A stretch of DNA of 64,000 bases from Ypsolopha sequella (taxonomy: Eukaryota; Arthropoda; Insecta; Lepidoptera; Ypsolophidae), in assembly GCA_934047225.1 (NCBI GenBank), contig OW203983.1:992001-1056000 (forward strand). Direction: 5' to 3'. This document shows positions 1 through 64,000 of the stretch, in pieces. The translations under genes were made by a program, and so were the position numbers. The notes under the pieces are model-generated. The model saw only the letters and a list, made by a program, of their open reading frames with translations. It was not told where the DNA came from and made no database searches. Position 1 is the stretch's first letter; each line of letters opens with the position of its first letter.

Positions 1-13
1 ATGGTGTTGTGAC

Positions 14-3000
14 ATGTATTCTCGCACCGAGGAAGAAAGATTAGCGTATATAGCCAATAGACAAAAGAACAACTTGGACAATCAACTTCGTTCTGTTCCT
101 CTAGATGAACTTCTTCGTCAAATACACGATGACGAAACTATAATGGGTGAAGGTGGAATTGTTGCGGGGCGCATTTATTTACCTTATACTTTCACAGGTT
201 CCCCACGATATATGAAATGTAAATATATGGACGCAATGGCTGTAGTTGCTCGATTGGGAACACCATCTTACTTTCTAACGTTTACATGCAACGTGAGATG
301 GCCAGAAATTCGAAACATTACTCCAAATTATCAAATGCCTTCTCCTATCATTTGTGCAAGAGTATTCAAATTAAAATTACAAGAATTATTAAGAGATTTA
401 AGAACTGGTAAATTCTTTGGTGGGTGTGTTTACATTTTACATGTAATTGAATTTCAAAAACGAGGACTACCACATGCCCATATTGCTTTTAGAGTAGAAG
501 GTGGTGGTCCTATTCAGAATACAGATATCGATAAAGTTATCCGAGCGGATATTCCCCCTATAGATGAAGCCGATGGAAGGCTACGAAAAACAGTACTAAC
601 ACATATGATTCACGGACCTTGTGGTACCGGACATCGAACCGACCTACCCTGCTGGGATGTAGAGAAAAAAAAATGTTCCAAATATTTTCCAAAACAAGCA
701 ACAGATATAACTCATACTGATGATCGCGGGTTTATTGTTTTAAAAAGGGATCCTGAAAATAAAGCTACAATTAAATATAGAAATAAAAATATCGAAATAA
801 ATGATTTATGGGTTGTTCCGTATAATGCACCTCTTATATTAAAGTACGATTGCCATGTGAATATTGAAGCGGTCTCAACACGGAACATTGTCAAATATTT
901 ATTTAAATACATGACAAAAGGTCCAGATGAAACACGTGTAGCTGTCGTTCCCGAAGCAATTCGAAACGATGAAGTAGAACAATACGTTACAAAACGATAT
1001 CTCGGCGCTTGTGAAGCTGCCTGGAGAATCTTTGAATTCGATATCACAAGTAGAGAACCAAATGTTAAACAATTATCCGTGCATCTGGAAGGACAGCAAA
1101 GTGTGTTTTATCGTTACGGTGAAGAATTAACAGCTGCCGAGAAATCGACTTCTGATTTAATAAAATATTTTAATAGACCGGCTGGGCCGGAATTTGATAA
1201 TTTGACATACATGGATTTCTATGAACAGTATATTGTCAACAGTGTGAAGCCGAAAACAAAAAATGTACCCATTCATGAGATATTAGATGGAAGATATTTT
1301 GTCACTAAGAGACAACGTAAAGAAATGGTCGCTCGATTGTTTTGGGTTTCACCGAATAGAGGCGAACAATTTTATTTACGTTTATTACTAAGTAACTTTC
1401 CGTGTCGCGGCTATAATGATCTGTTGTTATTACATGGTGGTGGTAAATATACCACATTTCAAGAAATTGCACGAGCTCTCGGCATCGCTGATGATGAATT
1501 AGAATATGAAATCGCATTAGAAGAAGCTGCGACATTTTACACAGGTAAAAGTTTGCGACATTTCTTTGTACTTATTATAACTAACGGTGTTGCTCCTGCA
1601 GCTATTCTGTGGGACAAATTTAAACATCTCCTAAGCGAAGATCTTTTAGAAAGACATCGCAATAATGAAGATGAAGCATACCGTCTCGCGCTATTGGAAA
1701 TTGAACAACTCTTACGTAAGCACGGTAGTAGACTTGAAGATCACGGTCTTCCCATCATTGAAGATAATACAACAGAGTTTTACAGGGAACAAACAGCATA
1801 TAGAGGTGAAAACCTCAGAGAATACGTAGGCCATTGGATACCTTTACTGTCATCGGAACAAAGGCAAGTTTTAGATCATATTAATGCTTTGTTTCATCCC
1901 GTTGTTAATTATAACTGTGTAGATAATTTAAACGTTACTGAGTCATCAACTGCTATATTTCTTGATGGTCCATCTGGGACAGGCAAAACATTACTACTTA
2001 ATGTAATTGCTGCTTACGTGCGCTCATGTTTAGGAGGTGTTGTACTTTGCACAGCATATTCAGGTATCGCAGCTACAAACTACGAAGGCGGCTTTACTGC
2101 ACATAGCATGTTCCGTTTGCCTTTGGATATTGTAGATGACAATGGTACTTGGAATTTAACAAACGGCTCTCAACGAGCTGAACTTATTTATAATGCACAT
2201 GTTATAATACTTGATGAAGCACCGATGATGCACAAATATCTAATTCAATTATTAGATAGATCTCTACGTGATTTAATGCGCTGCGATCAACTATTCGGCG
2301 GAAAGATAATTATTCTTGCGGGTGACTTTCGTCAAATTCCACCTGTTGTACCTACAGCTAAAACTAAAATTGACATTTTACAAGCTTCATTAAAAACATC
2401 CTACATCTGGCCCAAATTGTTCAAAATGTGCTTAACTAACGCCCAAAGAACAAGAAATGACGAAAGTTACTCTGATTTCATATTAAAATTAGGTTCTGGA
2501 GAATGTGAAACTATCGAAAGAGGAACCAATAAAAACAAGCAAACTCTTGTTAGTTTGGCACACTTAAATGTCGTGCTTGATTTACAAGAATTGCTTGATT
2601 TCGTTTTTCCTGTTGAGATGTTACACGATTCCGACATTTGTGCAAAAAGAGCAATAATGTCAACACATAATGTAAATGTGAATGAAATTAACGAAATTAT
2701 TCTAAATAAAGTGCCAGGTGACATAATACATTGTTATTCAGTTGACAAAATTGATCCCGAAATATCTAATGAATTTCACCTTGGCGTTGATACTTTAAAT
2801 CGTATTCAAGCCAAAGGGATACCAGACCATCACTTACAAATAAAAGAAGGTGCTATATGTATGATTATTAGAAATCTTAGTTTTGTCGATGGTTTAGTAA
2901 ATGGAACAAAAGTTATAATTGTAGGAATGCTTTCACCAAGAATCATAAAAGTCAGAAAACCTAATGATACAACAATACATTGTATTCCACGAATTACTTT

Positions 3001-3277
3001 TATAACTCCCATAGAGTATAAAAGTCCTATAAATATGTATCGTAATCAATTTCCAATTCAAGTATGTTACGCAATGACGGTACATAAATCACAAGGTCAA
3101 ACAATTGAAAAAGTCGGAGTCGACCTTCGTTCTGACGTTTTCAGTCATGGCCAACTGTACGTCGCCTTAGGACGAGTTCGAAGTCAAGATAACATCATGA
3201 TTTTAACAAAACGAGAACGAATAATTAATGACGTTCCCTATGCCAATAATGTAATAATTCAAGAATTAATTACATAA
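14..3277 (+). CDS. Helitron Rep/helicase (RepHel transposase), 5' partial
   Basis: Rolling-circle transposase that nicks and unwinds Helitron DNA in the nucleus. The 1087-residue frame starts here at the first ATG, but the frame is open upstream to base 2, so the N-terminus (including any zinc finger) probably lies outside the window. Visible Rep motifs: FLTFTCN at residues 87-93, the HUH metal site PHAH at 153-156, and the two catalytic tyrosines in YLFKY at 295 and 299. The helicase half (SF1, Pif1 type) has Walker A GPSGTGKT at 652-659, Walker B LDEAP at 733-737, LAGDFRQIPP at 768-777, TVHKSQGQT near 1022-1030 and QLYVALGRVRS near 1047-1057. No frameshift or internal stop is seen over 3.2 kb, so it may be recent or active. 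I could not find its terminal CTRR and hairpin, so the element's 3' end is undefined. Confidence 0.95.
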   Translation: MYSRTEEERLAYIANRQKNNLDNQLRSVPLDELLRQIHDDETIMGEGGIVAGRIYLPYTFTGSPRYMKCKYMDAMAVVARLGTPSYFLTFTCNVRWPEIRNITPNYQMPSPIICARVFKLKLQELLRDLRTGKFFGGCVYILHVIEFQKRGLPHAHIAFRVEGGGPIQNTDIDKVIRADIPPIDEADGRLRKTVLTHMIHGPCGTGHRTDLPCWDVEKKKCSKYFPKQATDITHTDDRGFIVLKRDPENKATIKYRNKNIEINDLWVVPYNAPLILKYDCHVNIEAVSTRNIVKYLFKYMTKGPDETRVAVVPEAIRNDEVEQYVTKRYLGACEAAWRIFEFDITSREPNVKQLSVHLEGQQSVFYRYGEELTAAEKSTSDLIKYFNRPAGPEFDNLTYMDFYEQYIVNSVKPKTKNVPIHEILDGRYFVTKRQRKEMVARLFWVSPNRGEQFYLRLLLSNFPCRGYNDLLLLHGGGKYTTFQEIARALGIADDELEYEIALEEAATFYTGKSLRHFFVLIITNGVAPAAILWDKFKHLLSEDLLERHRNNEDEAYRLALLEIEQLLRKHGSRLEDHGLPIIEDNTTEFYREQTAYRGENLREYVGHWIPLLSSEQRQVLDHINALFHPVVNYNCVDNLNVTESSTAIFLDGPSGTGKTLLLNVIAAYVRSCLGGVVLCTAYSGIAATNYEGGFTAHSMFRLPLDIVDDNGTWNLTNGSQRAELIYNAHVIILDEAPMMHKYLIQLLDRSLRDLMRCDQLFGGKIIILAGDFRQIPPVVPTAKTKIDILQASLKTSYIWPKLFKMCLTNAQRTRNDESYSDFILKLGSGECETIERGTNKNKQTLVSLAHLNVVLDLQELLDFVFPVEMLHDSDICAKRAIMSTHNVNVNEINEIILNKVPGDIIHCYSVDKIDPEISNEFHLGVDTLNRIQAKGIPDHHLQIKEGAICMIIRNLSFVDGLVNGTKVIIVGMLSPRIIKVRKPNDTTIHCIPRITFITPIEYKSPINMYRNQFPIQVCYAMTVHKSQGQTIEKVGVDLRSDVFSHGQLYVALGRVRSQDNIMILTKRERIINDVPYANNVIIQELIT

Positions 3278-3518
3278 AATATATATTAGAGTACCATCAA
3301 TATTAGTACAGTACAAAAATTTTAAATTCTTTATTTATGCAAAACTTTTTACATCGCATAGTAAGTGTCACATATGGTTGGTTGGTTGGTTATAAGGCCA
3401 TTTTAAGGTACCTATTATACTTCACACATATACAAATTCAACTTGTATATAATCCCCCTAAGCGTTCAAACAAGTTTGTTTTGCTTTGGTACCTTAAATA
3501 GTAGAGATTAATCTCTAC
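3278..3518. other. 3' flank of the Helitron gene, with G-rich repeat and palindromes
   Basis: Non-coding, AT-rich. It holds a (GGTT)4 run at 3376-3391, an inverted pair TTAAGGTACC (3403-3412) / GGTACCTTAA (3488-3497), and a perfect 20 bp palindrome at 3500-3519 centred on ATTAAT. None of these is followed by a convincing Helitron CTRR end at the usual spacing. Confidence 0.5.
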
Positions 3519-3886
3519 TTAAAAGGCCGGTGAGTAATCCTATTTCATATAAACGAAATACCAAAACCATTTGTAAGTCATAGATATTCTTAAGGTGGTG
3601 TGTATTTATTCCGATTGCATTACATAATATCTAGGTTCCCAAATATATATTAAATAATAACGCTGATTTAAACATGAAATATGAGAGAAATAAACTTTCT
3701 ATGGAAATTTTAAACAGATAATAGTGTTGTCTTTAAATCAGTGTCCTTTCAAAATATATATTTAGGAACCTAGATATCCTGATATTCAATCGGAATAAAC
3801 ACACACTATCCTAAGAATATCTATGATTTACAAATGATTTTGGTATTTCGTTTGTATGAACAAGGATTACTGCGCCGGCCTCTTAA
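3519..3886. mobile_element. Foldback MITE-like element with TTAA ends
   Basis: A long imperfect inverted repeat. The left end TTAAAAGGCCGG (3519-3530) matches the reverse complement of the right end CCGGCCTCTTAA (3875-3886). Pairing continues inwards for well over 100 bp: AGTAATCC with GGATTACT, GAAATACCAAAA with TTTTGGTATTTC, TCATAGATATTCTTA with TAAGAATATCTATGA, TATTCCGATTG with CAATCGGAATA, and AACGCTGATTTAAA with TTTAAATCAGTGT. The outer TTAA at both ends suggests a TTAA target, as in piggyBac-type elements, but the terminal bases are not the usual piggyBac CCC, so the family is open. No coding sequence. Confidence 0.7.
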
Positions 3887-6800
3887 GGTGTTAACACAAT
3901 GATTACTATACTTTCATTCCATATAGGATTGGAGAAAAGAATGATATAATGAAACTTACATAATGAAAGTAAATATAAAACATTGATGTTTTAGATCTAT
4001 TGGAATAAAAATTTCATTCACCACAACCATTTAAATGGTTACATAACTTGAAACAATTATTCATAAAACTTGCAATTCTCATGGATTACAATTTATACAA
4101 TATGATAAAAAAGAATAGTTTATAATGAATTTATTAAGACTCGTATATAATTACTTGCAAATATCAGTATATTATTTATTACAAAATATACATGATACAA
4201 TAAAGTATTGAAACTCTTTTTCTGTTACATTCTTTTTTTTAATGTTATTTGGAATGAAATATAGACAGGTAGTAAGATAAATGCGAACTATGATACTCAT
4301 ACTATCATTAAATCCATTACTATCTTTCTCCTATTCCAAAGTCTTTATGTTATATCCTTAAAGTACATCTTTTACCTGTATAGGTCCTGTGATTACATAT
4401 AAATTGTATTGTTTTATCAATTGTTTTCTCAATTGAATTAAAATTATATCTTTTTCTGTACATTATATTGTTGACTTTCTATAAAATATCATTTATTATT
4501 TCAAATTAAGTTTCTTGTAAATTTTATGTTCGGGCAGTCTGTATGAAATAACATTGTCATAAATAGGCACATATCTTTTTTATTCGCTATGATCAATAAA
4601 TTATAAATTTCGATTAAAAATATCGATTTAAGGCCATTTATACACACAAATGATAACAAAACTTTTATGTACCTATAGTTTTTTTTTTTCATGTATAATC
4701 AATTACTTATATAGATAATGAAATCGTTTAACTGTAATATTTTCTTTACAAGTTATCCTATGTAAAATCTTTAATTTTATTCATTTATGTAAAATTGTAC
4801 TGTTTAATTTAAAAGAGAGAAAAAAATGATAACAAAAAAGGAGATGACAAAAAAATAAAAATATGAAACATGAACAAAAAAAGAAAAAAAAAATAAGAGT
4901 CATCATCCATACATAAAGAAAAAATATATCTACAGACATCAACAACAATACAAAGCCAATTTATATTTGAAAGTAAGTTAATAATTTTCAAAATCGTTAT
5001 TTTAAATCATTTATTGAGTTTAAAACAAGAAATAAATAATGCTTTTCAACTTTCAGACAACTGTCAAGATTGCAAGACTCAAGAATCTACTACTCAAATA
5101 TACACAAACTACAAAAATAATAACACGTAATTAAAACCGTATCGTACTATGGAAATACATTTTCTATAAATAAATTTAAAAATGTTTATATCTTCTGAAA
5201 TGTTTCAGTTGTACGAAGAAATTTACAATTACAAATATCACATATGAAAACTTTAAAATCAACTGATTAACTTGATTCGTCCATAACTGAATATAAACGT
5301 TTCCAAGATTATACATCATTCCTGACAATTTTCCTGAACAAAAAATATACATACATTGAGCAGACAGATTTAAAAGTATGATTTTGAAACTCTTACACCA
5401 ATAACGTCGCTTCTGATGTGATTATTGAAATATCATGGAAAGAAAAACGGAATTCCTATAACCAAAATACAGAAAACAAAGAAATACAAGTTAATTAACA
5501 AATTACTTTATATGCCGAAATAAATGAATACTTGTGCAACATACAAACAAATAAAAGTGGAAAAGAAATATGTGAACATGTAATATGTAATCAAGAAATT
5601 ATGAAAATATTAATAACAAAAAAGAAGAACAAAATTATACCGAACTTTTATCAACCACACAAGATACCTAATTAGATATTAAGTATTGGTAACCCTTATT
5701 TTAAAATATAGCCAAATATTTTTGTTATTGTCATTGTAATTAACAACTTACTTTTATTATAATTCATTTTATGTTTTCATTTACCACTGAAAAATGTTCA
5801 GTTTTGTTATCATTTAAAAACTATTTAATATGCATAGAAAAATATACGTATATTTAAATGAAATTCACAACTTATTAATCATATTGAATTGAAAAAAAAT
5901 ATTATACCTACTTATTAATTACATATATTTTATAATATAGAAACGTGAAAACATTATTTTACAATGTGACCCTCATACAAACTGATTGAACAAATAATGC
6001 AAATGAAAATCTGTACTATTAAATTATCTTTATAAATAACATATCGTCGATTTAACTTTGAAAATCTATCATCTCAATTTTGCAACGTCTTTTGTGATTT
6101 TCGAATAATTTTCGAAAATAATATCTTTGTATGTTATATCTGATTGATGTAGTAATTACATATTACATTATGAATTACATATGATACGAAAATTAACGTG
6201 AATACAGCATAAATACAGCGGAATCTGTATACTAACATCGTACACAATTAGCTTTAAAACTAACTAATGAATTCTTACAGAAAGTCAACAATATCTATCT
6301 ACTTCATCACTTGTAACAAATTTTATACAATTGAATAAAATTTTACAATAAATATCTGTAATCATACATACTTGACTTTTAGCATTTAATGCTAAAAAGT
6401 CCTACTGATGATGTACGGCCTGGGGGAGCATTAATGTACTATAACAGTAATCGGAATAGGGTGAATTTTTAAATAATAAATAACGTAGTACCACTCATTA
6501 AGAAATTTAATACCAAATTATATTATCAATACAATATATCATGTTTTGTTTCACAACAGCTTCATCAATGAAAGTTGTAAAATTGCAACAAAGATTACTT
6601 TGATGTAATACAATTTTTTCTTTAATTTAAAATAGATATCATTGTTATAAAAGATCACAAACAAAACCATAAATATTATACCATATTTATTTCAAACCCA
6701 GTAATATAAACACAGAAACAAATAAAATATCGAAACATACTCTAATAATAATTATTATTAAATATAAAAGATAGATAAATTACTGGTTGTACCTATCGAC

Positions 6801-7659
6801 CTTATAATTGGTGATTTCGGTACTATAATCAATTATATAATTTATGTATTTACTTGAAAACTCTACCTATATCGATTACTGATATATAAATTACATAATG
6901 CAATAATAATGTGACACGTTACAAAGAAATTGATTAACATCAATACTCAATTTATGGTACTCATCTAAAATATATAGAATTTAGTGTCGATTCAATACAA
7001 CACGATTTAATTTATTTGGCAGAATTACACTTTACTTAAATATTCCATCTTTTTCTTTTTTTTTTAAAGACAAAGACAAAGACAGAACAATTAAATTAAA
7101 GTCATTCCTAACAATTAAGTAAAGTCGTGATATATCAAATCGACATTATTCTCAAGTGGAATAGGCCGAAAATACAAAAATCTTAAGTAATTTAATTACT
7201 CCTCTTTTTTGTATTTTTGGGACACCACTATAAAAAAAGCGAGTCTAGAACTGATACCTCCTGGGTGGACGTGGAAACTCAGTTCATTTACTTAATTTTC
7301 ACAAGTATGTTTCAGAACTATTAAGTAAGCAGACAACTTATCGAGTACGTCATCAAGGAAAGCTACCACCGAGTACACTAATACAAAATAAGGTACAAAC
7401 TCTTCTGTCTATTCTATAATTGTATAAATCTGAATATATTTAATTCTTTAGATTTCATACTTTAAAATAAAAAAACCAAACCTACATAAAATTATTGTTA
7501 CCTGTCTATATGTCTACTTTTAGAATAATTATAAGCTAATTAATTTGTCAAAAATTTCCCTCCCCGTTCACAAAGTTGAATTCCTAAAATGTTGACTTTC
7601 CCATCATATGTTGAATTTTTTTTTAATTTTCCCTATATGTTGAATTCTCATAATCATAA
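3887..7659. other. AT-rich intergenic DNA, no gene seen
   Basis: Both strands are full of stops; the few 60-residue frames are low-complexity (poly-K/poly-F) and show no codon structure. The one local structure worth marking is a hairpin at 6374-6401 (stem GACTTTTAGCAT / ATGCTAAAAAGTC, loop TTA, one bulged A). I see no RNA gene. Confidence 0.6.
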
Positions 7660-8440
7660 AATAATTAAACATTCCAGGATACCACCACATCATCAAGCTA
7701 AGCAACAAGTACCTGTGTTCATCGTCTATTGGACTTGGGCCTCTCCAATACTTCGTCACTTTTGGTGATCCTGTGTCATCCTCATCCTGCTGTTATCCGC
7801 AATGTTCTTCAAGTCGATAATCTAAAGAGCACCTACATATAGACATGGTAATTTATTAAAATAGTAACAATTATCGAAAAATAATAAATAAGACAAACAA
7901 AACAGACAATACATACACATAAAATTACATATGTAGAGAATTACATACAAACGTAAATAATATCTATACATTTAACACAAACTTGAGAAAAATTCAAGCT
8001 TTGTTAAGATATGCAATAATCTTTTAATAAATAATTTTCTTTCATTTCAACAGTGGTGACACCTGGGCGCGCATTGCAAATGGAATCGAACAGTCCTAAC
8101 TATACTAACTTGACACGATCACCTTAAAGCCAACGACACTTCATCGAGTCCTCCGTTGGATACATCATGCGCTCTGCCTCCACCACTGTACAGGAGCGAT
8201 GGTGACACCTGAATGCACGATGCAAATGGAGTCGAACAGTCGTCAAAAATACTGACTAAACACAATCACCCTAAGACCAGCGACATTTCAAGAGGCCCTG
8301 CGTTCAGTGCACCAAACGTTCTGCATCTACCGCCTTGCTCCACAAGCGATAACACCTGAGCGTAAGTTGCAAATAAAGTCGAACAATCCTTCGTATGAAC
8401 AAACACACAAGCACGAAATGCGAATGTGCGTAGTACCTAA
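7660..8440. repeat. Composite interspersed repeat, copy 1
   Basis: Begins ATAATTAAACATTCCAGGAT and shares a long, diverged alignment with 10547-11430 and, for its first part, with 8902-9135. The core TATTGGACTTGGGCCTCTCC reads, in reverse complement, like the 3' part of lepidopteran LINEs. It continues through an AT-rich spacer (TACATACAAACGTA near 7946) into a 147 bp tandem repeat. No coding capacity remains. Confidence 0.65.
8055..8410. repeat. 147 bp tandem repeat, about 2.4 copies
   Basis: Copies start at GGTGACACC (8055), GGTGACACC (8201) and GATAACACC (8348), a period of 146-147 bp. Shared words in each copy are TGCAAATGGARTCGAACAGTC, CACRATCACC, CCAGCGACAYTTCA and GCGCTCTGCCTCCACC or close variants. 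Diverged copies of the same unit sit at 11140-11430. Confidence 0.7.
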
Positions 8441-8901
8441 AGATCTTCCAAATTACTAGGGATGAAAAAATTACATGCGAGCATGAAGCTTATGTAATGT
8501 AATTACATTTCACCAACAAATTATTATATAGAAATTGTACAGCATTTCACTTACAAACTCTGTCAAAATTATTACAAGAAAAATAAAAAAAACAATTCTA
8601 ATACATATTATACCATGATATGTAATCAAAAGTCATAACTAAAATAAACACTTTTTACTACAAGTGGTATCGATAACATAATAAACAAAGTGGAATAAAA
8701 TTCAAAACCAAAAGTCAAGACCTTTACATCACACAATATCAAAGGTTGCAACGAAAACTAAGCTTTCAAATTAAGAACATAATTTAGCTAAATTAAACAC
8801 CATCATAATATAACCAACAGCGTAGTAATTATAGACCAAAATTTGAATATTATATTACTTTAAATGAATGAAAGCCTCAAACAATTTGTCAAATTTTTCA
8901 T

Positions 8902-9135
8902 AAAATAATTAAACTTTCCAGGATATCACCACGTCGTCTGGCTGAGCAACAAGTACCTGTGTTCATCCACGATTGGACATAGGCTTCTCCAATACTTCGT
9001 CACTTTTGGTGATCCTGTATCATCCTCATCCAACTGTTATCCATAATGTTCTTCGAGTCAATCTGAGGAGTATCTATATATAAATAAGGTAACTCAATAC
9101 AATAGTCCAAATTTCTATCCAACAATACAACATAT
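8902..9135. repeat. Composite interspersed repeat, copy 2 (5' part only)
   Basis: Starts AAAATAATTAAACTTTCCAGG and runs through CCACGTCGTCTGGCTGAGCAAC, TGGACATAGGCTTCTCC and GATCCTGTATCATCCTCATCC, collinear with 7660-7870. The 147 bp tandem section is absent. The following stretch (9150-9230) instead resembles the region after the tandem repeat at 8400-8490. Confidence 0.6.
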
Positions 9136-10020
9136 AACTATCATAATAACACAAGCACACAAACATGAAATGCAAACGTGTATAATTCCTAAGAATGTCT
9201 CGATCTACTAGAAATTAAAAAATTCACATTGTAGCGAGCCCGAAGAGCTCGCTAGAAACGAGCACTACAAACCTATAAAAACCTATATAAAATCATTGTT
9301 CGTTATCCATCTATCTACCCATTCGTCTATATGTATATTGTTGAAATATACTCATTTTAAATCAAAGATAATTAACATTGCCAAAAACATATGTATTAGT
9401 TACATTTCACTAACAAATTATTACATACTCCCATAATTATTACGATGCAGTGCAATGCACGCTTAATAATGCGTGCACCTTACTGTTTACCGCTCTGAAT
9501 TAATATATTTACATACTACCGCGACCGCTTGCGCATCCATGACACGATCGACATCATGTATGGACAACTCATGCCCAACGACGTCGCTGGATGTGATGGA
9601 CAAAATTAGTATTGCGTAAATCTGTAAGACTAATTTAATTGAAAAAAAGAGATTCGAACCGCAAAATCTATACTATACGCATCGCTGAATATCACCAACC
9701 AGATACAGTCTCGCAAAAAGGATATAAAGGTAAAGAGAAACCTTCGCAATATCATAAAGGTGCTGAAGGAAAAGAATCCTGTCGATGTGCTCACCTTTGT
9801 GGAGAGGAACTTATGTTAGCTTCCACCAGTTACCTTCGATTACATTCACATCACCCGACTATTAAAAGACATAACATCCCTTCGATCCAGCCTAACTGAA
9901 TTGGAGCTAATATTCGAACCTTCATAATCTATCATCAATAAGCTACATAAAATTAATAAAAGGTATACTTATTTGGCGTGTAATACGAAAAAAAAGAACC
10001 CACCTAAGGTATACTTTTAT
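9136..10020. other. Non-coding stretch with a small GC islet
   Basis: A GC islet at 9231-9253 has the inverted pair AGCGAGC / GCTCGCT around CCGAAGA, followed by CTAG overlap. Its word GCGAGCCCGAAG also occurs in the big array (23006-23017), so it may be a trace of a related element. A frame of 86 codons at 9639-9899 opens with TTG, has no recognisable domain, and is not annotated as a gene. Confidence 0.4.
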
Positions 10021-10031
10021 AAAAGTTAGAG

Positions 10032-10159
10032 ACAGCGCCATCTGCTTCTAAATGGAACTATTTAGTTCACTTTATTTTCAATAATGAAGCTATACACTTC
10101 ATTTTGATCACAAACTATTGTAGTAAAAAGTATCTTAAACGTACGCTAGATGGCGCTGT
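10032..10159. repeat. Short inverted-repeat element around AGCGCCATCT
   Basis: ACAGCGCCATCT at 10032-10043 and its exact reverse complement AGATGGCGCTGT at 10148-10159 bracket about 104 bp. This word pair is familiar to me from insect MITEs, but that is recollection. No target-site duplication could be fixed. Confidence 0.45.
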
Positions 10160-10546
10160 TAACCAATATAATAAATGTGTGAAAATTTTTTTGACAAAAA
10201 ATCATTGATAATAATCAAACTTTAAAAAGACAATAGTACACGAATTAAATTAATGGATAAGTAAACAAAATACTCAAACGTTTTATTTAAAATTATTAAT
10301 TAATTCCTTTTATCATTAAACTGAATATCAAATATTTGCACATTTATACAACGATTCATTAAAGTAACAACGATGGCATATGTATTTTTTTAAATTTATT
10401 ACAGCTTAACGTAAACATTAACAAGGTACATAATTTTTAAAACATACGTAAATTCCACTCATGTTAATATAAAATCATTTTGTCATCATATTATATAGAG
10501 CTGTAATACATTAAAACAAAAAATATTCATAATTTGTAACAATATC

Positions 10547-11430
10547 GTTAATAATAATTAAACATTCCAGGATACCACCACATCGTCTGGCTGAGCAACA
10601 AGTACCCGTATTCATCCACTATTGAACATAGGCTTCTCCAATACTTCGTCATTATGAGTGATCCTGTATCATCCTCATCCTGCTGTTATCCGCAATGTTC
10701 CCCAAGTCGATAATCTAAGGAGCATCTACCTATAAACATAGTAATTTATTACAATAGTCTAGATTTTTATCCAAAAATACTACATACTACTTTCCTCAAA
10801 AATTTCCTAATAATCATCAATAATTTAAAAATGTACTATAATCACTACTTAAAATATTTTATTAATAATATAACAGTAAATATTTTTTTAATTAAATTTA
10901 TCCAAACACATAAACAGTTATTAAAATATTAGTAGTCAAAAATTAATAATTATTAAAAAACAATAGATGAACAGTCAAAATAAACAATACATACATATAA
11001 AATTACATGTACAAAGAATTACATACAAACGTATAAGAAATCTGTACATTTAACACAAAGTTTAATAAAATGCAAAGATTTTTCAAGTATCTAATATTCT
11101 TCAAATCATAATTTTCTTTCATTTTAAAAACGGTAATACTTTGCATCCGTTGCAGATGGAATCAAGAGATCCTCCAGTTTACTAATTGAACACGAATAAA
11201 CTGAAGCCAGCGACACTTCATCGATTCTTCCATCGGGTATACCAAGCACTCTACCTCCACCGCCTTGCTCCACAAACGAATTGCAAATAGAATCGAACAG
11301 TCTTTCGACCTACTGACTGGACACGATCATTCTGAGACCGGCGACACTTCACTCTGCTTTCATTGAAGACCATTGACAAACGATAACACCCAGACGCGCA
11401 TTGTAGAAAATAGCGATCCAGAGGCTAGCG
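10547..11430. repeat. Composite interspersed repeat, copy 3
   Basis: Collinear with 7660-8440: the ATTAAACATTCCAGGATACC start, the AACATAGGCTTCTCCAATAC core, GTTATCCGCAATGTTC, the AT spacer with TTACATACAAACGTAT (about 11021), then at least two degenerate 147 bp units from about 11140 (GCGACACTTCATCGATTC near 11209; GCGACACTTCACTCTG near 11341). Several small indels separate it from copy 1, so it is old. Confidence 0.6.
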
Positions 11431-11440
11431 ACACGTTATT

Positions 11441-11583
11441 CGATTCTAAAAGCTTTAATTTTAGTTTTAGTGCTGTCAAAACTAAATTTCTGTCATTGCA
11501 AAATAATCCTTAATAGTTAGGAACAGAATCTAAATTACTTTGAAATAATTTTATGTGTGACAGCACTAAAATTAAAACTTGTA
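11441..11583. mobile_element. MITE family copy A (right end damaged)
   Basis: Left inverted repeat CGATTCTAAAAGCTTTAATT; right inner arm TGACAGCACTAAAATTAAAA. The outer right end is missing where copy B begins, suggesting B inserted into or recombined with A. Confidence 0.6.
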
Positions 11584-11744
11584 GCCGATTCTGAAGGCTT
11601 TAATTTTAGTTTTAGCGTTGTCAAAACTAAATTTTCATCATTGCAAAATAGTTCATAAGTAAGTTAAGAACAGAAGCTAAATTACTTTGGAAAAATTTAA
11701 GCCTTAACAGCACTAAAACTAAAATTAAAGCCTTCAGAATCGGC
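11584..11744. mobile_element. MITE family copy B (complete, 161 bp)
   Basis: Terminal inverted repeats of about 40 bp: GCCGATTCTGAAGGCTTTAA at the left and its reverse complement ending at 11744. The centre carries AAACTAAATTT and CTAAATTACTTTGGAAAAAT. Too short to code. It is the best-preserved of four copies and can serve as the family reference. Confidence 0.75.
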
Positions 11745-12094
11745 TTTAATGTCCTGTTAACTATTTTAAAATCGTACATTATTATATCGTTTTTCTTTTA
11801 ACTAACAACCAAACTTTTATTTAAAATACCTTTTGGTGATAATGGGTCTAAGGAAGACTGAATTTATATGTTTTTATGATGTTTCCCATGTCACCAATAT
11901 AAAATATAAAATTAAATAAAAATAATCTTTTAGTAAATAAAACTTGATGTTTGTATTCCTTTTACGTAATAATTACAGGTAAGTATATGAGACACGTATG
12001 TCACACGAAAGCTGGGAGAAGACTGTCATCCGAATCCGCAGGCAGCGGGCTCGATGCGTCGCAATTAGCTTGCGTAATCAAATTACATAATAAA

Positions 12095-12253
12095 GCCGAT
12101 TCTAAAGGTTTTAATTTTAGTTTTAGTGCTGTCAAAACTAAATTTCATTCATTGCAAAATAGTCCTTGAAAGTTAGAAACAGAATCTAAATTATTTTGGA
12201 ATAATTTAATGTTTGACAGCACTAAAACTAAAATTAAAGCCTCAAGAATTGGC
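12095..12253. mobile_element. MITE family copy C
   Basis: Ends GCCGATTCTAAAGGTTTTAA and the matching right arm to CTCAAGAATTGGC. The 72-codon frame that runs into it from 11951 is not a gene, since half of it is this MITE. Confidence 0.7.
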
Positions 12254-12278
12254 TACACTGTATCACTAAAAGCTATTG

Positions 12279-12421
12279 AATTCAATAATGGTTGTTTATG
12301 CTACAAGGGCGAAAAAGAATAAATTACGAGGACGATTAAAAACACAAACGAAGCGAGTGTTTTAAACGTAACCGAGTAATTTATTGCTTTCACGCCCGTG
12401 TATCATACTACGTTATTGAAT
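12279..12421. mobile_element. Second foldback MITE type, 143 bp
   Basis: Left end ATTCAATAATGG and right end CGTTATTGAAT pair, followed inwards by CAAGGGCG / CGCCCGTG, AATAAATTAC / GTAATTTATT and a centre of AACACAAACG ... CGAGTGTTTT. The two arms are roughly 80 % complementary by eye. No coding capacity. Confidence 0.65.
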
Positions 12422-12683
12422 GCATAGTGTGAGGAGATAAAACAAATAGAATTTTGTGAATTTTAAATTATGATTGGCTCAAAAGGACTGTATCCAAAAC
12501 CGTTAAACAGTAGAAAAAAAGTATAACATTTGTAGTACACAGGAATGGTTACAAGTTAACCATACTTCTCGTATATAAAAAATAATAAAGTCCTAGGGCA
12601 AAATGATCAACTTTCTGTTCGGTTTTAATGCATAAAAAGTGGGCCTTAACAAGCACTTGCATTGAAATAGTTATTTATTTGTA

Positions 12684-12731
12684 AATTGGTTTTTACAAAC
12701 AAATACAAATACGAGTTTGTAAAAACCAATT
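12684..12731. repeat. 17 bp perfect inverted repeat (hairpin)
   Basis: AATTGGTTTTTACAAAC at 12684-12700 is exactly complementary to GTTTGTAAAAACCAATT at 12715-12731, with a 14 nt loop. It may be the core of a small decayed foldback element; nothing around it codes. Confidence 0.6.
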
Positions 12732-12859
12732 TTTGCACGTGTGTCATACAACATTTTTCAACACATTTGCGAGAAAACAGTACAATAGGTAATGTAATGA
12801 AACAAAATTTTTCATTGAACAATTTTTTATAATAAATAAGAAATTATACACATAAGTCC

Positions 12860-13084
12860 CTACCCTTGGAAAGAAACTAATTCATTAAAGTAAGCCATCA
12901 AAACATTTTCAGAGAATGATTGAATATTTATTCAAGTCTTCCATGATATAAAATTCTTATAAGTCATTAAATAGCGCTCTCGCGATTTTGGCGGCAACAA
13001 ACCATTTTCTGCAATTTGCGTCTCATTCATGATATCAAATGGAGTAGATTCTAAATTAATATCGGATTCGTCATATGAATTCAT
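12860..13084 (-). pseudogene. Relic of a tyrosine-recombinase-like transposon gene, N-terminal part
   Basis: Reading from an ATG at 13084 down, the frame gives an acidic start followed by LLPPKSRERYLMTYKNFISW, then a TGA at 12934-12932, and continues in the same frame with SFSENVLMAYFNEL to a TAG at 12860. The order KSRxRY..Y..F..W, then SFSE.V.MAYF.EL, is the N-terminal core-binding (SAM-like) region that I know from Crypton-type/tyrosine-recombinase proteins common in insect genomes. The internal TGA and the loss of everything downstream (the catalytic R-H-R-Y half) mark it as dead. The family call rests on motif memory, so a database search is needed to confirm it. Confidence 0.5.
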
Positions 13085-13178
13085 ATTATTATTATTTTAT
13101 TTATTATTCGGAAAGTCGCAACAACCAATCTTGGACGTTTCTAATCTGATATGAAATGGGCTAACTAAAATGGCACGC

Positions 13179-13204
13179 ATTTGCAATGCAAATGGCGCCA
13201 CGTG
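13179..13204. promoter_or_regulatory. Octamer-like palindrome next to a CACGTG E-box
   Basis: ATTTGCAATGCAAAT (13179-13193) is a 15 bp palindrome around one A and contains two overlapping octamer-like halves. Five bases later comes CACGTG (13199-13204), the canonical bHLH site. It lies about 100 bp upstream (on the minus strand) of the recombinase relic. Function is inferred only. Confidence 0.3.
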
Positions 13205-13392
13205 CATGTGATGAAAATTAGAACTACATCTTTCAATTCAATTTTCTCTTTGGTATTAAAATGAGACAGACGTATTGAGCAAAAGCGCTTCCAAGGAGTC
13301 TCGGTCATTCAGCTTATTTATTCTCGTAATGTGAAACTCCTTGGTGGAATTATTATATATTTATTTATGGAAATTAAAAAAAAACGTAAAAG

Positions 13393-13485
13393 ATACGCAC
13401 GGCGCTATACAACGTAGGATGCAGTAAAATAGATATTCAAGTAAGAGTACATATTTTACCGCACGTTCCATTGTATGGTGCGTAA
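13393..13485. mobile_element. Small foldback element
   Basis: ATACGCAC...TATACAACGTAGGATGCAGTAAAATA pairs imperfectly with TATTTTACCGCACGTTCCATTGTATGGTGCGTA. About 93 bp in all, non-coding. It belongs to neither of the two MITE types above. Confidence 0.5.
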
Positions 13486-13542
13486 TGTTTAACTTACAAA
13501 CAATGTATACATGTATGAGCTAAATGCTCTTTGCCTTCCCAC

Positions 13543-13581
13543 TTTCCCGCGAGAAAATGAAAAAACTGGTGCGGCGGGAAA
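13543..13581. promoter_or_regulatory. Inverted pair of E2F-like sites
   Basis: TTTCCCGC at 13543-13550 and GCGGGAAA at 13574-13581 face each other across 23 bp. Both fit the E2F/DP consensus TTTSSCGC. They lie about 450 bp upstream of the TATA-like box of the split gene; a further TTCCCGCC stands at about 14097 in its proposed first exon. Regulatory role is inference. Confidence 0.3.
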
Positions 13582-14000
13582 GAGCTGTTATTTTTTCTCA
13601 ATATGTACACATATTAAGTTATTCATTTAAATTAGTATTAAACATTACCGACTAAATGTTAAATATTATGTCATTTGCTAGCAATTTAATTTCCTCGCAA
13701 TCGAAGTGAAAAGCAAAGTATATAACTCTAGCATGAAACCTATTTTATACTCGGCTAAATATATGCCCTCGCCGTTACGTCTTGGATAAAATGGATTGTT
13801 TTATGCCCTTGTTGTAAGTACAATATACTATTTATACAAATAATTATTTAAACAATTTTTGTTGTCATTGTTTTCAATGTTTGTTTCAAACAAAGATTGT
13901 TTTCAATTATGATTTTGATAATGAAAAAAGAATATTTGCGTTTTTAATATCTATAAATAAGCAATTCATAAAGAAAGTGCTATTAAATAGTGCGCACCGT

Positions 14001-14037
14001 TATATAAGTACTATTCATTGGTGGCACCGATGAATAG
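14001..14037 (+). promoter_or_regulatory. TATA-like promoter of the split RG-rich gene
   Basis: TATATAAG at 14001-14008 is followed by a hairpin at 14011-14037 (stem CTATTCAT / ATGAATAG, inner stem GGTG / CACC). A start near 14030 would give a first, non-coding exon ending at 14138, where GAA is followed by a donor GTGAGT (14139-14144). The acceptor of the next exon is at 14494-14495. Confidence 0.4.
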
Positions 14038-14495
14038 TTATTTAGAACACAGCGTTAGTAGAAAGACCAACATAAAAAGTAAAAAAATCCCGCCGATTCC
14101 CGCCATTGGAAATAAAATTTTGAAAAAGAAAAGTCGAAGTGAGTATAAATTTCTCATTTTAATACTACTTAATTAATTATAAAATATTCATAGAAGTGTA
14201 TTATTTTCTGTTAATTGTTTTTTCTCTAAAATAGATAAATAATAACATTGTTAGTGATGTTTGCTGGAATAGGAAGCCAAAGTTTCAATCCAATGAATCT
14301 GTCCTTTGTACCTATATTTTCTGATCAATTCGTTTACTTTTTCCTTACCTTAAATACCTGAATATCATGTAATTCTGGCTGCTGGGTGGGATGCTTGGAT
14401 TTAATATGTTTTTTATTAATCTTATATTCTACTTTTATGAATTTATCTATAATATAAATATCTGAAGAAAATTGAAATAATTTTGTTAATTACAG

Positions 14496-14536
14496 AGAGA
14501 AAAATACAACAAAATGGAAGGCACACCAATAATAAC
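14496..14536 (+). CDS. Split gene, first coding exon
   Basis: Acceptor TTAATTACAG ends at 14495; 18 nt of leader precede ATG at 14514. Coding bases 14514-14536 give MEGTPII plus two bases of the next codon. Donor GTAAGT at 14537. Confidence 0.55.
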
Positions 14537-17500
14537 GTAAGTATATACATAAAATTAACATATAAATACAAGGAAAAATCTGATAAATTACTAGAAATTT
14601 TATGAAAAATTAAATAGATACTTAACCGAAATTATACACACTTACCAAGTTTCAACTGGATCATATAAAGTAGATAATAGTATGTTACGAAATATTGAGA
14701 ATAGTGTTAATCCCATCAAAGACATTTCATATAAATTGCTTCGGTAAGACTCATAATAAATTCATAACGATTTTACTGTTAAAAAAATAACAAATCTTGG
14801 TGAAAAAGTACGCCTTGACCGTTTCACAAAACTATTGCTTGAAATAATATTACAAATCCATGAAAGTAATTATTTTTATTCGAGTTAGTTGTCTTGTAGA
14901 CCTTCGAAAGTACTACATAAGTCTACTCACAAGAAAACGTCAATAAGTAAATAAATTTAACCTTATATATTATAGAAGATTATAGATAGAAGAGTATAGA
15001 TATAAATAAAAACAATATAGAACAACTTTCACTAAAAAACAAACTTTGAAATTAAAAACTAAAACTATTTTTTTATTATGTAGGACAGCGTTTCTTAACC
15101 TGTGATCCGCGGACCTCTGTGAGTCCCCGAGCATATTTATAGGGATCCGCAGCCTAATTTATGGACCATTTAACAATCATAAATAAATGCCACCAAAAGT
15201 CTCCTCGTAAATATTACGCACGCGCCGTACTACTAAGTAACAAACAGATTAAATGTGAAATCCTATTTGAGACTACAACTCAGTAATAATATAAACACAA
15301 ATATCACTAATTTAGTTGCAAAAAAGTAGCACCAATCTTCTTATTAACGCATTTTACATAAAAAGTGTATTTTTTTTATTTTATTTGTAAAACTAAAATA
15401 AATGATCCGAAATTTATTGCTGCATTTTTACTAAGGGGGTCCTAAAAATTGTGCTTGATTTCCCAAGGGGTCCGTGAACATAAAAGATTAAGAAACGCCC
15501 TATAGGGAATACAATACACTGATTCTGAAGACTTTAACTTTAATTTTATTGCTGTTAAAACTAAAATTTCTTCCCTGCAAAAGAGTTCTTGGATATTAAG
15601 AACAGAATCTAAATTACTTTGAAAAAAATCAAGTTTTGACAGCATTTAAATTAAAATAAAAGCCTTAAAATCTGCTTTAATACTTGAAATTTTCTGTTTA
15701 TAGAAATCAAGAAGTTCCAAAAGAAACTGTTTCAGAAGAACCGATTATGTAAGTACATATATATTCTTATATAAAATGTAATAATAATACATATATTAAA
15801 ATGTGAAATATTTATAAACGTATGTATGTATACTGGCTATTGTTTTTTATGTATTTTTTATGTATTTCAATCATAGTTATGTTAATTTTCATTTATTGTT
15901 TTAAGTATCTTTATGGATGAACAGGCAGTGACAAAATAACAACGTCCCTTTGCTTCTGGCTTAAGAGACAAACGCTGAGTCACCGACCTTTTCAACAGAA
16001 CCTGTTTAATCCTAAATAGTCTTTAAATATTATGTGTTTTGTGTTATGTTCTATTGAAAAAAAATCTTTTTATTTTATTTATTTATTTATCTATTTATTT
16101 ACAAAAAGAAATTAAATATAATATTATAAGGTACACTGTGTAAAGTAATATTTTGAAGAGTTAGTCAATAATACAGAATAATATTTATATTATCAAAGAA
16201 CCAACTATGAAATCACTTGAGTTGAAATAATATTTAAAAACATTTGTTTACAGAACAGAACAAAATATTGCAACAACCGAAAAACCACCGTAAGTACATT
16301 TATAATATAATAATGATATTATGAATATATTTAAATATGAAATATTTATAAAGATAATATTCTCTTTACATACCTACAAGCCCTCTTTACATACAAACGT
16401 ATCTCATATAAATCAGAAAATAAGTTAAATATACCATTATGATTCTCATCACATAGGTAATCTATGTCGTCACCAAAGAGTGTATCTCTAAATCTTTATA
16501 TCTCCAAAATAAGCCTTTCTCGAAATATCTCTAAAATGGTCATCACAAGAAAGCGTAAGTTGAGTCTGGACCTTTGGCTGTAATTATTATTGTATAAAGT
16601 TATCGACACAAACAGCCCTAACTCATGTTATTTTTTGTTTTCGTTCAATTACATCTGTCAAATTTGATTCAAATGAAATCAAATCGCGGATCATTGTTGG
16701 TGTTTTATTTTTATAGTTACTGCCCAAAACTATCTACTCTATATATTCGTTATCTACACAAAAAGTGGTCCATACGGAAGAACTCGACGCAAATTGTAAT
16801 ATCTGTAGCTCCATAAAATTAAATAAACCAAAATTGTCATCTTTTTGTCAAGAGAGTAGAAGGGAGATATATTCCCAGTTTTATAAGATGAAAAATATTC
16901 AATTACAACGAGAGCAAAGAACAATACATGACCGACCATCTAGACGTACGAGGACACTTAAATACTATTTGACCATCGATACATGAAAACGCAAAGTTTG
17001 TATAGGAAGTTTTTTTCAAATACATTATAAATTTCTGAGAAAACTGTAAGAACAGATCTAGAAAAAGTTGACTCGATAGGCATACTTGTAAAAGATGAGC
17101 AAGGTGGCTGAAGACAAAGTCTGAAAGAAAGAAACACTCAATTACTCCAGATTATAGAAAATCACATGTAACAATTAACAAGGTGGTAGAGCTGATGCCG
17201 GGCTCAACTGTAGAGGTACCACCATAATACTTAGCGACCTCCTCAAAGTAATTCGGAAAAGAGTGAGAGGACAACTCACAGGCAAAAAACCAAGAGATGG
17301 TGGTCTATCCATCCCTAATAACCGGGCCTTATATGGAACAGACTGGTGACAGGCAGCGGCGTCACTGGTGCGAGGGTTCCGGCACCGCACTCACCAACCC
17401 GCCTGCGCAGCGTGTATGAGTATAAGCAATTCTTCCAGGGTGACCGCTGGGAGTGACAAAGTCCTGAAAAGGCTTATGTCCAACAGTGGACGAACTAGGC

Positions 17501-19368
17501 TGATAGATGATATCTATACGAAATGACTGACTTAACTATAAATTCATACCTATTACTCCGAAATTCGGTCACGACAAAGAGCTGTATCTGACAAAAACAT
17601 TTTTTACGCACAAACCCTGTAAATAAATTAAAATTTTTTGGTCTCTTATGATTGACGTAACTTTATTAAACAATTCTTAATAAGATGTAATGATATAGAA
17701 ATTTCCATTTACAATGTAAACAATAAAATGTATTACAATCGGGAAAATTAATTACTTTTTTAACCGACTTCAAAAAGAAGACGGTTCTCATTTCGACTGT
17801 ATGTTTTTTTTTCTTTTTTTTTTTTTTTCTTCTTTTTGGCGTTGTTACTCCATAACTCCGTCATTTCCCAACCGATTTGAACAATTCTTTTTTTGTTTGA
17901 AAGAGTATACTTCCAGGTAGGTCCCATTTTAGGTTTGGTCATGATCTGATGAAGGTCTTCAGAGATAGGCAGTGGAACTCCTCAGAAAATGACAGCATAT
18001 CTCTCGAAATTGAGGTAATCGCTATGTATTTGGGTACTGATTACAAGGTATTACTTGAAAATCGACATCTTTCCACCTGACCTTCGATCCTGGCTTCATC
18101 AACATATTCACCATAGAACTCTTCAACGGATCAGAGCACATAACTCGAGATGAGATTATCAGAATACCCACATGATCTTCGATCCTGGCTTCATCACCAT
18201 AGAACTCCTCAACGGATGACAGCACATAACTTTAGATTGCGGCAACCAGTTTGTGTTAGGGTGCTCATTGCAGGGCATTGCTGAAAATTGCCAGTGTATC
18301 CACCTGAATTTCGATCTTGGCTTCATCACCGTAGAACTCTTCAACGGATGACAGCACATAACTCGAGATTGCGGTAATCATGTTGTGTTAGGGTGCTGAT
18401 AGCAGGAAGCTACTCAAACATGGCTACTTATACTCACTTGAACTTCGTTTCATATTAACACCACGTTTGCAAGAACTACCTATACCTCACAATTTAACCC
18501 AGCAACACTAAAAAATGTGAATTAAAATAAACTTCTAACAAAAAAATAGCAACCGACTTCAATAGTAACAGCAGTCATTCACTAAAAAGTTAATAATAAT
18601 TCTATAAAGACCGATGGTACCGAAGCAACACTTATGCCGACTTCTTTCTTCCTGAAACATTATGTTATCTAGAAGTCGGCGTATTTCCTACGATATAGCA
18701 ACATAAAAACCAATATAAGAACGCCGACTTCTAGATAACATAACGTTTCAGGAAGAAAGAAGTCGGCAAAAGTATTGCTTCGGTACCATCGGTCTTTATA
18801 GAATTATTATTAACTTTTTAGTGAATGACTGCTGTTACTATTGAAGTCGGTTGCTATTTTTTTGTTAAAAGTTTATTTACTTTCCTGCAAAATTTCTAAA
18901 AGTGAAATACCTACGCTTGTACGTAAAGAGGGCGACGAATATGTACACACCTACAAAGAGAAATTAAACACGATAAAAATAATATAGATACACTTATGTT
19001 ACAAAAATACAAGTTAATATTTGAATAATTTATTTAGTCAATAATTCCTAATCTACCTATTTTCTATAATACTACGATACAGAAATATTTTACATATCAC
19101 TTAAATTTAGACTTTAAATATTTCAACTTAACTATTTACAACACACTTAAATATATTATATACAAGATTTAATGTCTCTAATCGTTATTGACTGCTCTGT
19201 TGTGTACACTATATGTTTAACAATGTTTTTTTTTTTTTTAGCTGCGTAAAATGTATTGAACGCGACAGCGCGGACCAAGAAGCCGCACGCACTCTTGCAC
19301 ACACGCACAGCCATGATCGTGGTCGTGGCCAAAGACAACAAGCAGCACGCGGCCGCAACTATTACCAA

Positions 19369-19414
<46 letters not shown>

Positions 19415-19596
19415 ATAATGACCGCGGCCACGGTCGCGGCCGTGGTAATAATAATTACGGCCGCGGCCACGGTCGCGGCCGTGGTAATAATAATTACGGC
19501 CGCGGCCACGGTAGTGGCCGTGGTAATAATCGCAACCAACAATACTATGCAGAGAAAATAGTAATAATAAAAAAAATGCTGAATTTGTTAAAATAA
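14514..19596 (+). CDS. Split gene for a 152-residue Arg-Gly-rich protein (four coding exons)
   Basis: I do not recognise the protein. Coding exons are 14514-14536, 15704-15748, 16254-16289 and 19242-19596: 459 nt in all, exactly 153 codons with the TAA. Every intron has a GTAAGT donor and a pyrimidine-AG acceptor, and all three are in phase 2, so the frame closes perfectly. The start is CAAAATGG, a good insect context. The N-terminal third is rich in Thr, Glu and Pro (EVPKETVSEEP, ATTEKPP). A CVKC pair follows, then HTHSH, a (GR)7 run and 13-residue repeats GHGRGRGNNNYGR. RG/RGG tails like this usually bind RNA and may be methylated on arginine, often in nuclear or granule proteins; that role is inference. 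AATAAA overlaps the stop codon. Missed extra exons in the 2.95 kb last intron are possible. Confidence 0.6.
15086..15500. mobile_element. Non-autonomous hAT-like element
   Basis: Starts CAGCGTTTCTTAACC (15086) and ends AAGATTAAGAAACGCCC; the termini are inverted repeats of the CAGNGTTTCTTAACC type typical of hAT elements. Just inside lie TGATCCGCGGACC at the left and GGGGTCCGTGAACA at the right, again complementary. About 415 bp, no transposase. I could not fix a clean 8 bp target duplication. It lies in the intron between the first two coding exons of the split gene. Confidence 0.65.
15519..15676. mobile_element. MITE family copy D
   Basis: Left arm CTGATTCTGAAGACTTTAAC, right arm AATAAAAGCCTTAAAATCTGC: the same family as the copies at 11441-12253, more decayed. 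It sits 19 bp from the hAT-like element and just before the 45 nt exon. Confidence 0.65.
15704..15748 (+). CDS. Split gene, second coding exon (45 nt)
   Basis: Acceptor CTGTTTATAG ends at 15703, donor GTAAGT starts at 15749. Encodes NQEVPKETVSEEPI flanked by split codons. It is a multiple of three with phase 2 on both sides, so skipping it would keep the frame. A MITE ends 28 bp before it. Confidence 0.6.
16254..16289 (+). CDS. Split gene, third coding exon (36 nt)
   Basis: Acceptor TTGTTTACAG ends at 16253, donor GTAAGT starts at 16290. Encodes TEQNIATTEKP flanked by split codons. Like the previous exon it is symmetrical (12 codons, phase 2-2). Confidence 0.6.
16717..17170 (+). pseudogene. 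Relic exon of a transposon-type gene, family not identified
   Basis: After an acceptor-like TTTTTATAG (to 16716) the frame reads LLPKTIYS... through CNICSSIKLNKPK, REIYSQFYKMKNIQLQREQR, RRTRTLKYYL to a TGA at 16984. The same frame goes on as KRKVCIGSFFQIHYKFLRKL to a TAA, and after a frame change as LEKVDSIGILVKDEQGG-RQSLKERN...IIENHM. The pattern (two-Cys motif, RxR..LKYYL, VC..FF...L, VD..GIL...GG) matches an abundant family of insect transposon-derived proteins I remember but cannot name. Two in-frame stops and a frameshift make it a relic. It lies inside the last intron of the split gene. Confidence 0.45.
17182..17515 (+). mobile_element. LINE-like 3' tail fragment
   Basis: Begins with an inverted pair GGTGGTA / TACCACC (17182-17188, 17217-17223) and ends AAAAGGCTTATGTCCAACAG, TGGACG, TAGGCTGATAGATGAT, closely like the 3' end of non-LTR elements widespread in Lepidoptera (AGGCCTATGTCCAGCAGTGG). 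The middle (CTATCCATCCC...CTGGTGCGAGG) is degraded reverse-transcriptase-end sequence with no usable frame. Confidence 0.6.
17760..18525. repeat. AACCGACTTCAA repeat with internal tandem copies
   Basis: Starts TAACCGACTTCAAAAAGAAG, then TTCGACTGTATG, a long T tract, CTCCGTCATTTCCCAACCGA and TTTGTTTGAAAGAGTA, a series I know as a common lepidopteran repeat. From about 18060 to 18380 a unit with GATCYTGGCTTCATCA, CATAGAACTC, TCAACGGAT and AGCACATAACT appears three times (18088, 18179 and 18312). Short minus-strand frames here are repeat sequence, not genes. Confidence 0.6.
18526..18877. repeat. Near-perfect palindrome: 157 bp arms, 38 bp loop
   Basis: Arms 18526-18682 and 18721-18877 pair without any gap (position sums are constant at 37403); I count about four substitutions. 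Each arm carries AACCGACTTCAATAG near its outer end and AGAAGTCGGCGT at its inner end. It lies in the last intron of the split gene, so the pre-mRNA would hold a long hairpin. It is an element of the AACCGACTTCAA family or an inverted duplication of one. Confidence 0.85.
19242..19596 (+). CDS. Split gene, last exon with RG repeats
   Basis: A run of T ending in AG at 19241 is the acceptor. The exon encodes CVKCIERDSAD, a His-rich step, (GGTCGT)7-derived GR repeats at about 19371-19412 and a 39 bp tandem repeat (19427-19465, 19466-19504 and a third partial copy). The DNA repeats also open frames in other phases and on the minus strand; those are shadows. It ends with KIVIIKKMLNLLK. Confidence 0.65.
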
Positions 19597-19597
19597 A
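19592..19597 (+). promoter_or_regulatory. Polyadenylation signal overlapping the stop codon
   Basis: AATAAA at 19592-19597 includes the TAA stop (19594-19596) of the split gene; a T-rich stretch follows at 19606-19622. If used, the 3' UTR would be only about 15-30 nt. Confidence 0.5.
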
Positions 19598-20540
19598 ACT
19601 TGAATTTTTTTTTTCTCATTTTTTGGTATGTAACATGGGAATTCTAACGGAATTTCACAACAAACTTAGCAAGATTTTAAAATTATTGTTGGCAACAAAA
19701 GAAAAATAACATGACAACATTGTGTGGTTTATCGATCGACCACTCAAATAAATCTGAGACCGACCACCATCAGTGTGATCAGATTCAGCAGAATTCTGCG
19801 ATTGTAGCAAAATTTGATCTCCAATTAAAGGCTTAACAGATTGTGTCGCAGATCTGAAAAAATAGCAGATTTTAGCAGAATCTTAAAAATTCTTCAAAAA
19901 AAAATTGTAGAATTAGACATTGCCAAATTACCTGTGCTTAACTTGGGTAGTGGCGCTAGAAATATTTATAATATTATACCATTCTTAAATTAAATAATAT
20001 TTGATTTTTCTAACTCCACTGGCAACCCTCAAGTACAAATCAACCAAGAACAAATTTGTTCCGTATAGGAATGGCATTGAATATCTTAGATATCGAAAAT
20101 TAATCAACACATGGCGTTGTATTAAATAAATGGTTATTTAATGGTATCACTGAACATATATTTTTACTAGCAACAATTTTTCAATTGCCACATTGGATAG
20201 GGATGTAATTAATAAATATTTTAGGGTAAACAGGGTATTTCACTGGATACATGTATTATTTATATGGGTAATTTTTGTTAACGCACAATATACTTAATCC
20301 TTAGTGCTATGAATACAATTTAAATAACATGAAAAAAATAAATGTGAAATGTTTGTCATGGAAATGGGCTGTAATATAACATAATACCAAATACCCTAAT
20401 ATTTTTCGGTAAATTTTGTATTTACCCATTGTAAACGTTCAAAGTACGACACTACTCCAAAACAAAATCGTTCCGTTAGCTTTCAACTTTACGTAAATGT
20501 TTATTAGTCAGTAAATATGTTTATTTTGTACTCTCTCTAT
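19598..20540. other. AT-rich intergenic DNA, nothing recognised
   Basis: No open frame of note, no inverted repeat of more than a few bases, and no RNA gene that I can see. Confidence 0.5.
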
Positions 20541-20547
20541 GTTTTAA

Positions 20548-21795
20548 TTGCGACTTTGCTTTCTTTTACTGACTACGACGATTCTCCTAACACATTTTGA
20601 CCCCTACTTCGTTATCCGGAACTCGTGCTTGCTGTTTTTGATTGCTTGGATTTCAAAAAATTTGGCCATATCCAAAAGATGTTGCGTGCCCAACTGCAGA
20701 AATATTCGTAAGTAAACTCTATTTTCTGTCACAATAGTTTGTAAATCTATCTAATTAAACTAATTAGCACTAGCTATATAGATACTTAGTGTCATAAAGC
20801 AACCAATATGCTATTGAGATAGATGGAGAATCACCTTCAACTAAAGACATACCACTGTAAATAATTTATTTATGCCACCACGGACAGATTTATAGTAATG
20901 CGATGGGCTCTTGTGTTCTTGACATTAACTTGTAAAATATTTAAATATAATATGTAAAATAAATCTATCATCGCAACATGTCTTCCCAAAAAAGTGTCAG
21001 AGATGAACAATGTGCCAAGTCAAGATAATCAAACACACCACTTTTCATCAACAATTGTTCCTGTTCCAACTATTATAATATTGTTTATTTACTTTATGTT
21101 CATCAGATAAAGACAAGATTTACCAGGAGTACCTATATCTTGAAAATAACTTCAAGATCACTGAAGACTGCAGCTGTACATCAAGATCATACAAAGCTAC
21201 TGCTCGCTAACTCTTATAGCCTACACCTGCACTCCGTCAAGAAGAAATAAAATGGTAAACCAATCACCAAGCCATAATAGAACATATTATTGTTAAAAAT
21301 ATTTATTTTAAAGTAAACTAATACATCTATATTTAGAGTTCCATACCTGAAAGCCAAAAAAGAACCCTATTAATATCAATCTGCTATCTATCTGTCTGTT
21401 CATACATACTTACAAAGTAGGTACTTATCACAAGTATTTAATTCTCTCATTACCTAAGAGATTTCTTAAAAGCAATGATCAGTAAAACCAAACAAGTCGA
21501 AAAATAATATTACTGTTTTATATTCAACAGATACACGAGGCAAAGACAGAAGCAACCTACTCCTTGCTCGCACATCAACGCACATCTCCACGAGCTATAT
21601 CAGCAGTCAGCTGTTCAAACAGAAAGAAGAGTGTCTAAGCTGAACTGCGAGAGATTCACAAAGCAGTAGTCATCCTGAAAGATGTCATGGAAGTACTATT
21701 TTTGAATCAGACCATCAAAGCACATCCGAAAAGTCCCTCATAATTCACCAGTATTATAGATTTCATATTTTTAATAAATACAGTTTTAAACATCT
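20548..21795 (+). other. Candidate three-exon transcript, weak
   Basis: Splice-like signals line up: a donor GTAAGT at 20708; an exon 21107-21254 between TTCATCAG and GTAAAC; an exon from 21531 after TATTCAACAG, ending near AATAAA at 21773-21778. Joining the first two keeps one frame open from 20548 to a stop in exon two, including RCCVPNCRN, which recalls the start of a THAP zinc finger, but there is no in-frame ATG. A non-coding RNA or a decayed gene is as likely. Confidence 0.25.
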
Positions 21796-21850
21796 ATTAA
21801 CTTTTATTGAAAGAAATAATTAACACAAGTAATATCAATATTTGTTAATT

Positions 21851-22208
21851 GAATTGAATCAAAATAATAACCACACGTATTTCAACGCCCTATTACGATT
21901 ACAAAAAATAGAAAACTGATCATGATCAATGAATTTTTTTCCCACCCAATCATGATCGATAACATTTCATGATACAATTAACTTCTGCCTATTACTTGAA
22001 TGTCTTTTGATAATTTGTTTCAAATCAATTTCAACTTCCAAACATGTTTTAAACTTGAATCCTTCTCAGTTCTGTAACGGTAAACACAAAAGTTAAAACA
22101 ACAACCAACAATAACAAGTAACAACAGAAAACAACCAACAACAACAAGTAACAACAGTTAACAAACAAGTACATCAAACAACTACGAACAATTACAACTC
22201 ACGCGTAT
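21851..22208 (+). mobile_element. Decayed 3' part of an array unit
   Basis: Clearly homologous to the 3' tail of the array units (for example 62740-63080), but with many G/C to A/T changes: GATCATGACCGATGAC has become GATCATGATCAATGAA, and CCCGATCATGACCGATGACA has become CCCAATCATGATCGATAACA. It stops at ACTCACGCG (22200-22208), just where the terminal hairpin would start, and jumps to an internal piece of the next unit. Confidence 0.8.
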
Positions 22209-22698
22209 CTTCCAAACATTTAAGGCTCGACTCCGTTGAACGTTGGTTCAAGCACATTTCCACCGTTTACATTTTGGACTTTTGACATATGTCAGAGTAC
22301 ACAATTGCAAAATAGTAGTCCATTTCTATTGAATCAAAAGTTACCACACGTATTTCAACGCGCTATTACGGTTACGACGATGACAATTTTGAAAACTGAT
22401 CATGACCGATGACTTTTTTTCCCACCCGATCATGACCGATGACATGTCGTGATACAATTGACTTCTGCCCATTACTTGATTGTCGTCTGATCACCTGTTT
22501 CAACTCAATTTCAGCTTCCAAACGTGTTTTAAACTCGAAACCTTATCCTGTCACGTTAACGAAAAAGTTACAACAACAACTAAATGCAACAACAAACAAC
22601 AACAGGTAACAACCAGTAACAACAAAGAACAATAAGTAACAATAGCGTTTACCACACACGCGGGCTGCCTGCAGCCCGCGCACCACGCAAAACACTAG
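22209..22698 (+). mobile_element. Truncated Helitron-like unit (unit 0, 3' end only)
   Basis: Opens at TATCTTCCAAAC, the end of a GC subrepeat, and carries a well-preserved 3' tail with the paired GATCATGACCGATGAC repeats (22398 and 22428) and the terminal hairpin and CTAG. A CAACAA-rich stretch precedes the hairpin. This is the left edge of the compact array. Confidence 0.8.
22659..22698 (+). terminator. Helitron-type 3' terminus (hairpin + CTAG)
   Basis: CGCGGGCTGC (22659-22668), loop CT, GCAGCCCGCG (22671-22680), then 14 nt and CTAG (22695-22698). This hairpin-plus-CTRR layout is the known transposition terminator of Helitrons. The same hairpin and CTAG recur at the end of every unit (CTAG ends at 25339, 27947, 31088, 34233, 37826, 40272, 43413, 46557, 49195, 51836, 54444, 57585, 60730 and 63112). 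Confidence 0.8.
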
Positions 22699-23000
22699 TT
22701 GCGAGCATAGCGAGCGCGAAGCGCGAGCATAGCGAGCGCGAAGCGCGAGCATGCGAGCTATATTATATAAAATTACAAAACGGTAACTGACTGACTGACT
22801 GACTGACATGGTTGTTTAGTTGGAAGGAGTCCTTTGGGATGGTAGTGATGTATGTATGGAATGTTGGGTGTCTAATACTGAGTGGGGAAAAAATCAGACA
22901 TTTGACATTTTTTGACATTTGACATGGGTTTTTGACATTTTAGTGAGGCGGGTCGTTGTATGGGATTTTGTATGGGAGTTTGGAAAAATTTCGCGAGTGA

Positions 23001-23221
23001 GTAGGCGAGCCCGAAGGGCGAGCCTACGAACGAGCACGAACGAGCACGCGAGCGCGAAGCGCGAGCGGGCGAAGTTCGTAGGGATGTACCTGGGTACTAG
23101 GGATGGGAAAAATTGACATTTTTGACATTATTGACAGAACGAGCCCGCGAGCGCGAAGCGCGAGCGGGCGAAGTTCGCCGGAACAAGCCCGCGAGCGCGA
23201 AGCGCGAGCGGGCGCAGTTCC
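23001..23221 (+). repeat. Cluster of nested GA-mismatch hairpins in unit 1
   Basis: 23001-23027: stem GTAGGC/GCCTAC, GA/GA, stem GCCC/GGGC, loop GAA. 23137-23176: GAAC/GTTC, GA/GAA, GCCCGC/GCGGGC, GA/GA, GCGC/GCGC, loop GAA. 23180-23221: GGAAC/GTTCC, AA/GCA, GCCCGC/GCGGGC, GA/GA, GCGC/GCGC, loop GAA. A further one at 23045-23069 has one A-G mismatch in the outer stem. The complementary strand would present TC/TC mismatches and TTC loops, which are not stabilising. Confidence 0.85.
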
Positions 23222-23379
23222 TAGGGATGTCCCCGGTCACTAGGGATGGGATTTTTTTTTTTTTTCTAAAATTTGTTACAAAAAAATTTTGTTTTGGCCA
23301 TATCTTCAGAACGGAAGGTGGTACAACCCTAGGGGTCGGACCATAGGGTGCCAAAAAAGTTTCTTTTTTTTTTTTAAAT

Positions 23380-23577
23380 GTCAAAACTTTAACGGCCCGT
23401 ATCTCCTAGACGGCTTGAGTTAGACCCATGTTGATGGGTGTCTAAGAAAAGGTCTCGCCGAGATCTAGCCCCCCCCGGTGTCAAAACTTCAACGGCCCGT
23501 ATCTCCCAAACGGCTGGAGCTAGACCCATGTTCATGGTACTCTAAGAAAAGGGCTCGGCGAGATCTTTCTGGAAATA
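23380..23577 (+). repeat. 100 bp tandem duplication inside the unit
   Basis: Two copies start at GTCAAAACTT (23380 and 23480). Each reads AACGGCCCGTATCTCC, an ACGGCT word, TAGACCCATGTT then ATGG, TCTAAGAAAAGG and CGAGATCT. They differ at scattered sites and are kept in every full unit. A run of seven or eight C separates the copies. Confidence 0.8.
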
Positions 23578-23910
23578 AAATAAAAAAAAAAAAAAGTCGA
23601 AAAAAAAAAAAAAATTTTACGAAAACTTTGGTCGGCCATATCTCCCGAACCGTAAGTCCTAGCGAGTTGCGGTTTCGACTTTAGTGATCGGTTCGCCGAG
23701 CGCTACCCGACCGCATAAAAAAATTTGACATTTGACATAATTTGACATTTTTTTGACAGGTCCAAAAAAGTGCTCCGATTCGCTTGAAACTCGGTATCCA
23801 GGAGTAAGTGGGGTCGCTGATTACGAATTTGTTGTCAAATTTGACACTTTTTGACAAACGACAGGGATTATGACACTTTTTCGAAAAAAAATTGATCGCA
23901 CGTTTCTTCG

Positions 23911-24446
23911 GATCTAACGGCGAGGCCGAAGGCCGAGCTTACAAGTGTCTTTCCAGCGAGGCCGAAAAACGAGCATGCGAGGACGGAGAACGCGCCAGCG
24001 AGGCCGAAGGCCGAGCTGGCAGCGTTCGGAGTCCGAACATGCTCGTTTTTTGGCCGAGCACGACACCGCGGCCACCAGAGTCATATCTGATGTCATTCTA
24101 GGGAGGCCGATGGCCGACCCCGGAGGACGATTCCGGAGGAATCGTCCGGAGGCCAAACAGTACCAAGCGGCGAGGCCGGAGGCCGAGCCTGTGAGGCCGA
24201 AGGCCGAACCGAGTATAAGCGAGGCCGATGAACGAACATACGAGGCCGAAGGCCGAGTATGTGAGTTCATGAGGCCGAGTTCACTTTACCCCGAGAGCAT
24301 TACAAGACTGTTTCACTTGGACGTATCTCTCAAACGTTTGAGATTGGGCTTAGCGGGATTCAACTTCGTAGAAAGTTGGTTCAAGCACACTTAGACCGTT
24401 GACAGTTTGGACACTTGACAGCTGTCAGAGGAAACATTTCGCGTAA
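23911..24446 (+). repeat. GGCC subrepeat 1 of unit 1 (536 bp)
   Basis: Holds seven or more GGCC-N3-GGCC hairpins, a GGACGATTCC/GGAATCGTCC hairpin with GGA loop (24125-24147), and the nested hairpin at 24223-24276. It ends with the 12 bp palindrome TGACAGCTGTCA. Stop codons are rare on both strands, which produces long overlapping frames of no coding value. Confidence 0.8.
24223..24276 (+). repeat. Four-tier nested hairpin with GA mismatches
   Basis: From outside in: GGCC/GGCC, G/GA, ATGAAC (24228-24233)/GTTCAT (24265-24270), GA/GA, ACATAC (24236-24241)/GTATGT (24257-24262), GA/GA, GGCC/GGCC, loop GAA (24248-24250). It recurs in nearly every subrepeat of the array. Confidence 0.85.
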
Positions 24447-24960
24447 ACGATCCCGGCGAGGCCGAAGGCCGAGCCTACAAGTGTCTTTATAGCGAGGCCG
24501 AAAAACGAGCATGGGAGGACGGAGAACGCGCCAGTGAGGCCGAAGGCCGAGCTGGCAGCGTTCGGAGTCCGAACATGCGAGTTTTTCGGCCGAGCACGAC
24601 ACCGCGGCTACCAGAGTCATATCTGATGTCATCCTAGGGAGGCCGAAGGCCGACCCCGGAGGACGATTCCGGAGGAATCGTCCGGAGGCCAAACAGTACC
24701 AAGCGGCGAGGCCGGAGGCCGAGCCTGTGAGGCCGAAGGCCGAACCAAGTATAAGCGAGGCCGATGAACGAACATACGAGGCCGAAGGCCGAGTATGTGA
24801 GTTCATGAGGCCGAGTTCACTTTACCCCGAGAGCATTACAAGACAGTTTCTTTTGGATCTGTCTCGCAAACGTTTGAGATTGGGCTTAGCGGGATTCGAC
24901 TCCGTTGAAAGTTGGTTCCAGCACATTTCGACCGTGTACATTTTGGACCTTTGACAGCTG
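24447..24960 (+). repeat. GGCC subrepeat 2 of unit 1
   Basis: Same order as subrepeat 1; begins GATCCCGGCGAGGCC and ends at ACAGCTGTC (24954-24962). The Cys-rich arm word CCAGC is CCAGT here (24531), giving a G-T wobble in the stem. Confidence 0.8.
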
Positions 24961-25065
24961 TCAGAGTACACAATAGCAAAATATTAGTCCACTTCAATGG
25001 AATCAAAGTTTCCACACGTATTTCAACGCGCTATTACGGTTACGACGATGACAATTTTGAAAACT

Positions 25066-25111
25066 GATCATGACCGATGACTTTTTTTCCCACCCGATCA
25101 TGACCGATGAC
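25066..25111 (+). repeat. Paired 16 bp direct repeats in the unit tail
   Basis: GATCATGACCGATGAC at 25066-25081 and again at 25096-25111, 30 bp apart start to start, separated by TTTTTTTCCCACCC. Present in every unit about 230-270 bp before the CTAG end. The three-turn spacing recalls iterons bound by replication proteins; function not known. Confidence 0.7.
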
Positions 25112-25339
25112 ATTTCGTGATACAATTGACTTCTGCCCATTACTTGAATGTCGTCTGATCACCTGTTTCAACTCAATTTCAAACGTGTTTTTTACTCGAT
25201 ACCTTATCCTGTCACGTTAACGAAAAAGTTACAACAACAGCTACATTACAACAAAACAAACAACAATAACGAAGCCCAACCAAGAACAATTACAACTCAC
25301 GCGGGCTGCCTGCAGCCCGCGCACCACGCAAAACACTAG

Positions 25340-27947
25340 TTGCGAGCATAGCGAGCGCGAAGCGCGAGCATGCGAGCTATATTATATAAAATTACAAAAC
25401 GGTAACTGACTCACTCACTGATTGACATGGTTGTTTAGTTGGAAGGAGTCGTTTGGGGTGGTAGTGATGTATGTATGGAATGTTGGGTGTCTAATACTGA
25501 GTGGGGAAAAACCTCGACATTTGACATTTTTTGACATTTGACATGGGTTTTTGACATTTTAGTGAGGCGGGTCGTTGTATGGGATTTTGTATGGGAGTTT
25601 TGAAAAATTTCGCGAGTGAGTAGGCGAGCCCGAAGGGCGAGCCTACGAACGAGCACGAACGAGCACGCGAGCGCGAAGCGCGAGCGGGCGAAGTTCGTAG
25701 GGATGTACCTGGGTACTAGGGATGGGAAAAATTGTCATTTTTGACAGAACGAGCCCGCGAGCGCGAAGCGCGAGCGGGCGAAGTTCGCCGGAACAAGCCC
25801 GCGAGCGCGAAGCGCGAGCGGGCGCAGTTCCTAGGGATGGCCCCGGTCACTAGGGATGGGAATTTTTTTTTTTTCTAAAATTTGTTACAAAAAAATTTTG
25901 TTTTGGCTATATCTTCGGAACGGAAGGTGGTACAACCCTAGGGGTCGGACCATAGGGTGCCAAAAAAGTTTCTTTTTTTTTTTTTAATGTCAAAACTTTA
26001 ACGGCCCGTATCTCCTAGACGGCTTGAGTTAGACCCATGTTGATGGGTGTCTAAGAAAAGGTCTCGCCGAGATCTAGCCCCCCCCGGTGTCAAAACTTCA
26101 ACGGCCCGTATCTCCCAAACGGCTGGAGCTAGACCCATGTTCATGGTACTCTAAGAAAAGGGCTCGGCGAGATCTTTCTGGAAATAAAATAAAAAAAAAA
26201 AAAAGTCGAAAAAAAAAAAAATTTTTTACGAAAACTTTGGTCGGCCATATCTCCCGAACCGTAAGTCCTAGCGAGTTGCGGTTTCGACTTTAGTGATCGG
26301 TTCGCCGAGTGCTACCCGACCGCATAAAAGAATTTGACATTTGACATAATTTGACATTTTTTTGACAGGTCCAAAAAAGTACTCCGATTCGCTTGAAACT
26401 CGGTATCCAGGAGTAAATGGGGTCGCTGATTACGAATTTGTTGTCAAATTTGACACTCTTTGACAACCGACAGGGACTTTGACACTTTTTCGAAAAAAAA
26501 ATGATCGGACGTTTCTTCGGATCTAACGGCGAGGCCGAAGGCCGAGCCTACAAGTGTCTTTACAGCGAGGCTGAAAAACGAGCATGTGAGGACGGAGAAC
26601 GCGCCAGCGAGGCCGAAGGCCGAGCTGGCAGCGTTCGGAGTCCGAACATGCTCGTTTTTTTGCCGAGCACGACACCGCGGCCACCAGAGTCATATCTGAT
26701 GCCATTCTAGGGAGGCCGAAGGCCGACCCCGGAGGACGATTCCGGAGGAATCGTCCGGAGGCCAAACAGTACCAAGCGGCGAGGCCGGAGGCCGAGCCTG
26801 TGAGGCCGAAGGCCGAACCGAGTATAAGCGAGGCCGATGAACGAACATACGAGGCCGTAGGCTGAGTATGTGAGTTCATGAGGCCGAGTTCTTTTGACCC
26901 CGGGAGCATTACAAGACAGTTTCACTTGGACGTATCTCCCAAACGTTTGAGATTGGGTTTAGCGGTATTCAACTTCGTAGAAAGTTGGTTCAAGCACATT
27001 TCGACCGTTGACAGTTTTGACACTTGACAGCTGTCAGAGGAAACATTTCAAGTAACGGATCCCGGCGAGGCCGAAGGCCGAGCCTACAAGTGTCTTTATA
27101 GCGAGGCCGAAAAACGAGCATGTGAGGACGGAGAACGCGCCAGCGAGGCCGAAGGCCGAGCTGGCAGCGTTCGGAGTCCGAACATGCTCGTTTTTTTGCC
27201 GAGCACGACACCGCGGCCACCAGAGTCATATCTGATGCCATTCTAGGGAGGCCGAAGGCCGACCCCGGAGGACGATTCCGGAGGAATCGTCCGGAGGCCA
27301 AACAGTACCAAGCGGCGAGGCCGGAGGCCGAGCCTGTGAGGCCGAAGGCCGAACCGAGTATAAGCGAGGCCGATGAACGAACATACGAGGCCGAAGGCCG
27401 AGTATGTGAGTTCATGAGGCCGAGTTCACTTAACCCCGGGAGCATTACAAGACAGTTTCTTTTGGACCTATCTCGCAAACGTTTGAGCTTGGGCTTAGCG
27501 GGATTCGACTCCGTTGAATGTTGGTTCCAGCACATTTCGACCGTGTACATTTTGGACCTTTGACAACTGTCAGAGTACACAATAGCAAAATATTAGTCCA
27601 CTTCAATGGAATCAAAGTTACCACACGTATTTCAACGCGCTATTACGGTTACGACGATGACAATTTTGAAAACTGATCATGACCGATGACTTTTTTTCCC
27701 ACCCGATCATGACCGATGACATTTCGTGATACAATTGACTTCTGCCCATTACTTGAATGTCGTCTGATCACCTGTTTCAACTCAATTTCAAACGTGTTTT
27801 AAACTCGAAACCTTATCCTGTCACGTTAACGAAAAAGTTAAAACAACAGCTACATTACAACAACAAACAACAATGAATAGAGTACAACAAAGAACAATTA
27901 CAACTCACGCGGGCTGCCTGCAGCCCGCGCACCACGCAAAACACTAG
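25340..27947 (+). mobile_element. Helitron-like array unit 2 (2608 bp)
   Basis: Two subrepeats (26528, 27064). A single linker hairpin. In the first subrepeat the inner arm is mutated to GAGGCCGTAGGCTGAG (26851-26866), which spoils one hairpin. No difference from unit 11 was seen where compared. Confidence 0.8.
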
Positions 27948-30900
27948 TTGCGAGCATAGCGAGCGCGAAGCGCGAGCATGCGAGCTATATTATATAAAAT
28001 TACAAAACGGTAACTGACTGACTGACTGACTGACATGGTTGTTTAGTTGGAAGGAGTCCTTTGGGATGGTAGTGATGTATGTATGGAATGTTGGGTGTCT
28101 AATACTGAGTGGGGAAAAAATCAGACATTTGACATTTTTTGACATTTGACATGGGTTTTTGACATTTTAGTGAGGCGGGTCGTTGTATGGGATTTTGTAT
28201 GGGAGTTTGGAAAAATTTCGCGAGTGAGTAGGCGAGCCCGAAGGGCGAGCCTACGAACGAGCACGAACGAGCACGCGAGCGCGAAGCGCGAGCGGGCGAA
28301 GTTCGTAGGGATGTACCTGGGTACTAGGGATGGGAAAAATTGACATTTTTGACATTATTGACAGAACGAGCCCGCGAGCGCGAAGCGCGAGCGGGCGCAG
28401 TTCCTAGGGATGGCCCCGGTCACTAGGGATGGGAATTTTTTTTTTTTTCTAAAATTTGTTACAAAAAAATTTTGTTTTGGCTATATCTTCGGAACGGAAG
28501 GTGGTACAACCCTAGGGGTCGGACCATAGGGTGCCAAAAAAGTTTCTTTTTTTTTTTTAATGTCAAAACTTTAACGGCCCGTATCTCCTAGACGGCTTGA
28601 GTTAGACCCATGTTGATGGGTGTCTAAGAAAAGGTCTCGCCGAGATCTAGCCCCCCCCGGTGTCAAAACTTCAACGGCCCGTATCTCCCAAACGGCTGGA
28701 GCTAGACCCATGTTCATGGTACTCTAAGAAAAGGGCTCGGCGAGATCTTTCTGGAAATAAAATAAAAAAAAAAAAAGTCGAAAAAAAAAAAAAATTTTTA
28801 CGAAAACTTTGGTCGGCCATATCTCCCGAACCGTAAGTCCTAGCGAGTTGCGGTTTCGACTTTAGTGATCGGTTCGCCGAGCGCTACCCGACCGCATAAA
28901 AGAATTTGACATTTGACATAATTTGACATTTTTTTGACAGGTCCAAAAAAGTACTCCGATTCGCTTGAAACTCGGTATCCAGGAGTAAATGGGGTCGCTG
29001 ATTACGAATTTGTTGTCAAATTTGACACTCTTTGACAACCGACAGGGACTTTGACACTTTTTCGAAAAAAAAATGATCGGACGTTTCTTCGGATCTAACG
29101 GCGAGGCCGAAGGCCGAGCCTACAAGTGTCTTTACAGCGAGGCTGAAAAACGAGCATGTGAGGACGGAGAACGCGCCAGCGAGGCCGAAGGCCGAGCTGG
29201 CAGCGTTCGGAGTCCGAACATGCTCGTTTTTTGGCCGAGCACGACACCGCGGCCACCAGAGTCATATCTGATGCCATTCTAGGGAGGCCGAAGGCCGACC
29301 CCGGAGGACGATTCCGGAGGAATCGTCCGGAGGCCAAACAGTACCAAGCGGCGAGGCCGGAGGCCGAGCCTGTGAGGCCGAAGGCCGAACCGAGTATAAG
29401 CGAGGCCGATGAACGAACATACGAGGCCGAAGGCCGAGTATGTGAGTTCATGAGGCCGAGTTCACATAACCCCGGGGGCATTACAATACTGTTTCACTTG
29501 GACATGTCTCCCGAACGGCTGAGGCTGGGCTTAGCGGGATTCAAGTTGATTCAGATTCAAAGTTGGTTCAAGCACATTTCGACCGTTGACAGTTTGGACA
29601 CTTGACAGCTGTCAGAGGAAACATTTCACGTAACGGATCCCGGCGAGGCCGAAGGCCGAGCCTACAAGTGTCTTTATAGCGAGGCCGAAAAACGAGCATG
29701 GGAGGACGGAGAACGCGCCAGCGAGGCCGAAGGCCGAGCTGGCAGCGTTCGAAGTCCGAACATGCGAGTTTTTCGGCCGAGCACGACACCGCGGCTACCA
29801 GAGCCATATCTGACGTCACCCTAGGGAGGCCGAAGGCCGACCCCGGAGGACGATTCCGGAGGAATCGTCCGGAGGCCAAACAGTACCAAGCGGCGAGGCC
29901 GGAGGCCGAGCCTGTGAGGCCGAAGGCCGAACCGAGTATAAGCGAGGCCGATGAACGAACATACGAGGCCGAAGGCCGAGTATGTGAGTTCATGAGGCCG
30001 AGTTCACTTTACCCCGAGAGCATTACAAGACTGTTTCTTTTGGACCTATCTCCTAAACGTTTGAGATTGGGCTTAGCGGGATTTGACTACGTTGAATTGG
30101 TTCAAGCACATTACGACCGTTGACAGTTTGGACACTTGACAGCTGTCAGAGGAAACATTTCGCGTAACGGATCCCGGCGAGGCCGAAGGCCGAGCCTACA
30201 AGTGTCTTTCTAGCGAGGCCGAAAAACGAGCATGGGAGGACGGAGAACGCGCCAGTGAGGCCGAAGGCCGAACTGGCAGCGTTCGGAGTCCGAACATGCG
30301 AGTTTTTCGGCCAAACACGACACCGCGGCTACCAGAGTCATATCTGATGTCATCCTAGGGAGGCCGAAGGCCGACCCCGGAGGACGATTCCGGAGGAATC
30401 GTCCGGAGGCCAAACAGTACCAAGCGGCGAGGCCGGAGGCCGAGCCTGTGAGGCCGAAGGCCGAACCGAGTATAAGCGAGGCCGATGAACGAACATACGA
30501 GGCCGAAGGCCGAGTATGTGAGTTCATGAGGCCGAGTTCACATAACCCCGAGATCGTTACAAGACAGTTTCTTTTGGATCTATCTCGCAAACGTTTGGGA
30601 TTGGGCTTAGCGGGATTCGACTCCGTTGAAAGTTTGTTCAAGCACATTTCGACCGTGTACATTTTGGACTTTTGACAGCTGTCAGAGTAAACAATAGCAA
30701 AATATTAGTCCACTTCAATTGAATCAAAGTTACCACACGTATTTCAACGCGCTATTACGGTTACGACGATGACAATTTTGAAAACTGATCATGACCGATG
30801 ACTTTTTTTCCCACCCGATCATGACCGATGACATTTCGTGATACAATTGACTTCTGCCCATTACTTGAATGTCGTCTGATCACCTGTTTCAACTCAATGT

Positions 30901-31088
30901 CAGCTTCCAAACGTGTTTTAAACTCGAATTCTCCTCAATCCTGTCACGTAAACGAAAAAGTTTCAACAACAACTATGTACAACCAACAACAACAGGTAAC
31001 AACAACCAACAACCAATAACAATAAGTAACAATAGCGTTTACCACACACGCGGGCTGCCTGCAGCCCGCGCACCACGCAAAACACTAG
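27948..31088 (+). mobile_element. Helitron-like array unit 3 (3141 bp)
   Basis: Three subrepeats (29100, 29642, 30175). Of the two GCCCGC/GCGGGC hairpins found in unit 1, only one remains near 28367: the left arm of the first is joined to the right arm of the second. The first subrepeat has a short insertion, TTGATTCAGATTCAA, near 29545. Same as units 7 and 12. Confidence 0.8.
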
Positions 31089-34000
31089 TTGCGAGCATAG
31101 CGAGCGCGAAGCGCGAGCATGCGAGCTATATTATATAAAATTACAAAACGGTAACTGACTCACTGACTCATTGACATGGTAGTTTAGTTGGAAGGAGTGT
31201 TCTGGGGTGTTAGTGATGTATGTATGGAATGTTGGGTGTCTAATACTGAGTGGGGAAAAAATCAGACATTTGACATTTTTTGACATTTGACATGGGTTTT
31301 TGACATTTTAGTGAGGCGGGTCGTTGTATGGGATTTTGTATGGGAGTTTTGAAAAATTTCGCGAGTGAGTAGGCGAGCCCGAAGGGCGAGCCTACGAACG
31401 AGCACGAACGAGCACGCGAGCGCGAAGCGCGAGCGGGCGAAGTTCGTAGGGATGTACCTGGGTACTAGGGATGGGAAAAATTGACATTTTTGACAGAACG
31501 AGCCCGCGAGCGCGAAGCGCGAGCGGGCGAAGTTCGCCGGAACAAGCCCGCGAGCGCGAAGCGCGAGCGGGCGCAGTTCCTAGGGATGGCCCCGGTCACT
31601 AGGGATGGGAATTTTTTTTTTTTTCTAAAATTTGTTACAAAAAAATTTTGTTTTGGCTATATCTTCGGAACGGAAGGTGGTACAACCCTAGGGGTCGGAC
31701 CATAGGGTGCCAAAAAAGTTTCTTTTTTTTTTTTTTAATGTCAAAACTTTAACGGCCCGTATCTCCTAGACGGCTTGAGTTAGACCCATGTTGATGGGTG
31801 TCTAAGAAAAGGTCTCGCCGAGATCTAGCCCCCCCCGGTGTCAAAACTTCAACGGCCCGTATCTCCCAAACGGCTGGAGCTAGACCCATGTTCATGGTAC
31901 TCTAAGAAAAGGGCTCGGCGAGATCTTTCTGGAAATAAAATAAAAAAAAAAAAAAGTCGAAAAAAAAAAAAAATTTTTACGAAAACTTTGGTCGGCCATA
32001 TCTCCCGAACCGTAAGTCCTAGCGAGTTGCGGTTTCGACTTTAGTGATCGGTTCGCCGAGCGCTACCCGACCGCATAAAAGAATTTGACATTTGACATAA
32101 TTTGACATTTTTTTGACAGGTCCAAAAAAGTACTCCGATTCGCTTGAAACTCGGTATCCAGGAGTAAATGGGGTCGCTGATTACGAATTTGTTGTCAAAT
32201 TTGACACTCTTTGACAACCGACAGGGACTTTGACACTTTTTCGAAAAAAAAATGATCGGACGTTTCTTCGGATCTAACGGCGAGGCCGAAGGCCGAGCCT
32301 ACAAGTTTCTTTCCAGCGAGGCCGAAAAACGAGCATGGGAGGACGGAGAACGCGCCAGTGAGGCCGAAGGCCGAGCTGGCAGCGTTCGGAGTCCGAACAT
32401 GCGAGTTTTTCGGCCGAGCACGACACCGCGGCCACCAGAGCCATATCTGATGTCATCCTAGGGAGGCCGAAGGCCGACCCCGGAGGACGATTCCGGAGGA
32501 ATCGTCCGGAGGCCAAACAGTACCAAGCGGCGAGGCCGGAGGCCGAGCCTGTGAGGCCGAAGGCCGAACCGAGTATAAGCGAGGCCGATGAACGAACATA
32601 CGAGGCCGAAGGCCGAGTATGTGAGTTCATGAGGCCGAGTTCACATAACCCCGAGGGCATTACAATACCTTTTCACTTGGACATGTCTCCCGAACGGCTC
32701 AGGCTGGGCTTAGCGGGATTCAACTTCGTAGAAAGTTGGTTCAAGCATATTTAGACCGTTGACAGTTTGGACACTTGACAGCTGTCAGATGAAACATTTC
32801 GCGTAAAGGATCCCGGCGAGGCCGAAGGCCGAGCCTACAAGTGTCTTTATAGCGAGGCCGAAAAACGAGCATGTGAGGACGGAGAACGCGCCAGTGAGGC
32901 CGAAGGCCGAGCTGGCAGCGTTCGGAGTCCGAACATGCGAGTTTTTCGGCCGAGCACGACACCGCGGCCACCAGAGCCATATCTGATGTCATCCTAGGGA
33001 GGCCGAAGGCCGACCCCGGAGGACGATTCCGGAGGAATCGTCCGGAGGCCAAACAGTACCAAGCGGCGAGGCCGGAGGCCGAGCCTGTGAGGCCGAAGGC
33101 CGAACCGAGTATAAGCGAGGCCGATGAACGAACATACGAGGCCAAAGGCCGAGTATGTGAGTTCATGAGGCCGAGTTCACTTTACCCCGAGAGCTTTACA
33201 AGACAGTTTCACTTGGACGTATCTCCCAAACGTTTGAGATTGGGCTTAGCGGGATTCGACTACGTTGAATTGGTTCAAGCACATTTAGACCGTTGACAGT
33301 TTTGACACTTGACAGCTGTCAGAGGAAACATTTCACGTAACGGATCCCGGCGAGGCCGAAGGCCGAGCCTACAAGTATCTTTCAAGCGAGGCCGAAAAAC
33401 GAGCATGGGAGGACGGAGAACGCGCCAGTGAGGCCGAAGGCCGAACTGGCAGCGTTCGGAGTCCGAACATGCGAGTTTTTCGGCCGAGCACGACACCGCG
33501 GCTACCAGAGTCATATCTGATTTCATCCTAGGGAGGCCGAAGGCCGACCCCGGAGGACGATTCCGAAGGAATCGTCCGGAGGCCAAACAGTACCAAGCGG
33601 CGAGGCCGGAGGCCGTGCCTGTGAGGCCGAAGGCCGAACCGAGTATAAGCGAGGCCGATGAACGAACATACGAGGCCGAAGGCCGAGTATGTGAGTTCAT
33701 GAGGCCGAGTTCACTTAACCCCGGGAGCATTACAAGACAGTTTCTTTTGGACCTATCTCCCAAACGTTTGAGATTGGGCTTAGCGGGATTCGACTCCGTT
33801 GAAAGTTGGTTCCAGCACATTTCGACCGTGTACATTTTGGACCTTTGACAGCTGTCAGAGTACACGATAGCAAAATATTAGTCCACTTCAATTGAATCAA
33901 AGTTACCACACGTATTTCAACGCGCTATTACGGTTTCGACGATGACAATTTTGAAAACTGATCATGACCGATGACTTTTTTTCCCACCCGATCATGACCG

Positions 34001-34233
34001 ATGACATTTCGTGATACAATTGACTTCTGCCCATTACTTGAATGTCGTCTGATCACCTGTTTCAACTCAATTTCAAACGTGTTTTTTACTCGATACCTTT
34101 TCCTGTCACGTTAACGAAAAAGTTACAACAACAACTAAATGCAACAACAACAAACAACAATAACGAAGCCCAACCAAGAACAATTACAACTCACGCGGGC
34201 TGCCTGCAGCCCGCGCACCACGCAAAACACTAG
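31089..34233 (+). mobile_element. Helitron-like array unit 4 (3145 bp)
   Basis: Three subrepeats (32280, 32815, 33349). In the third the GATTCC hairpin loop is GAA instead of GGA (33565-33567), still a GNA loop; in the second one GGCC hairpin has an AAA loop (about 33145), an exception. CTAG ends at 34233 and is directly followed by TC. Same body as units 8 and 13. Confidence 0.8.
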
Positions 34234-37200
34234 TCTATATATTATAAAGATACAAAACCGTCACTCACTGACTCACTGATTGACATGGTAGTTTAGTTGG
34301 AAGGAGTTGTCTGACATTGTAGTAATGTATGAATACAATGTCAGGTGTCTAATACTGACTGGGGAAAAATTATGACATTTGACATTTTTTGACATTTGAC
34401 ATTTTTATGTCAATTCTTGTGGAAAGTGGCAGAATGTATGGGGATTTGTATGGGATTTTTGCGAAAATTTTTTTTTATTGGAACGAGCACGCGAGCGCGA
34501 AGCGCGAGCGTGCGAGTTCCTATGGACATGTCCAGCCACTAGGGATGTACCTACTTTGACATTTTTGACATTTTTTTGACATTTTCTTATATCTCCCGAA
34601 CCGCTGGTCCTAGCGAGTTGCGGTTTGGACTATAGTGATGGGCTCGTCATAGGGGTTTGTATAGGGATGTCCCCCGGCACTAGGGATGGGACATTTTTTT
34701 TTTTTTTATAAATTTACTACAAAAAAATTTTGTTTTGGCCATATCTTCGGAACGGAAGGTGGTACAACACTAAGGGTCGGCTCATAGGGTGCCAAAAAAG
34801 TTTCTTTTTTTTTTTTAATGTCAAAACTTTAACCGACCGTATCTCCTAGACGGCTTGAGTTAGACCCATGTTGATGGGTGTCTAAGAAAAGGTCTCGCCG
34901 AGATCTAGCCCCCCCCGGTGTCAAAACTTTAACCGCCCGTATCTCCCAAACGGCTGAAGCTAGACCCATGTTCATGGTACTCTAAGAAAAGGGCTCGGCG
35001 AGATCTTTCTGGAAATAAAATAAAAAAAAAAAAAAGTCGAAAAAAAAAAAAATTTTTTACAAAAACTTTGGTCGGCCATATCTCCCGAACCGTAAGTCCT
35101 AGCGAGTTGCGGTTTCGACTTTAGCGATCGGTTGGCCGAGCGCTACCCGACCGCATAAAAAAATTTGACATTTGACATAATTTGACATTTTTTTGACAGG
35201 TCCAAAAAAGTGCTCCGATTCGCTTGAAACTCGGTTTACAGGAGTAAATGGGGTCGCTTATTACGAATCCACTGTCAAATTTGACACTTTTTGACAACCG
35301 ACAGGGATTTTGACACTTTTTCGAAAAAAAATTGATCGGACATTTCTTCGGATCTAACGGCGAGGCCGAAGGCCGAGCTTACAACTGTCTTTCCAGCGAG
35401 GCCGAAAAACGAGCATGTGAGGACGGAGAACGCGCCAGTGAGGCCGAAGGCCGAGCTGGCAGCGTTCGGAGTCCGAACATGCTCGTTTTTCGGCCGAGCA
35501 CGACACCGCGGCCACCAGAGTCATATCTGATGTCATCCTAGGGAGGCCGAAGGCCGACCCCGGAGGACGATTCCGGAGGAATCGTCCGGAGGCCAAACAG
35601 TACCAAGCGGCGAGGCCGGAGGCCGAGCCTGTGAGGCCGAAGGCCGAACCGAGTACAAGCGAGGCCGATGAACGAACATACGAGGCCGAAGGCCGAGTAT
35701 GTGAGTTCATGAGGCCGAGTTCACATAACCCCGGGGGCATTACAAGACAGTTTCTTTTGGACCTATCTCCTAAACGTTTGAGATTGGGCTTAGCGGGATT
35801 CGACTACGTTGAATTGGTTCAAGCACATTTAGACCGTTGACAGTTTGGACACTTGACAGCTGTCAGAGGAAACATTTCGCGTAAACGATCCCGGCGAGGC
35901 CGAAGGCCGAGCCTACAAGTGTCTTTATAGCGAGGCCGAAAAACGAGCATGGGAGGACGGAGAACGCGCCAGTGAGGCCGAAGGCCGAGCTGGCAGCGTT
36001 CGGAGTCCGAACATGCGAGTTTTTCGGCCGAGCACGACACCGCGGCTACCAGAGCCATATCTGATGTCATCCTAGGGAGGCCGAAGGCCGACCCCGGAGG
36101 ACGATTCCGGAGGAATCATCCGGAGGCCAAACAGTACCAAGCGGCGAGGCCGGAGGCCGAGCCTGTGAGGCCGAAGGCCGAACCGAGTATAAGCGAGGCC
36201 GAAGGCCGAGTATGTGAGTTCATGAGGCCGAGTTCACATAACCCCGGGGGCATTACAATACCGTTTCACTTGGACATGTCTCCCGAACGGCTGAGGCTGG
36301 GCTTAGCGGGATTCAACTTCGTAGAAAGTTGGTTCAAGCACATTTAGACCGTTGACAGTTTGGACACTTGACAGCTGTCAGAGGAAACATTTCGCGTAAA
36401 CGATCCCGGCGAGGCCGAAGGCCGAGCCTACAAGTGTCTTTATAGCGAGGCCGAAAAACGAGCATGGGAGGACGGAGAACGCGCCAGTGAGGCCGAAGGC
36501 CGAGCTGGCAGCGTTCGGAGTCCGAACATGCGAGTTTTTCGGCCGAGCACGACACCGCGGCCACCAGAGTCATATCTGATGTCATTCTAGGGAGGCCGAA
36601 GGCCGACCCCAGAGGACGATTCCGGAGGAATCGTCCGGAGGCCAAACAGTACCAAGCGGCGAGGCCGGAGGCCGAGCCTGTGAGGCCGAAGGCCGAACCG
36701 AGTATAAGCGAGGCCGATGAACGAACATACGAGGCCGAAGGCCGAGTATGTGAGTTCATGAGGCCGAGTTCACATAACCCCGGGGGCATTACAATACCGT
36801 TTCACTTGGACATGTCTCCCGAACGGCTGAGGCTGGGCTTAGCGGGATTCAACTTCGTAGAAAGTTGGTTCAAGCACATTTAGACCGTTGACAGTTTGGA
36901 CACTTGACAGCTGTCAGAGGAAACATTTCGCGTAAACGATCCCGGCGAGGCCGAAGGCCGAGCCTACAAGTGTCTTTCTAGCGAGGCCGAAAAACGAGCA
37001 TGGGAGGACGGAGAACGCGCCAGTGAGGCCGAAGGCCGAGCTGGCAGCGTTCGGAGTCCGAACATGCGAGTTTTTCGGCCGAGCACGACACCGCGGCTAC
37101 CAGAGTCATATCTGACGTCATTCTAGGGAGGCCGAAGGCCGACCCCGGAGGACGATTCCGGAGGAATCGTCCGGAGGCCAGACAGTACCAAGCGGCGAGG

Positions 37201-37826
37201 CCGGAGGCCGAGCCTGTGAGGCCGAAGGCCGAACCGAGTATAAGCGAGGCCGATGAACGAACATACGAGGCCGAAGGCCGAGTATGTGAGTTCGTGAGGC
37301 CGAGTTCACTTAACCCCGGGAGCATTACAAGACTGTTTCTTTTGGACCTATTTCGCAAACGTTTGAAATTGGGCTTAGCGGGATTCGACTCCGTTGAAAG
37401 TTGGTTCCAGCACATTTCGACCGTGTACATTTTGGACCTTTGACAACTGTCAGAGTACACAATAGCAAAATATTAGTCCACTTCAATGGAATCAAAGTTA
37501 CCACACGTATTTCAACGCGCTATTACGGTTACGACGATGACAATTTTGAAAACTGATCACGACCGATGAGTTTTTTTCCCACCCGATCATGACCGATGAC
37601 ATTTCGTGATACAATTGACTTCTGCCCATTACTTGAATGTCGTCTGATCACCTGTTTCAACACAATTTCAAACGTGTTTTTTACTCGATACCTTATCCTG
37701 TCACGTTAACGAAAAAGTTACAACAACAACTAAATGCAACAACCAACAACAACAAATAGAGTACAACAAGGAACAATTACAACTCACGCGGGCTGCCTGC
37801 AGCCCGCGCACCACGCAAAACACTAG
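34234..37826 (+). mobile_element. Helitron-like array unit 5 (3593 bp), canonical TC 5' end
   Basis: Starts TCTATATATTATAAAG right after CTAG, with no GC linker; the first 450 bp belong to a diverged subfamily shared with unit 15 (TCTGACATTGTAGT, GTCAATTCTTGTGG). A perfect three-tier hairpin lies at 34480-34520 (GGAAC/GTTCC, GCACGC/GCGTGC, GCGC/GCGC). Four subrepeats (35359, 35893, 36408, 36944); the second lost 21 bp of a hairpin arm between GAGGCC direct repeats near 36195. Confidence 0.85.
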
Positions 37827-40272
37827 TTGCGAGCATAGCGAGCGCGAAGCGCGAGCATGCGAGCTATATTATATAAAATTACAAAACGGTAACTGACTGA
37901 CTGACTCATTGACATGGTAGTTTAGTTGGAAGGAGTCGTTTGGGGTGGTAGTGATGTATGTATGGAATGTTGGGTGTCTAATACTGAGTGGGGAAAAACC
38001 TCGACATTTGACATTTTTTGACATTTGACATGGGTTTTTGACATTTTAGTGAGGCGGGTCGTTGTATGGGATTTTGTATGGGAGTTTTGCGAATGAGTAG
38101 GCGAGCCCGAAGGGCGAGCCTACGAACGAGCACGAACGAGCACGCGAGCGCGAAGCGCGAGCGGGCGAAGTTCGTAGGGATGTACCTGGGTACTAGGGAT
38201 GGGAAAAATTGATATTTTTGACAGAACGAGCCCGCGAGCGCGAAGCGCGAGCGGGCGAAGTTCGCCGGAACAAGCCCGCGAGCGCGAAGCGCGAGCGGGC
38301 GCAGTTCCTAGGGATGGCCCCGGTCACTAGGGATGGGAATTTTTTTTTTTTTCTAAAATTTGTTACAAAAAAATTTTGTTTTGGCTATATCTTCGGAACG
38401 GAAGGTGGTACAACCCTAGGGGTCGGACCATAGGGTGCCAAAAAAGTTTCTTTTTTTTTTTTTAATGTCAAAACTTTAACGGCCCGTATCTCCTAGACGG
38501 CTTGAGTTAGACCCATGTTGATGGGTGTCTAAGAAAAGGTCTCGCCGAGATCTAGCCCCCCCCGGTGTCAAAACTTTAACGGCCCGTATCTCCCAAACGG
38601 CTGGAGCTAGACCCATGTTCATGGTACTCTAAGAAAAGGGCTCGGCGAGATCTTTCTGGATATAAAATAAAAAAAAAAAAAAGTCGAAAAAAAAAAAAAT
38701 TTTTTTACGAAAACTTTGGTCGGTCATATCTCCCGAACCGTAAGTCCTAGCGAGTTGCGGTTTCAACTTTAGTGATTGGTTCGCCGAGCGCTACCCGACC
38801 GCATAAAAAAAATTGACATTTGACATAATTTGACATTTTTTTGACATGTCCAAAAAAGTGCTCCGATTCGCCTGAAACTCGGTATCAAGGGGCAGGTGGG
38901 GTCGCTGATTACGAATCCACTTTCAAATTTGACACATTTTGACAACCGACAGGGACTTTGACACTTTTTCGAAAAAAAAAATGATCGGACGTTTCTTCGG
39001 CCGAGCACGACATCGCAGCCACCAGAGTCATATCTGATGTCATCCTAGGGAGGCCGAAGGCCGACCCCGGAGGACGATTCCGGAGGCCAAACAGTACCAA
39101 GCGGCGAGGCCGGAGGCCGAGCCTGTGAGGCCGAAGGCCGAACCGAGTATAAGCGAGGCCGATGAACGAACATACGAGGCCGAAGGCCGAGTATGTGAGT
39201 TCATGAGGCCGAGTTCACTTGACCCCGGGAGCATTACAAGACAGTTTCACTTGGACGTATCTCCCAAACGTTTGAGATTGGGCTTAGCGGTATTCAACTT
39301 CGTAGAAAATTGGTTCAAGCACATTTCGACCGTTGACAGTTTGGACACTTGACAGCTGTCAGAGGAAACATTTCAAGTAACGGATCCCGGCGAGGCCGAA
39401 GGCCGAGCCTACAAGTGTCTATATAGCGAGGCCGAAAAACGAGCATGTGAGGACGGAGAACGCGCCAGTGAGGCCGAAGGCCGAACTGGCAGCGTTCGGA
39501 GTCCGAACATGCGAGTTTTTCGGCCGAGCACAACACCGCGGCTACCAGAGTCATATCTGATGTCATCCTAGGGAGGCCGAAGGCCGACCCCGGAGGACGA
39601 TTCCGGAGGAATCGTCCGGAGGCCAAACAGTACCAAGCGGCGAGGCCGGAGGCCGAGCCTGTGAGGCCGAAGGCCGAACCGAGTATAAGCGAGGCCGATG
39701 AACGAACATACGAGGCCGAAGGCCGAGTATGTGAGTTCATGAGGCCGAGTTCACTTTACCCCGAGAGCATTACAAGACAGTTTATTTTGGACCTATCTCG
39801 CAAACGTTTGAGCTTGGGCTTAGCGGGATTCGACTCCGTTGAAAGTTGGTTCCAGCACATTTCGACCGTGTACATTTTGAACCTTTGACAGCTGTCAGAG
39901 TACACAAAAGCAAAATATTAGTTCACTTCAATTTAATCAAAGTTACCACACGTATTTCAACGCGCTGTTACGGTTACGACGATGTCAATTTTGAAAACTG
40001 ATCATGACCGATGACTTTTTTTCCCACCCGATCATGACCGATGACATTTCGTGATACAATTGACTTCTGCCCATTACTTGAATGTCGTCTGATCACCTGT
40101 TTCAACTCAATTTCAAACGTGTTTTTTACTCGATACCTTTTTCTGTCACGTTAACGAAAAAGTTACAACAACAACTAAATGCAACAACAACCAACAACGT
40201 ATACAAGTCCAACCAAGAACAATTACAACTCACGCGGGCTGCCTGCAGCCCGCGCACCACGCAAAACACTAG
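37827..40272 (+). mobile_element. Helitron-like array unit 6 (2446 bp), internally deleted
   Basis: The first subrepeat lacks its 5' half: the break at 38996-39000 is in TTCGG, shared by both flanks. The GATTCC hairpin at about 39070 lost 13 bp, one whole arm, between CCGGAGG direct repeats. The second subrepeat (39389) is complete. A small deletion also removes AAAAATTTCGCGAG near 38088. Confidence 0.8.
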
Positions 40273-43200
40273 TTGCGAGCATAGCGAGCGCGAAGCGCGA
40301 GCATGCGAGCTATATTATATAAAATTACAAAACGGTAACTGACTGACTGACTGACTGACATGGTTGTTTAGTTGGAAGGAGTCCTTTGGGATGGTAGTGA
40401 TGTATGTATGGAATGTTGGGTGTCTAATACTGAGTGGGGAAAAAATCAGACATTTGACATTTTTTGACATTTGACATGGGTTTTTGACATTTTAGTGAGG
40501 CGGGTCGTTGTATGGGATTTTGTATGGGAGTTTGGAAAAATTTCGCGAGTGAGTAGGCGAGCCCGAAGGGCGAGCCTACGAACGAGCACGAACGAGCACG
40601 CGAGCGCGAAGCGCGAGCGGGCGAAGTTCGTAGGGATGTACCTGGGTACTAGGGATGGGAAAAATTGACATTTTTGACATTATTGACAGAACGAGCCCGC
40701 GAGCGCGAAGCGCGAGCGGGCGCAGTTCCTAGGGATGGCCCCGGTCACTAGGGATGGGAATTTTTTTTTTTTTCTAAAATTTGTTACAAAAAAATTTTGT
40801 TTTGGCTATATCTTCGGAACGGAAGGTGGTACAACCCTAGGGGTCGGACCATAGGGTGCCAAAAAAGTTTCTTTTTTTTTTTTAATGTCAAAACTTTAAC
40901 GGCCCGTATCTCCTAGACGGCTTGAGTTAGACCCATGTTGATGGGTGTCTAAGAAAAGGTCTCGCCGAGATCTAGCCCCCCCCGGTGTCAAAACTTCAAC
41001 GGCCCGTATCTCCCAAACGGCTGGAGCTAGACCCATGTTCATGGTACTCTAAGAAAAGGGCTCGGCGAGATCTTTCTGGAAATAAAATAAAAAAAAAAAA
41101 AGTCGAAAAAAAAAAAAAATTTTTACGAAAACTTTGGTCGGCCATATCTCCCGAACCGTAAGTCCTAGCGAGTTGCGGTTTCGACTTTAGTGATCGGTTC
41201 GCCGAGCGCTACCCGACCGCATAAAAGAATTTGACATTTGACATAATTTGACATTTTTTTGACAGGTCCAAAAAAGTACTCCGATTCGCTTGAAACTCGG
41301 TATCCAGGAGTAAATGGGGTCGCTGATTACGAATTTGTTGTCAAATTTGACACTCTTTGACAACCGACAGGGACTTTGACACTTTTTCGAAAAAAAAATG
41401 ATCGGACGTTTCTTCGGATCTAACGGCGAGGCCGAAGGCCGAGCCTACAAGTGTCTTTACAGCGAGGCTGAAAAACGAGCATGTGAGGACGGAGAACGCG
41501 CCAGCGAGGCCGAAGGCCGAGCTGGCAGCGTTCGGAGTCCGAACATGCTCGTTTTTTGGCCGAGCACGACACCGCGGCCACCAGAGTCATATCTGATGCC
41601 ATTCTAGGGAGGCCGAAGGCCGACCCCGGAGGACGATTCCGGAGGAATCGTCCGGAGGCCAAACAGTACCAAGCGGCGAGGCCGGAGGCCGAGCCTGTGA
41701 GGCCGAAGGCCGAACCGAGTATAAGCGAGGCCGATGAACGAACATACGAGGCCGAAGGCCGAGTATGTGAGTTCATGAGGCCGAGTTCACATAACCCCGG
41801 GGGCATTACAATACTGTTTCACTTGGACATGTCTCCCGAACGGCTGAGGCTGGGCTTAGCGGGATTCAAGTTGATTCAGATTCAAAGTTGGTTCAAGCAC
41901 ATTTCGACCGTTGACAGTTTGGACACTTGACAGCTGTCAGAGGAAACATTTCACGTAACGGATCCCGGCGAGGCCGAAGGCCGAGCCTACAAGTGTCTTT
42001 ATAGCGAGGCCGAAAAACGAGCATGGGAGGACGGAGAACGCGCCAGCGAGGCCGAAGGCCGAGCTGGCAGCGTTCGAAGTCCGAACATGCGAGTTTTTCG
42101 GCCGAGCACGACACCGCGGCTACCAGAGCCATATCTGACGTCACCCTAGGGAGGCCGAAGGCCGACCCCGGAGGACGATTCCGGAGGAATCGTCCGGAGG
42201 CCAAACAGTACCAAGCGGCGAGGCCGGAGGCCGAGCCTGTGAGGCCGAAGGCCGAACCGAGTATAAGCGAGGCCGATGAACGAACATACGAGGCCGAAGG
42301 CCGAGTATGTGAGTTCATGAGGCCGAGTTCACTTTACCCCGAGAGCATTACAAGACTGTTTCTTTTGGACCTATCTCCTAAACGTTTGAGATTGGGCTTA
42401 GCGGGATTTGACTACGTTGAATTGGTTCAAGCACATTACGACCGTTGACAGTTTGGACACTTGACAGCTGTCAGAGGAAACATTTCGCGTAACGGATCCC
42501 GGCGAGGCCGAAGGCCGAGCCTACAAGTGTCTTTCTAGCGAGGCCGAAAAACGAGCATGGGAGGACGGAGAACGCGCCAGTGAGGCCGAAGGCCGAACTG
42601 GCAGCGTTCGGAGTCCGAACATGCGAGTTTTTCGGCCAAACACGACACCGCGGCTACCAGAGTCATATCTGATGTCATCCTAGGGAGGCCGAAGGCCGAC
42701 CCCGGAGGACGATTCCGGAGGAATCGTCCGGAGGCCAAACAGTACCAAGCGGCGAGGCCGGAGGCCGAGCCTGTGAGGCCGAAGGCCGAACCGAGTATAA
42801 GCGAGGCCGATGAACGAACATACGAGGCCGAAGGCCGAGTATGTGAGTTCATGAGGCCGAGTTCACATAACCCCGAGATCGTTACAAGACAGTTTCTTTT
42901 GGATCTATCTCGCAAACGTTTGGGATTGGGCTTAGCGGGATTCGACTCCGTTGAAAGTTTGTTCAAGCACATTTCGACCGTGTACATTTTGGACTTTTGA
43001 CAGCTGTCAGAGTAAACAATAGCAAAATATTAGTCCACTTCAATTGAATCAAAGTTACCACACGTATTTCAACGCGCTATTACGGTTACGACGATGACAA
43101 TTTTGAAAACTGATCATGACCGATGACTTTTTTTCCCACCCGATCATGACCGATGACATTTCGTGATACAATTGACTTCTGCCCATTACTTGAATGTCGT

Positions 43201-46200
43201 CTGATCACCTGTTTCAACTCAATGTCAGCTTCCAAACGTGTTTTAAACTCGAATTCTCCTCAATCCTGTCACGTAAACGAAAAAGTTTCAACAACAACTA
43301 TGTACAACCAACAACAACAGGTAACAACAACCAACAACCAATAACAATAAGTAACAATAGCGTTTACCACACACGCGGGCTGCCTGCAGCCCGCGCACCA
43401 CGCAAAACACTAGTTGCGAGCATAGCGAGCGCGAAGCGCGAGCATGCGAGCTATATTATATAAAATTACAAAACGGTAACTGACTCACTGACTCATTGAC
43501 ATGGTAGTTTAGTTGGAAGGAGTGTTCTGGGGTGTTAGTGATGTATGTATGGAATGTTGGGTGTCTAATACTGAGTGGGGAAAAAATCAGACATTTGACA
43601 TTTTTTGACATTTGACATGGGTTTTTGACATTTTAGTGAGGCGGGTCGTTGTATGGGATTTTGTATGGGAGTTTTGAAAAATTTCGCGAGTGAGTAGGCG
43701 AGCCCGAAGGGCGAGCCTACGAACGAGCACGAACGAGCACGCGAGCGCGAAGCGCGAGCGGGCGAAGTTCGTAGGGATGTACCTGGGTACTAGGGATGGG
43801 AAAAATTGACATTTTTGACAGAACGAGCCCGCGAGCGCGAAGCGCGAGCGGGCGAAGTTCGCCGGAACAAGCCCGCGAGCGCGAAGCGCGAGCGGGCGCA
43901 GTTCCTAGGGATGGCCCCGGTCACTAGGGATGGGAATTTTTTTTTTTTTCTAAAATTTGTTACAAAAAAATTTTGTTTTGGCTATATCTTCGGAACGGAA
44001 GGTGGTACAACCCTAGGGGTCGGACCATAGGGTGCCAAAAAAGTTTCTTTTTTTTTTTTTTAATGTCAAAACTTTAACGGCCCGTATCTCCTAGACGGCT
44101 TGAGTTAGACCCATGTTGATGGGTGTCTAAGAAAAGGTCTCGCCGAGATCTAGCCCCCCCCGGTGTCAAAACTTCAACGGCCCGTATCTCCCAAACGGCT
44201 GGAGCTAGACCCATGTTCATGGTACTCTAAGAAAAGGGCTCGGCGAGATCTTTCTGGAAATAAAATAAAAAAAAAAAAAAGTCGAAAAAAAAAAAAAATT
44301 TTTACGAAAACTTTGGTCGGCCATATCTCCCGAACCGTAAGTCCTAGCGAGTTGCGGTTTCGACTTTAGTGATCGGTTCGCCGAGCGCTACCCGACCGCA
44401 TAAAAGAATTTGACATTTGACATAATTTGACATTTTTTTGACAGGTCCAAAAAAGTACTCCGATTCGCTTGAAACTCGGTATCCAGGAGTAAATGGGGTC
44501 GCTGATTACGAATTTGTTGTCAAATTTGACACTCTTTGACAACCGACAGGGACTTTGACACTTTTTCGAAAAAAAAATGATCGGACGTTTCTTCGGATCT
44601 AACGGCGAGGCCGAAGGCCGAGCCTACAAGTTTCTTTCCAGCGAGGCCGAAAAACGAGCATGGGAGGACGGAGAACGCGCCAGTGAGGCCGAAGGCCGAG
44701 CTGGCAGCGTTCGGAGTCCGAACATGCGAGTTTTTCGGCCGAGCACGACACCGCGGCCACCAGAGCCATATCTGATGTCATCCTAGGGAGGCCGAAGGCC
44801 GACCCCGGAGGACGATTCCGGAGGAATCGTCCGGAGGCCAAACAGTACCAAGCGGCGAGGCCGGAGGCCGAGCCTGTGAGGCCGAAGGCCGAACCGAGTA
44901 TAAGCGAGGCCGATGAACGAACATACGAGGCCGAAGGCCGAGTATGTGAGTTCATGAGGCCGAGTTCACATAACCCCGAGGGCATTACAATACCTTTTCA
45001 CTTGGACATGTCTCCCGAACGGCTCAGGCTGGGCTTAGCGGGATTCAACTTCGTAGAAAGTTGGTTCAAGCATATTTAGACCGTTGACAGTTTGGACACT
45101 TGACAGCTGTCAGATGAAACATTTCGCGTAAAGGATCCCGGCGAGGCCGAAGGCCGAGCCTACAAGTGTCTTTATAGCGAGGCCGAAAAACGAGCATGTG
45201 AGGACGGAGAACGCGCCAGTGAGGCCGAAGGCCGAGCTGGCAGCGTTCGGAGTCCGAACATGCGAGTTTTTCGGCCGAGCACGACACCGCGGCCACCAGA
45301 GCCATATCTGATGTCATCCTAGGGAGGCCGAAGGCCGACCCCGGAGGACGATTCCGGAGGAATCGTCCGGAGGCCAAACAGTACCAAGCGGCGAGGCCGG
45401 AGGCCGAGCCTGTGAGGCCGAAGGCCGAACCGAGTATAAGCGAGGCCGATGAACGAACATACGAGGCCAAAGGCCGAGTATGTGAGTTCATGAGGCCGAG
45501 TTCACTTTACCCCGAGAGCTTTACAAGACAGTTTCACTTGGACGTATCTCCCAAACGTTTGAGATTGGGCTTAGCGGGATTCGACTACGTTGAATTGGTT
45601 CAAGCACATTTAGACCGTTGACAGTTTTGACACTTGACAGCTGTCAGAGGAAACATTTCACGTAACGGATCCCGGCGAGGCCGAAGGCCGAGCCTACAAG
45701 TATCTTTCAAGCGAGGCCGAAAAACGAGCATGGGAGGACGGAGAACGCGCCAGTGAGGCCGAAGGCCGAACTGGCAGCGTTCGGAGTCCGAACATGCGAG
45801 TTTTTCGGCCGAGCACGACACCGCGGCTACCAGAGTCATATCTGATTTCATCCTAGGGAGGCCGAAGGCCGACCCCGGAGGACGATTCCGAAGGAATCGT
45901 CCGGAGGCCAAACAGTACCAAGCGGCGAGGCCGGAGGCCGTGCCTGTGAGGCCGAAGGCCGAACCGAGTATAAGCGAGGCCGATGAACGAACATACGAGG
46001 CCGAAGGCCGAGTATGTGAGTTCATGAGGCCGAGTTCACTTAACCCCGGGAGCATTACAAGACAGTTTCTTTTGGACCTATCTCCCAAACGTTTGAGATT
46101 GGGCTTAGCGGGATTCGACTCCGTTGAAAGTTGGTTCCAGCACATTTCGACCGTGTACATTTTGGACCTTTGACAGCTGTCAGAGTACACGATAGCAAAA

Positions 46201-46425
46201 TATTAGTCCACTTCAATTGAATCAAAGTTACCACACGTATTTCAACGCGCTATTACGGTTTCGACGATGACAATTTTGAAAACTGATCATGACCGATGAC
46301 TTTTTTTCCCACCCGATCATGACCGATGACATTTCGTGATACAATTGACTTCTGCCCATTACTTGAATGTCGTCTGATCACCTGTTTCAACTCAATTTCA
46401 AACGTGTTTTTTACTCGATACCTTT
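40216..46425 (+). repeat. 6.2 kb higher-order repeat (units 7-8), third copy of the units 3-4 block
   Basis: Pairs with 27891-34100 at offset 12,325 and with about 54388-60597 at offset 14,172. The left limit is AGAACAATTACAACTC in the tail before the hairpin; the right limit is within the tail of unit 8. Neither limit is at CTAG, unlike the right end of the 11.6 kb block. Confidence 0.8.
40273..43413 (+). mobile_element. Helitron-like array unit 7 (3141 bp, copy of unit 3)
   Basis: Three subrepeats (41425, 41967, 42500). Every landmark lies exactly 12,325 bp from its place in unit 3, homopolymer runs included. Confidence 0.8.
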
Positions 46426-46557
46426 TTCTGTCACGTTAACGAAAAAGTTACAACAACAACTAAATGCAACAACAACCAACAACGTATACAAGTCCAACCA
46501 AGAACAATTACAACTCACGCGGGCTGCCTGCAGCCCGCGCACCACGCAAAACACTAG
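43414..46557 (+). mobile_element. Helitron-like array unit 8 (3144 bp, unit 4 body with unit 6 tail)
   Basis: Matches unit 4 with offset 12,325 up to about 46420. There CCTTTTCCTG becomes CCTTTTTCTG and the CAACAA tract changes to the form seen in unit 6 (CAACAACGTATACAAGTCC at about 46479). A chimera, probably by unequal exchange or conversion. Confidence 0.8.
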
Positions 46558-49195
46558 TTGCGAGCATAGCGAGCGCGTAGCGCGAGCATGCGAGCTCTAT
46601 ATATATAAAATTACAAAACGGTAACTCACTGACTGACTCATTGACATGGTTGTTTAGTTGGAAGGAGTCGTTTGGGGTGGTAGTGATGTATGTATGGAAT
46701 GTTGGGTGTCTAATACTGAGTGGGGAAAAAATCAGACATTTGACATTTTTTGACATTTGACATGGTTTTTTGACGTTTTAGTGAGGCGGGTCGTTGTATG
46801 GGATTTTGTATGGGAGTTTTGTGAGTGAGTAGGCGAGCCCGAAGGGCGAGCCTACGAACGAGCACGAACGAGCACGCGAGCGCGAAGCGCGAGCGGGCGA
46901 TGTTTGTAGTGATGTACCTGGGTACTAGGGATGGGAAAAACTGACATTTTTGACATTATTGACAGAACGAGCCCGCGAGCGCGAAGCGCGAGCGGGTGAA
47001 GTTCGCCGGAACAAGCCCGCGAGCGCGAAGCGCGAGCGAGCGCAGTTCCTAGGGATGGCCCCGGTCACTAGGGATGGGAATTTTTTTTTTTTTTCTAAAA
47101 TTTGTTACAATAAAATTTTGTTTTGGCCATATTTTCGGAACGGAAGGTGGTACAACCCTAGGGGTCGGACCATAGGGTGCCAAAAAAGTTTCTTTTTTTT
47201 TTTTAATGTCAAAACTTTAACGGCCCGTATCTCCTAGACGGCTTAAGTTAGACCCATGTTGATGGGTGTCTAAGAAAAGGTCTCGCTGAGATCTAGCCCC
47301 CCCTGGTGTCAAAACTTCAAAGGCCCGTATCTCCCAAACGGCTGGAGCTAGACCCATGTTCATGGTACTCTAAGAAAAGGGCTCGGCGAGCTCTACCTGG
47401 AAATAAAATAATAAAAAAAAAAAGTCGAAAAAAAAAAAATTTTTTTTACGAAAATTTTGGTCGGCCATATCTCCCGAACCGTAAGTCGTAGCGAGTTGCG
47501 GTTTCGACTTTAGTGATCGGTTCGCCGAGCGCTACTTGACCGCATAAAAAAATTTGACATTTGACAGAATTTGACATTTTTTGACAGGTCCAAAAAAGTG
47601 CTCCGATTCGTTTGAAACTCGGTATCCAGGAGTGAATGGGGTCGCTGATTACGAATTTGTTGTCAAATTTGACACTTTTTGACAACCGACAGGGACTTTG
47701 ACACTTTTTCGAAAAAAAAAATGATCGGACGTTTCTTCGGATCTAACGGCGAGGCCGAAGGCCGAGCTTACAAGTGTCTTTCCAGCGAGGCCGAAAAACG
47801 AGCATGTGAGGACGAAGAACGCGCCAGCGAGGCCGAAGGCCGAGCTGGCAGCGTTCGGAGTCCGAACATGCTCGTTTTTCGGCCGAGCACGACACCGCGG
47901 CCACCAGAGGCATATCTGATGTCATTCTAGGGAGGCCGAAGGCCGACCCCGGAGGACGATTCCGGAGGAATCGTCCGGAGGCCAAACAGTACCAAGCGGC
48001 GAGGCCGGAGGCCGAGCCTGTGAGGCCGAAGGCCGAACCGAGTATAAGCGAGGCCGATGAACGAACATACGAGGCCGAAGGCCGAGTATGTGAGTTCATG
48101 AGGCCGAGTTCACTTTACCCCGAGAGCTTTACAAGACAGTTTCACTTGGACGTATCTCCCAAACGTTTGAGATTGGGCTTAGCGGGATTCGACTACGTTG
48201 AATTGGTTCAAGCACATTTAGACCGTTGACAGTTTTGACACTTGACAGCTGTCAGAGGAAACATTTCACGTAACGGATCCCGGCGAGGCCGAAGGCCGAG
48301 CCTACAAGTGTCTTTATAGCGAGGCCGAAAAACGAGCATGTGAGGACGGAGAACGCGCCAGTGAGGCCGAAGGCCGAGCTGGCAGCGTTCGGAGTCCGAA
48401 CATGCGAGTTTTTCGGCCGAGCACGACACCGCGGCTACCAGAGCCAAATCTGATGTCATTCTAGGGAGGCCGAAGGCCGACCCCGGAGGACGATTCCGGA
48501 GGAATCGTCCGGAGGCCAAACAGCACCAAGCGGCGAGGCCGGAGGCCGAGCCTGTGAGGCCGAAGGCCGAACCGAGTATAAGCGAGGCCGATGAACGAAC
48601 ATACGAGGCCGAAGGCCGAGTATGTGAGTTCATGAGGCCGAGTTCACTTAACCCCGGGAGCATTACAAGACAGTTGCTTTTGGACCTATCTCGCAAACGT
48701 TTGAGATTGGGCTTAGCGGGATTCGACTCCGTTGAAAGTTGGTTCCAGCACATTTCGACCGTGTACATTTTGAACCTTTGACAGCTGTCAGAGTACACAA
48801 AAGCAAAATATTAGTTCACTTCAATTTAATCAAAGTTACCACACGTATTTCAACGCGCTATTACGGTTACGACGATGACAATTTTGAAAACTGATCATGA
48901 CCGATGACTTTTTTTCCCACCCGATCATGACCGATGACATTTCGTGATACAATTGACTTCTGCCCATTACTTGAATGTCGTCTGATCACCTGTTGCAACT
49001 CAATGTCAGCTTCCAAACGTGTTTTAAACTCGAATTCTCCTCAATCCTGTCACGTAAACGAAAAAGTTTAAACAACAACTAAATAACAACCAACAACAAC
49101 CGGTAACAACAAAGAACAATACAAATCAATTAGTAACAATAGCGTTTACCACACACGCGGGCTGCCTGCAGCCCGCGCACCACGCAAAACACTAG
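46558..49195 (+). mobile_element. Helitron-like array unit 9 (2638 bp)
   Basis: The linker hairpin is GCGC-GTA-GCGC (about 46574-46584), another GNA loop, and the element start is GAGC followed by TCTATATATATAAAA, so here the TC end is kept behind the linker. Two subrepeats (47748, 48282). It carries more private substitutions than its neighbours (for example CTCGCTGAG at about 47282). Confidence 0.8.
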
Positions 49196-51836
49196 TTGCG
49201 AGCATAGCGAGCGCGAAGCGCGAGCATAGCGAGCGCGAAGCGCGAGCATGCGAGCTATATTATATAAAATTACAAAACGGTAACTGACTGACTGACTGAC
49301 TGACATGGTTGTTTAGTTGGAAGGAGTCCTTTGGGATGGTAGTGATGTATGTATGGAATGTTGGGTGTCTAATACTGAGTGGGGAAAAAATCAGACATTT
49401 GACATTTTTTGACATTTGACATGGGTTTTTGACATTTTAGTGAGGCGGGTCGTTGTATGGGATTTTGTATGGGAGTTTGGAAAAATTTCGCGAGTGAGTA
49501 GGCGAGCCCGAAGGGCGAGCCTACGAACGAGCACGAACGAGCACGCGAGCGCGAAGCGCGAGCGGGCGAAGTTCGTAGGGATGTACCTGGGTACTAGGGA
49601 TGGGAAAAATTGACATTTTTGACATTATTGACAGAACGAGCCCGCGAGCGCGAAGCGCGAGCGGGCGAAGTTCGCCGGAACAAGCCCGCGAGCGCGAAGC
49701 GCGAGCGGGCGCAGTTCCTAGGGATGTCCCCGGTCACTAGGGATGGGATTTTTTTTTTTTTTCTAAAATTTGTTACAAAAAAATTTTGTTTTGGCCATAT
49801 CTTCAGAACGGAAGGTGGTACAACCCTAGGGGTCGGACCATAGGGTGCCAAAAAAGTTTCTTTTTTTTTTTTAAATGTCAAAACTTTAACGGCCCGTATC
49901 TCCTAGACGGCTTGAGTTAGACCCATGTTGATGGGTGTCTAAGAAAAGGTCTCGCCGAGATCTAGCCCCCCCCGGTGTCAAAACTTCAACGGCCCGTATC
50001 TCCCAAACGGCTGGAGCTAGACCCATGTTCATGGTACTCTAAGAAAAGGGCTCGGCGAGATCTTTCTGGAAATAAAATAAAAAAAAAAAAAAGTCGAAAA
50101 AAAAAAAAAAATTTTACGAAAACTTTGGTCGGCCATATCTCCCGAACCGTAAGTCCTAGCGAGTTGCGGTTTCGACTTTAGTGATCGGTTCGCCGAGCGC
50201 TACCCGACCGCATAAAAAAATTTGACATTTGACATAATTTGACATTTTTTTGACAGGTCCAAAAAAGTGCTCCGATTCGCTTGAAACTCGGTATCCAGGA
50301 GTAAGTGGGGTCGCTGATTACGAATTTGTTGTCAAATTTGACACTTTTTGACAAACGACAGGGATTATGACACTTTTTCGAAAAAAAATTGATCGCACGT
50401 TTCTTCGGATCTAACGGCGAGGCCGAAGGCCGAGCTTACAAGTGTCTTTCCAGCGAGGCCGAAAAACGAGCATGCGAGGACGGAGAACGCGCCAGCGAGG
50501 CCGAAGGCCGAGCTGGCAGCGTTCGGAGTCCGAACATGCTCGTTTTTTGGCCGAGCACGACACCGCGGCCACCAGAGTCATATCTGATGTCATTCTAGGG
50601 AGGCCGATGGCCGACCCCGGAGGACGATTCCGGAGGAATCGTCCGGAGGCCAAACAGTACCAAGCGGCGAGGCCGGAGGCCGAGCCTGTGAGGCCGAAGG
50701 CCGAACCGAGTATAAGCGAGGCCGATGAACGAACATACGAGGCCGAAGGCCGAGTATGTGAGTTCATGAGGCCGAGTTCACTTTACCCCGAGAGCATTAC
50801 AAGACTGTTTCACTTGGACGTATCTCTCAAACGTTTGAGATTGGGCTTAGCGGGATTCAACTTCGTAGAAAGTTGGTTCAAGCACACTTAGACCGTTGAC
50901 AGTTTGGACACTTGACAGCTGTCAGAGGAAACATTTCGCGTAAACGATCCCGGCGAGGCCGAAGGCCGAGCCTACAAGTGTCTTTATAGCGAGGCCGAAA
51001 AACGAGCATGGGAGGACGGAGAACGCGCCAGTGAGGCCGAAGGCCGAGCTGGCAGCGTTCGGAGTCCGAACATGCGAGTTTTTCGGCCGAGCACGACACC
51101 GCGGCTACCAGAGTCATATCTGATGTCATCCTAGGGAGGCCGAAGGCCGACCCCGGAGGACGATTCCGGAGGAATCGTCCGGAGGCCAAACAGTACCAAG
51201 CGGCGAGGCCGGAGGCCGAGCCTGTGAGGCCGAAGGCCGAACCAAGTATAAGCGAGGCCGATGAACGAACATACGAGGCCGAAGGCCGAGTATGTGAGTT
51301 CATGAGGCCGAGTTCACTTTACCCCGAGAGCATTACAAGACAGTTTCTTTTGGATCTGTCTCGCAAACGTTTGAGATTGGGCTTAGCGGGATTCGACTCC
51401 GTTGAAAGTTGGTTCCAGCACATTTCGACCGTGTACATTTTGGACCTTTGACAGCTGTCAGAGTACACAATAGCAAAATATTAGTCCACTTCAATGGAAT
51501 CAAAGTTTCCACACGTATTTCAACGCGCTATTACGGTTACGACGATGACAATTTTGAAAACTGATCATGACCGATGACTTTTTTTCCCACCCGATCATGA
51601 CCGATGACATTTCGTGATACAATTGACTTCTGCCCATTACTTGAATGTCGTCTGATCACCTGTTTCAACTCAATTTCAAACGTGTTTTTTACTCGATACC
51701 TTATCCTGTCACGTTAACGAAAAAGTTACAACAACAGCTACATTACAACAAAACAAACAACAATAACGAAGCCCAACCAAGAACAATTACAACTCACGCG
51801 GGCTGCCTGCAGCCCGCGCACCACGCAAAACACTAG
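49196..51836 (+). mobile_element. Helitron-like array unit 10 (2641 bp, copy of unit 1)
   Basis: Offset 26,497 from unit 1 throughout; shares its rare marks, such as the doubled linker hairpin, GAGGCCGATGGCCGAC (50600) and AAAGTTTCCACACG. Subrepeats at 50416 and 50952. Confidence 0.8.
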
Positions 51837-54444
51837 TTGCGAGCATAGCGAGCGCGAAGCGCGAGCATGCGAGCTATATTATATAAAATTACAAAACGGT
51901 AACTGACTCACTCACTGATTGACATGGTTGTTTAGTTGGAAGGAGTCGTTTGGGGTGGTAGTGATGTATGTATGGAATGTTGGGTGTCTAATACTGAGTG
52001 GGGAAAAACCTCGACATTTGACATTTTTTGACATTTGACATGGGTTTTTGACATTTTAGTGAGGCGGGTCGTTGTATGGGATTTTGTATGGGAGTTTTGA
52101 AAAATTTCGCGAGTGAGTAGGCGAGCCCGAAGGGCGAGCCTACGAACGAGCACGAACGAGCACGCGAGCGCGAAGCGCGAGCGGGCGAAGTTCGTAGGGA
52201 TGTACCTGGGTACTAGGGATGGGAAAAATTGTCATTTTTGACAGAACGAGCCCGCGAGCGCGAAGCGCGAGCGGGCGAAGTTCGCCGGAACAAGCCCGCG
52301 AGCGCGAAGCGCGAGCGGGCGCAGTTCCTAGGGATGGCCCCGGTCACTAGGGATGGGAATTTTTTTTTTTTCTAAAATTTGTTACAAAAAAATTTTGTTT
52401 TGGCTATATCTTCGGAACGGAAGGTGGTACAACCCTAGGGGTCGGACCATAGGGTGCCAAAAAAGTTTCTTTTTTTTTTTTTAATGTCAAAACTTTAACG
52501 GCCCGTATCTCCTAGACGGCTTGAGTTAGACCCATGTTGATGGGTGTCTAAGAAAAGGTCTCGCCGAGATCTAGCCCCCCCCGGTGTCAAAACTTCAACG
52601 GCCCGTATCTCCCAAACGGCTGGAGCTAGACCCATGTTCATGGTACTCTAAGAAAAGGGCTCGGCGAGATCTTTCTGGAAATAAAATAAAAAAAAAAAAA
52701 AGTCGAAAAAAAAAAAAATTTTTTACGAAAACTTTGGTCGGCCATATCTCCCGAACCGTAAGTCCTAGCGAGTTGCGGTTTCGACTTTAGTGATCGGTTC
52801 GCCGAGTGCTACCCGACCGCATAAAAGAATTTGACATTTGACATAATTTGACATTTTTTTGACAGGTCCAAAAAAGTACTCCGATTCGCTTGAAACTCGG
52901 TATCCAGGAGTAAATGGGGTCGCTGATTACGAATTTGTTGTCAAATTTGACACTCTTTGACAACCGACAGGGACTTTGACACTTTTTCGAAAAAAAAATG
53001 ATCGGACGTTTCTTCGGATCTAACGGCGAGGCCGAAGGCCGAGCCTACAAGTGTCTTTACAGCGAGGCTGAAAAACGAGCATGTGAGGACGGAGAACGCG
53101 CCAGCGAGGCCGAAGGCCGAGCTGGCAGCGTTCGGAGTCCGAACATGCTCGTTTTTTTGCCGAGCACGACACCGCGGCCACCAGAGTCATATCTGATGCC
53201 ATTCTAGGGAGGCCGAAGGCCGACCCCGGAGGACGATTCCGGAGGAATCGTCCGGAGGCCAAACAGTACCAAGCGGCGAGGCCGGAGGCCGAGCCTGTGA
53301 GGCCGAAGGCCGAACCGAGTATAAGCGAGGCCGATGAACGAACATACGAGGCCGTAGGCTGAGTATGTGAGTTCATGAGGCCGAGTTCTTTTGACCCCGG
53401 GAGCATTACAAGACAGTTTCACTTGGACGTATCTCCCAAACGTTTGAGATTGGGTTTAGCGGTATTCAACTTCGTAGAAAGTTGGTTCAAGCACATTTCG
53501 ACCGTTGACAGTTTTGACACTTGACAGCTGTCAGAGGAAACATTTCAAGTAACGGATCCCGGCGAGGCCGAAGGCCGAGCCTACAAGTGTCTTTATAGCG
53601 AGGCCGAAAAACGAGCATGTGAGGACGGAGAACGCGCCAGCGAGGCCGAAGGCCGAGCTGGCAGCGTTCGGAGTCCGAACATGCTCGTTTTTTTGCCGAG
53701 CACGACACCGCGGCCACCAGAGTCATATCTGATGCCATTCTAGGGAGGCCGAAGGCCGACCCCGGAGGACGATTCCGGAGGAATCGTCCGGAGGCCAAAC
53801 AGTACCAAGCGGCGAGGCCGGAGGCCGAGCCTGTGAGGCCGAAGGCCGAACCGAGTATAAGCGAGGCCGATGAACGAACATACGAGGCCGAAGGCCGAGT
53901 ATGTGAGTTCATGAGGCCGAGTTCACTTAACCCCGGGAGCATTACAAGACAGTTTCTTTTGGACCTATCTCGCAAACGTTTGAGCTTGGGCTTAGCGGGA
54001 TTCGACTCCGTTGAATGTTGGTTCCAGCACATTTCGACCGTGTACATTTTGGACCTTTGACAACTGTCAGAGTACACAATAGCAAAATATTAGTCCACTT
54101 CAATGGAATCAAAGTTACCACACGTATTTCAACGCGCTATTACGGTTACGACGATGACAATTTTGAAAACTGATCATGACCGATGACTTTTTTTCCCACC
54201 CGATCATGACCGATGACATTTCGTGATACAATTGACTTCTGCCCATTACTTGAATGTCGTCTGATCACCTGTTTCAACTCAATTTCAAACGTGTTTTAAA
54301 CTCGAAACCTTATCCTGTCACGTTAACGAAAAAGTTAAAACAACAGCTACATTACAACAACAAACAACAATGAATAGAGTACAACAAAGAACAATTACAA
54401 CTCACGCGGGCTGCCTGCAGCCCGCGCACCACGCAAAACACTAG
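51837..54444 (+). mobile_element. Helitron-like array unit 11 (2608 bp, copy of unit 2)
   Basis: Offset 26,497 from unit 2, including the damaged GAGGCCGTAGGCTGAG arm (53348). Subrepeats at 53025 and 53561. Confidence 0.8.
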
Positions 54445-57400
54445 TTGCGAGCATAGCGAGCGCGAAGCGCGAGCATGCGAGCTATATTATATAAAATTAC
54501 AAAACGGTAACTGACTGACTGACTGACTGACATGGTTGTTTAGTTGGAAGGAGTCCTTTGGGATGGTAGTGATGTATGTATGGAATGTTGGGTGTCTAAT
54601 ACTGAGTGGGGAAAAAATCAGACATTTGACATTTTTTGACATTTGACATGGGTTTTTGACATTTTAGTGAGGCGGGTCGTTGTATGGGATTTTGTATGGG
54701 AGTTTGGAAAAATTTCGCGAGTGAGTAGGCGAGCCCGAAGGGCGAGCCTACGAACGAGCACGAACGAGCACGCGAGCGCGAAGCGCGAGCGGGCGAAGTT
54801 CGTAGGGATGTACCTGGGTACTAGGGATGGGAAAAATTGACATTTTTGACATTATTGACAGAACGAGCCCGCGAGCGCGAAGCGCGAGCGGGCGCAGTTC
54901 CTAGGGATGGCCCCGGTCACTAGGGATGGGAATTTTTTTTTTTTTCTAAAATTTGTTACAAAAAAATTTTGTTTTGGCTATATCTTCGGAACGGAAGGTG
55001 GTACAACCCTAGGGGTCGGACCATAGGGTGCCAAAAAAGTTTCTTTTTTTTTTTTAATGTCAAAACTTTAACGGCCCGTATCTCCTAGACGGCTTGAGTT
55101 AGACCCATGTTGATGGGTGTCTAAGAAAAGGTCTCGCCGAGATCTAGCCCCCCCCGGTGTCAAAACTTCAACGGCCCGTATCTCCCAAACGGCTGGAGCT
55201 AGACCCATGTTCATGGTACTCTAAGAAAAGGGCTCGGCGAGATCTTTCTGGAAATAAAATAAAAAAAAAAAAAGTCGAAAAAAAAAAAAAATTTTTACGA
55301 AAACTTTGGTCGGCCATATCTCCCGAACCGTAAGTCCTAGCGAGTTGCGGTTTCGACTTTAGTGATCGGTTCGCCGAGCGCTACCCGACCGCATAAAAGA
55401 ATTTGACATTTGACATAATTTGACATTTTTTTGACAGGTCCAAAAAAGTACTCCGATTCGCTTGAAACTCGGTATCCAGGAGTAAATGGGGTCGCTGATT
55501 ACGAATTTGTTGTCAAATTTGACACTCTTTGACAACCGACAGGGACTTTGACACTTTTTCGAAAAAAAAATGATCGGACGTTTCTTCGGATCTAACGGCG
55601 AGGCCGAAGGCCGAGCCTACAAGTGTCTTTACAGCGAGGCTGAAAAACGAGCATGTGAGGACGGAGAACGCGCCAGCGAGGCCGAAGGCCGAGCTGGCAG
55701 CGTTCGGAGTCCGAACATGCTCGTTTTTTGGCCGAGCACGACACCGCGGCCACCAGAGTCATATCTGATGCCATTCTAGGGAGGCCGAAGGCCGACCCCG
55801 GAGGACGATTCCGGAGGAATCGTCCGGAGGCCAAACAGTACCAAGCGGCGAGGCCGGAGGCCGAGCCTGTGAGGCCGAAGGCCGAACCGAGTATAAGCGA
55901 GGCCGATGAACGAACATACGAGGCCGAAGGCCGAGTATGTGAGTTCATGAGGCCGAGTTCACATAACCCCGGGGGCATTACAATACTGTTTCACTTGGAC
56001 ATGTCTCCCGAACGGCTGAGGCTGGGCTTAGCGGGATTCAAGTTGATTCAGATTCAAAGTTGGTTCAAGCACATTTCGACCGTTGACAGTTTGGACACTT
56101 GACAGCTGTCAGAGGAAACATTTCACGTAACGGATCCCGGCGAGGCCGAAGGCCGAGCCTACAAGTGTCTTTATAGCGAGGCCGAAAAACGAGCATGGGA
56201 GGACGGAGAACGCGCCAGCGAGGCCGAAGGCCGAGCTGGCAGCGTTCGAAGTCCGAACATGCGAGTTTTTCGGCCGAGCACGACACCGCGGCTACCAGAG
56301 CCATATCTGACGTCACCCTAGGGAGGCCGAAGGCCGACCCCGGAGGACGATTCCGGAGGAATCGTCCGGAGGCCAAACAGTACCAAGCGGCGAGGCCGGA
56401 GGCCGAGCCTGTGAGGCCGAAGGCCGAACCGAGTATAAGCGAGGCCGATGAACGAACATACGAGGCCGAAGGCCGAGTATGTGAGTTCATGAGGCCGAGT
56501 TCACTTTACCCCGAGAGCATTACAAGACTGTTTCTTTTGGACCTATCTCCTAAACGTTTGAGATTGGGCTTAGCGGGATTTGACTACGTTGAATTGGTTC
56601 AAGCACATTACGACCGTTGACAGTTTGGACACTTGACAGCTGTCAGAGGAAACATTTCGCGTAACGGATCCCGGCGAGGCCGAAGGCCGAGCCTACAAGT
56701 GTCTTTCTAGCGAGGCCGAAAAACGAGCATGGGAGGACGGAGAACGCGCCAGTGAGGCCGAAGGCCGAACTGGCAGCGTTCGGAGTCCGAACATGCGAGT
56801 TTTTCGGCCAAACACGACACCGCGGCTACCAGAGTCATATCTGATGTCATCCTAGGGAGGCCGAAGGCCGACCCCGGAGGACGATTCCGGAGGAATCGTC
56901 CGGAGGCCAAACAGTACCAAGCGGCGAGGCCGGAGGCCGAGCCTGTGAGGCCGAAGGCCGAACCGAGTATAAGCGAGGCCGATGAACGAACATACGAGGC
57001 CGAAGGCCGAGTATGTGAGTTCATGAGGCCGAGTTCACATAACCCCGAGATCGTTACAAGACAGTTTCTTTTGGATCTATCTCGCAAACGTTTGGGATTG
57101 GGCTTAGCGGGATTCGACTCCGTTGAAAGTTTGTTCAAGCACATTTCGACCGTGTACATTTTGGACTTTTGACAGCTGTCAGAGTAAACAATAGCAAAAT
57201 ATTAGTCCACTTCAATTGAATCAAAGTTACCACACGTATTTCAACGCGCTATTACGGTTACGACGATGACAATTTTGAAAACTGATCATGACCGATGACT
57301 TTTTTTCCCACCCGATCATGACCGATGACATTTCGTGATACAATTGACTTCTGCCCATTACTTGAATGTCGTCTGATCACCTGTTTCAACTCAATGTCAG

Positions 57401-57585
57401 CTTCCAAACGTGTTTTAAACTCGAATTCTCCTCAATCCTGTCACGTAAACGAAAAAGTTTCAACAACAACTATGTACAACCAACAACAACAGGTAACAAC
57501 AACCAACAACCAATAACAATAAGTAACAATAGCGTTTACCACACACGCGGGCTGCCTGCAGCCCGCGCACCACGCAAAACACTAG
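54445..57585 (+). mobile_element. Helitron-like array unit 12 (3141 bp, copy of units 3 and 7)
   Basis: Offsets 26,497 from unit 3 and 14,172 from unit 7. Subrepeats at 55597, 56139 and 56672. Confidence 0.8.
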
Positions 57586-60500
57586 TTGCGAGCATAGCGA
57601 GCGCGAAGCGCGAGCATGCGAGCTATATTATATAAAATTACAAAACGGTAACTGACTCACTGACTCATTGACATGGTAGTTTAGTTGGAAGGAGTGTTCT
57701 GGGGTGTTAGTGATGTATGTATGGAATGTTGGGTGTCTAATACTGAGTGGGGAAAAAATCAGACATTTGACATTTTTTGACATTTGACATGGGTTTTTGA
57801 CATTTTAGTGAGGCGGGTCGTTGTATGGGATTTTGTATGGGAGTTTTGAAAAATTTCGCGAGTGAGTAGGCGAGCCCGAAGGGCGAGCCTACGAACGAGC
57901 ACGAACGAGCACGCGAGCGCGAAGCGCGAGCGGGCGAAGTTCGTAGGGATGTACCTGGGTACTAGGGATGGGAAAAATTGACATTTTTGACAGAACGAGC
58001 CCGCGAGCGCGAAGCGCGAGCGGGCGAAGTTCGCCGGAACAAGCCCGCGAGCGCGAAGCGCGAGCGGGCGCAGTTCCTAGGGATGGCCCCGGTCACTAGG
58101 GATGGGAATTTTTTTTTTTTTCTAAAATTTGTTACAAAAAAATTTTGTTTTGGCTATATCTTCGGAACGGAAGGTGGTACAACCCTAGGGGTCGGACCAT
58201 AGGGTGCCAAAAAAGTTTCTTTTTTTTTTTTTTAATGTCAAAACTTTAACGGCCCGTATCTCCTAGACGGCTTGAGTTAGACCCATGTTGATGGGTGTCT
58301 AAGAAAAGGTCTCGCCGAGATCTAGCCCCCCCCGGTGTCAAAACTTCAACGGCCCGTATCTCCCAAACGGCTGGAGCTAGACCCATGTTCATGGTACTCT
58401 AAGAAAAGGGCTCGGCGAGATCTTTCTGGAAATAAAATAAAAAAAAAAAAAAGTCGAAAAAAAAAAAAAATTTTTACGAAAACTTTGGTCGGCCATATCT
58501 CCCGAACCGTAAGTCCTAGCGAGTTGCGGTTTCGACTTTAGTGATCGGTTCGCCGAGCGCTACCCGACCGCATAAAAGAATTTGACATTTGACATAATTT
58601 GACATTTTTTTGACAGGTCCAAAAAAGTACTCCGATTCGCTTGAAACTCGGTATCCAGGAGTAAATGGGGTCGCTGATTACGAATTTGTTGTCAAATTTG
58701 ACACTCTTTGACAACCGACAGGGACTTTGACACTTTTTCGAAAAAAAAATGATCGGACGTTTCTTCGGATCTAACGGCGAGGCCGAAGGCCGAGCCTACA
58801 AGTTTCTTTCCAGCGAGGCCGAAAAACGAGCATGGGAGGACGGAGAACGCGCCAGTGAGGCCGAAGGCCGAGCTGGCAGCGTTCGGAGTCCGAACATGCG
58901 AGTTTTTCGGCCGAGCACGACACCGCGGCCACCAGAGCCATATCTGATGTCATCCTAGGGAGGCCGAAGGCCGACCCCGGAGGACGATTCCGGAGGAATC
59001 GTCCGGAGGCCAAACAGTACCAAGCGGCGAGGCCGGAGGCCGAGCCTGTGAGGCCGAAGGCCGAACCGAGTATAAGCGAGGCCGATGAACGAACATACGA
59101 GGCCGAAGGCCGAGTATGTGAGTTCATGAGGCCGAGTTCACATAACCCCGAGGGCATTACAATACCTTTTCACTTGGACATGTCTCCCGAACGGCTCAGG
59201 CTGGGCTTAGCGGGATTCAACTTCGTAGAAAGTTGGTTCAAGCATATTTAGACCGTTGACAGTTTGGACACTTGACAGCTGTCAGATGAAACATTTCGCG
59301 TAAAGGATCCCGGCGAGGCCGAAGGCCGAGCCTACAAGTGTCTTTATAGCGAGGCCGAAAAACGAGCATGTGAGGACGGAGAACGCGCCAGTGAGGCCGA
59401 AGGCCGAGCTGGCAGCGTTCGGAGTCCGAACATGCGAGTTTTTCGGCCGAGCACGACACCGCGGCCACCAGAGCCATATCTGATGTCATCCTAGGGAGGC
59501 CGAAGGCCGACCCCGGAGGACGATTCCGGAGGAATCGTCCGGAGGCCAAACAGTACCAAGCGGCGAGGCCGGAGGCCGAGCCTGTGAGGCCGAAGGCCGA
59601 ACCGAGTATAAGCGAGGCCGATGAACGAACATACGAGGCCAAAGGCCGAGTATGTGAGTTCATGAGGCCGAGTTCACTTTACCCCGAGAGCTTTACAAGA
59701 CAGTTTCACTTGGACGTATCTCCCAAACGTTTGAGATTGGGCTTAGCGGGATTCGACTACGTTGAATTGGTTCAAGCACATTTAGACCGTTGACAGTTTT
59801 GACACTTGACAGCTGTCAGAGGAAACATTTCACGTAACGGATCCCGGCGAGGCCGAAGGCCGAGCCTACAAGTATCTTTCAAGCGAGGCCGAAAAACGAG
59901 CATGGGAGGACGGAGAACGCGCCAGTGAGGCCGAAGGCCGAACTGGCAGCGTTCGGAGTCCGAACATGCGAGTTTTTCGGCCGAGCACGACACCGCGGCT
60001 ACCAGAGTCATATCTGATTTCATCCTAGGGAGGCCGAAGGCCGACCCCGGAGGACGATTCCGAAGGAATCGTCCGGAGGCCAAACAGTACCAAGCGGCGA
60101 GGCCGGAGGCCGTGCCTGTGAGGCCGAAGGCCGAACCGAGTATAAGCGAGGCCGATGAACGAACATACGAGGCCGAAGGCCGAGTATGTGAGTTCATGAG
60201 GCCGAGTTCACTTAACCCCGGGAGCATTACAAGACAGTTTCTTTTGGACCTATCTCCCAAACGTTTGAGATTGGGCTTAGCGGGATTCGACTCCGTTGAA
60301 AGTTGGTTCCAGCACATTTCGACCGTGTACATTTTGGACCTTTGACAGCTGTCAGAGTACACGATAGCAAAATATTAGTCCACTTCAATTGAATCAAAGT
60401 TACCACACGTATTTCAACGCGCTATTACGGTTTCGACGATGACAATTTTGAAAACTGATCATGACCGATGACTTTTTTTCCCACCCGATCATGACCGATG

Positions 60501-60730
60501 ACATTTCGTGATACAATTGACTTCTGCCCATTACTTGAATGTCGTCTGATCACCTGTTTCAACTCAATTTCAAACGTGTTTTTTACTCGATACCTTTTCC
60601 TGTCACGTTAACGAAAAAGTTACAACAACAACTAAATGCAACAACAACAAACAACAATAACGAAGCCCAACCAAGAACAATTACAACTCACGCGGGCTGC
60701 CTGCAGCCCGCGCACCACGCAAAACACTAG
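57586..60730 (+). mobile_element. Helitron-like array unit 13 (3145 bp, copy of unit 4)
   Basis: Offset 26,497 from unit 4 up to the CTAG end. The next base marks the end of the duplication: unit 5 begins TCTATATA after unit 4, whereas unit 14 begins TTGCGAGC here. Subrepeats at 58777, 59312 and 59846. Confidence 0.8.
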
Positions 60731-63112
60731 TTGCGAGCATAGCGAGCGCGAAGCGCGAGCATGCGAGCTATATTATATAAAATTACAAAACGGTAACTGA
60801 CTGACTGACTGACTGACATGGTTGTTTAGTTGGAAGGAGTCCTTTGGGATGGTAGTGATGTATGTATGGAATGTTGGGTGTCTAATACTGAGTGGGGAAA
60901 AAATCAGACATTTGACATTTTTTGACATTTGACATGGGTTTTTGACATTTTAGTGAGGCGGGTCGTTGTATGGGATTTTGTATGGGAGTTTGGAAAAATT
61001 TCGCGAGTGAGTAGGCGAGCCCGAAGGGCGAGCCTACGAACGAGCACGAACGAGCACGCGAGCGCGAAGCGCGAGCGGGCGAAGTTCGTAGGGATGTACC
61101 TGGGTACTAGGGATGGGAAAAATTGACATTTTTGACATTATTGACAGAACGAGCCCGCGGGCGCGAAGCGCGAGCGGGCGAAGTTCGCCGGAACAAGCCC
61201 GCGAGCGCGAAGCGCGAGCGGGCGCAGTTCCTAGGGATGTCCCCGGTCACTAGGGATGGGATTTTTTTTTTTTTTTCTAAAATTTGTTACAAAAAAATTT
61301 TGTTTTGGCCATATCTTCAGAACGGAAGGTGGTACAACCCTAGGGGTCGGACCATAGGGTGCCAAAAAAGTTTCTTTTTTTTTTTTAAATGTCAAAACTT
61401 TAACGGCCCGTATCTCCTAGACGGCTTGAGTTAGACCCATGTTGATGGGTGTCTAAGAAAAGGTCTCGCCGAGATCTAGCCCCCCCCCGGTGTCAAAACT
61501 TCAACGGCCCGTATCTCCCAAACGGCTGGAGCTAGACCCATGTTCATGGTACTCTAAGAAAAGGGCTCGGCGAGATCTTTCTGGAAATAAAATAAAAAAA
61601 AAAAAAAGTCGAAAAAAAAAAAAATTTTTACGAAAACTTTGGTCGGCCATATCTCCCGAACCGTTAGTCCTAGCGAGTTGCGGTTTCGACTTTAGTGATC
61701 GGTTCGCCGAGCGCTACCCGACCGCATAAAAAAATTTGACATTTGACAGAATTTGACATTTTTTTGACAGGTCCAAAAAAGTACTCCGATTCGCTTGAAA
61801 CTCGGTATCCAGGAGTAAATGGGGTCGCTGATTACGAATCCGTTGTCAAATTTGACACTTTTTGACAACCGACAGGGATTTTGACACTTTTTCGAAAAAA
61901 AATTGATCGGACGTTTCTTCGGATCTAACGGCGAGGCCGAAGGCCGAGCTTACAAGTGTCTTTCCAGCGAGGCCGAAAAACGAGCATGGGAGGACGGAGA
62001 ACGCGCCAGTGAGGCCGAAGGCCGAGTTCACATAACCCCGAGAGCATTACAATACCATTTCACTTGGACATGTCTCCCGAACGGCTGAGGCTGGGCTTAG
62101 CGGGATTCAACTTCGTAGAAACTTGGTTCAAGCACACTTAGACCGTTGACAGTTTGGACACTTGACAGCTGTCAGAGGAAACATTTCGCGTTAACGATCC
62201 CGGCGAGGCCGAAGGCCGAGCCTACAAGTGTCTTTCCAGCGAGGCCGAAAAACGAGCATGGGAGGACGGAGAACGCGCCAGTGAGGCCGAAGGCCGAGCT
62301 GGCAGCGTTCGGAGTCCGAACATGCGAGTTTTTCGGCCGAGCACGACACCGCGGCTACCAGAGTCATATCTGATGTCATCCTAGGGAGGCCGAAGGCCGA
62401 CCACGGAGGACGATTCCAGAGGAATCGTCCGGAGGCCAAACAGTACCAAGCGGCGAGGCCGGAGGCCGAGCCTGTGAGGCCGAAGGCCGAACCGAGTATA
62501 AGCGAGGCCGATGAACGAACATACGAGGCCGAAGGCCGAGTATGTGAGTTCATGAGGACGAGTTCACTTTACCCCGAGAGCATTACAAGACTGTTTCTTT
62601 TGGACCTATCTCGAAAACGTTTGAGATTGGGCTTAGCGGGATTCGACTCCGTTGAAAGTTTGTTCAAGCACATTTCGACCGTGTACATTTTGGACCTTTG
62701 ACAGCTGTCAGAGTACACAATAGCAAAATATTAGTCCACTTCAATGGAATCAAAGTTACCACACGTATTTCAACGCGCTATTACGGTTACGACGATGACA
62801 ATTTTGAAAACTGATCATGACCGATGACTTTTTTTCCCACCCGATCATGACCGATGACATTTCGTGATACAATTGACTTCTGCCCATTACTTGAATGTCG
62901 TCTGATCACCTGTTTCAACTCAATTAGCTTCCAAACGTGTTTTTAACTCGAAACCTCCTCAATCCTGTCACGTAAACGAAAAAGTTTAAACAACATGTAC
63001 ATACAACCAACAACAACAGGTAACAACAAATAACAATACAAATCAATTAGTAACAATAGCGTTTACCACACACGCGGGCTGCCTGCAGCCCGCGCACCAC
63101 GCAAAACACTAG
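60731..63112 (+). mobile_element. Helitron-like array unit 14 (2382 bp), internally deleted
   Basis: The first subrepeat (61930) has lost about 300 bp between two GGCCGAG words, joining at about 62021-62030. The second (62202) is whole, but its GATTCC hairpin has an AGA loop (about 62417), not GNA. One GA mismatch is changed to GG at about 61158 (CCCGCGGGCGCGAAG). CTAG ends at 63112 and is followed by TC. Confidence 0.8.
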
Positions 63113-64000
63113 TCTATATATTATAAAGATACAAAACGGTGACTCACTGACTGACTCATTGACATGGTTGTTTAGTTGGAAGGAGTTGTCTGACATTGTA
63201 GTGTTGTATGTATGAAATGTTCGGTGTCTAATACTGACTGGGGAAAAATTATGACATTTGACATTTTTTGACATTTGACATTTTTATGTCAATTCTTGTG
63301 GAAAGTGGCAGAATGTATGGGGATTTGTATGGGATTTTTGCGAATTTTTTTTTTCCCTCGAACGAGCACGCGAGCGCGAAGCGCGAGCGTGCGAGTTCGC
63401 ATGGACCATTCTAGCCACTAGGGATGTACCTACTTTGACATTTTTGACATTTTTTTGACATTTTCCCTTATCTCCCGAACCGTAAGTCCTAGCGAGTTGC
63501 GGTTTGGACTATAGTGATGGGCTCGTCATGGGGGTTGGTATAGGGATGTCCCCCGGCACTAGGGATGGGACATTTTTTTTTTTTTTCTTAAATTTACTAC
63601 AAAAAAAATTTGTTTTGGCCATATCTTCGGAACGGAGGGTGGTACAACACTAAGGGTCGGCTCATAGGGTGCCAAAAAAGTATCTTTTTTTTTTTTTAAA
63701 TGTCAAAACTTTAACCGACCGTATCTCCTAGACGGCTTGAGTTAGACCCATGTTGATGGGTGTCTAAGAAAAGGTCTCGCCGAGATCTATCCACCCCCGG
63801 TGTCAAAACTTCAACGGCCCGTATCTCCCAAACGGCTGGAGCTAGACCCATGTTCATGGTACTCTAAGAAAAGGGCTCGGCGAGCTCTACCTGGAAATCA
63901 AATAAAAAAAAAAAAAAGTCGAAAAAAAAAAATTTTTTTTGCCAAAACTTTGATCGGCCATATCTTCCGAACCGTAGTTCCCAGCGAGTTGCGGTTTCGA
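63113..64000 (+). mobile_element. Helitron-like array unit 15, cut by the window edge
   Basis: Starts TCTATATATTATAAAG like unit 5 and shares its diverged 5' subfamily. The three-tier hairpin (63359-63399) has an outer pair C-G where unit 5 has G-C, a compensatory change. The array therefore continues beyond the window. Confidence 0.85.

What the first reader, a model, noticed from the sequence alone, without database searches (positions are those of the whole stretch)
23001..24276. A structural code: co-varying stems punctuated by GA/GA and capped by GNA triloops
Across each unit the + strand repeatedly has the form stem X, GA, stem Y, GAA, Y', GA, X'. X is GTAGGC, GCCCGC, GCCAGC, ACATAC or GGC; Y is GCCC, GCGC or GGCC; GA and GAA are constant. 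Some have a third tier (24223-24276; 34480-34520). DNA C-GNA-G loops, as in the d(GCGAAGC) mini-hairpin, and tandem sheared G-A pairs in a CGAG context are known to be extremely stable. Changing stems with constant joints suggests selection, or a copying process, that preserves a fold of one strand only. In a rolling-circle element the + strand (TC to CTAG) could be the displaced single strand.
Basis: partly seen in the sequence, partly recalled or inferred. Interest (0 to 1): 0.9.

Follow-up and report, generated by a model that had tools for sequence, protein, structure and literature searches.

The report
GA-jointed DNA hairpin ladders
A tandem array of rolling-circle (Helitron-type) jumping DNA, probably from a moth or butterfly, carries 164 palindromes built to one rule, with GA joints always on the same strand, and that strand is predicted to fold into stacked hairpins; hairpins of the same build, with different stems, turn up in unrelated viruses and microbes, so it is likely a general folding code of single-stranded DNA.

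Summary
The described form is real. In the array (21.8-64 kb) all 164 two-tier triloop palindromes with equal two-base joints have GA/GA joints on the + strand; 11 other joint dinucleotides give none. Ladders reach seven tiers. The array is 14 head-to-tail Helitron-type units (15 3' ends); the GA strand is the one nicked and displaced in the Helraiser model.
Inside the array, covariation is thin (1 of 37 pairs, not above shuffles) and joints vary more than stems (11 of 66 against 11 of 176 columns), so the array alone does not prove selection.
Scans elsewhere support the rule: in AT-rich viral contigs, GA-jointed hairpins with free stem letters are complementary in 50 of 51 (GAA cap) and 70 of 70 (GTA cap), without G-T wobble in 242 pairs.
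Best reading: DNA hairpins folding on the displaced single strand. Fold and function are inferred. Interest high; new variant of known single-strand hairpin elements.

The parts
22659..22698 (+). Helitron-type 3' terminus: 10-bp hairpin CGCGGGCTGC/GCAGCCCGCG, 14 nt, CTAG; first of 15 in the window
22699..25339 (+). unit U1 of the head-to-tail array (14 complete units between 22698 and 63112; 6 to 15 strict two-tier GA hairpins per unit)
22723..22758 (+). four-tier hairpin at the 5' junction: GC[GA]GCAT[A]GC[GA]GCGC<GAA>GCGC[GA]GC ATGC[GA]GC; a hairpin lies between T and CTATA (once CTCTATA) of the 5' end at 13 of 15 junctions
22993..23035 (+). four-tier hairpin GC[GA]GT[GA]GTAGGC[GA]GCCC<GAA>GGGC[GA]GCCTAC[GA]AC[GA]GC
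23037..23078 (+). hairpin with GCACGC against GCGGGC (one A-G mismatch) around GCGC<GAA>GCGC
23137..23176 (+). three-tier hairpin GAAC[GA]GCCCGC[GA]GCGC<GAA>GCGC[GA]GCGGGC[GAA]GTTC; tandem relative at 23180-23221
24101..24119 (+). two-tier hairpin GG[GA]GGCC<GAT>GGCC[GA]CC (the joint context that breaks the pyrimidine-GA-purine rule)
24120..24152 (+). CC[GGA]GGACGATTCC<GGA>GGAATCGTCC[GGA]GG
24169..24189 (+). GGC[GA]GGCC<GGA>GGCC[GA]GCC
24191..24209 (+). GT[GA]GGCC<GAA>GGCC[GA]AC
24223..24276 (+). tiered hairpin GGCC[G]ATGAAC[GA]ACATAC[GA]GGCC<GAA>GGCC[GA]GTATGT[GA]GTTCAT[GA]GGCC
24492..24595 (+). seven-tier hairpin, 104 nt; 34 full copies of this hairpin in the array, 20 of them parsed as seven tiers
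34234..37826 (+). unit U5 with the canonical 5' end TCTATATATTATA, 8-10% diverged from the other units
34480..34520 (+). GGAAC[GA]GCACGC[GA]GCGC<GAA>GCGC[GA]GCGTGC[GA]GTTCC, homologous to 23137-23176 with A-T in place of C-G
14..3277 (+). Helitron Rep/helicase ORF (Helitron_like_N + PIF1); not shown to be the partner of the array

Best explanation
Shown by sequence: GA/GA joints, GNA caps and complementary stems, all on the strand that runs from the Helitron 5' end to CTAG. Inferred: (1) when a Helitron transposase nicks and peels off this strand, each palindrome folds at once, the GA/GA joints stacking as sheared G-A pairs and C-GNA-G capping the end, so that the strand is compacted and shielded, or marked as the strand to be processed; (2) in duplex DNA the same joints keep the palindrome imperfect, and the other strand would have TC/TC joints and TTC caps, so a cruciform is less favoured and the repeat survives in the chromosome. 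The scans in phages and prokaryotes suggest the rule is a property of single DNA strands and not of this Helitron.
For: 164 of 164 equal-joint two-tier hairpins are GA/GA on the + strand, none on the - strand (TC), none with 10 other dinucleotides. Pyrimidine-GA-purine at 8 of 8 distinct joint contexts with >=3-bp stems. Helitron-type 3' ends and head-to-tail units, + strand = TC..CTAG strand; in Helraiser precise in-vitro junctions come from that strand and it is the one displaced in the authors' model (PMC5876387, passages). Stems vary less than flanks (11/176 against 57/194 columns, p = 3.4e-9; 6.4e-4 with the narrowest flanks). The rule holds elsewhere with stems free: viral contigs <45% GC, 50 of 51 and, expected beforehand because GTA caps had been seen, 70 of 70 for the GTA cap. 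AT-rich complementary matches in controls: AG joints 0 of 1 (58 matches in a complete scan), AAG cap 0 of 1 (33, complete), GAAA tetraloop 2 of 2 (17, complete), fully paired joints 1 of 1 (121, capped scan). For DNA rather than RNA: no G-T wobble among 242 free pairs in AT-rich viral loci, and a triloop in place of the GNRA tetraloop that RNA prefers (recalled). The GCGAAGC mini-hairpin melts at 78 C and resists nucleases; GNA loops share this (PMC4686876, passages). No sequence relation between units and the fetched loci beyond one 37-nt match (E 5e-4) to a stretch in L376 that includes its hairpin.
Against: Covariation among homologous copies in the array is not above shuffles. Joints and caps vary more than stems in the array (p = 0.021) and not clearly less than flanks (p = 0.05 to 0.70 by flank set). 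In 11 of 34 copies one joint is fully paired, GA against TC. Predicted energies favour the + strand only modestly (DNA model -37.6 against -33.9, -16.4 against -15.1, -15.0 against -13.3, -8.4 against -8.0, -16.5 against -15.8, -14.7 against -12.8 kcal/mol), and that model does not know the GA or GNA rules. The doubled 5' hairpin (22698-22762) folds no better than shuffles (z = +1.2). Helraiser donors must be double-stranded, its circles are double-stranded, lagging-strand synthesis is drawn on the displaced strand, and some minus-strand junctions were seen, so the single-stranded time may be short. Among prokaryote matches two G-T pairs occur, third-tier GA/GA joints come almost all from one CCGC/GCGG family, and some of those copies are followed by T-runs as RNA terminators are. 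AT-rich viral matches include relatives of each other (38 different left flanks among 50). No experiment shows the fold or a function.
Confidence: 0.5

Rival explanations
1. The hairpins work as RNA: the array is transcribed and the + strand transcripts fold (terminator-like, precursor-like or protein-binding hairpins).
For: Under RNA energies the + strand is clearly better than the - strand (-71.7 against -58.4 kcal/mol for the large hairpin). T-G (G-U) pairs occur in the large hairpin and in two prokaryote matches. Some CCGC/GCGG copies in haloarchaea are followed by T-runs.
Against: No Rfam match at gathering thresholds. In AT-rich viral loci no G-T pair in 242 free pairs, and the GAAA tetraloop version is almost absent (17 matches in a complete scan, 2 AT-rich and complementary). 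Neighbouring phage hairpins often point in opposite directions (12 of 20 pairs within 200 bp, some loci being relatives), so one transcript could not carry both in sense. No transcription data for the array were available.
Confidence: 0.2
2. A copying process makes them: snap-back synthesis, templated repair or nested insertion of small palindromes with GA as a target duplication creates and keeps paired stems, without selection on a fold.
For: The same GGCC<GAA>GGCC core sits inside several different outer stems. A 22-bp tandem duplication of a hairpin half (22698, 49195) and a joint that is GA/GA in some copies and GA/TC in 11 of 34 show that such events happen. Stems vary less than joints, as templated correction would give.
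Against: Templated correction would turn GA/GA into GA/TC, yet 164 joints are GA/GA. It does not predict pyrimidine-GA-purine contexts, GNA caps, or GA over AG in unrelated phages. I saw no copy with an empty inner site but made no systematic search for one.
Confidence: 0.2
3. Only common descent: a few ancestral hairpins were duplicated through the array, and the uniform joints are inherited, with no present function.
For: Units are 90-100% identical; 27 distinct sequences among 164 strict hairpins; a decayed outside relative near 8397-8476 (69.5% over 82 nt, E 0.004) has lost joints and pairs.
Against: Outer stems around the shared core are different sequences and still pair. The same rule is found in phages and prokaryotes without a sequence relation to the array (only one 37-nt match among all fetched loci; no match of the hairpin region in annotated phages). 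Stems are less variable than flanks.
Confidence: 0.1

Closest known systems
Helitron / Helraiser rolling-circle transposons
   Same: 3' hairpin followed by CTAG, TC 5' end in two units, head-to-tail tandem copies, Rep/helicase ORF of insect Helitron type in the same window
   Different: Helitrons are introduced in the passages read as having one palindrome near the 3' end (PMC6544945, PMC3789558); here each unit also carries 6 to 15 strict two-tier GA-jointed hairpins, and 13 of 15 junctions have one at the 5' end
REP/BIME palindromes and TnpA-REP (RAYT), IS200/IS605 ends
   Same: Hairpins used as single-stranded DNA on one strand, with conserved unpaired stem positions; mutations closing the E. 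coli REP mismatch severely affect cleavage (PMC8266576, passages)
   Different: E. coli REP mismatch is AA-GC, tags are GTAG or CGTC (PMC3733652, passages); no tiered GA/GA ladder appears in the passages read, and no TnpA-REP gene was sought beside these loci
Extraordinarily stable GNA mini-hairpins, d(GCGAAGC)
   Same: C-GNA-G triloop on G-C pairs, thermostable and nuclease resistant (PMC4686876, passages; PMC10527192, passages)
   Different: In the passages read these are short synthetic sequences and aptamer clamps; here the cap tops genomic ladders with GA/GA joints
Integron attC sites
   Same: Strand-selective folded single-strand DNA recognised by structure (PMC2727003, start of abstract in the listing)
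   Different: Selectivity there comes from extrahelical bases (recalled), not from GA/GA joints and GNA caps

Membership tests
Helitron (non-autonomous) | 3' CTRR end preceded by a short hairpin | tested here: met
   15 of 15 unit ends: hairpin, 14 nt, CTAG
Helitron (non-autonomous) | 5' TC end | tested here: inconclusive
   2 of 15 junctions read CTAG|TCTATATATTATA; 13 read CTAG|TT-hairpin-CTATA or CTCTATA
Helitron (non-autonomous) | insertion between A and T of the host without target duplication | not tested
   no solitary copy with both ends was identified in the window
Helitron (non-autonomous) | mobilised by a Rep/helicase partner | tested here: inconclusive
   a Rep/helicase ORF at 14-3277, but two units have no blastn match at E <= 1e-3 in 1-21700
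REP / TnpA-REP element | single hairpin with GTAG or CGTC tag | tested here: not met
   hairpins are tiered with GA joints; by inspection no common GTAG/CGTC tag among the 34 forms
REP / TnpA-REP element | associated TnpA-REP gene | not tested
   own genome could not be searched (genome search did not complete)
GNA mini-hairpin DNA | C-GNA-G triloop | tested here: met
tandem sheared G-A joint | pyrimidine-GA-purine context | tested here: met
   8 of 8 distinct contexts with >=3-bp stems; one 2-bp context fails
tandem sheared G-A joint | sheared pairing in solution | not testable with these tools
   needs NMR or crystallography
known structured RNA | Rfam match | tested here: not met
   0 matches at gathering thresholds

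The most novel reading that the evidence does not exclude
There is a DNA folding grammar in nature: stems free to vary, joined by pyrimidine-GA-purine tandem pairs and capped by C-GNA-G, written on one strand only. Moth rolling-circle elements, AT-rich phages, archaea and bacteria have each arrived at it, because it lets one strand fold firmly when single while the duplex stays a harmless imperfect palindrome. The Helitron array, with ladders of up to seven tiers, is the most elaborate case met here.
Probability: 0.45. Interest if true: 0.92.

Novelty: new variant of a known kind. Interest (0 to 1): 0.8.

Why it matters
Rules by which genomic single-stranded DNA folds are far less known than those of RNA. 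Here is a rule simple enough to search for (free stems, GA joints, GNA caps) that separates hairpins from chance almost perfectly in the AT-rich viral loci sampled, and whose triloop and lack of wobble there argue for DNA, not RNA, as the folding molecule. If it holds, it gives a sequence signature of DNA that lives part of its life single-stranded, and a handle on why Helitrons use one strand.

Tried and rejected
Rfam: nothing. Protein reading of the hairpin ORFs: the 196-aa ORF has no homologue at E <= 0.001, and it and the 141-aa ORF have no Pfam match, so these ORFs are probably by-products of the repeats. Blast of the hairpin region against annotated phages and of a unit against plasmids: no match. 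A scan for a unit-specific 17-mer in viral contigs gave one AT-rich stretch that looks unrelated by eye (read). Covariation by shuffles inside the array was run hoping for support and gave none. Alignment A2 misplaced the variable outer joint and was replaced by A3. Comparison of joints and caps by ViennaRNA energies was rejected as a test because its parameters give GA = AG and rank all listed triloops equal. A search for GA joints of any stem in AT-rich phage loci showed no general excess over other joints (distinct forms: GA 28, AT 27, TT 25, TA 22), so the phage hairpins are a specific element and not a background tendency. Of three T7-like cyanophage genomes looked at, one has a GC-clamped GA hairpin (24811) and two have none. 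Nested insertion with GA target duplication was considered; empty inner sites were not searched for systematically. In one search one hairpin (GG[GA]GGCC...) was split by an alignment gap and its columns counted as flank, which works against the stem-flank contrast.

Full report
What the window is. The left 21.8 kb is AT-rich insect-like DNA with a Helitron Rep/helicase ORF at 14-3277 (Helitron_like_N and PIF1). Its nearest named relatives are lepidopteran (Ostrinia furnacalis and Maniola/Aphantopus 60% identity over the whole query, Colias croceus 63% over 57% of it; thrips, leafhopper and others follow near 50%), so the host is probably a moth or butterfly. From about 22 kb to the end the window is a head-to-tail array: 15 Helitron-type 3' ends (10-bp hairpin, 14 nt, CTAG) bound 14 units of 2.4-3.6 kb. 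Two of 15 junctions go straight to a TCTATATATTATA 5' end; 13 have a GA-jointed hairpin between the T and CTATA (once CTCTATA). Units are 90-100% identical, with blocks of 12 kb repeated at 99.66%. The + strand of the window is the TC..CTAG strand.

The observation. With fixed definitions (outer stem >=3 bp, equal two-base joint on both sides, inner stem 4-8 bp, three-base loop) the array has 164 hairpins with GA/GA joints, at 164 different loop positions and in 27 distinct 43-nt sequences, and none with TC, AG, CT, AA, TT, GG, CC, GT, AC, CA or TG; the left part of the window has none. TC/TC would be the same hairpin on the other strand, so the asymmetry is complete. Caps are GAA 129, GGA 32, AAA 3. 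A wider parse with a chosen list of joints gives 308 places in 34 distinct forms, 9 of the places being one form without GA joints; the largest ladder is GC[GA]GGCCGAAAAAC[GA]GCATG[GGA]GGAC[GGA]GAACG[C]GCCAG[TGA]GGCC<GAA>... with seven tiers, and two-base tiers (GC, GT) are strung on GA joints at 22993-23035. Distinct GA/GA joints between stems of >=3 bp are all pyrimidine-GA-purine, 8 of 8 (1.5e-5 if each context had chance 1/4). That is the context in which tandem G-A pairs are sheared (recalled). One two-base-pair context breaks it (GG[GA]GGCC).

What does not hold. Inside the array the evidence for selection on pairs is weak. On 18 of 35 copies of the large hairpin (12 distinct rows; the rest are further copies or truncated) one pair of 37 has changes on both sides, and 50/500 to 446/500 shuffles do as well on the five measures. 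The homologous small hairpin differs by A-T against C-G between unit types, with an A-G mismatch there in 12 places. On 34 of 35 sub-repeats (one truncated copy dropped; columns with fewer than 30 letters dropped) variable columns are 11 of 176 in stems, 11 of 66 in joints and caps, 57 of 194 in flanks. Stems are constrained (p = 3.4e-9 against flanks, 6.4e-4 with the narrowest flank set); joints vary more than stems (p = 0.021) and are not clearly below flanks (p = 0.051, 0.23 and 0.70 for three flank sets). One joint is GA/GA in 23 and GA/TC in 11 of 34 copies.

The test outside the window. Because the array is young, I asked whether the rule recurs elsewhere, fixing only joints, cap and G-C clamps and leaving stem letters free. 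In loci under 45% GC the free letters are complementary in 50 of 51; from 45 to 55% GC in 4 of 7; from 55 to 65% in 9 of 39; above 65% in 0 of 19, chance being 1 in 16. The 50 have 38 different 10-nt left flanks. Among 242 free pairs in AT-rich loci 241 are Watson-Crick, 0 are G-T, 1 is other. GC-clamped GA hairpins in the first 127 loci have GNA caps in 95 of 96; most were caught by the search pattern itself, and leaving out the 81 complementary pattern matches leaves 15, of which 14 are GNA. Absence of wobble, a triloop rather than GNRA, and frequent opposed orientation of neighbours (12 of 20 pairs within 200 bp, some from related contigs) point to DNA. A search of AT-rich phage loci for GA joints on any stem showed no general excess, so this is a specific element. 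The two unit types have no blastn match to the fetched loci except 37 nt in L376, a stretch that includes that locus's hairpin.

Failures include a repeated Omnitrophota element with a G-G mismatch and two G-T cases. A third tier on a two-by-two joint is present in 21 of 133 distinct contexts of both collections. In the genome set the left GA was fixed by the pattern; the free right side is GA in 13, GT in 5 and CG in 1 of 19. Of the 13, 12 are one CCGC/GCGG family; the eight whose titles were printed are haloarchaea, and some copies are followed by T-runs, where an RNA role is plausible. In the cyanophage NATL1A-7 the hairpin lies in a gap between small genes on the transaldolase side of the terminase gene; two other T7-like cyanophages lack it.

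How it likely works. In Helraiser precise in-vitro junctions came from the top strand, only the plus-strand junction oligonucleotide was cleaved, and the plus strand is nicked and displaced in the authors' model (a few minus-strand products were seen; PMC5876387, passages); that is the strand on which these hairpins have GA/GA joints. The same paper shows that donors must be double-stranded and circles are double-stranded, so the displaced strand may be single only briefly. The GCGAAGC mini-hairpin melts at 78 C and, like other GNA-capped ones, resists nucleases (PMC4686876, passages; PMC10527192 lists 76.5 and 88.5 C for two- and three-pair hairpins of this kind, passages). I infer that the ladders fold on the displaced strand, shielding or marking it, while in duplex DNA the mismatched joints keep palindromes imperfect. 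In E. coli REP elements a conserved mismatch in a single-strand hairpin matters for recognition and closing it severely affects cleavage (PMC8266576, passages), a precedent for joints as signals. Predicted energies favour the + strand in 6 of 6 regions, modestly, both strands being predicted to fold, but the model is blind to the GA and GNA effects; one region, the doubled 5' hairpin, folds no better than shuffles.

Literature. Full-text searches for GNA triloop or sheared G-A with hairpin or palindrome, GCGAAGC (29), motif strings (55), REP mismatches (57), tandem GA terms (69), Helitron arrays and hairpins and cyanophage hairpins (86) listed no paper that by its title or the start of its abstract describes tiered GA-jointed genomic hairpins. 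Only an open-access library was searched, and of the papers listed eight were opened, for passages only (PMC5876387, PMC8266576, PMC7709200, PMC6544945, PMC3789558, PMC3733652, PMC10527192, PMC4686876).

Noticed in passing
22227-34234 and 48723-60731: 12-kb blocks of several Helitron units repeat at 99.66% identity, like a higher-order satellite repeat; recent amplification or an assembly duplication.
   Followed up: partly
23379-23566 and equivalents in other units: Two ~100-bp modules (GTCAAAACTT..CGTATCTCC..ACGG..GAGATCT) in tandem, with what look like further relatives nearby (23280-23360, 23620-23720, by eye), of unknown nature.
   Followed up: no
8397-8476 and 9150-9181: A decayed relative of the small hairpin region outside the array (69.5% over 82 nt, E 0.004), changed much at CpG sites, and a second one seen by eye only; joints GA partly turned to AA.
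   Followed up: partly
22698-22762 and 49195-49259: The 5' junction hairpin has a 22-bp tandem duplication of part of itself in two units.
   Followed up: no
19213-19596: ORF with a GGTCGT / Gly-Arg coding repeat (RGG-like) between the Helitron gene and the array; no Pfam match.
   Followed up: no
L001, L014, L064, L086, L088, L092, L095, L101, L106, L115, L125: In AT-rich viral contigs (one, L064, with a transaldolase gene as in T7-like cyanophages) GA-jointed hairpins come as divergent pairs 51-73 bp apart.
   Followed up: partly
L311, L312, L330, L335, L343, L365, L374, L387: Haloarchaea share a three-tier CCGC[GA]GC[GA]GGCC or GGGC<GAA> hairpin, sometimes followed by a T-run.
   Followed up: partly
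L315, L321, L355, L381, L382: Contigs of one Boseongicola MAG end in or next to a GA-jointed hairpin, so it is probably a repeat that breaks assembly there.
   Followed up: no
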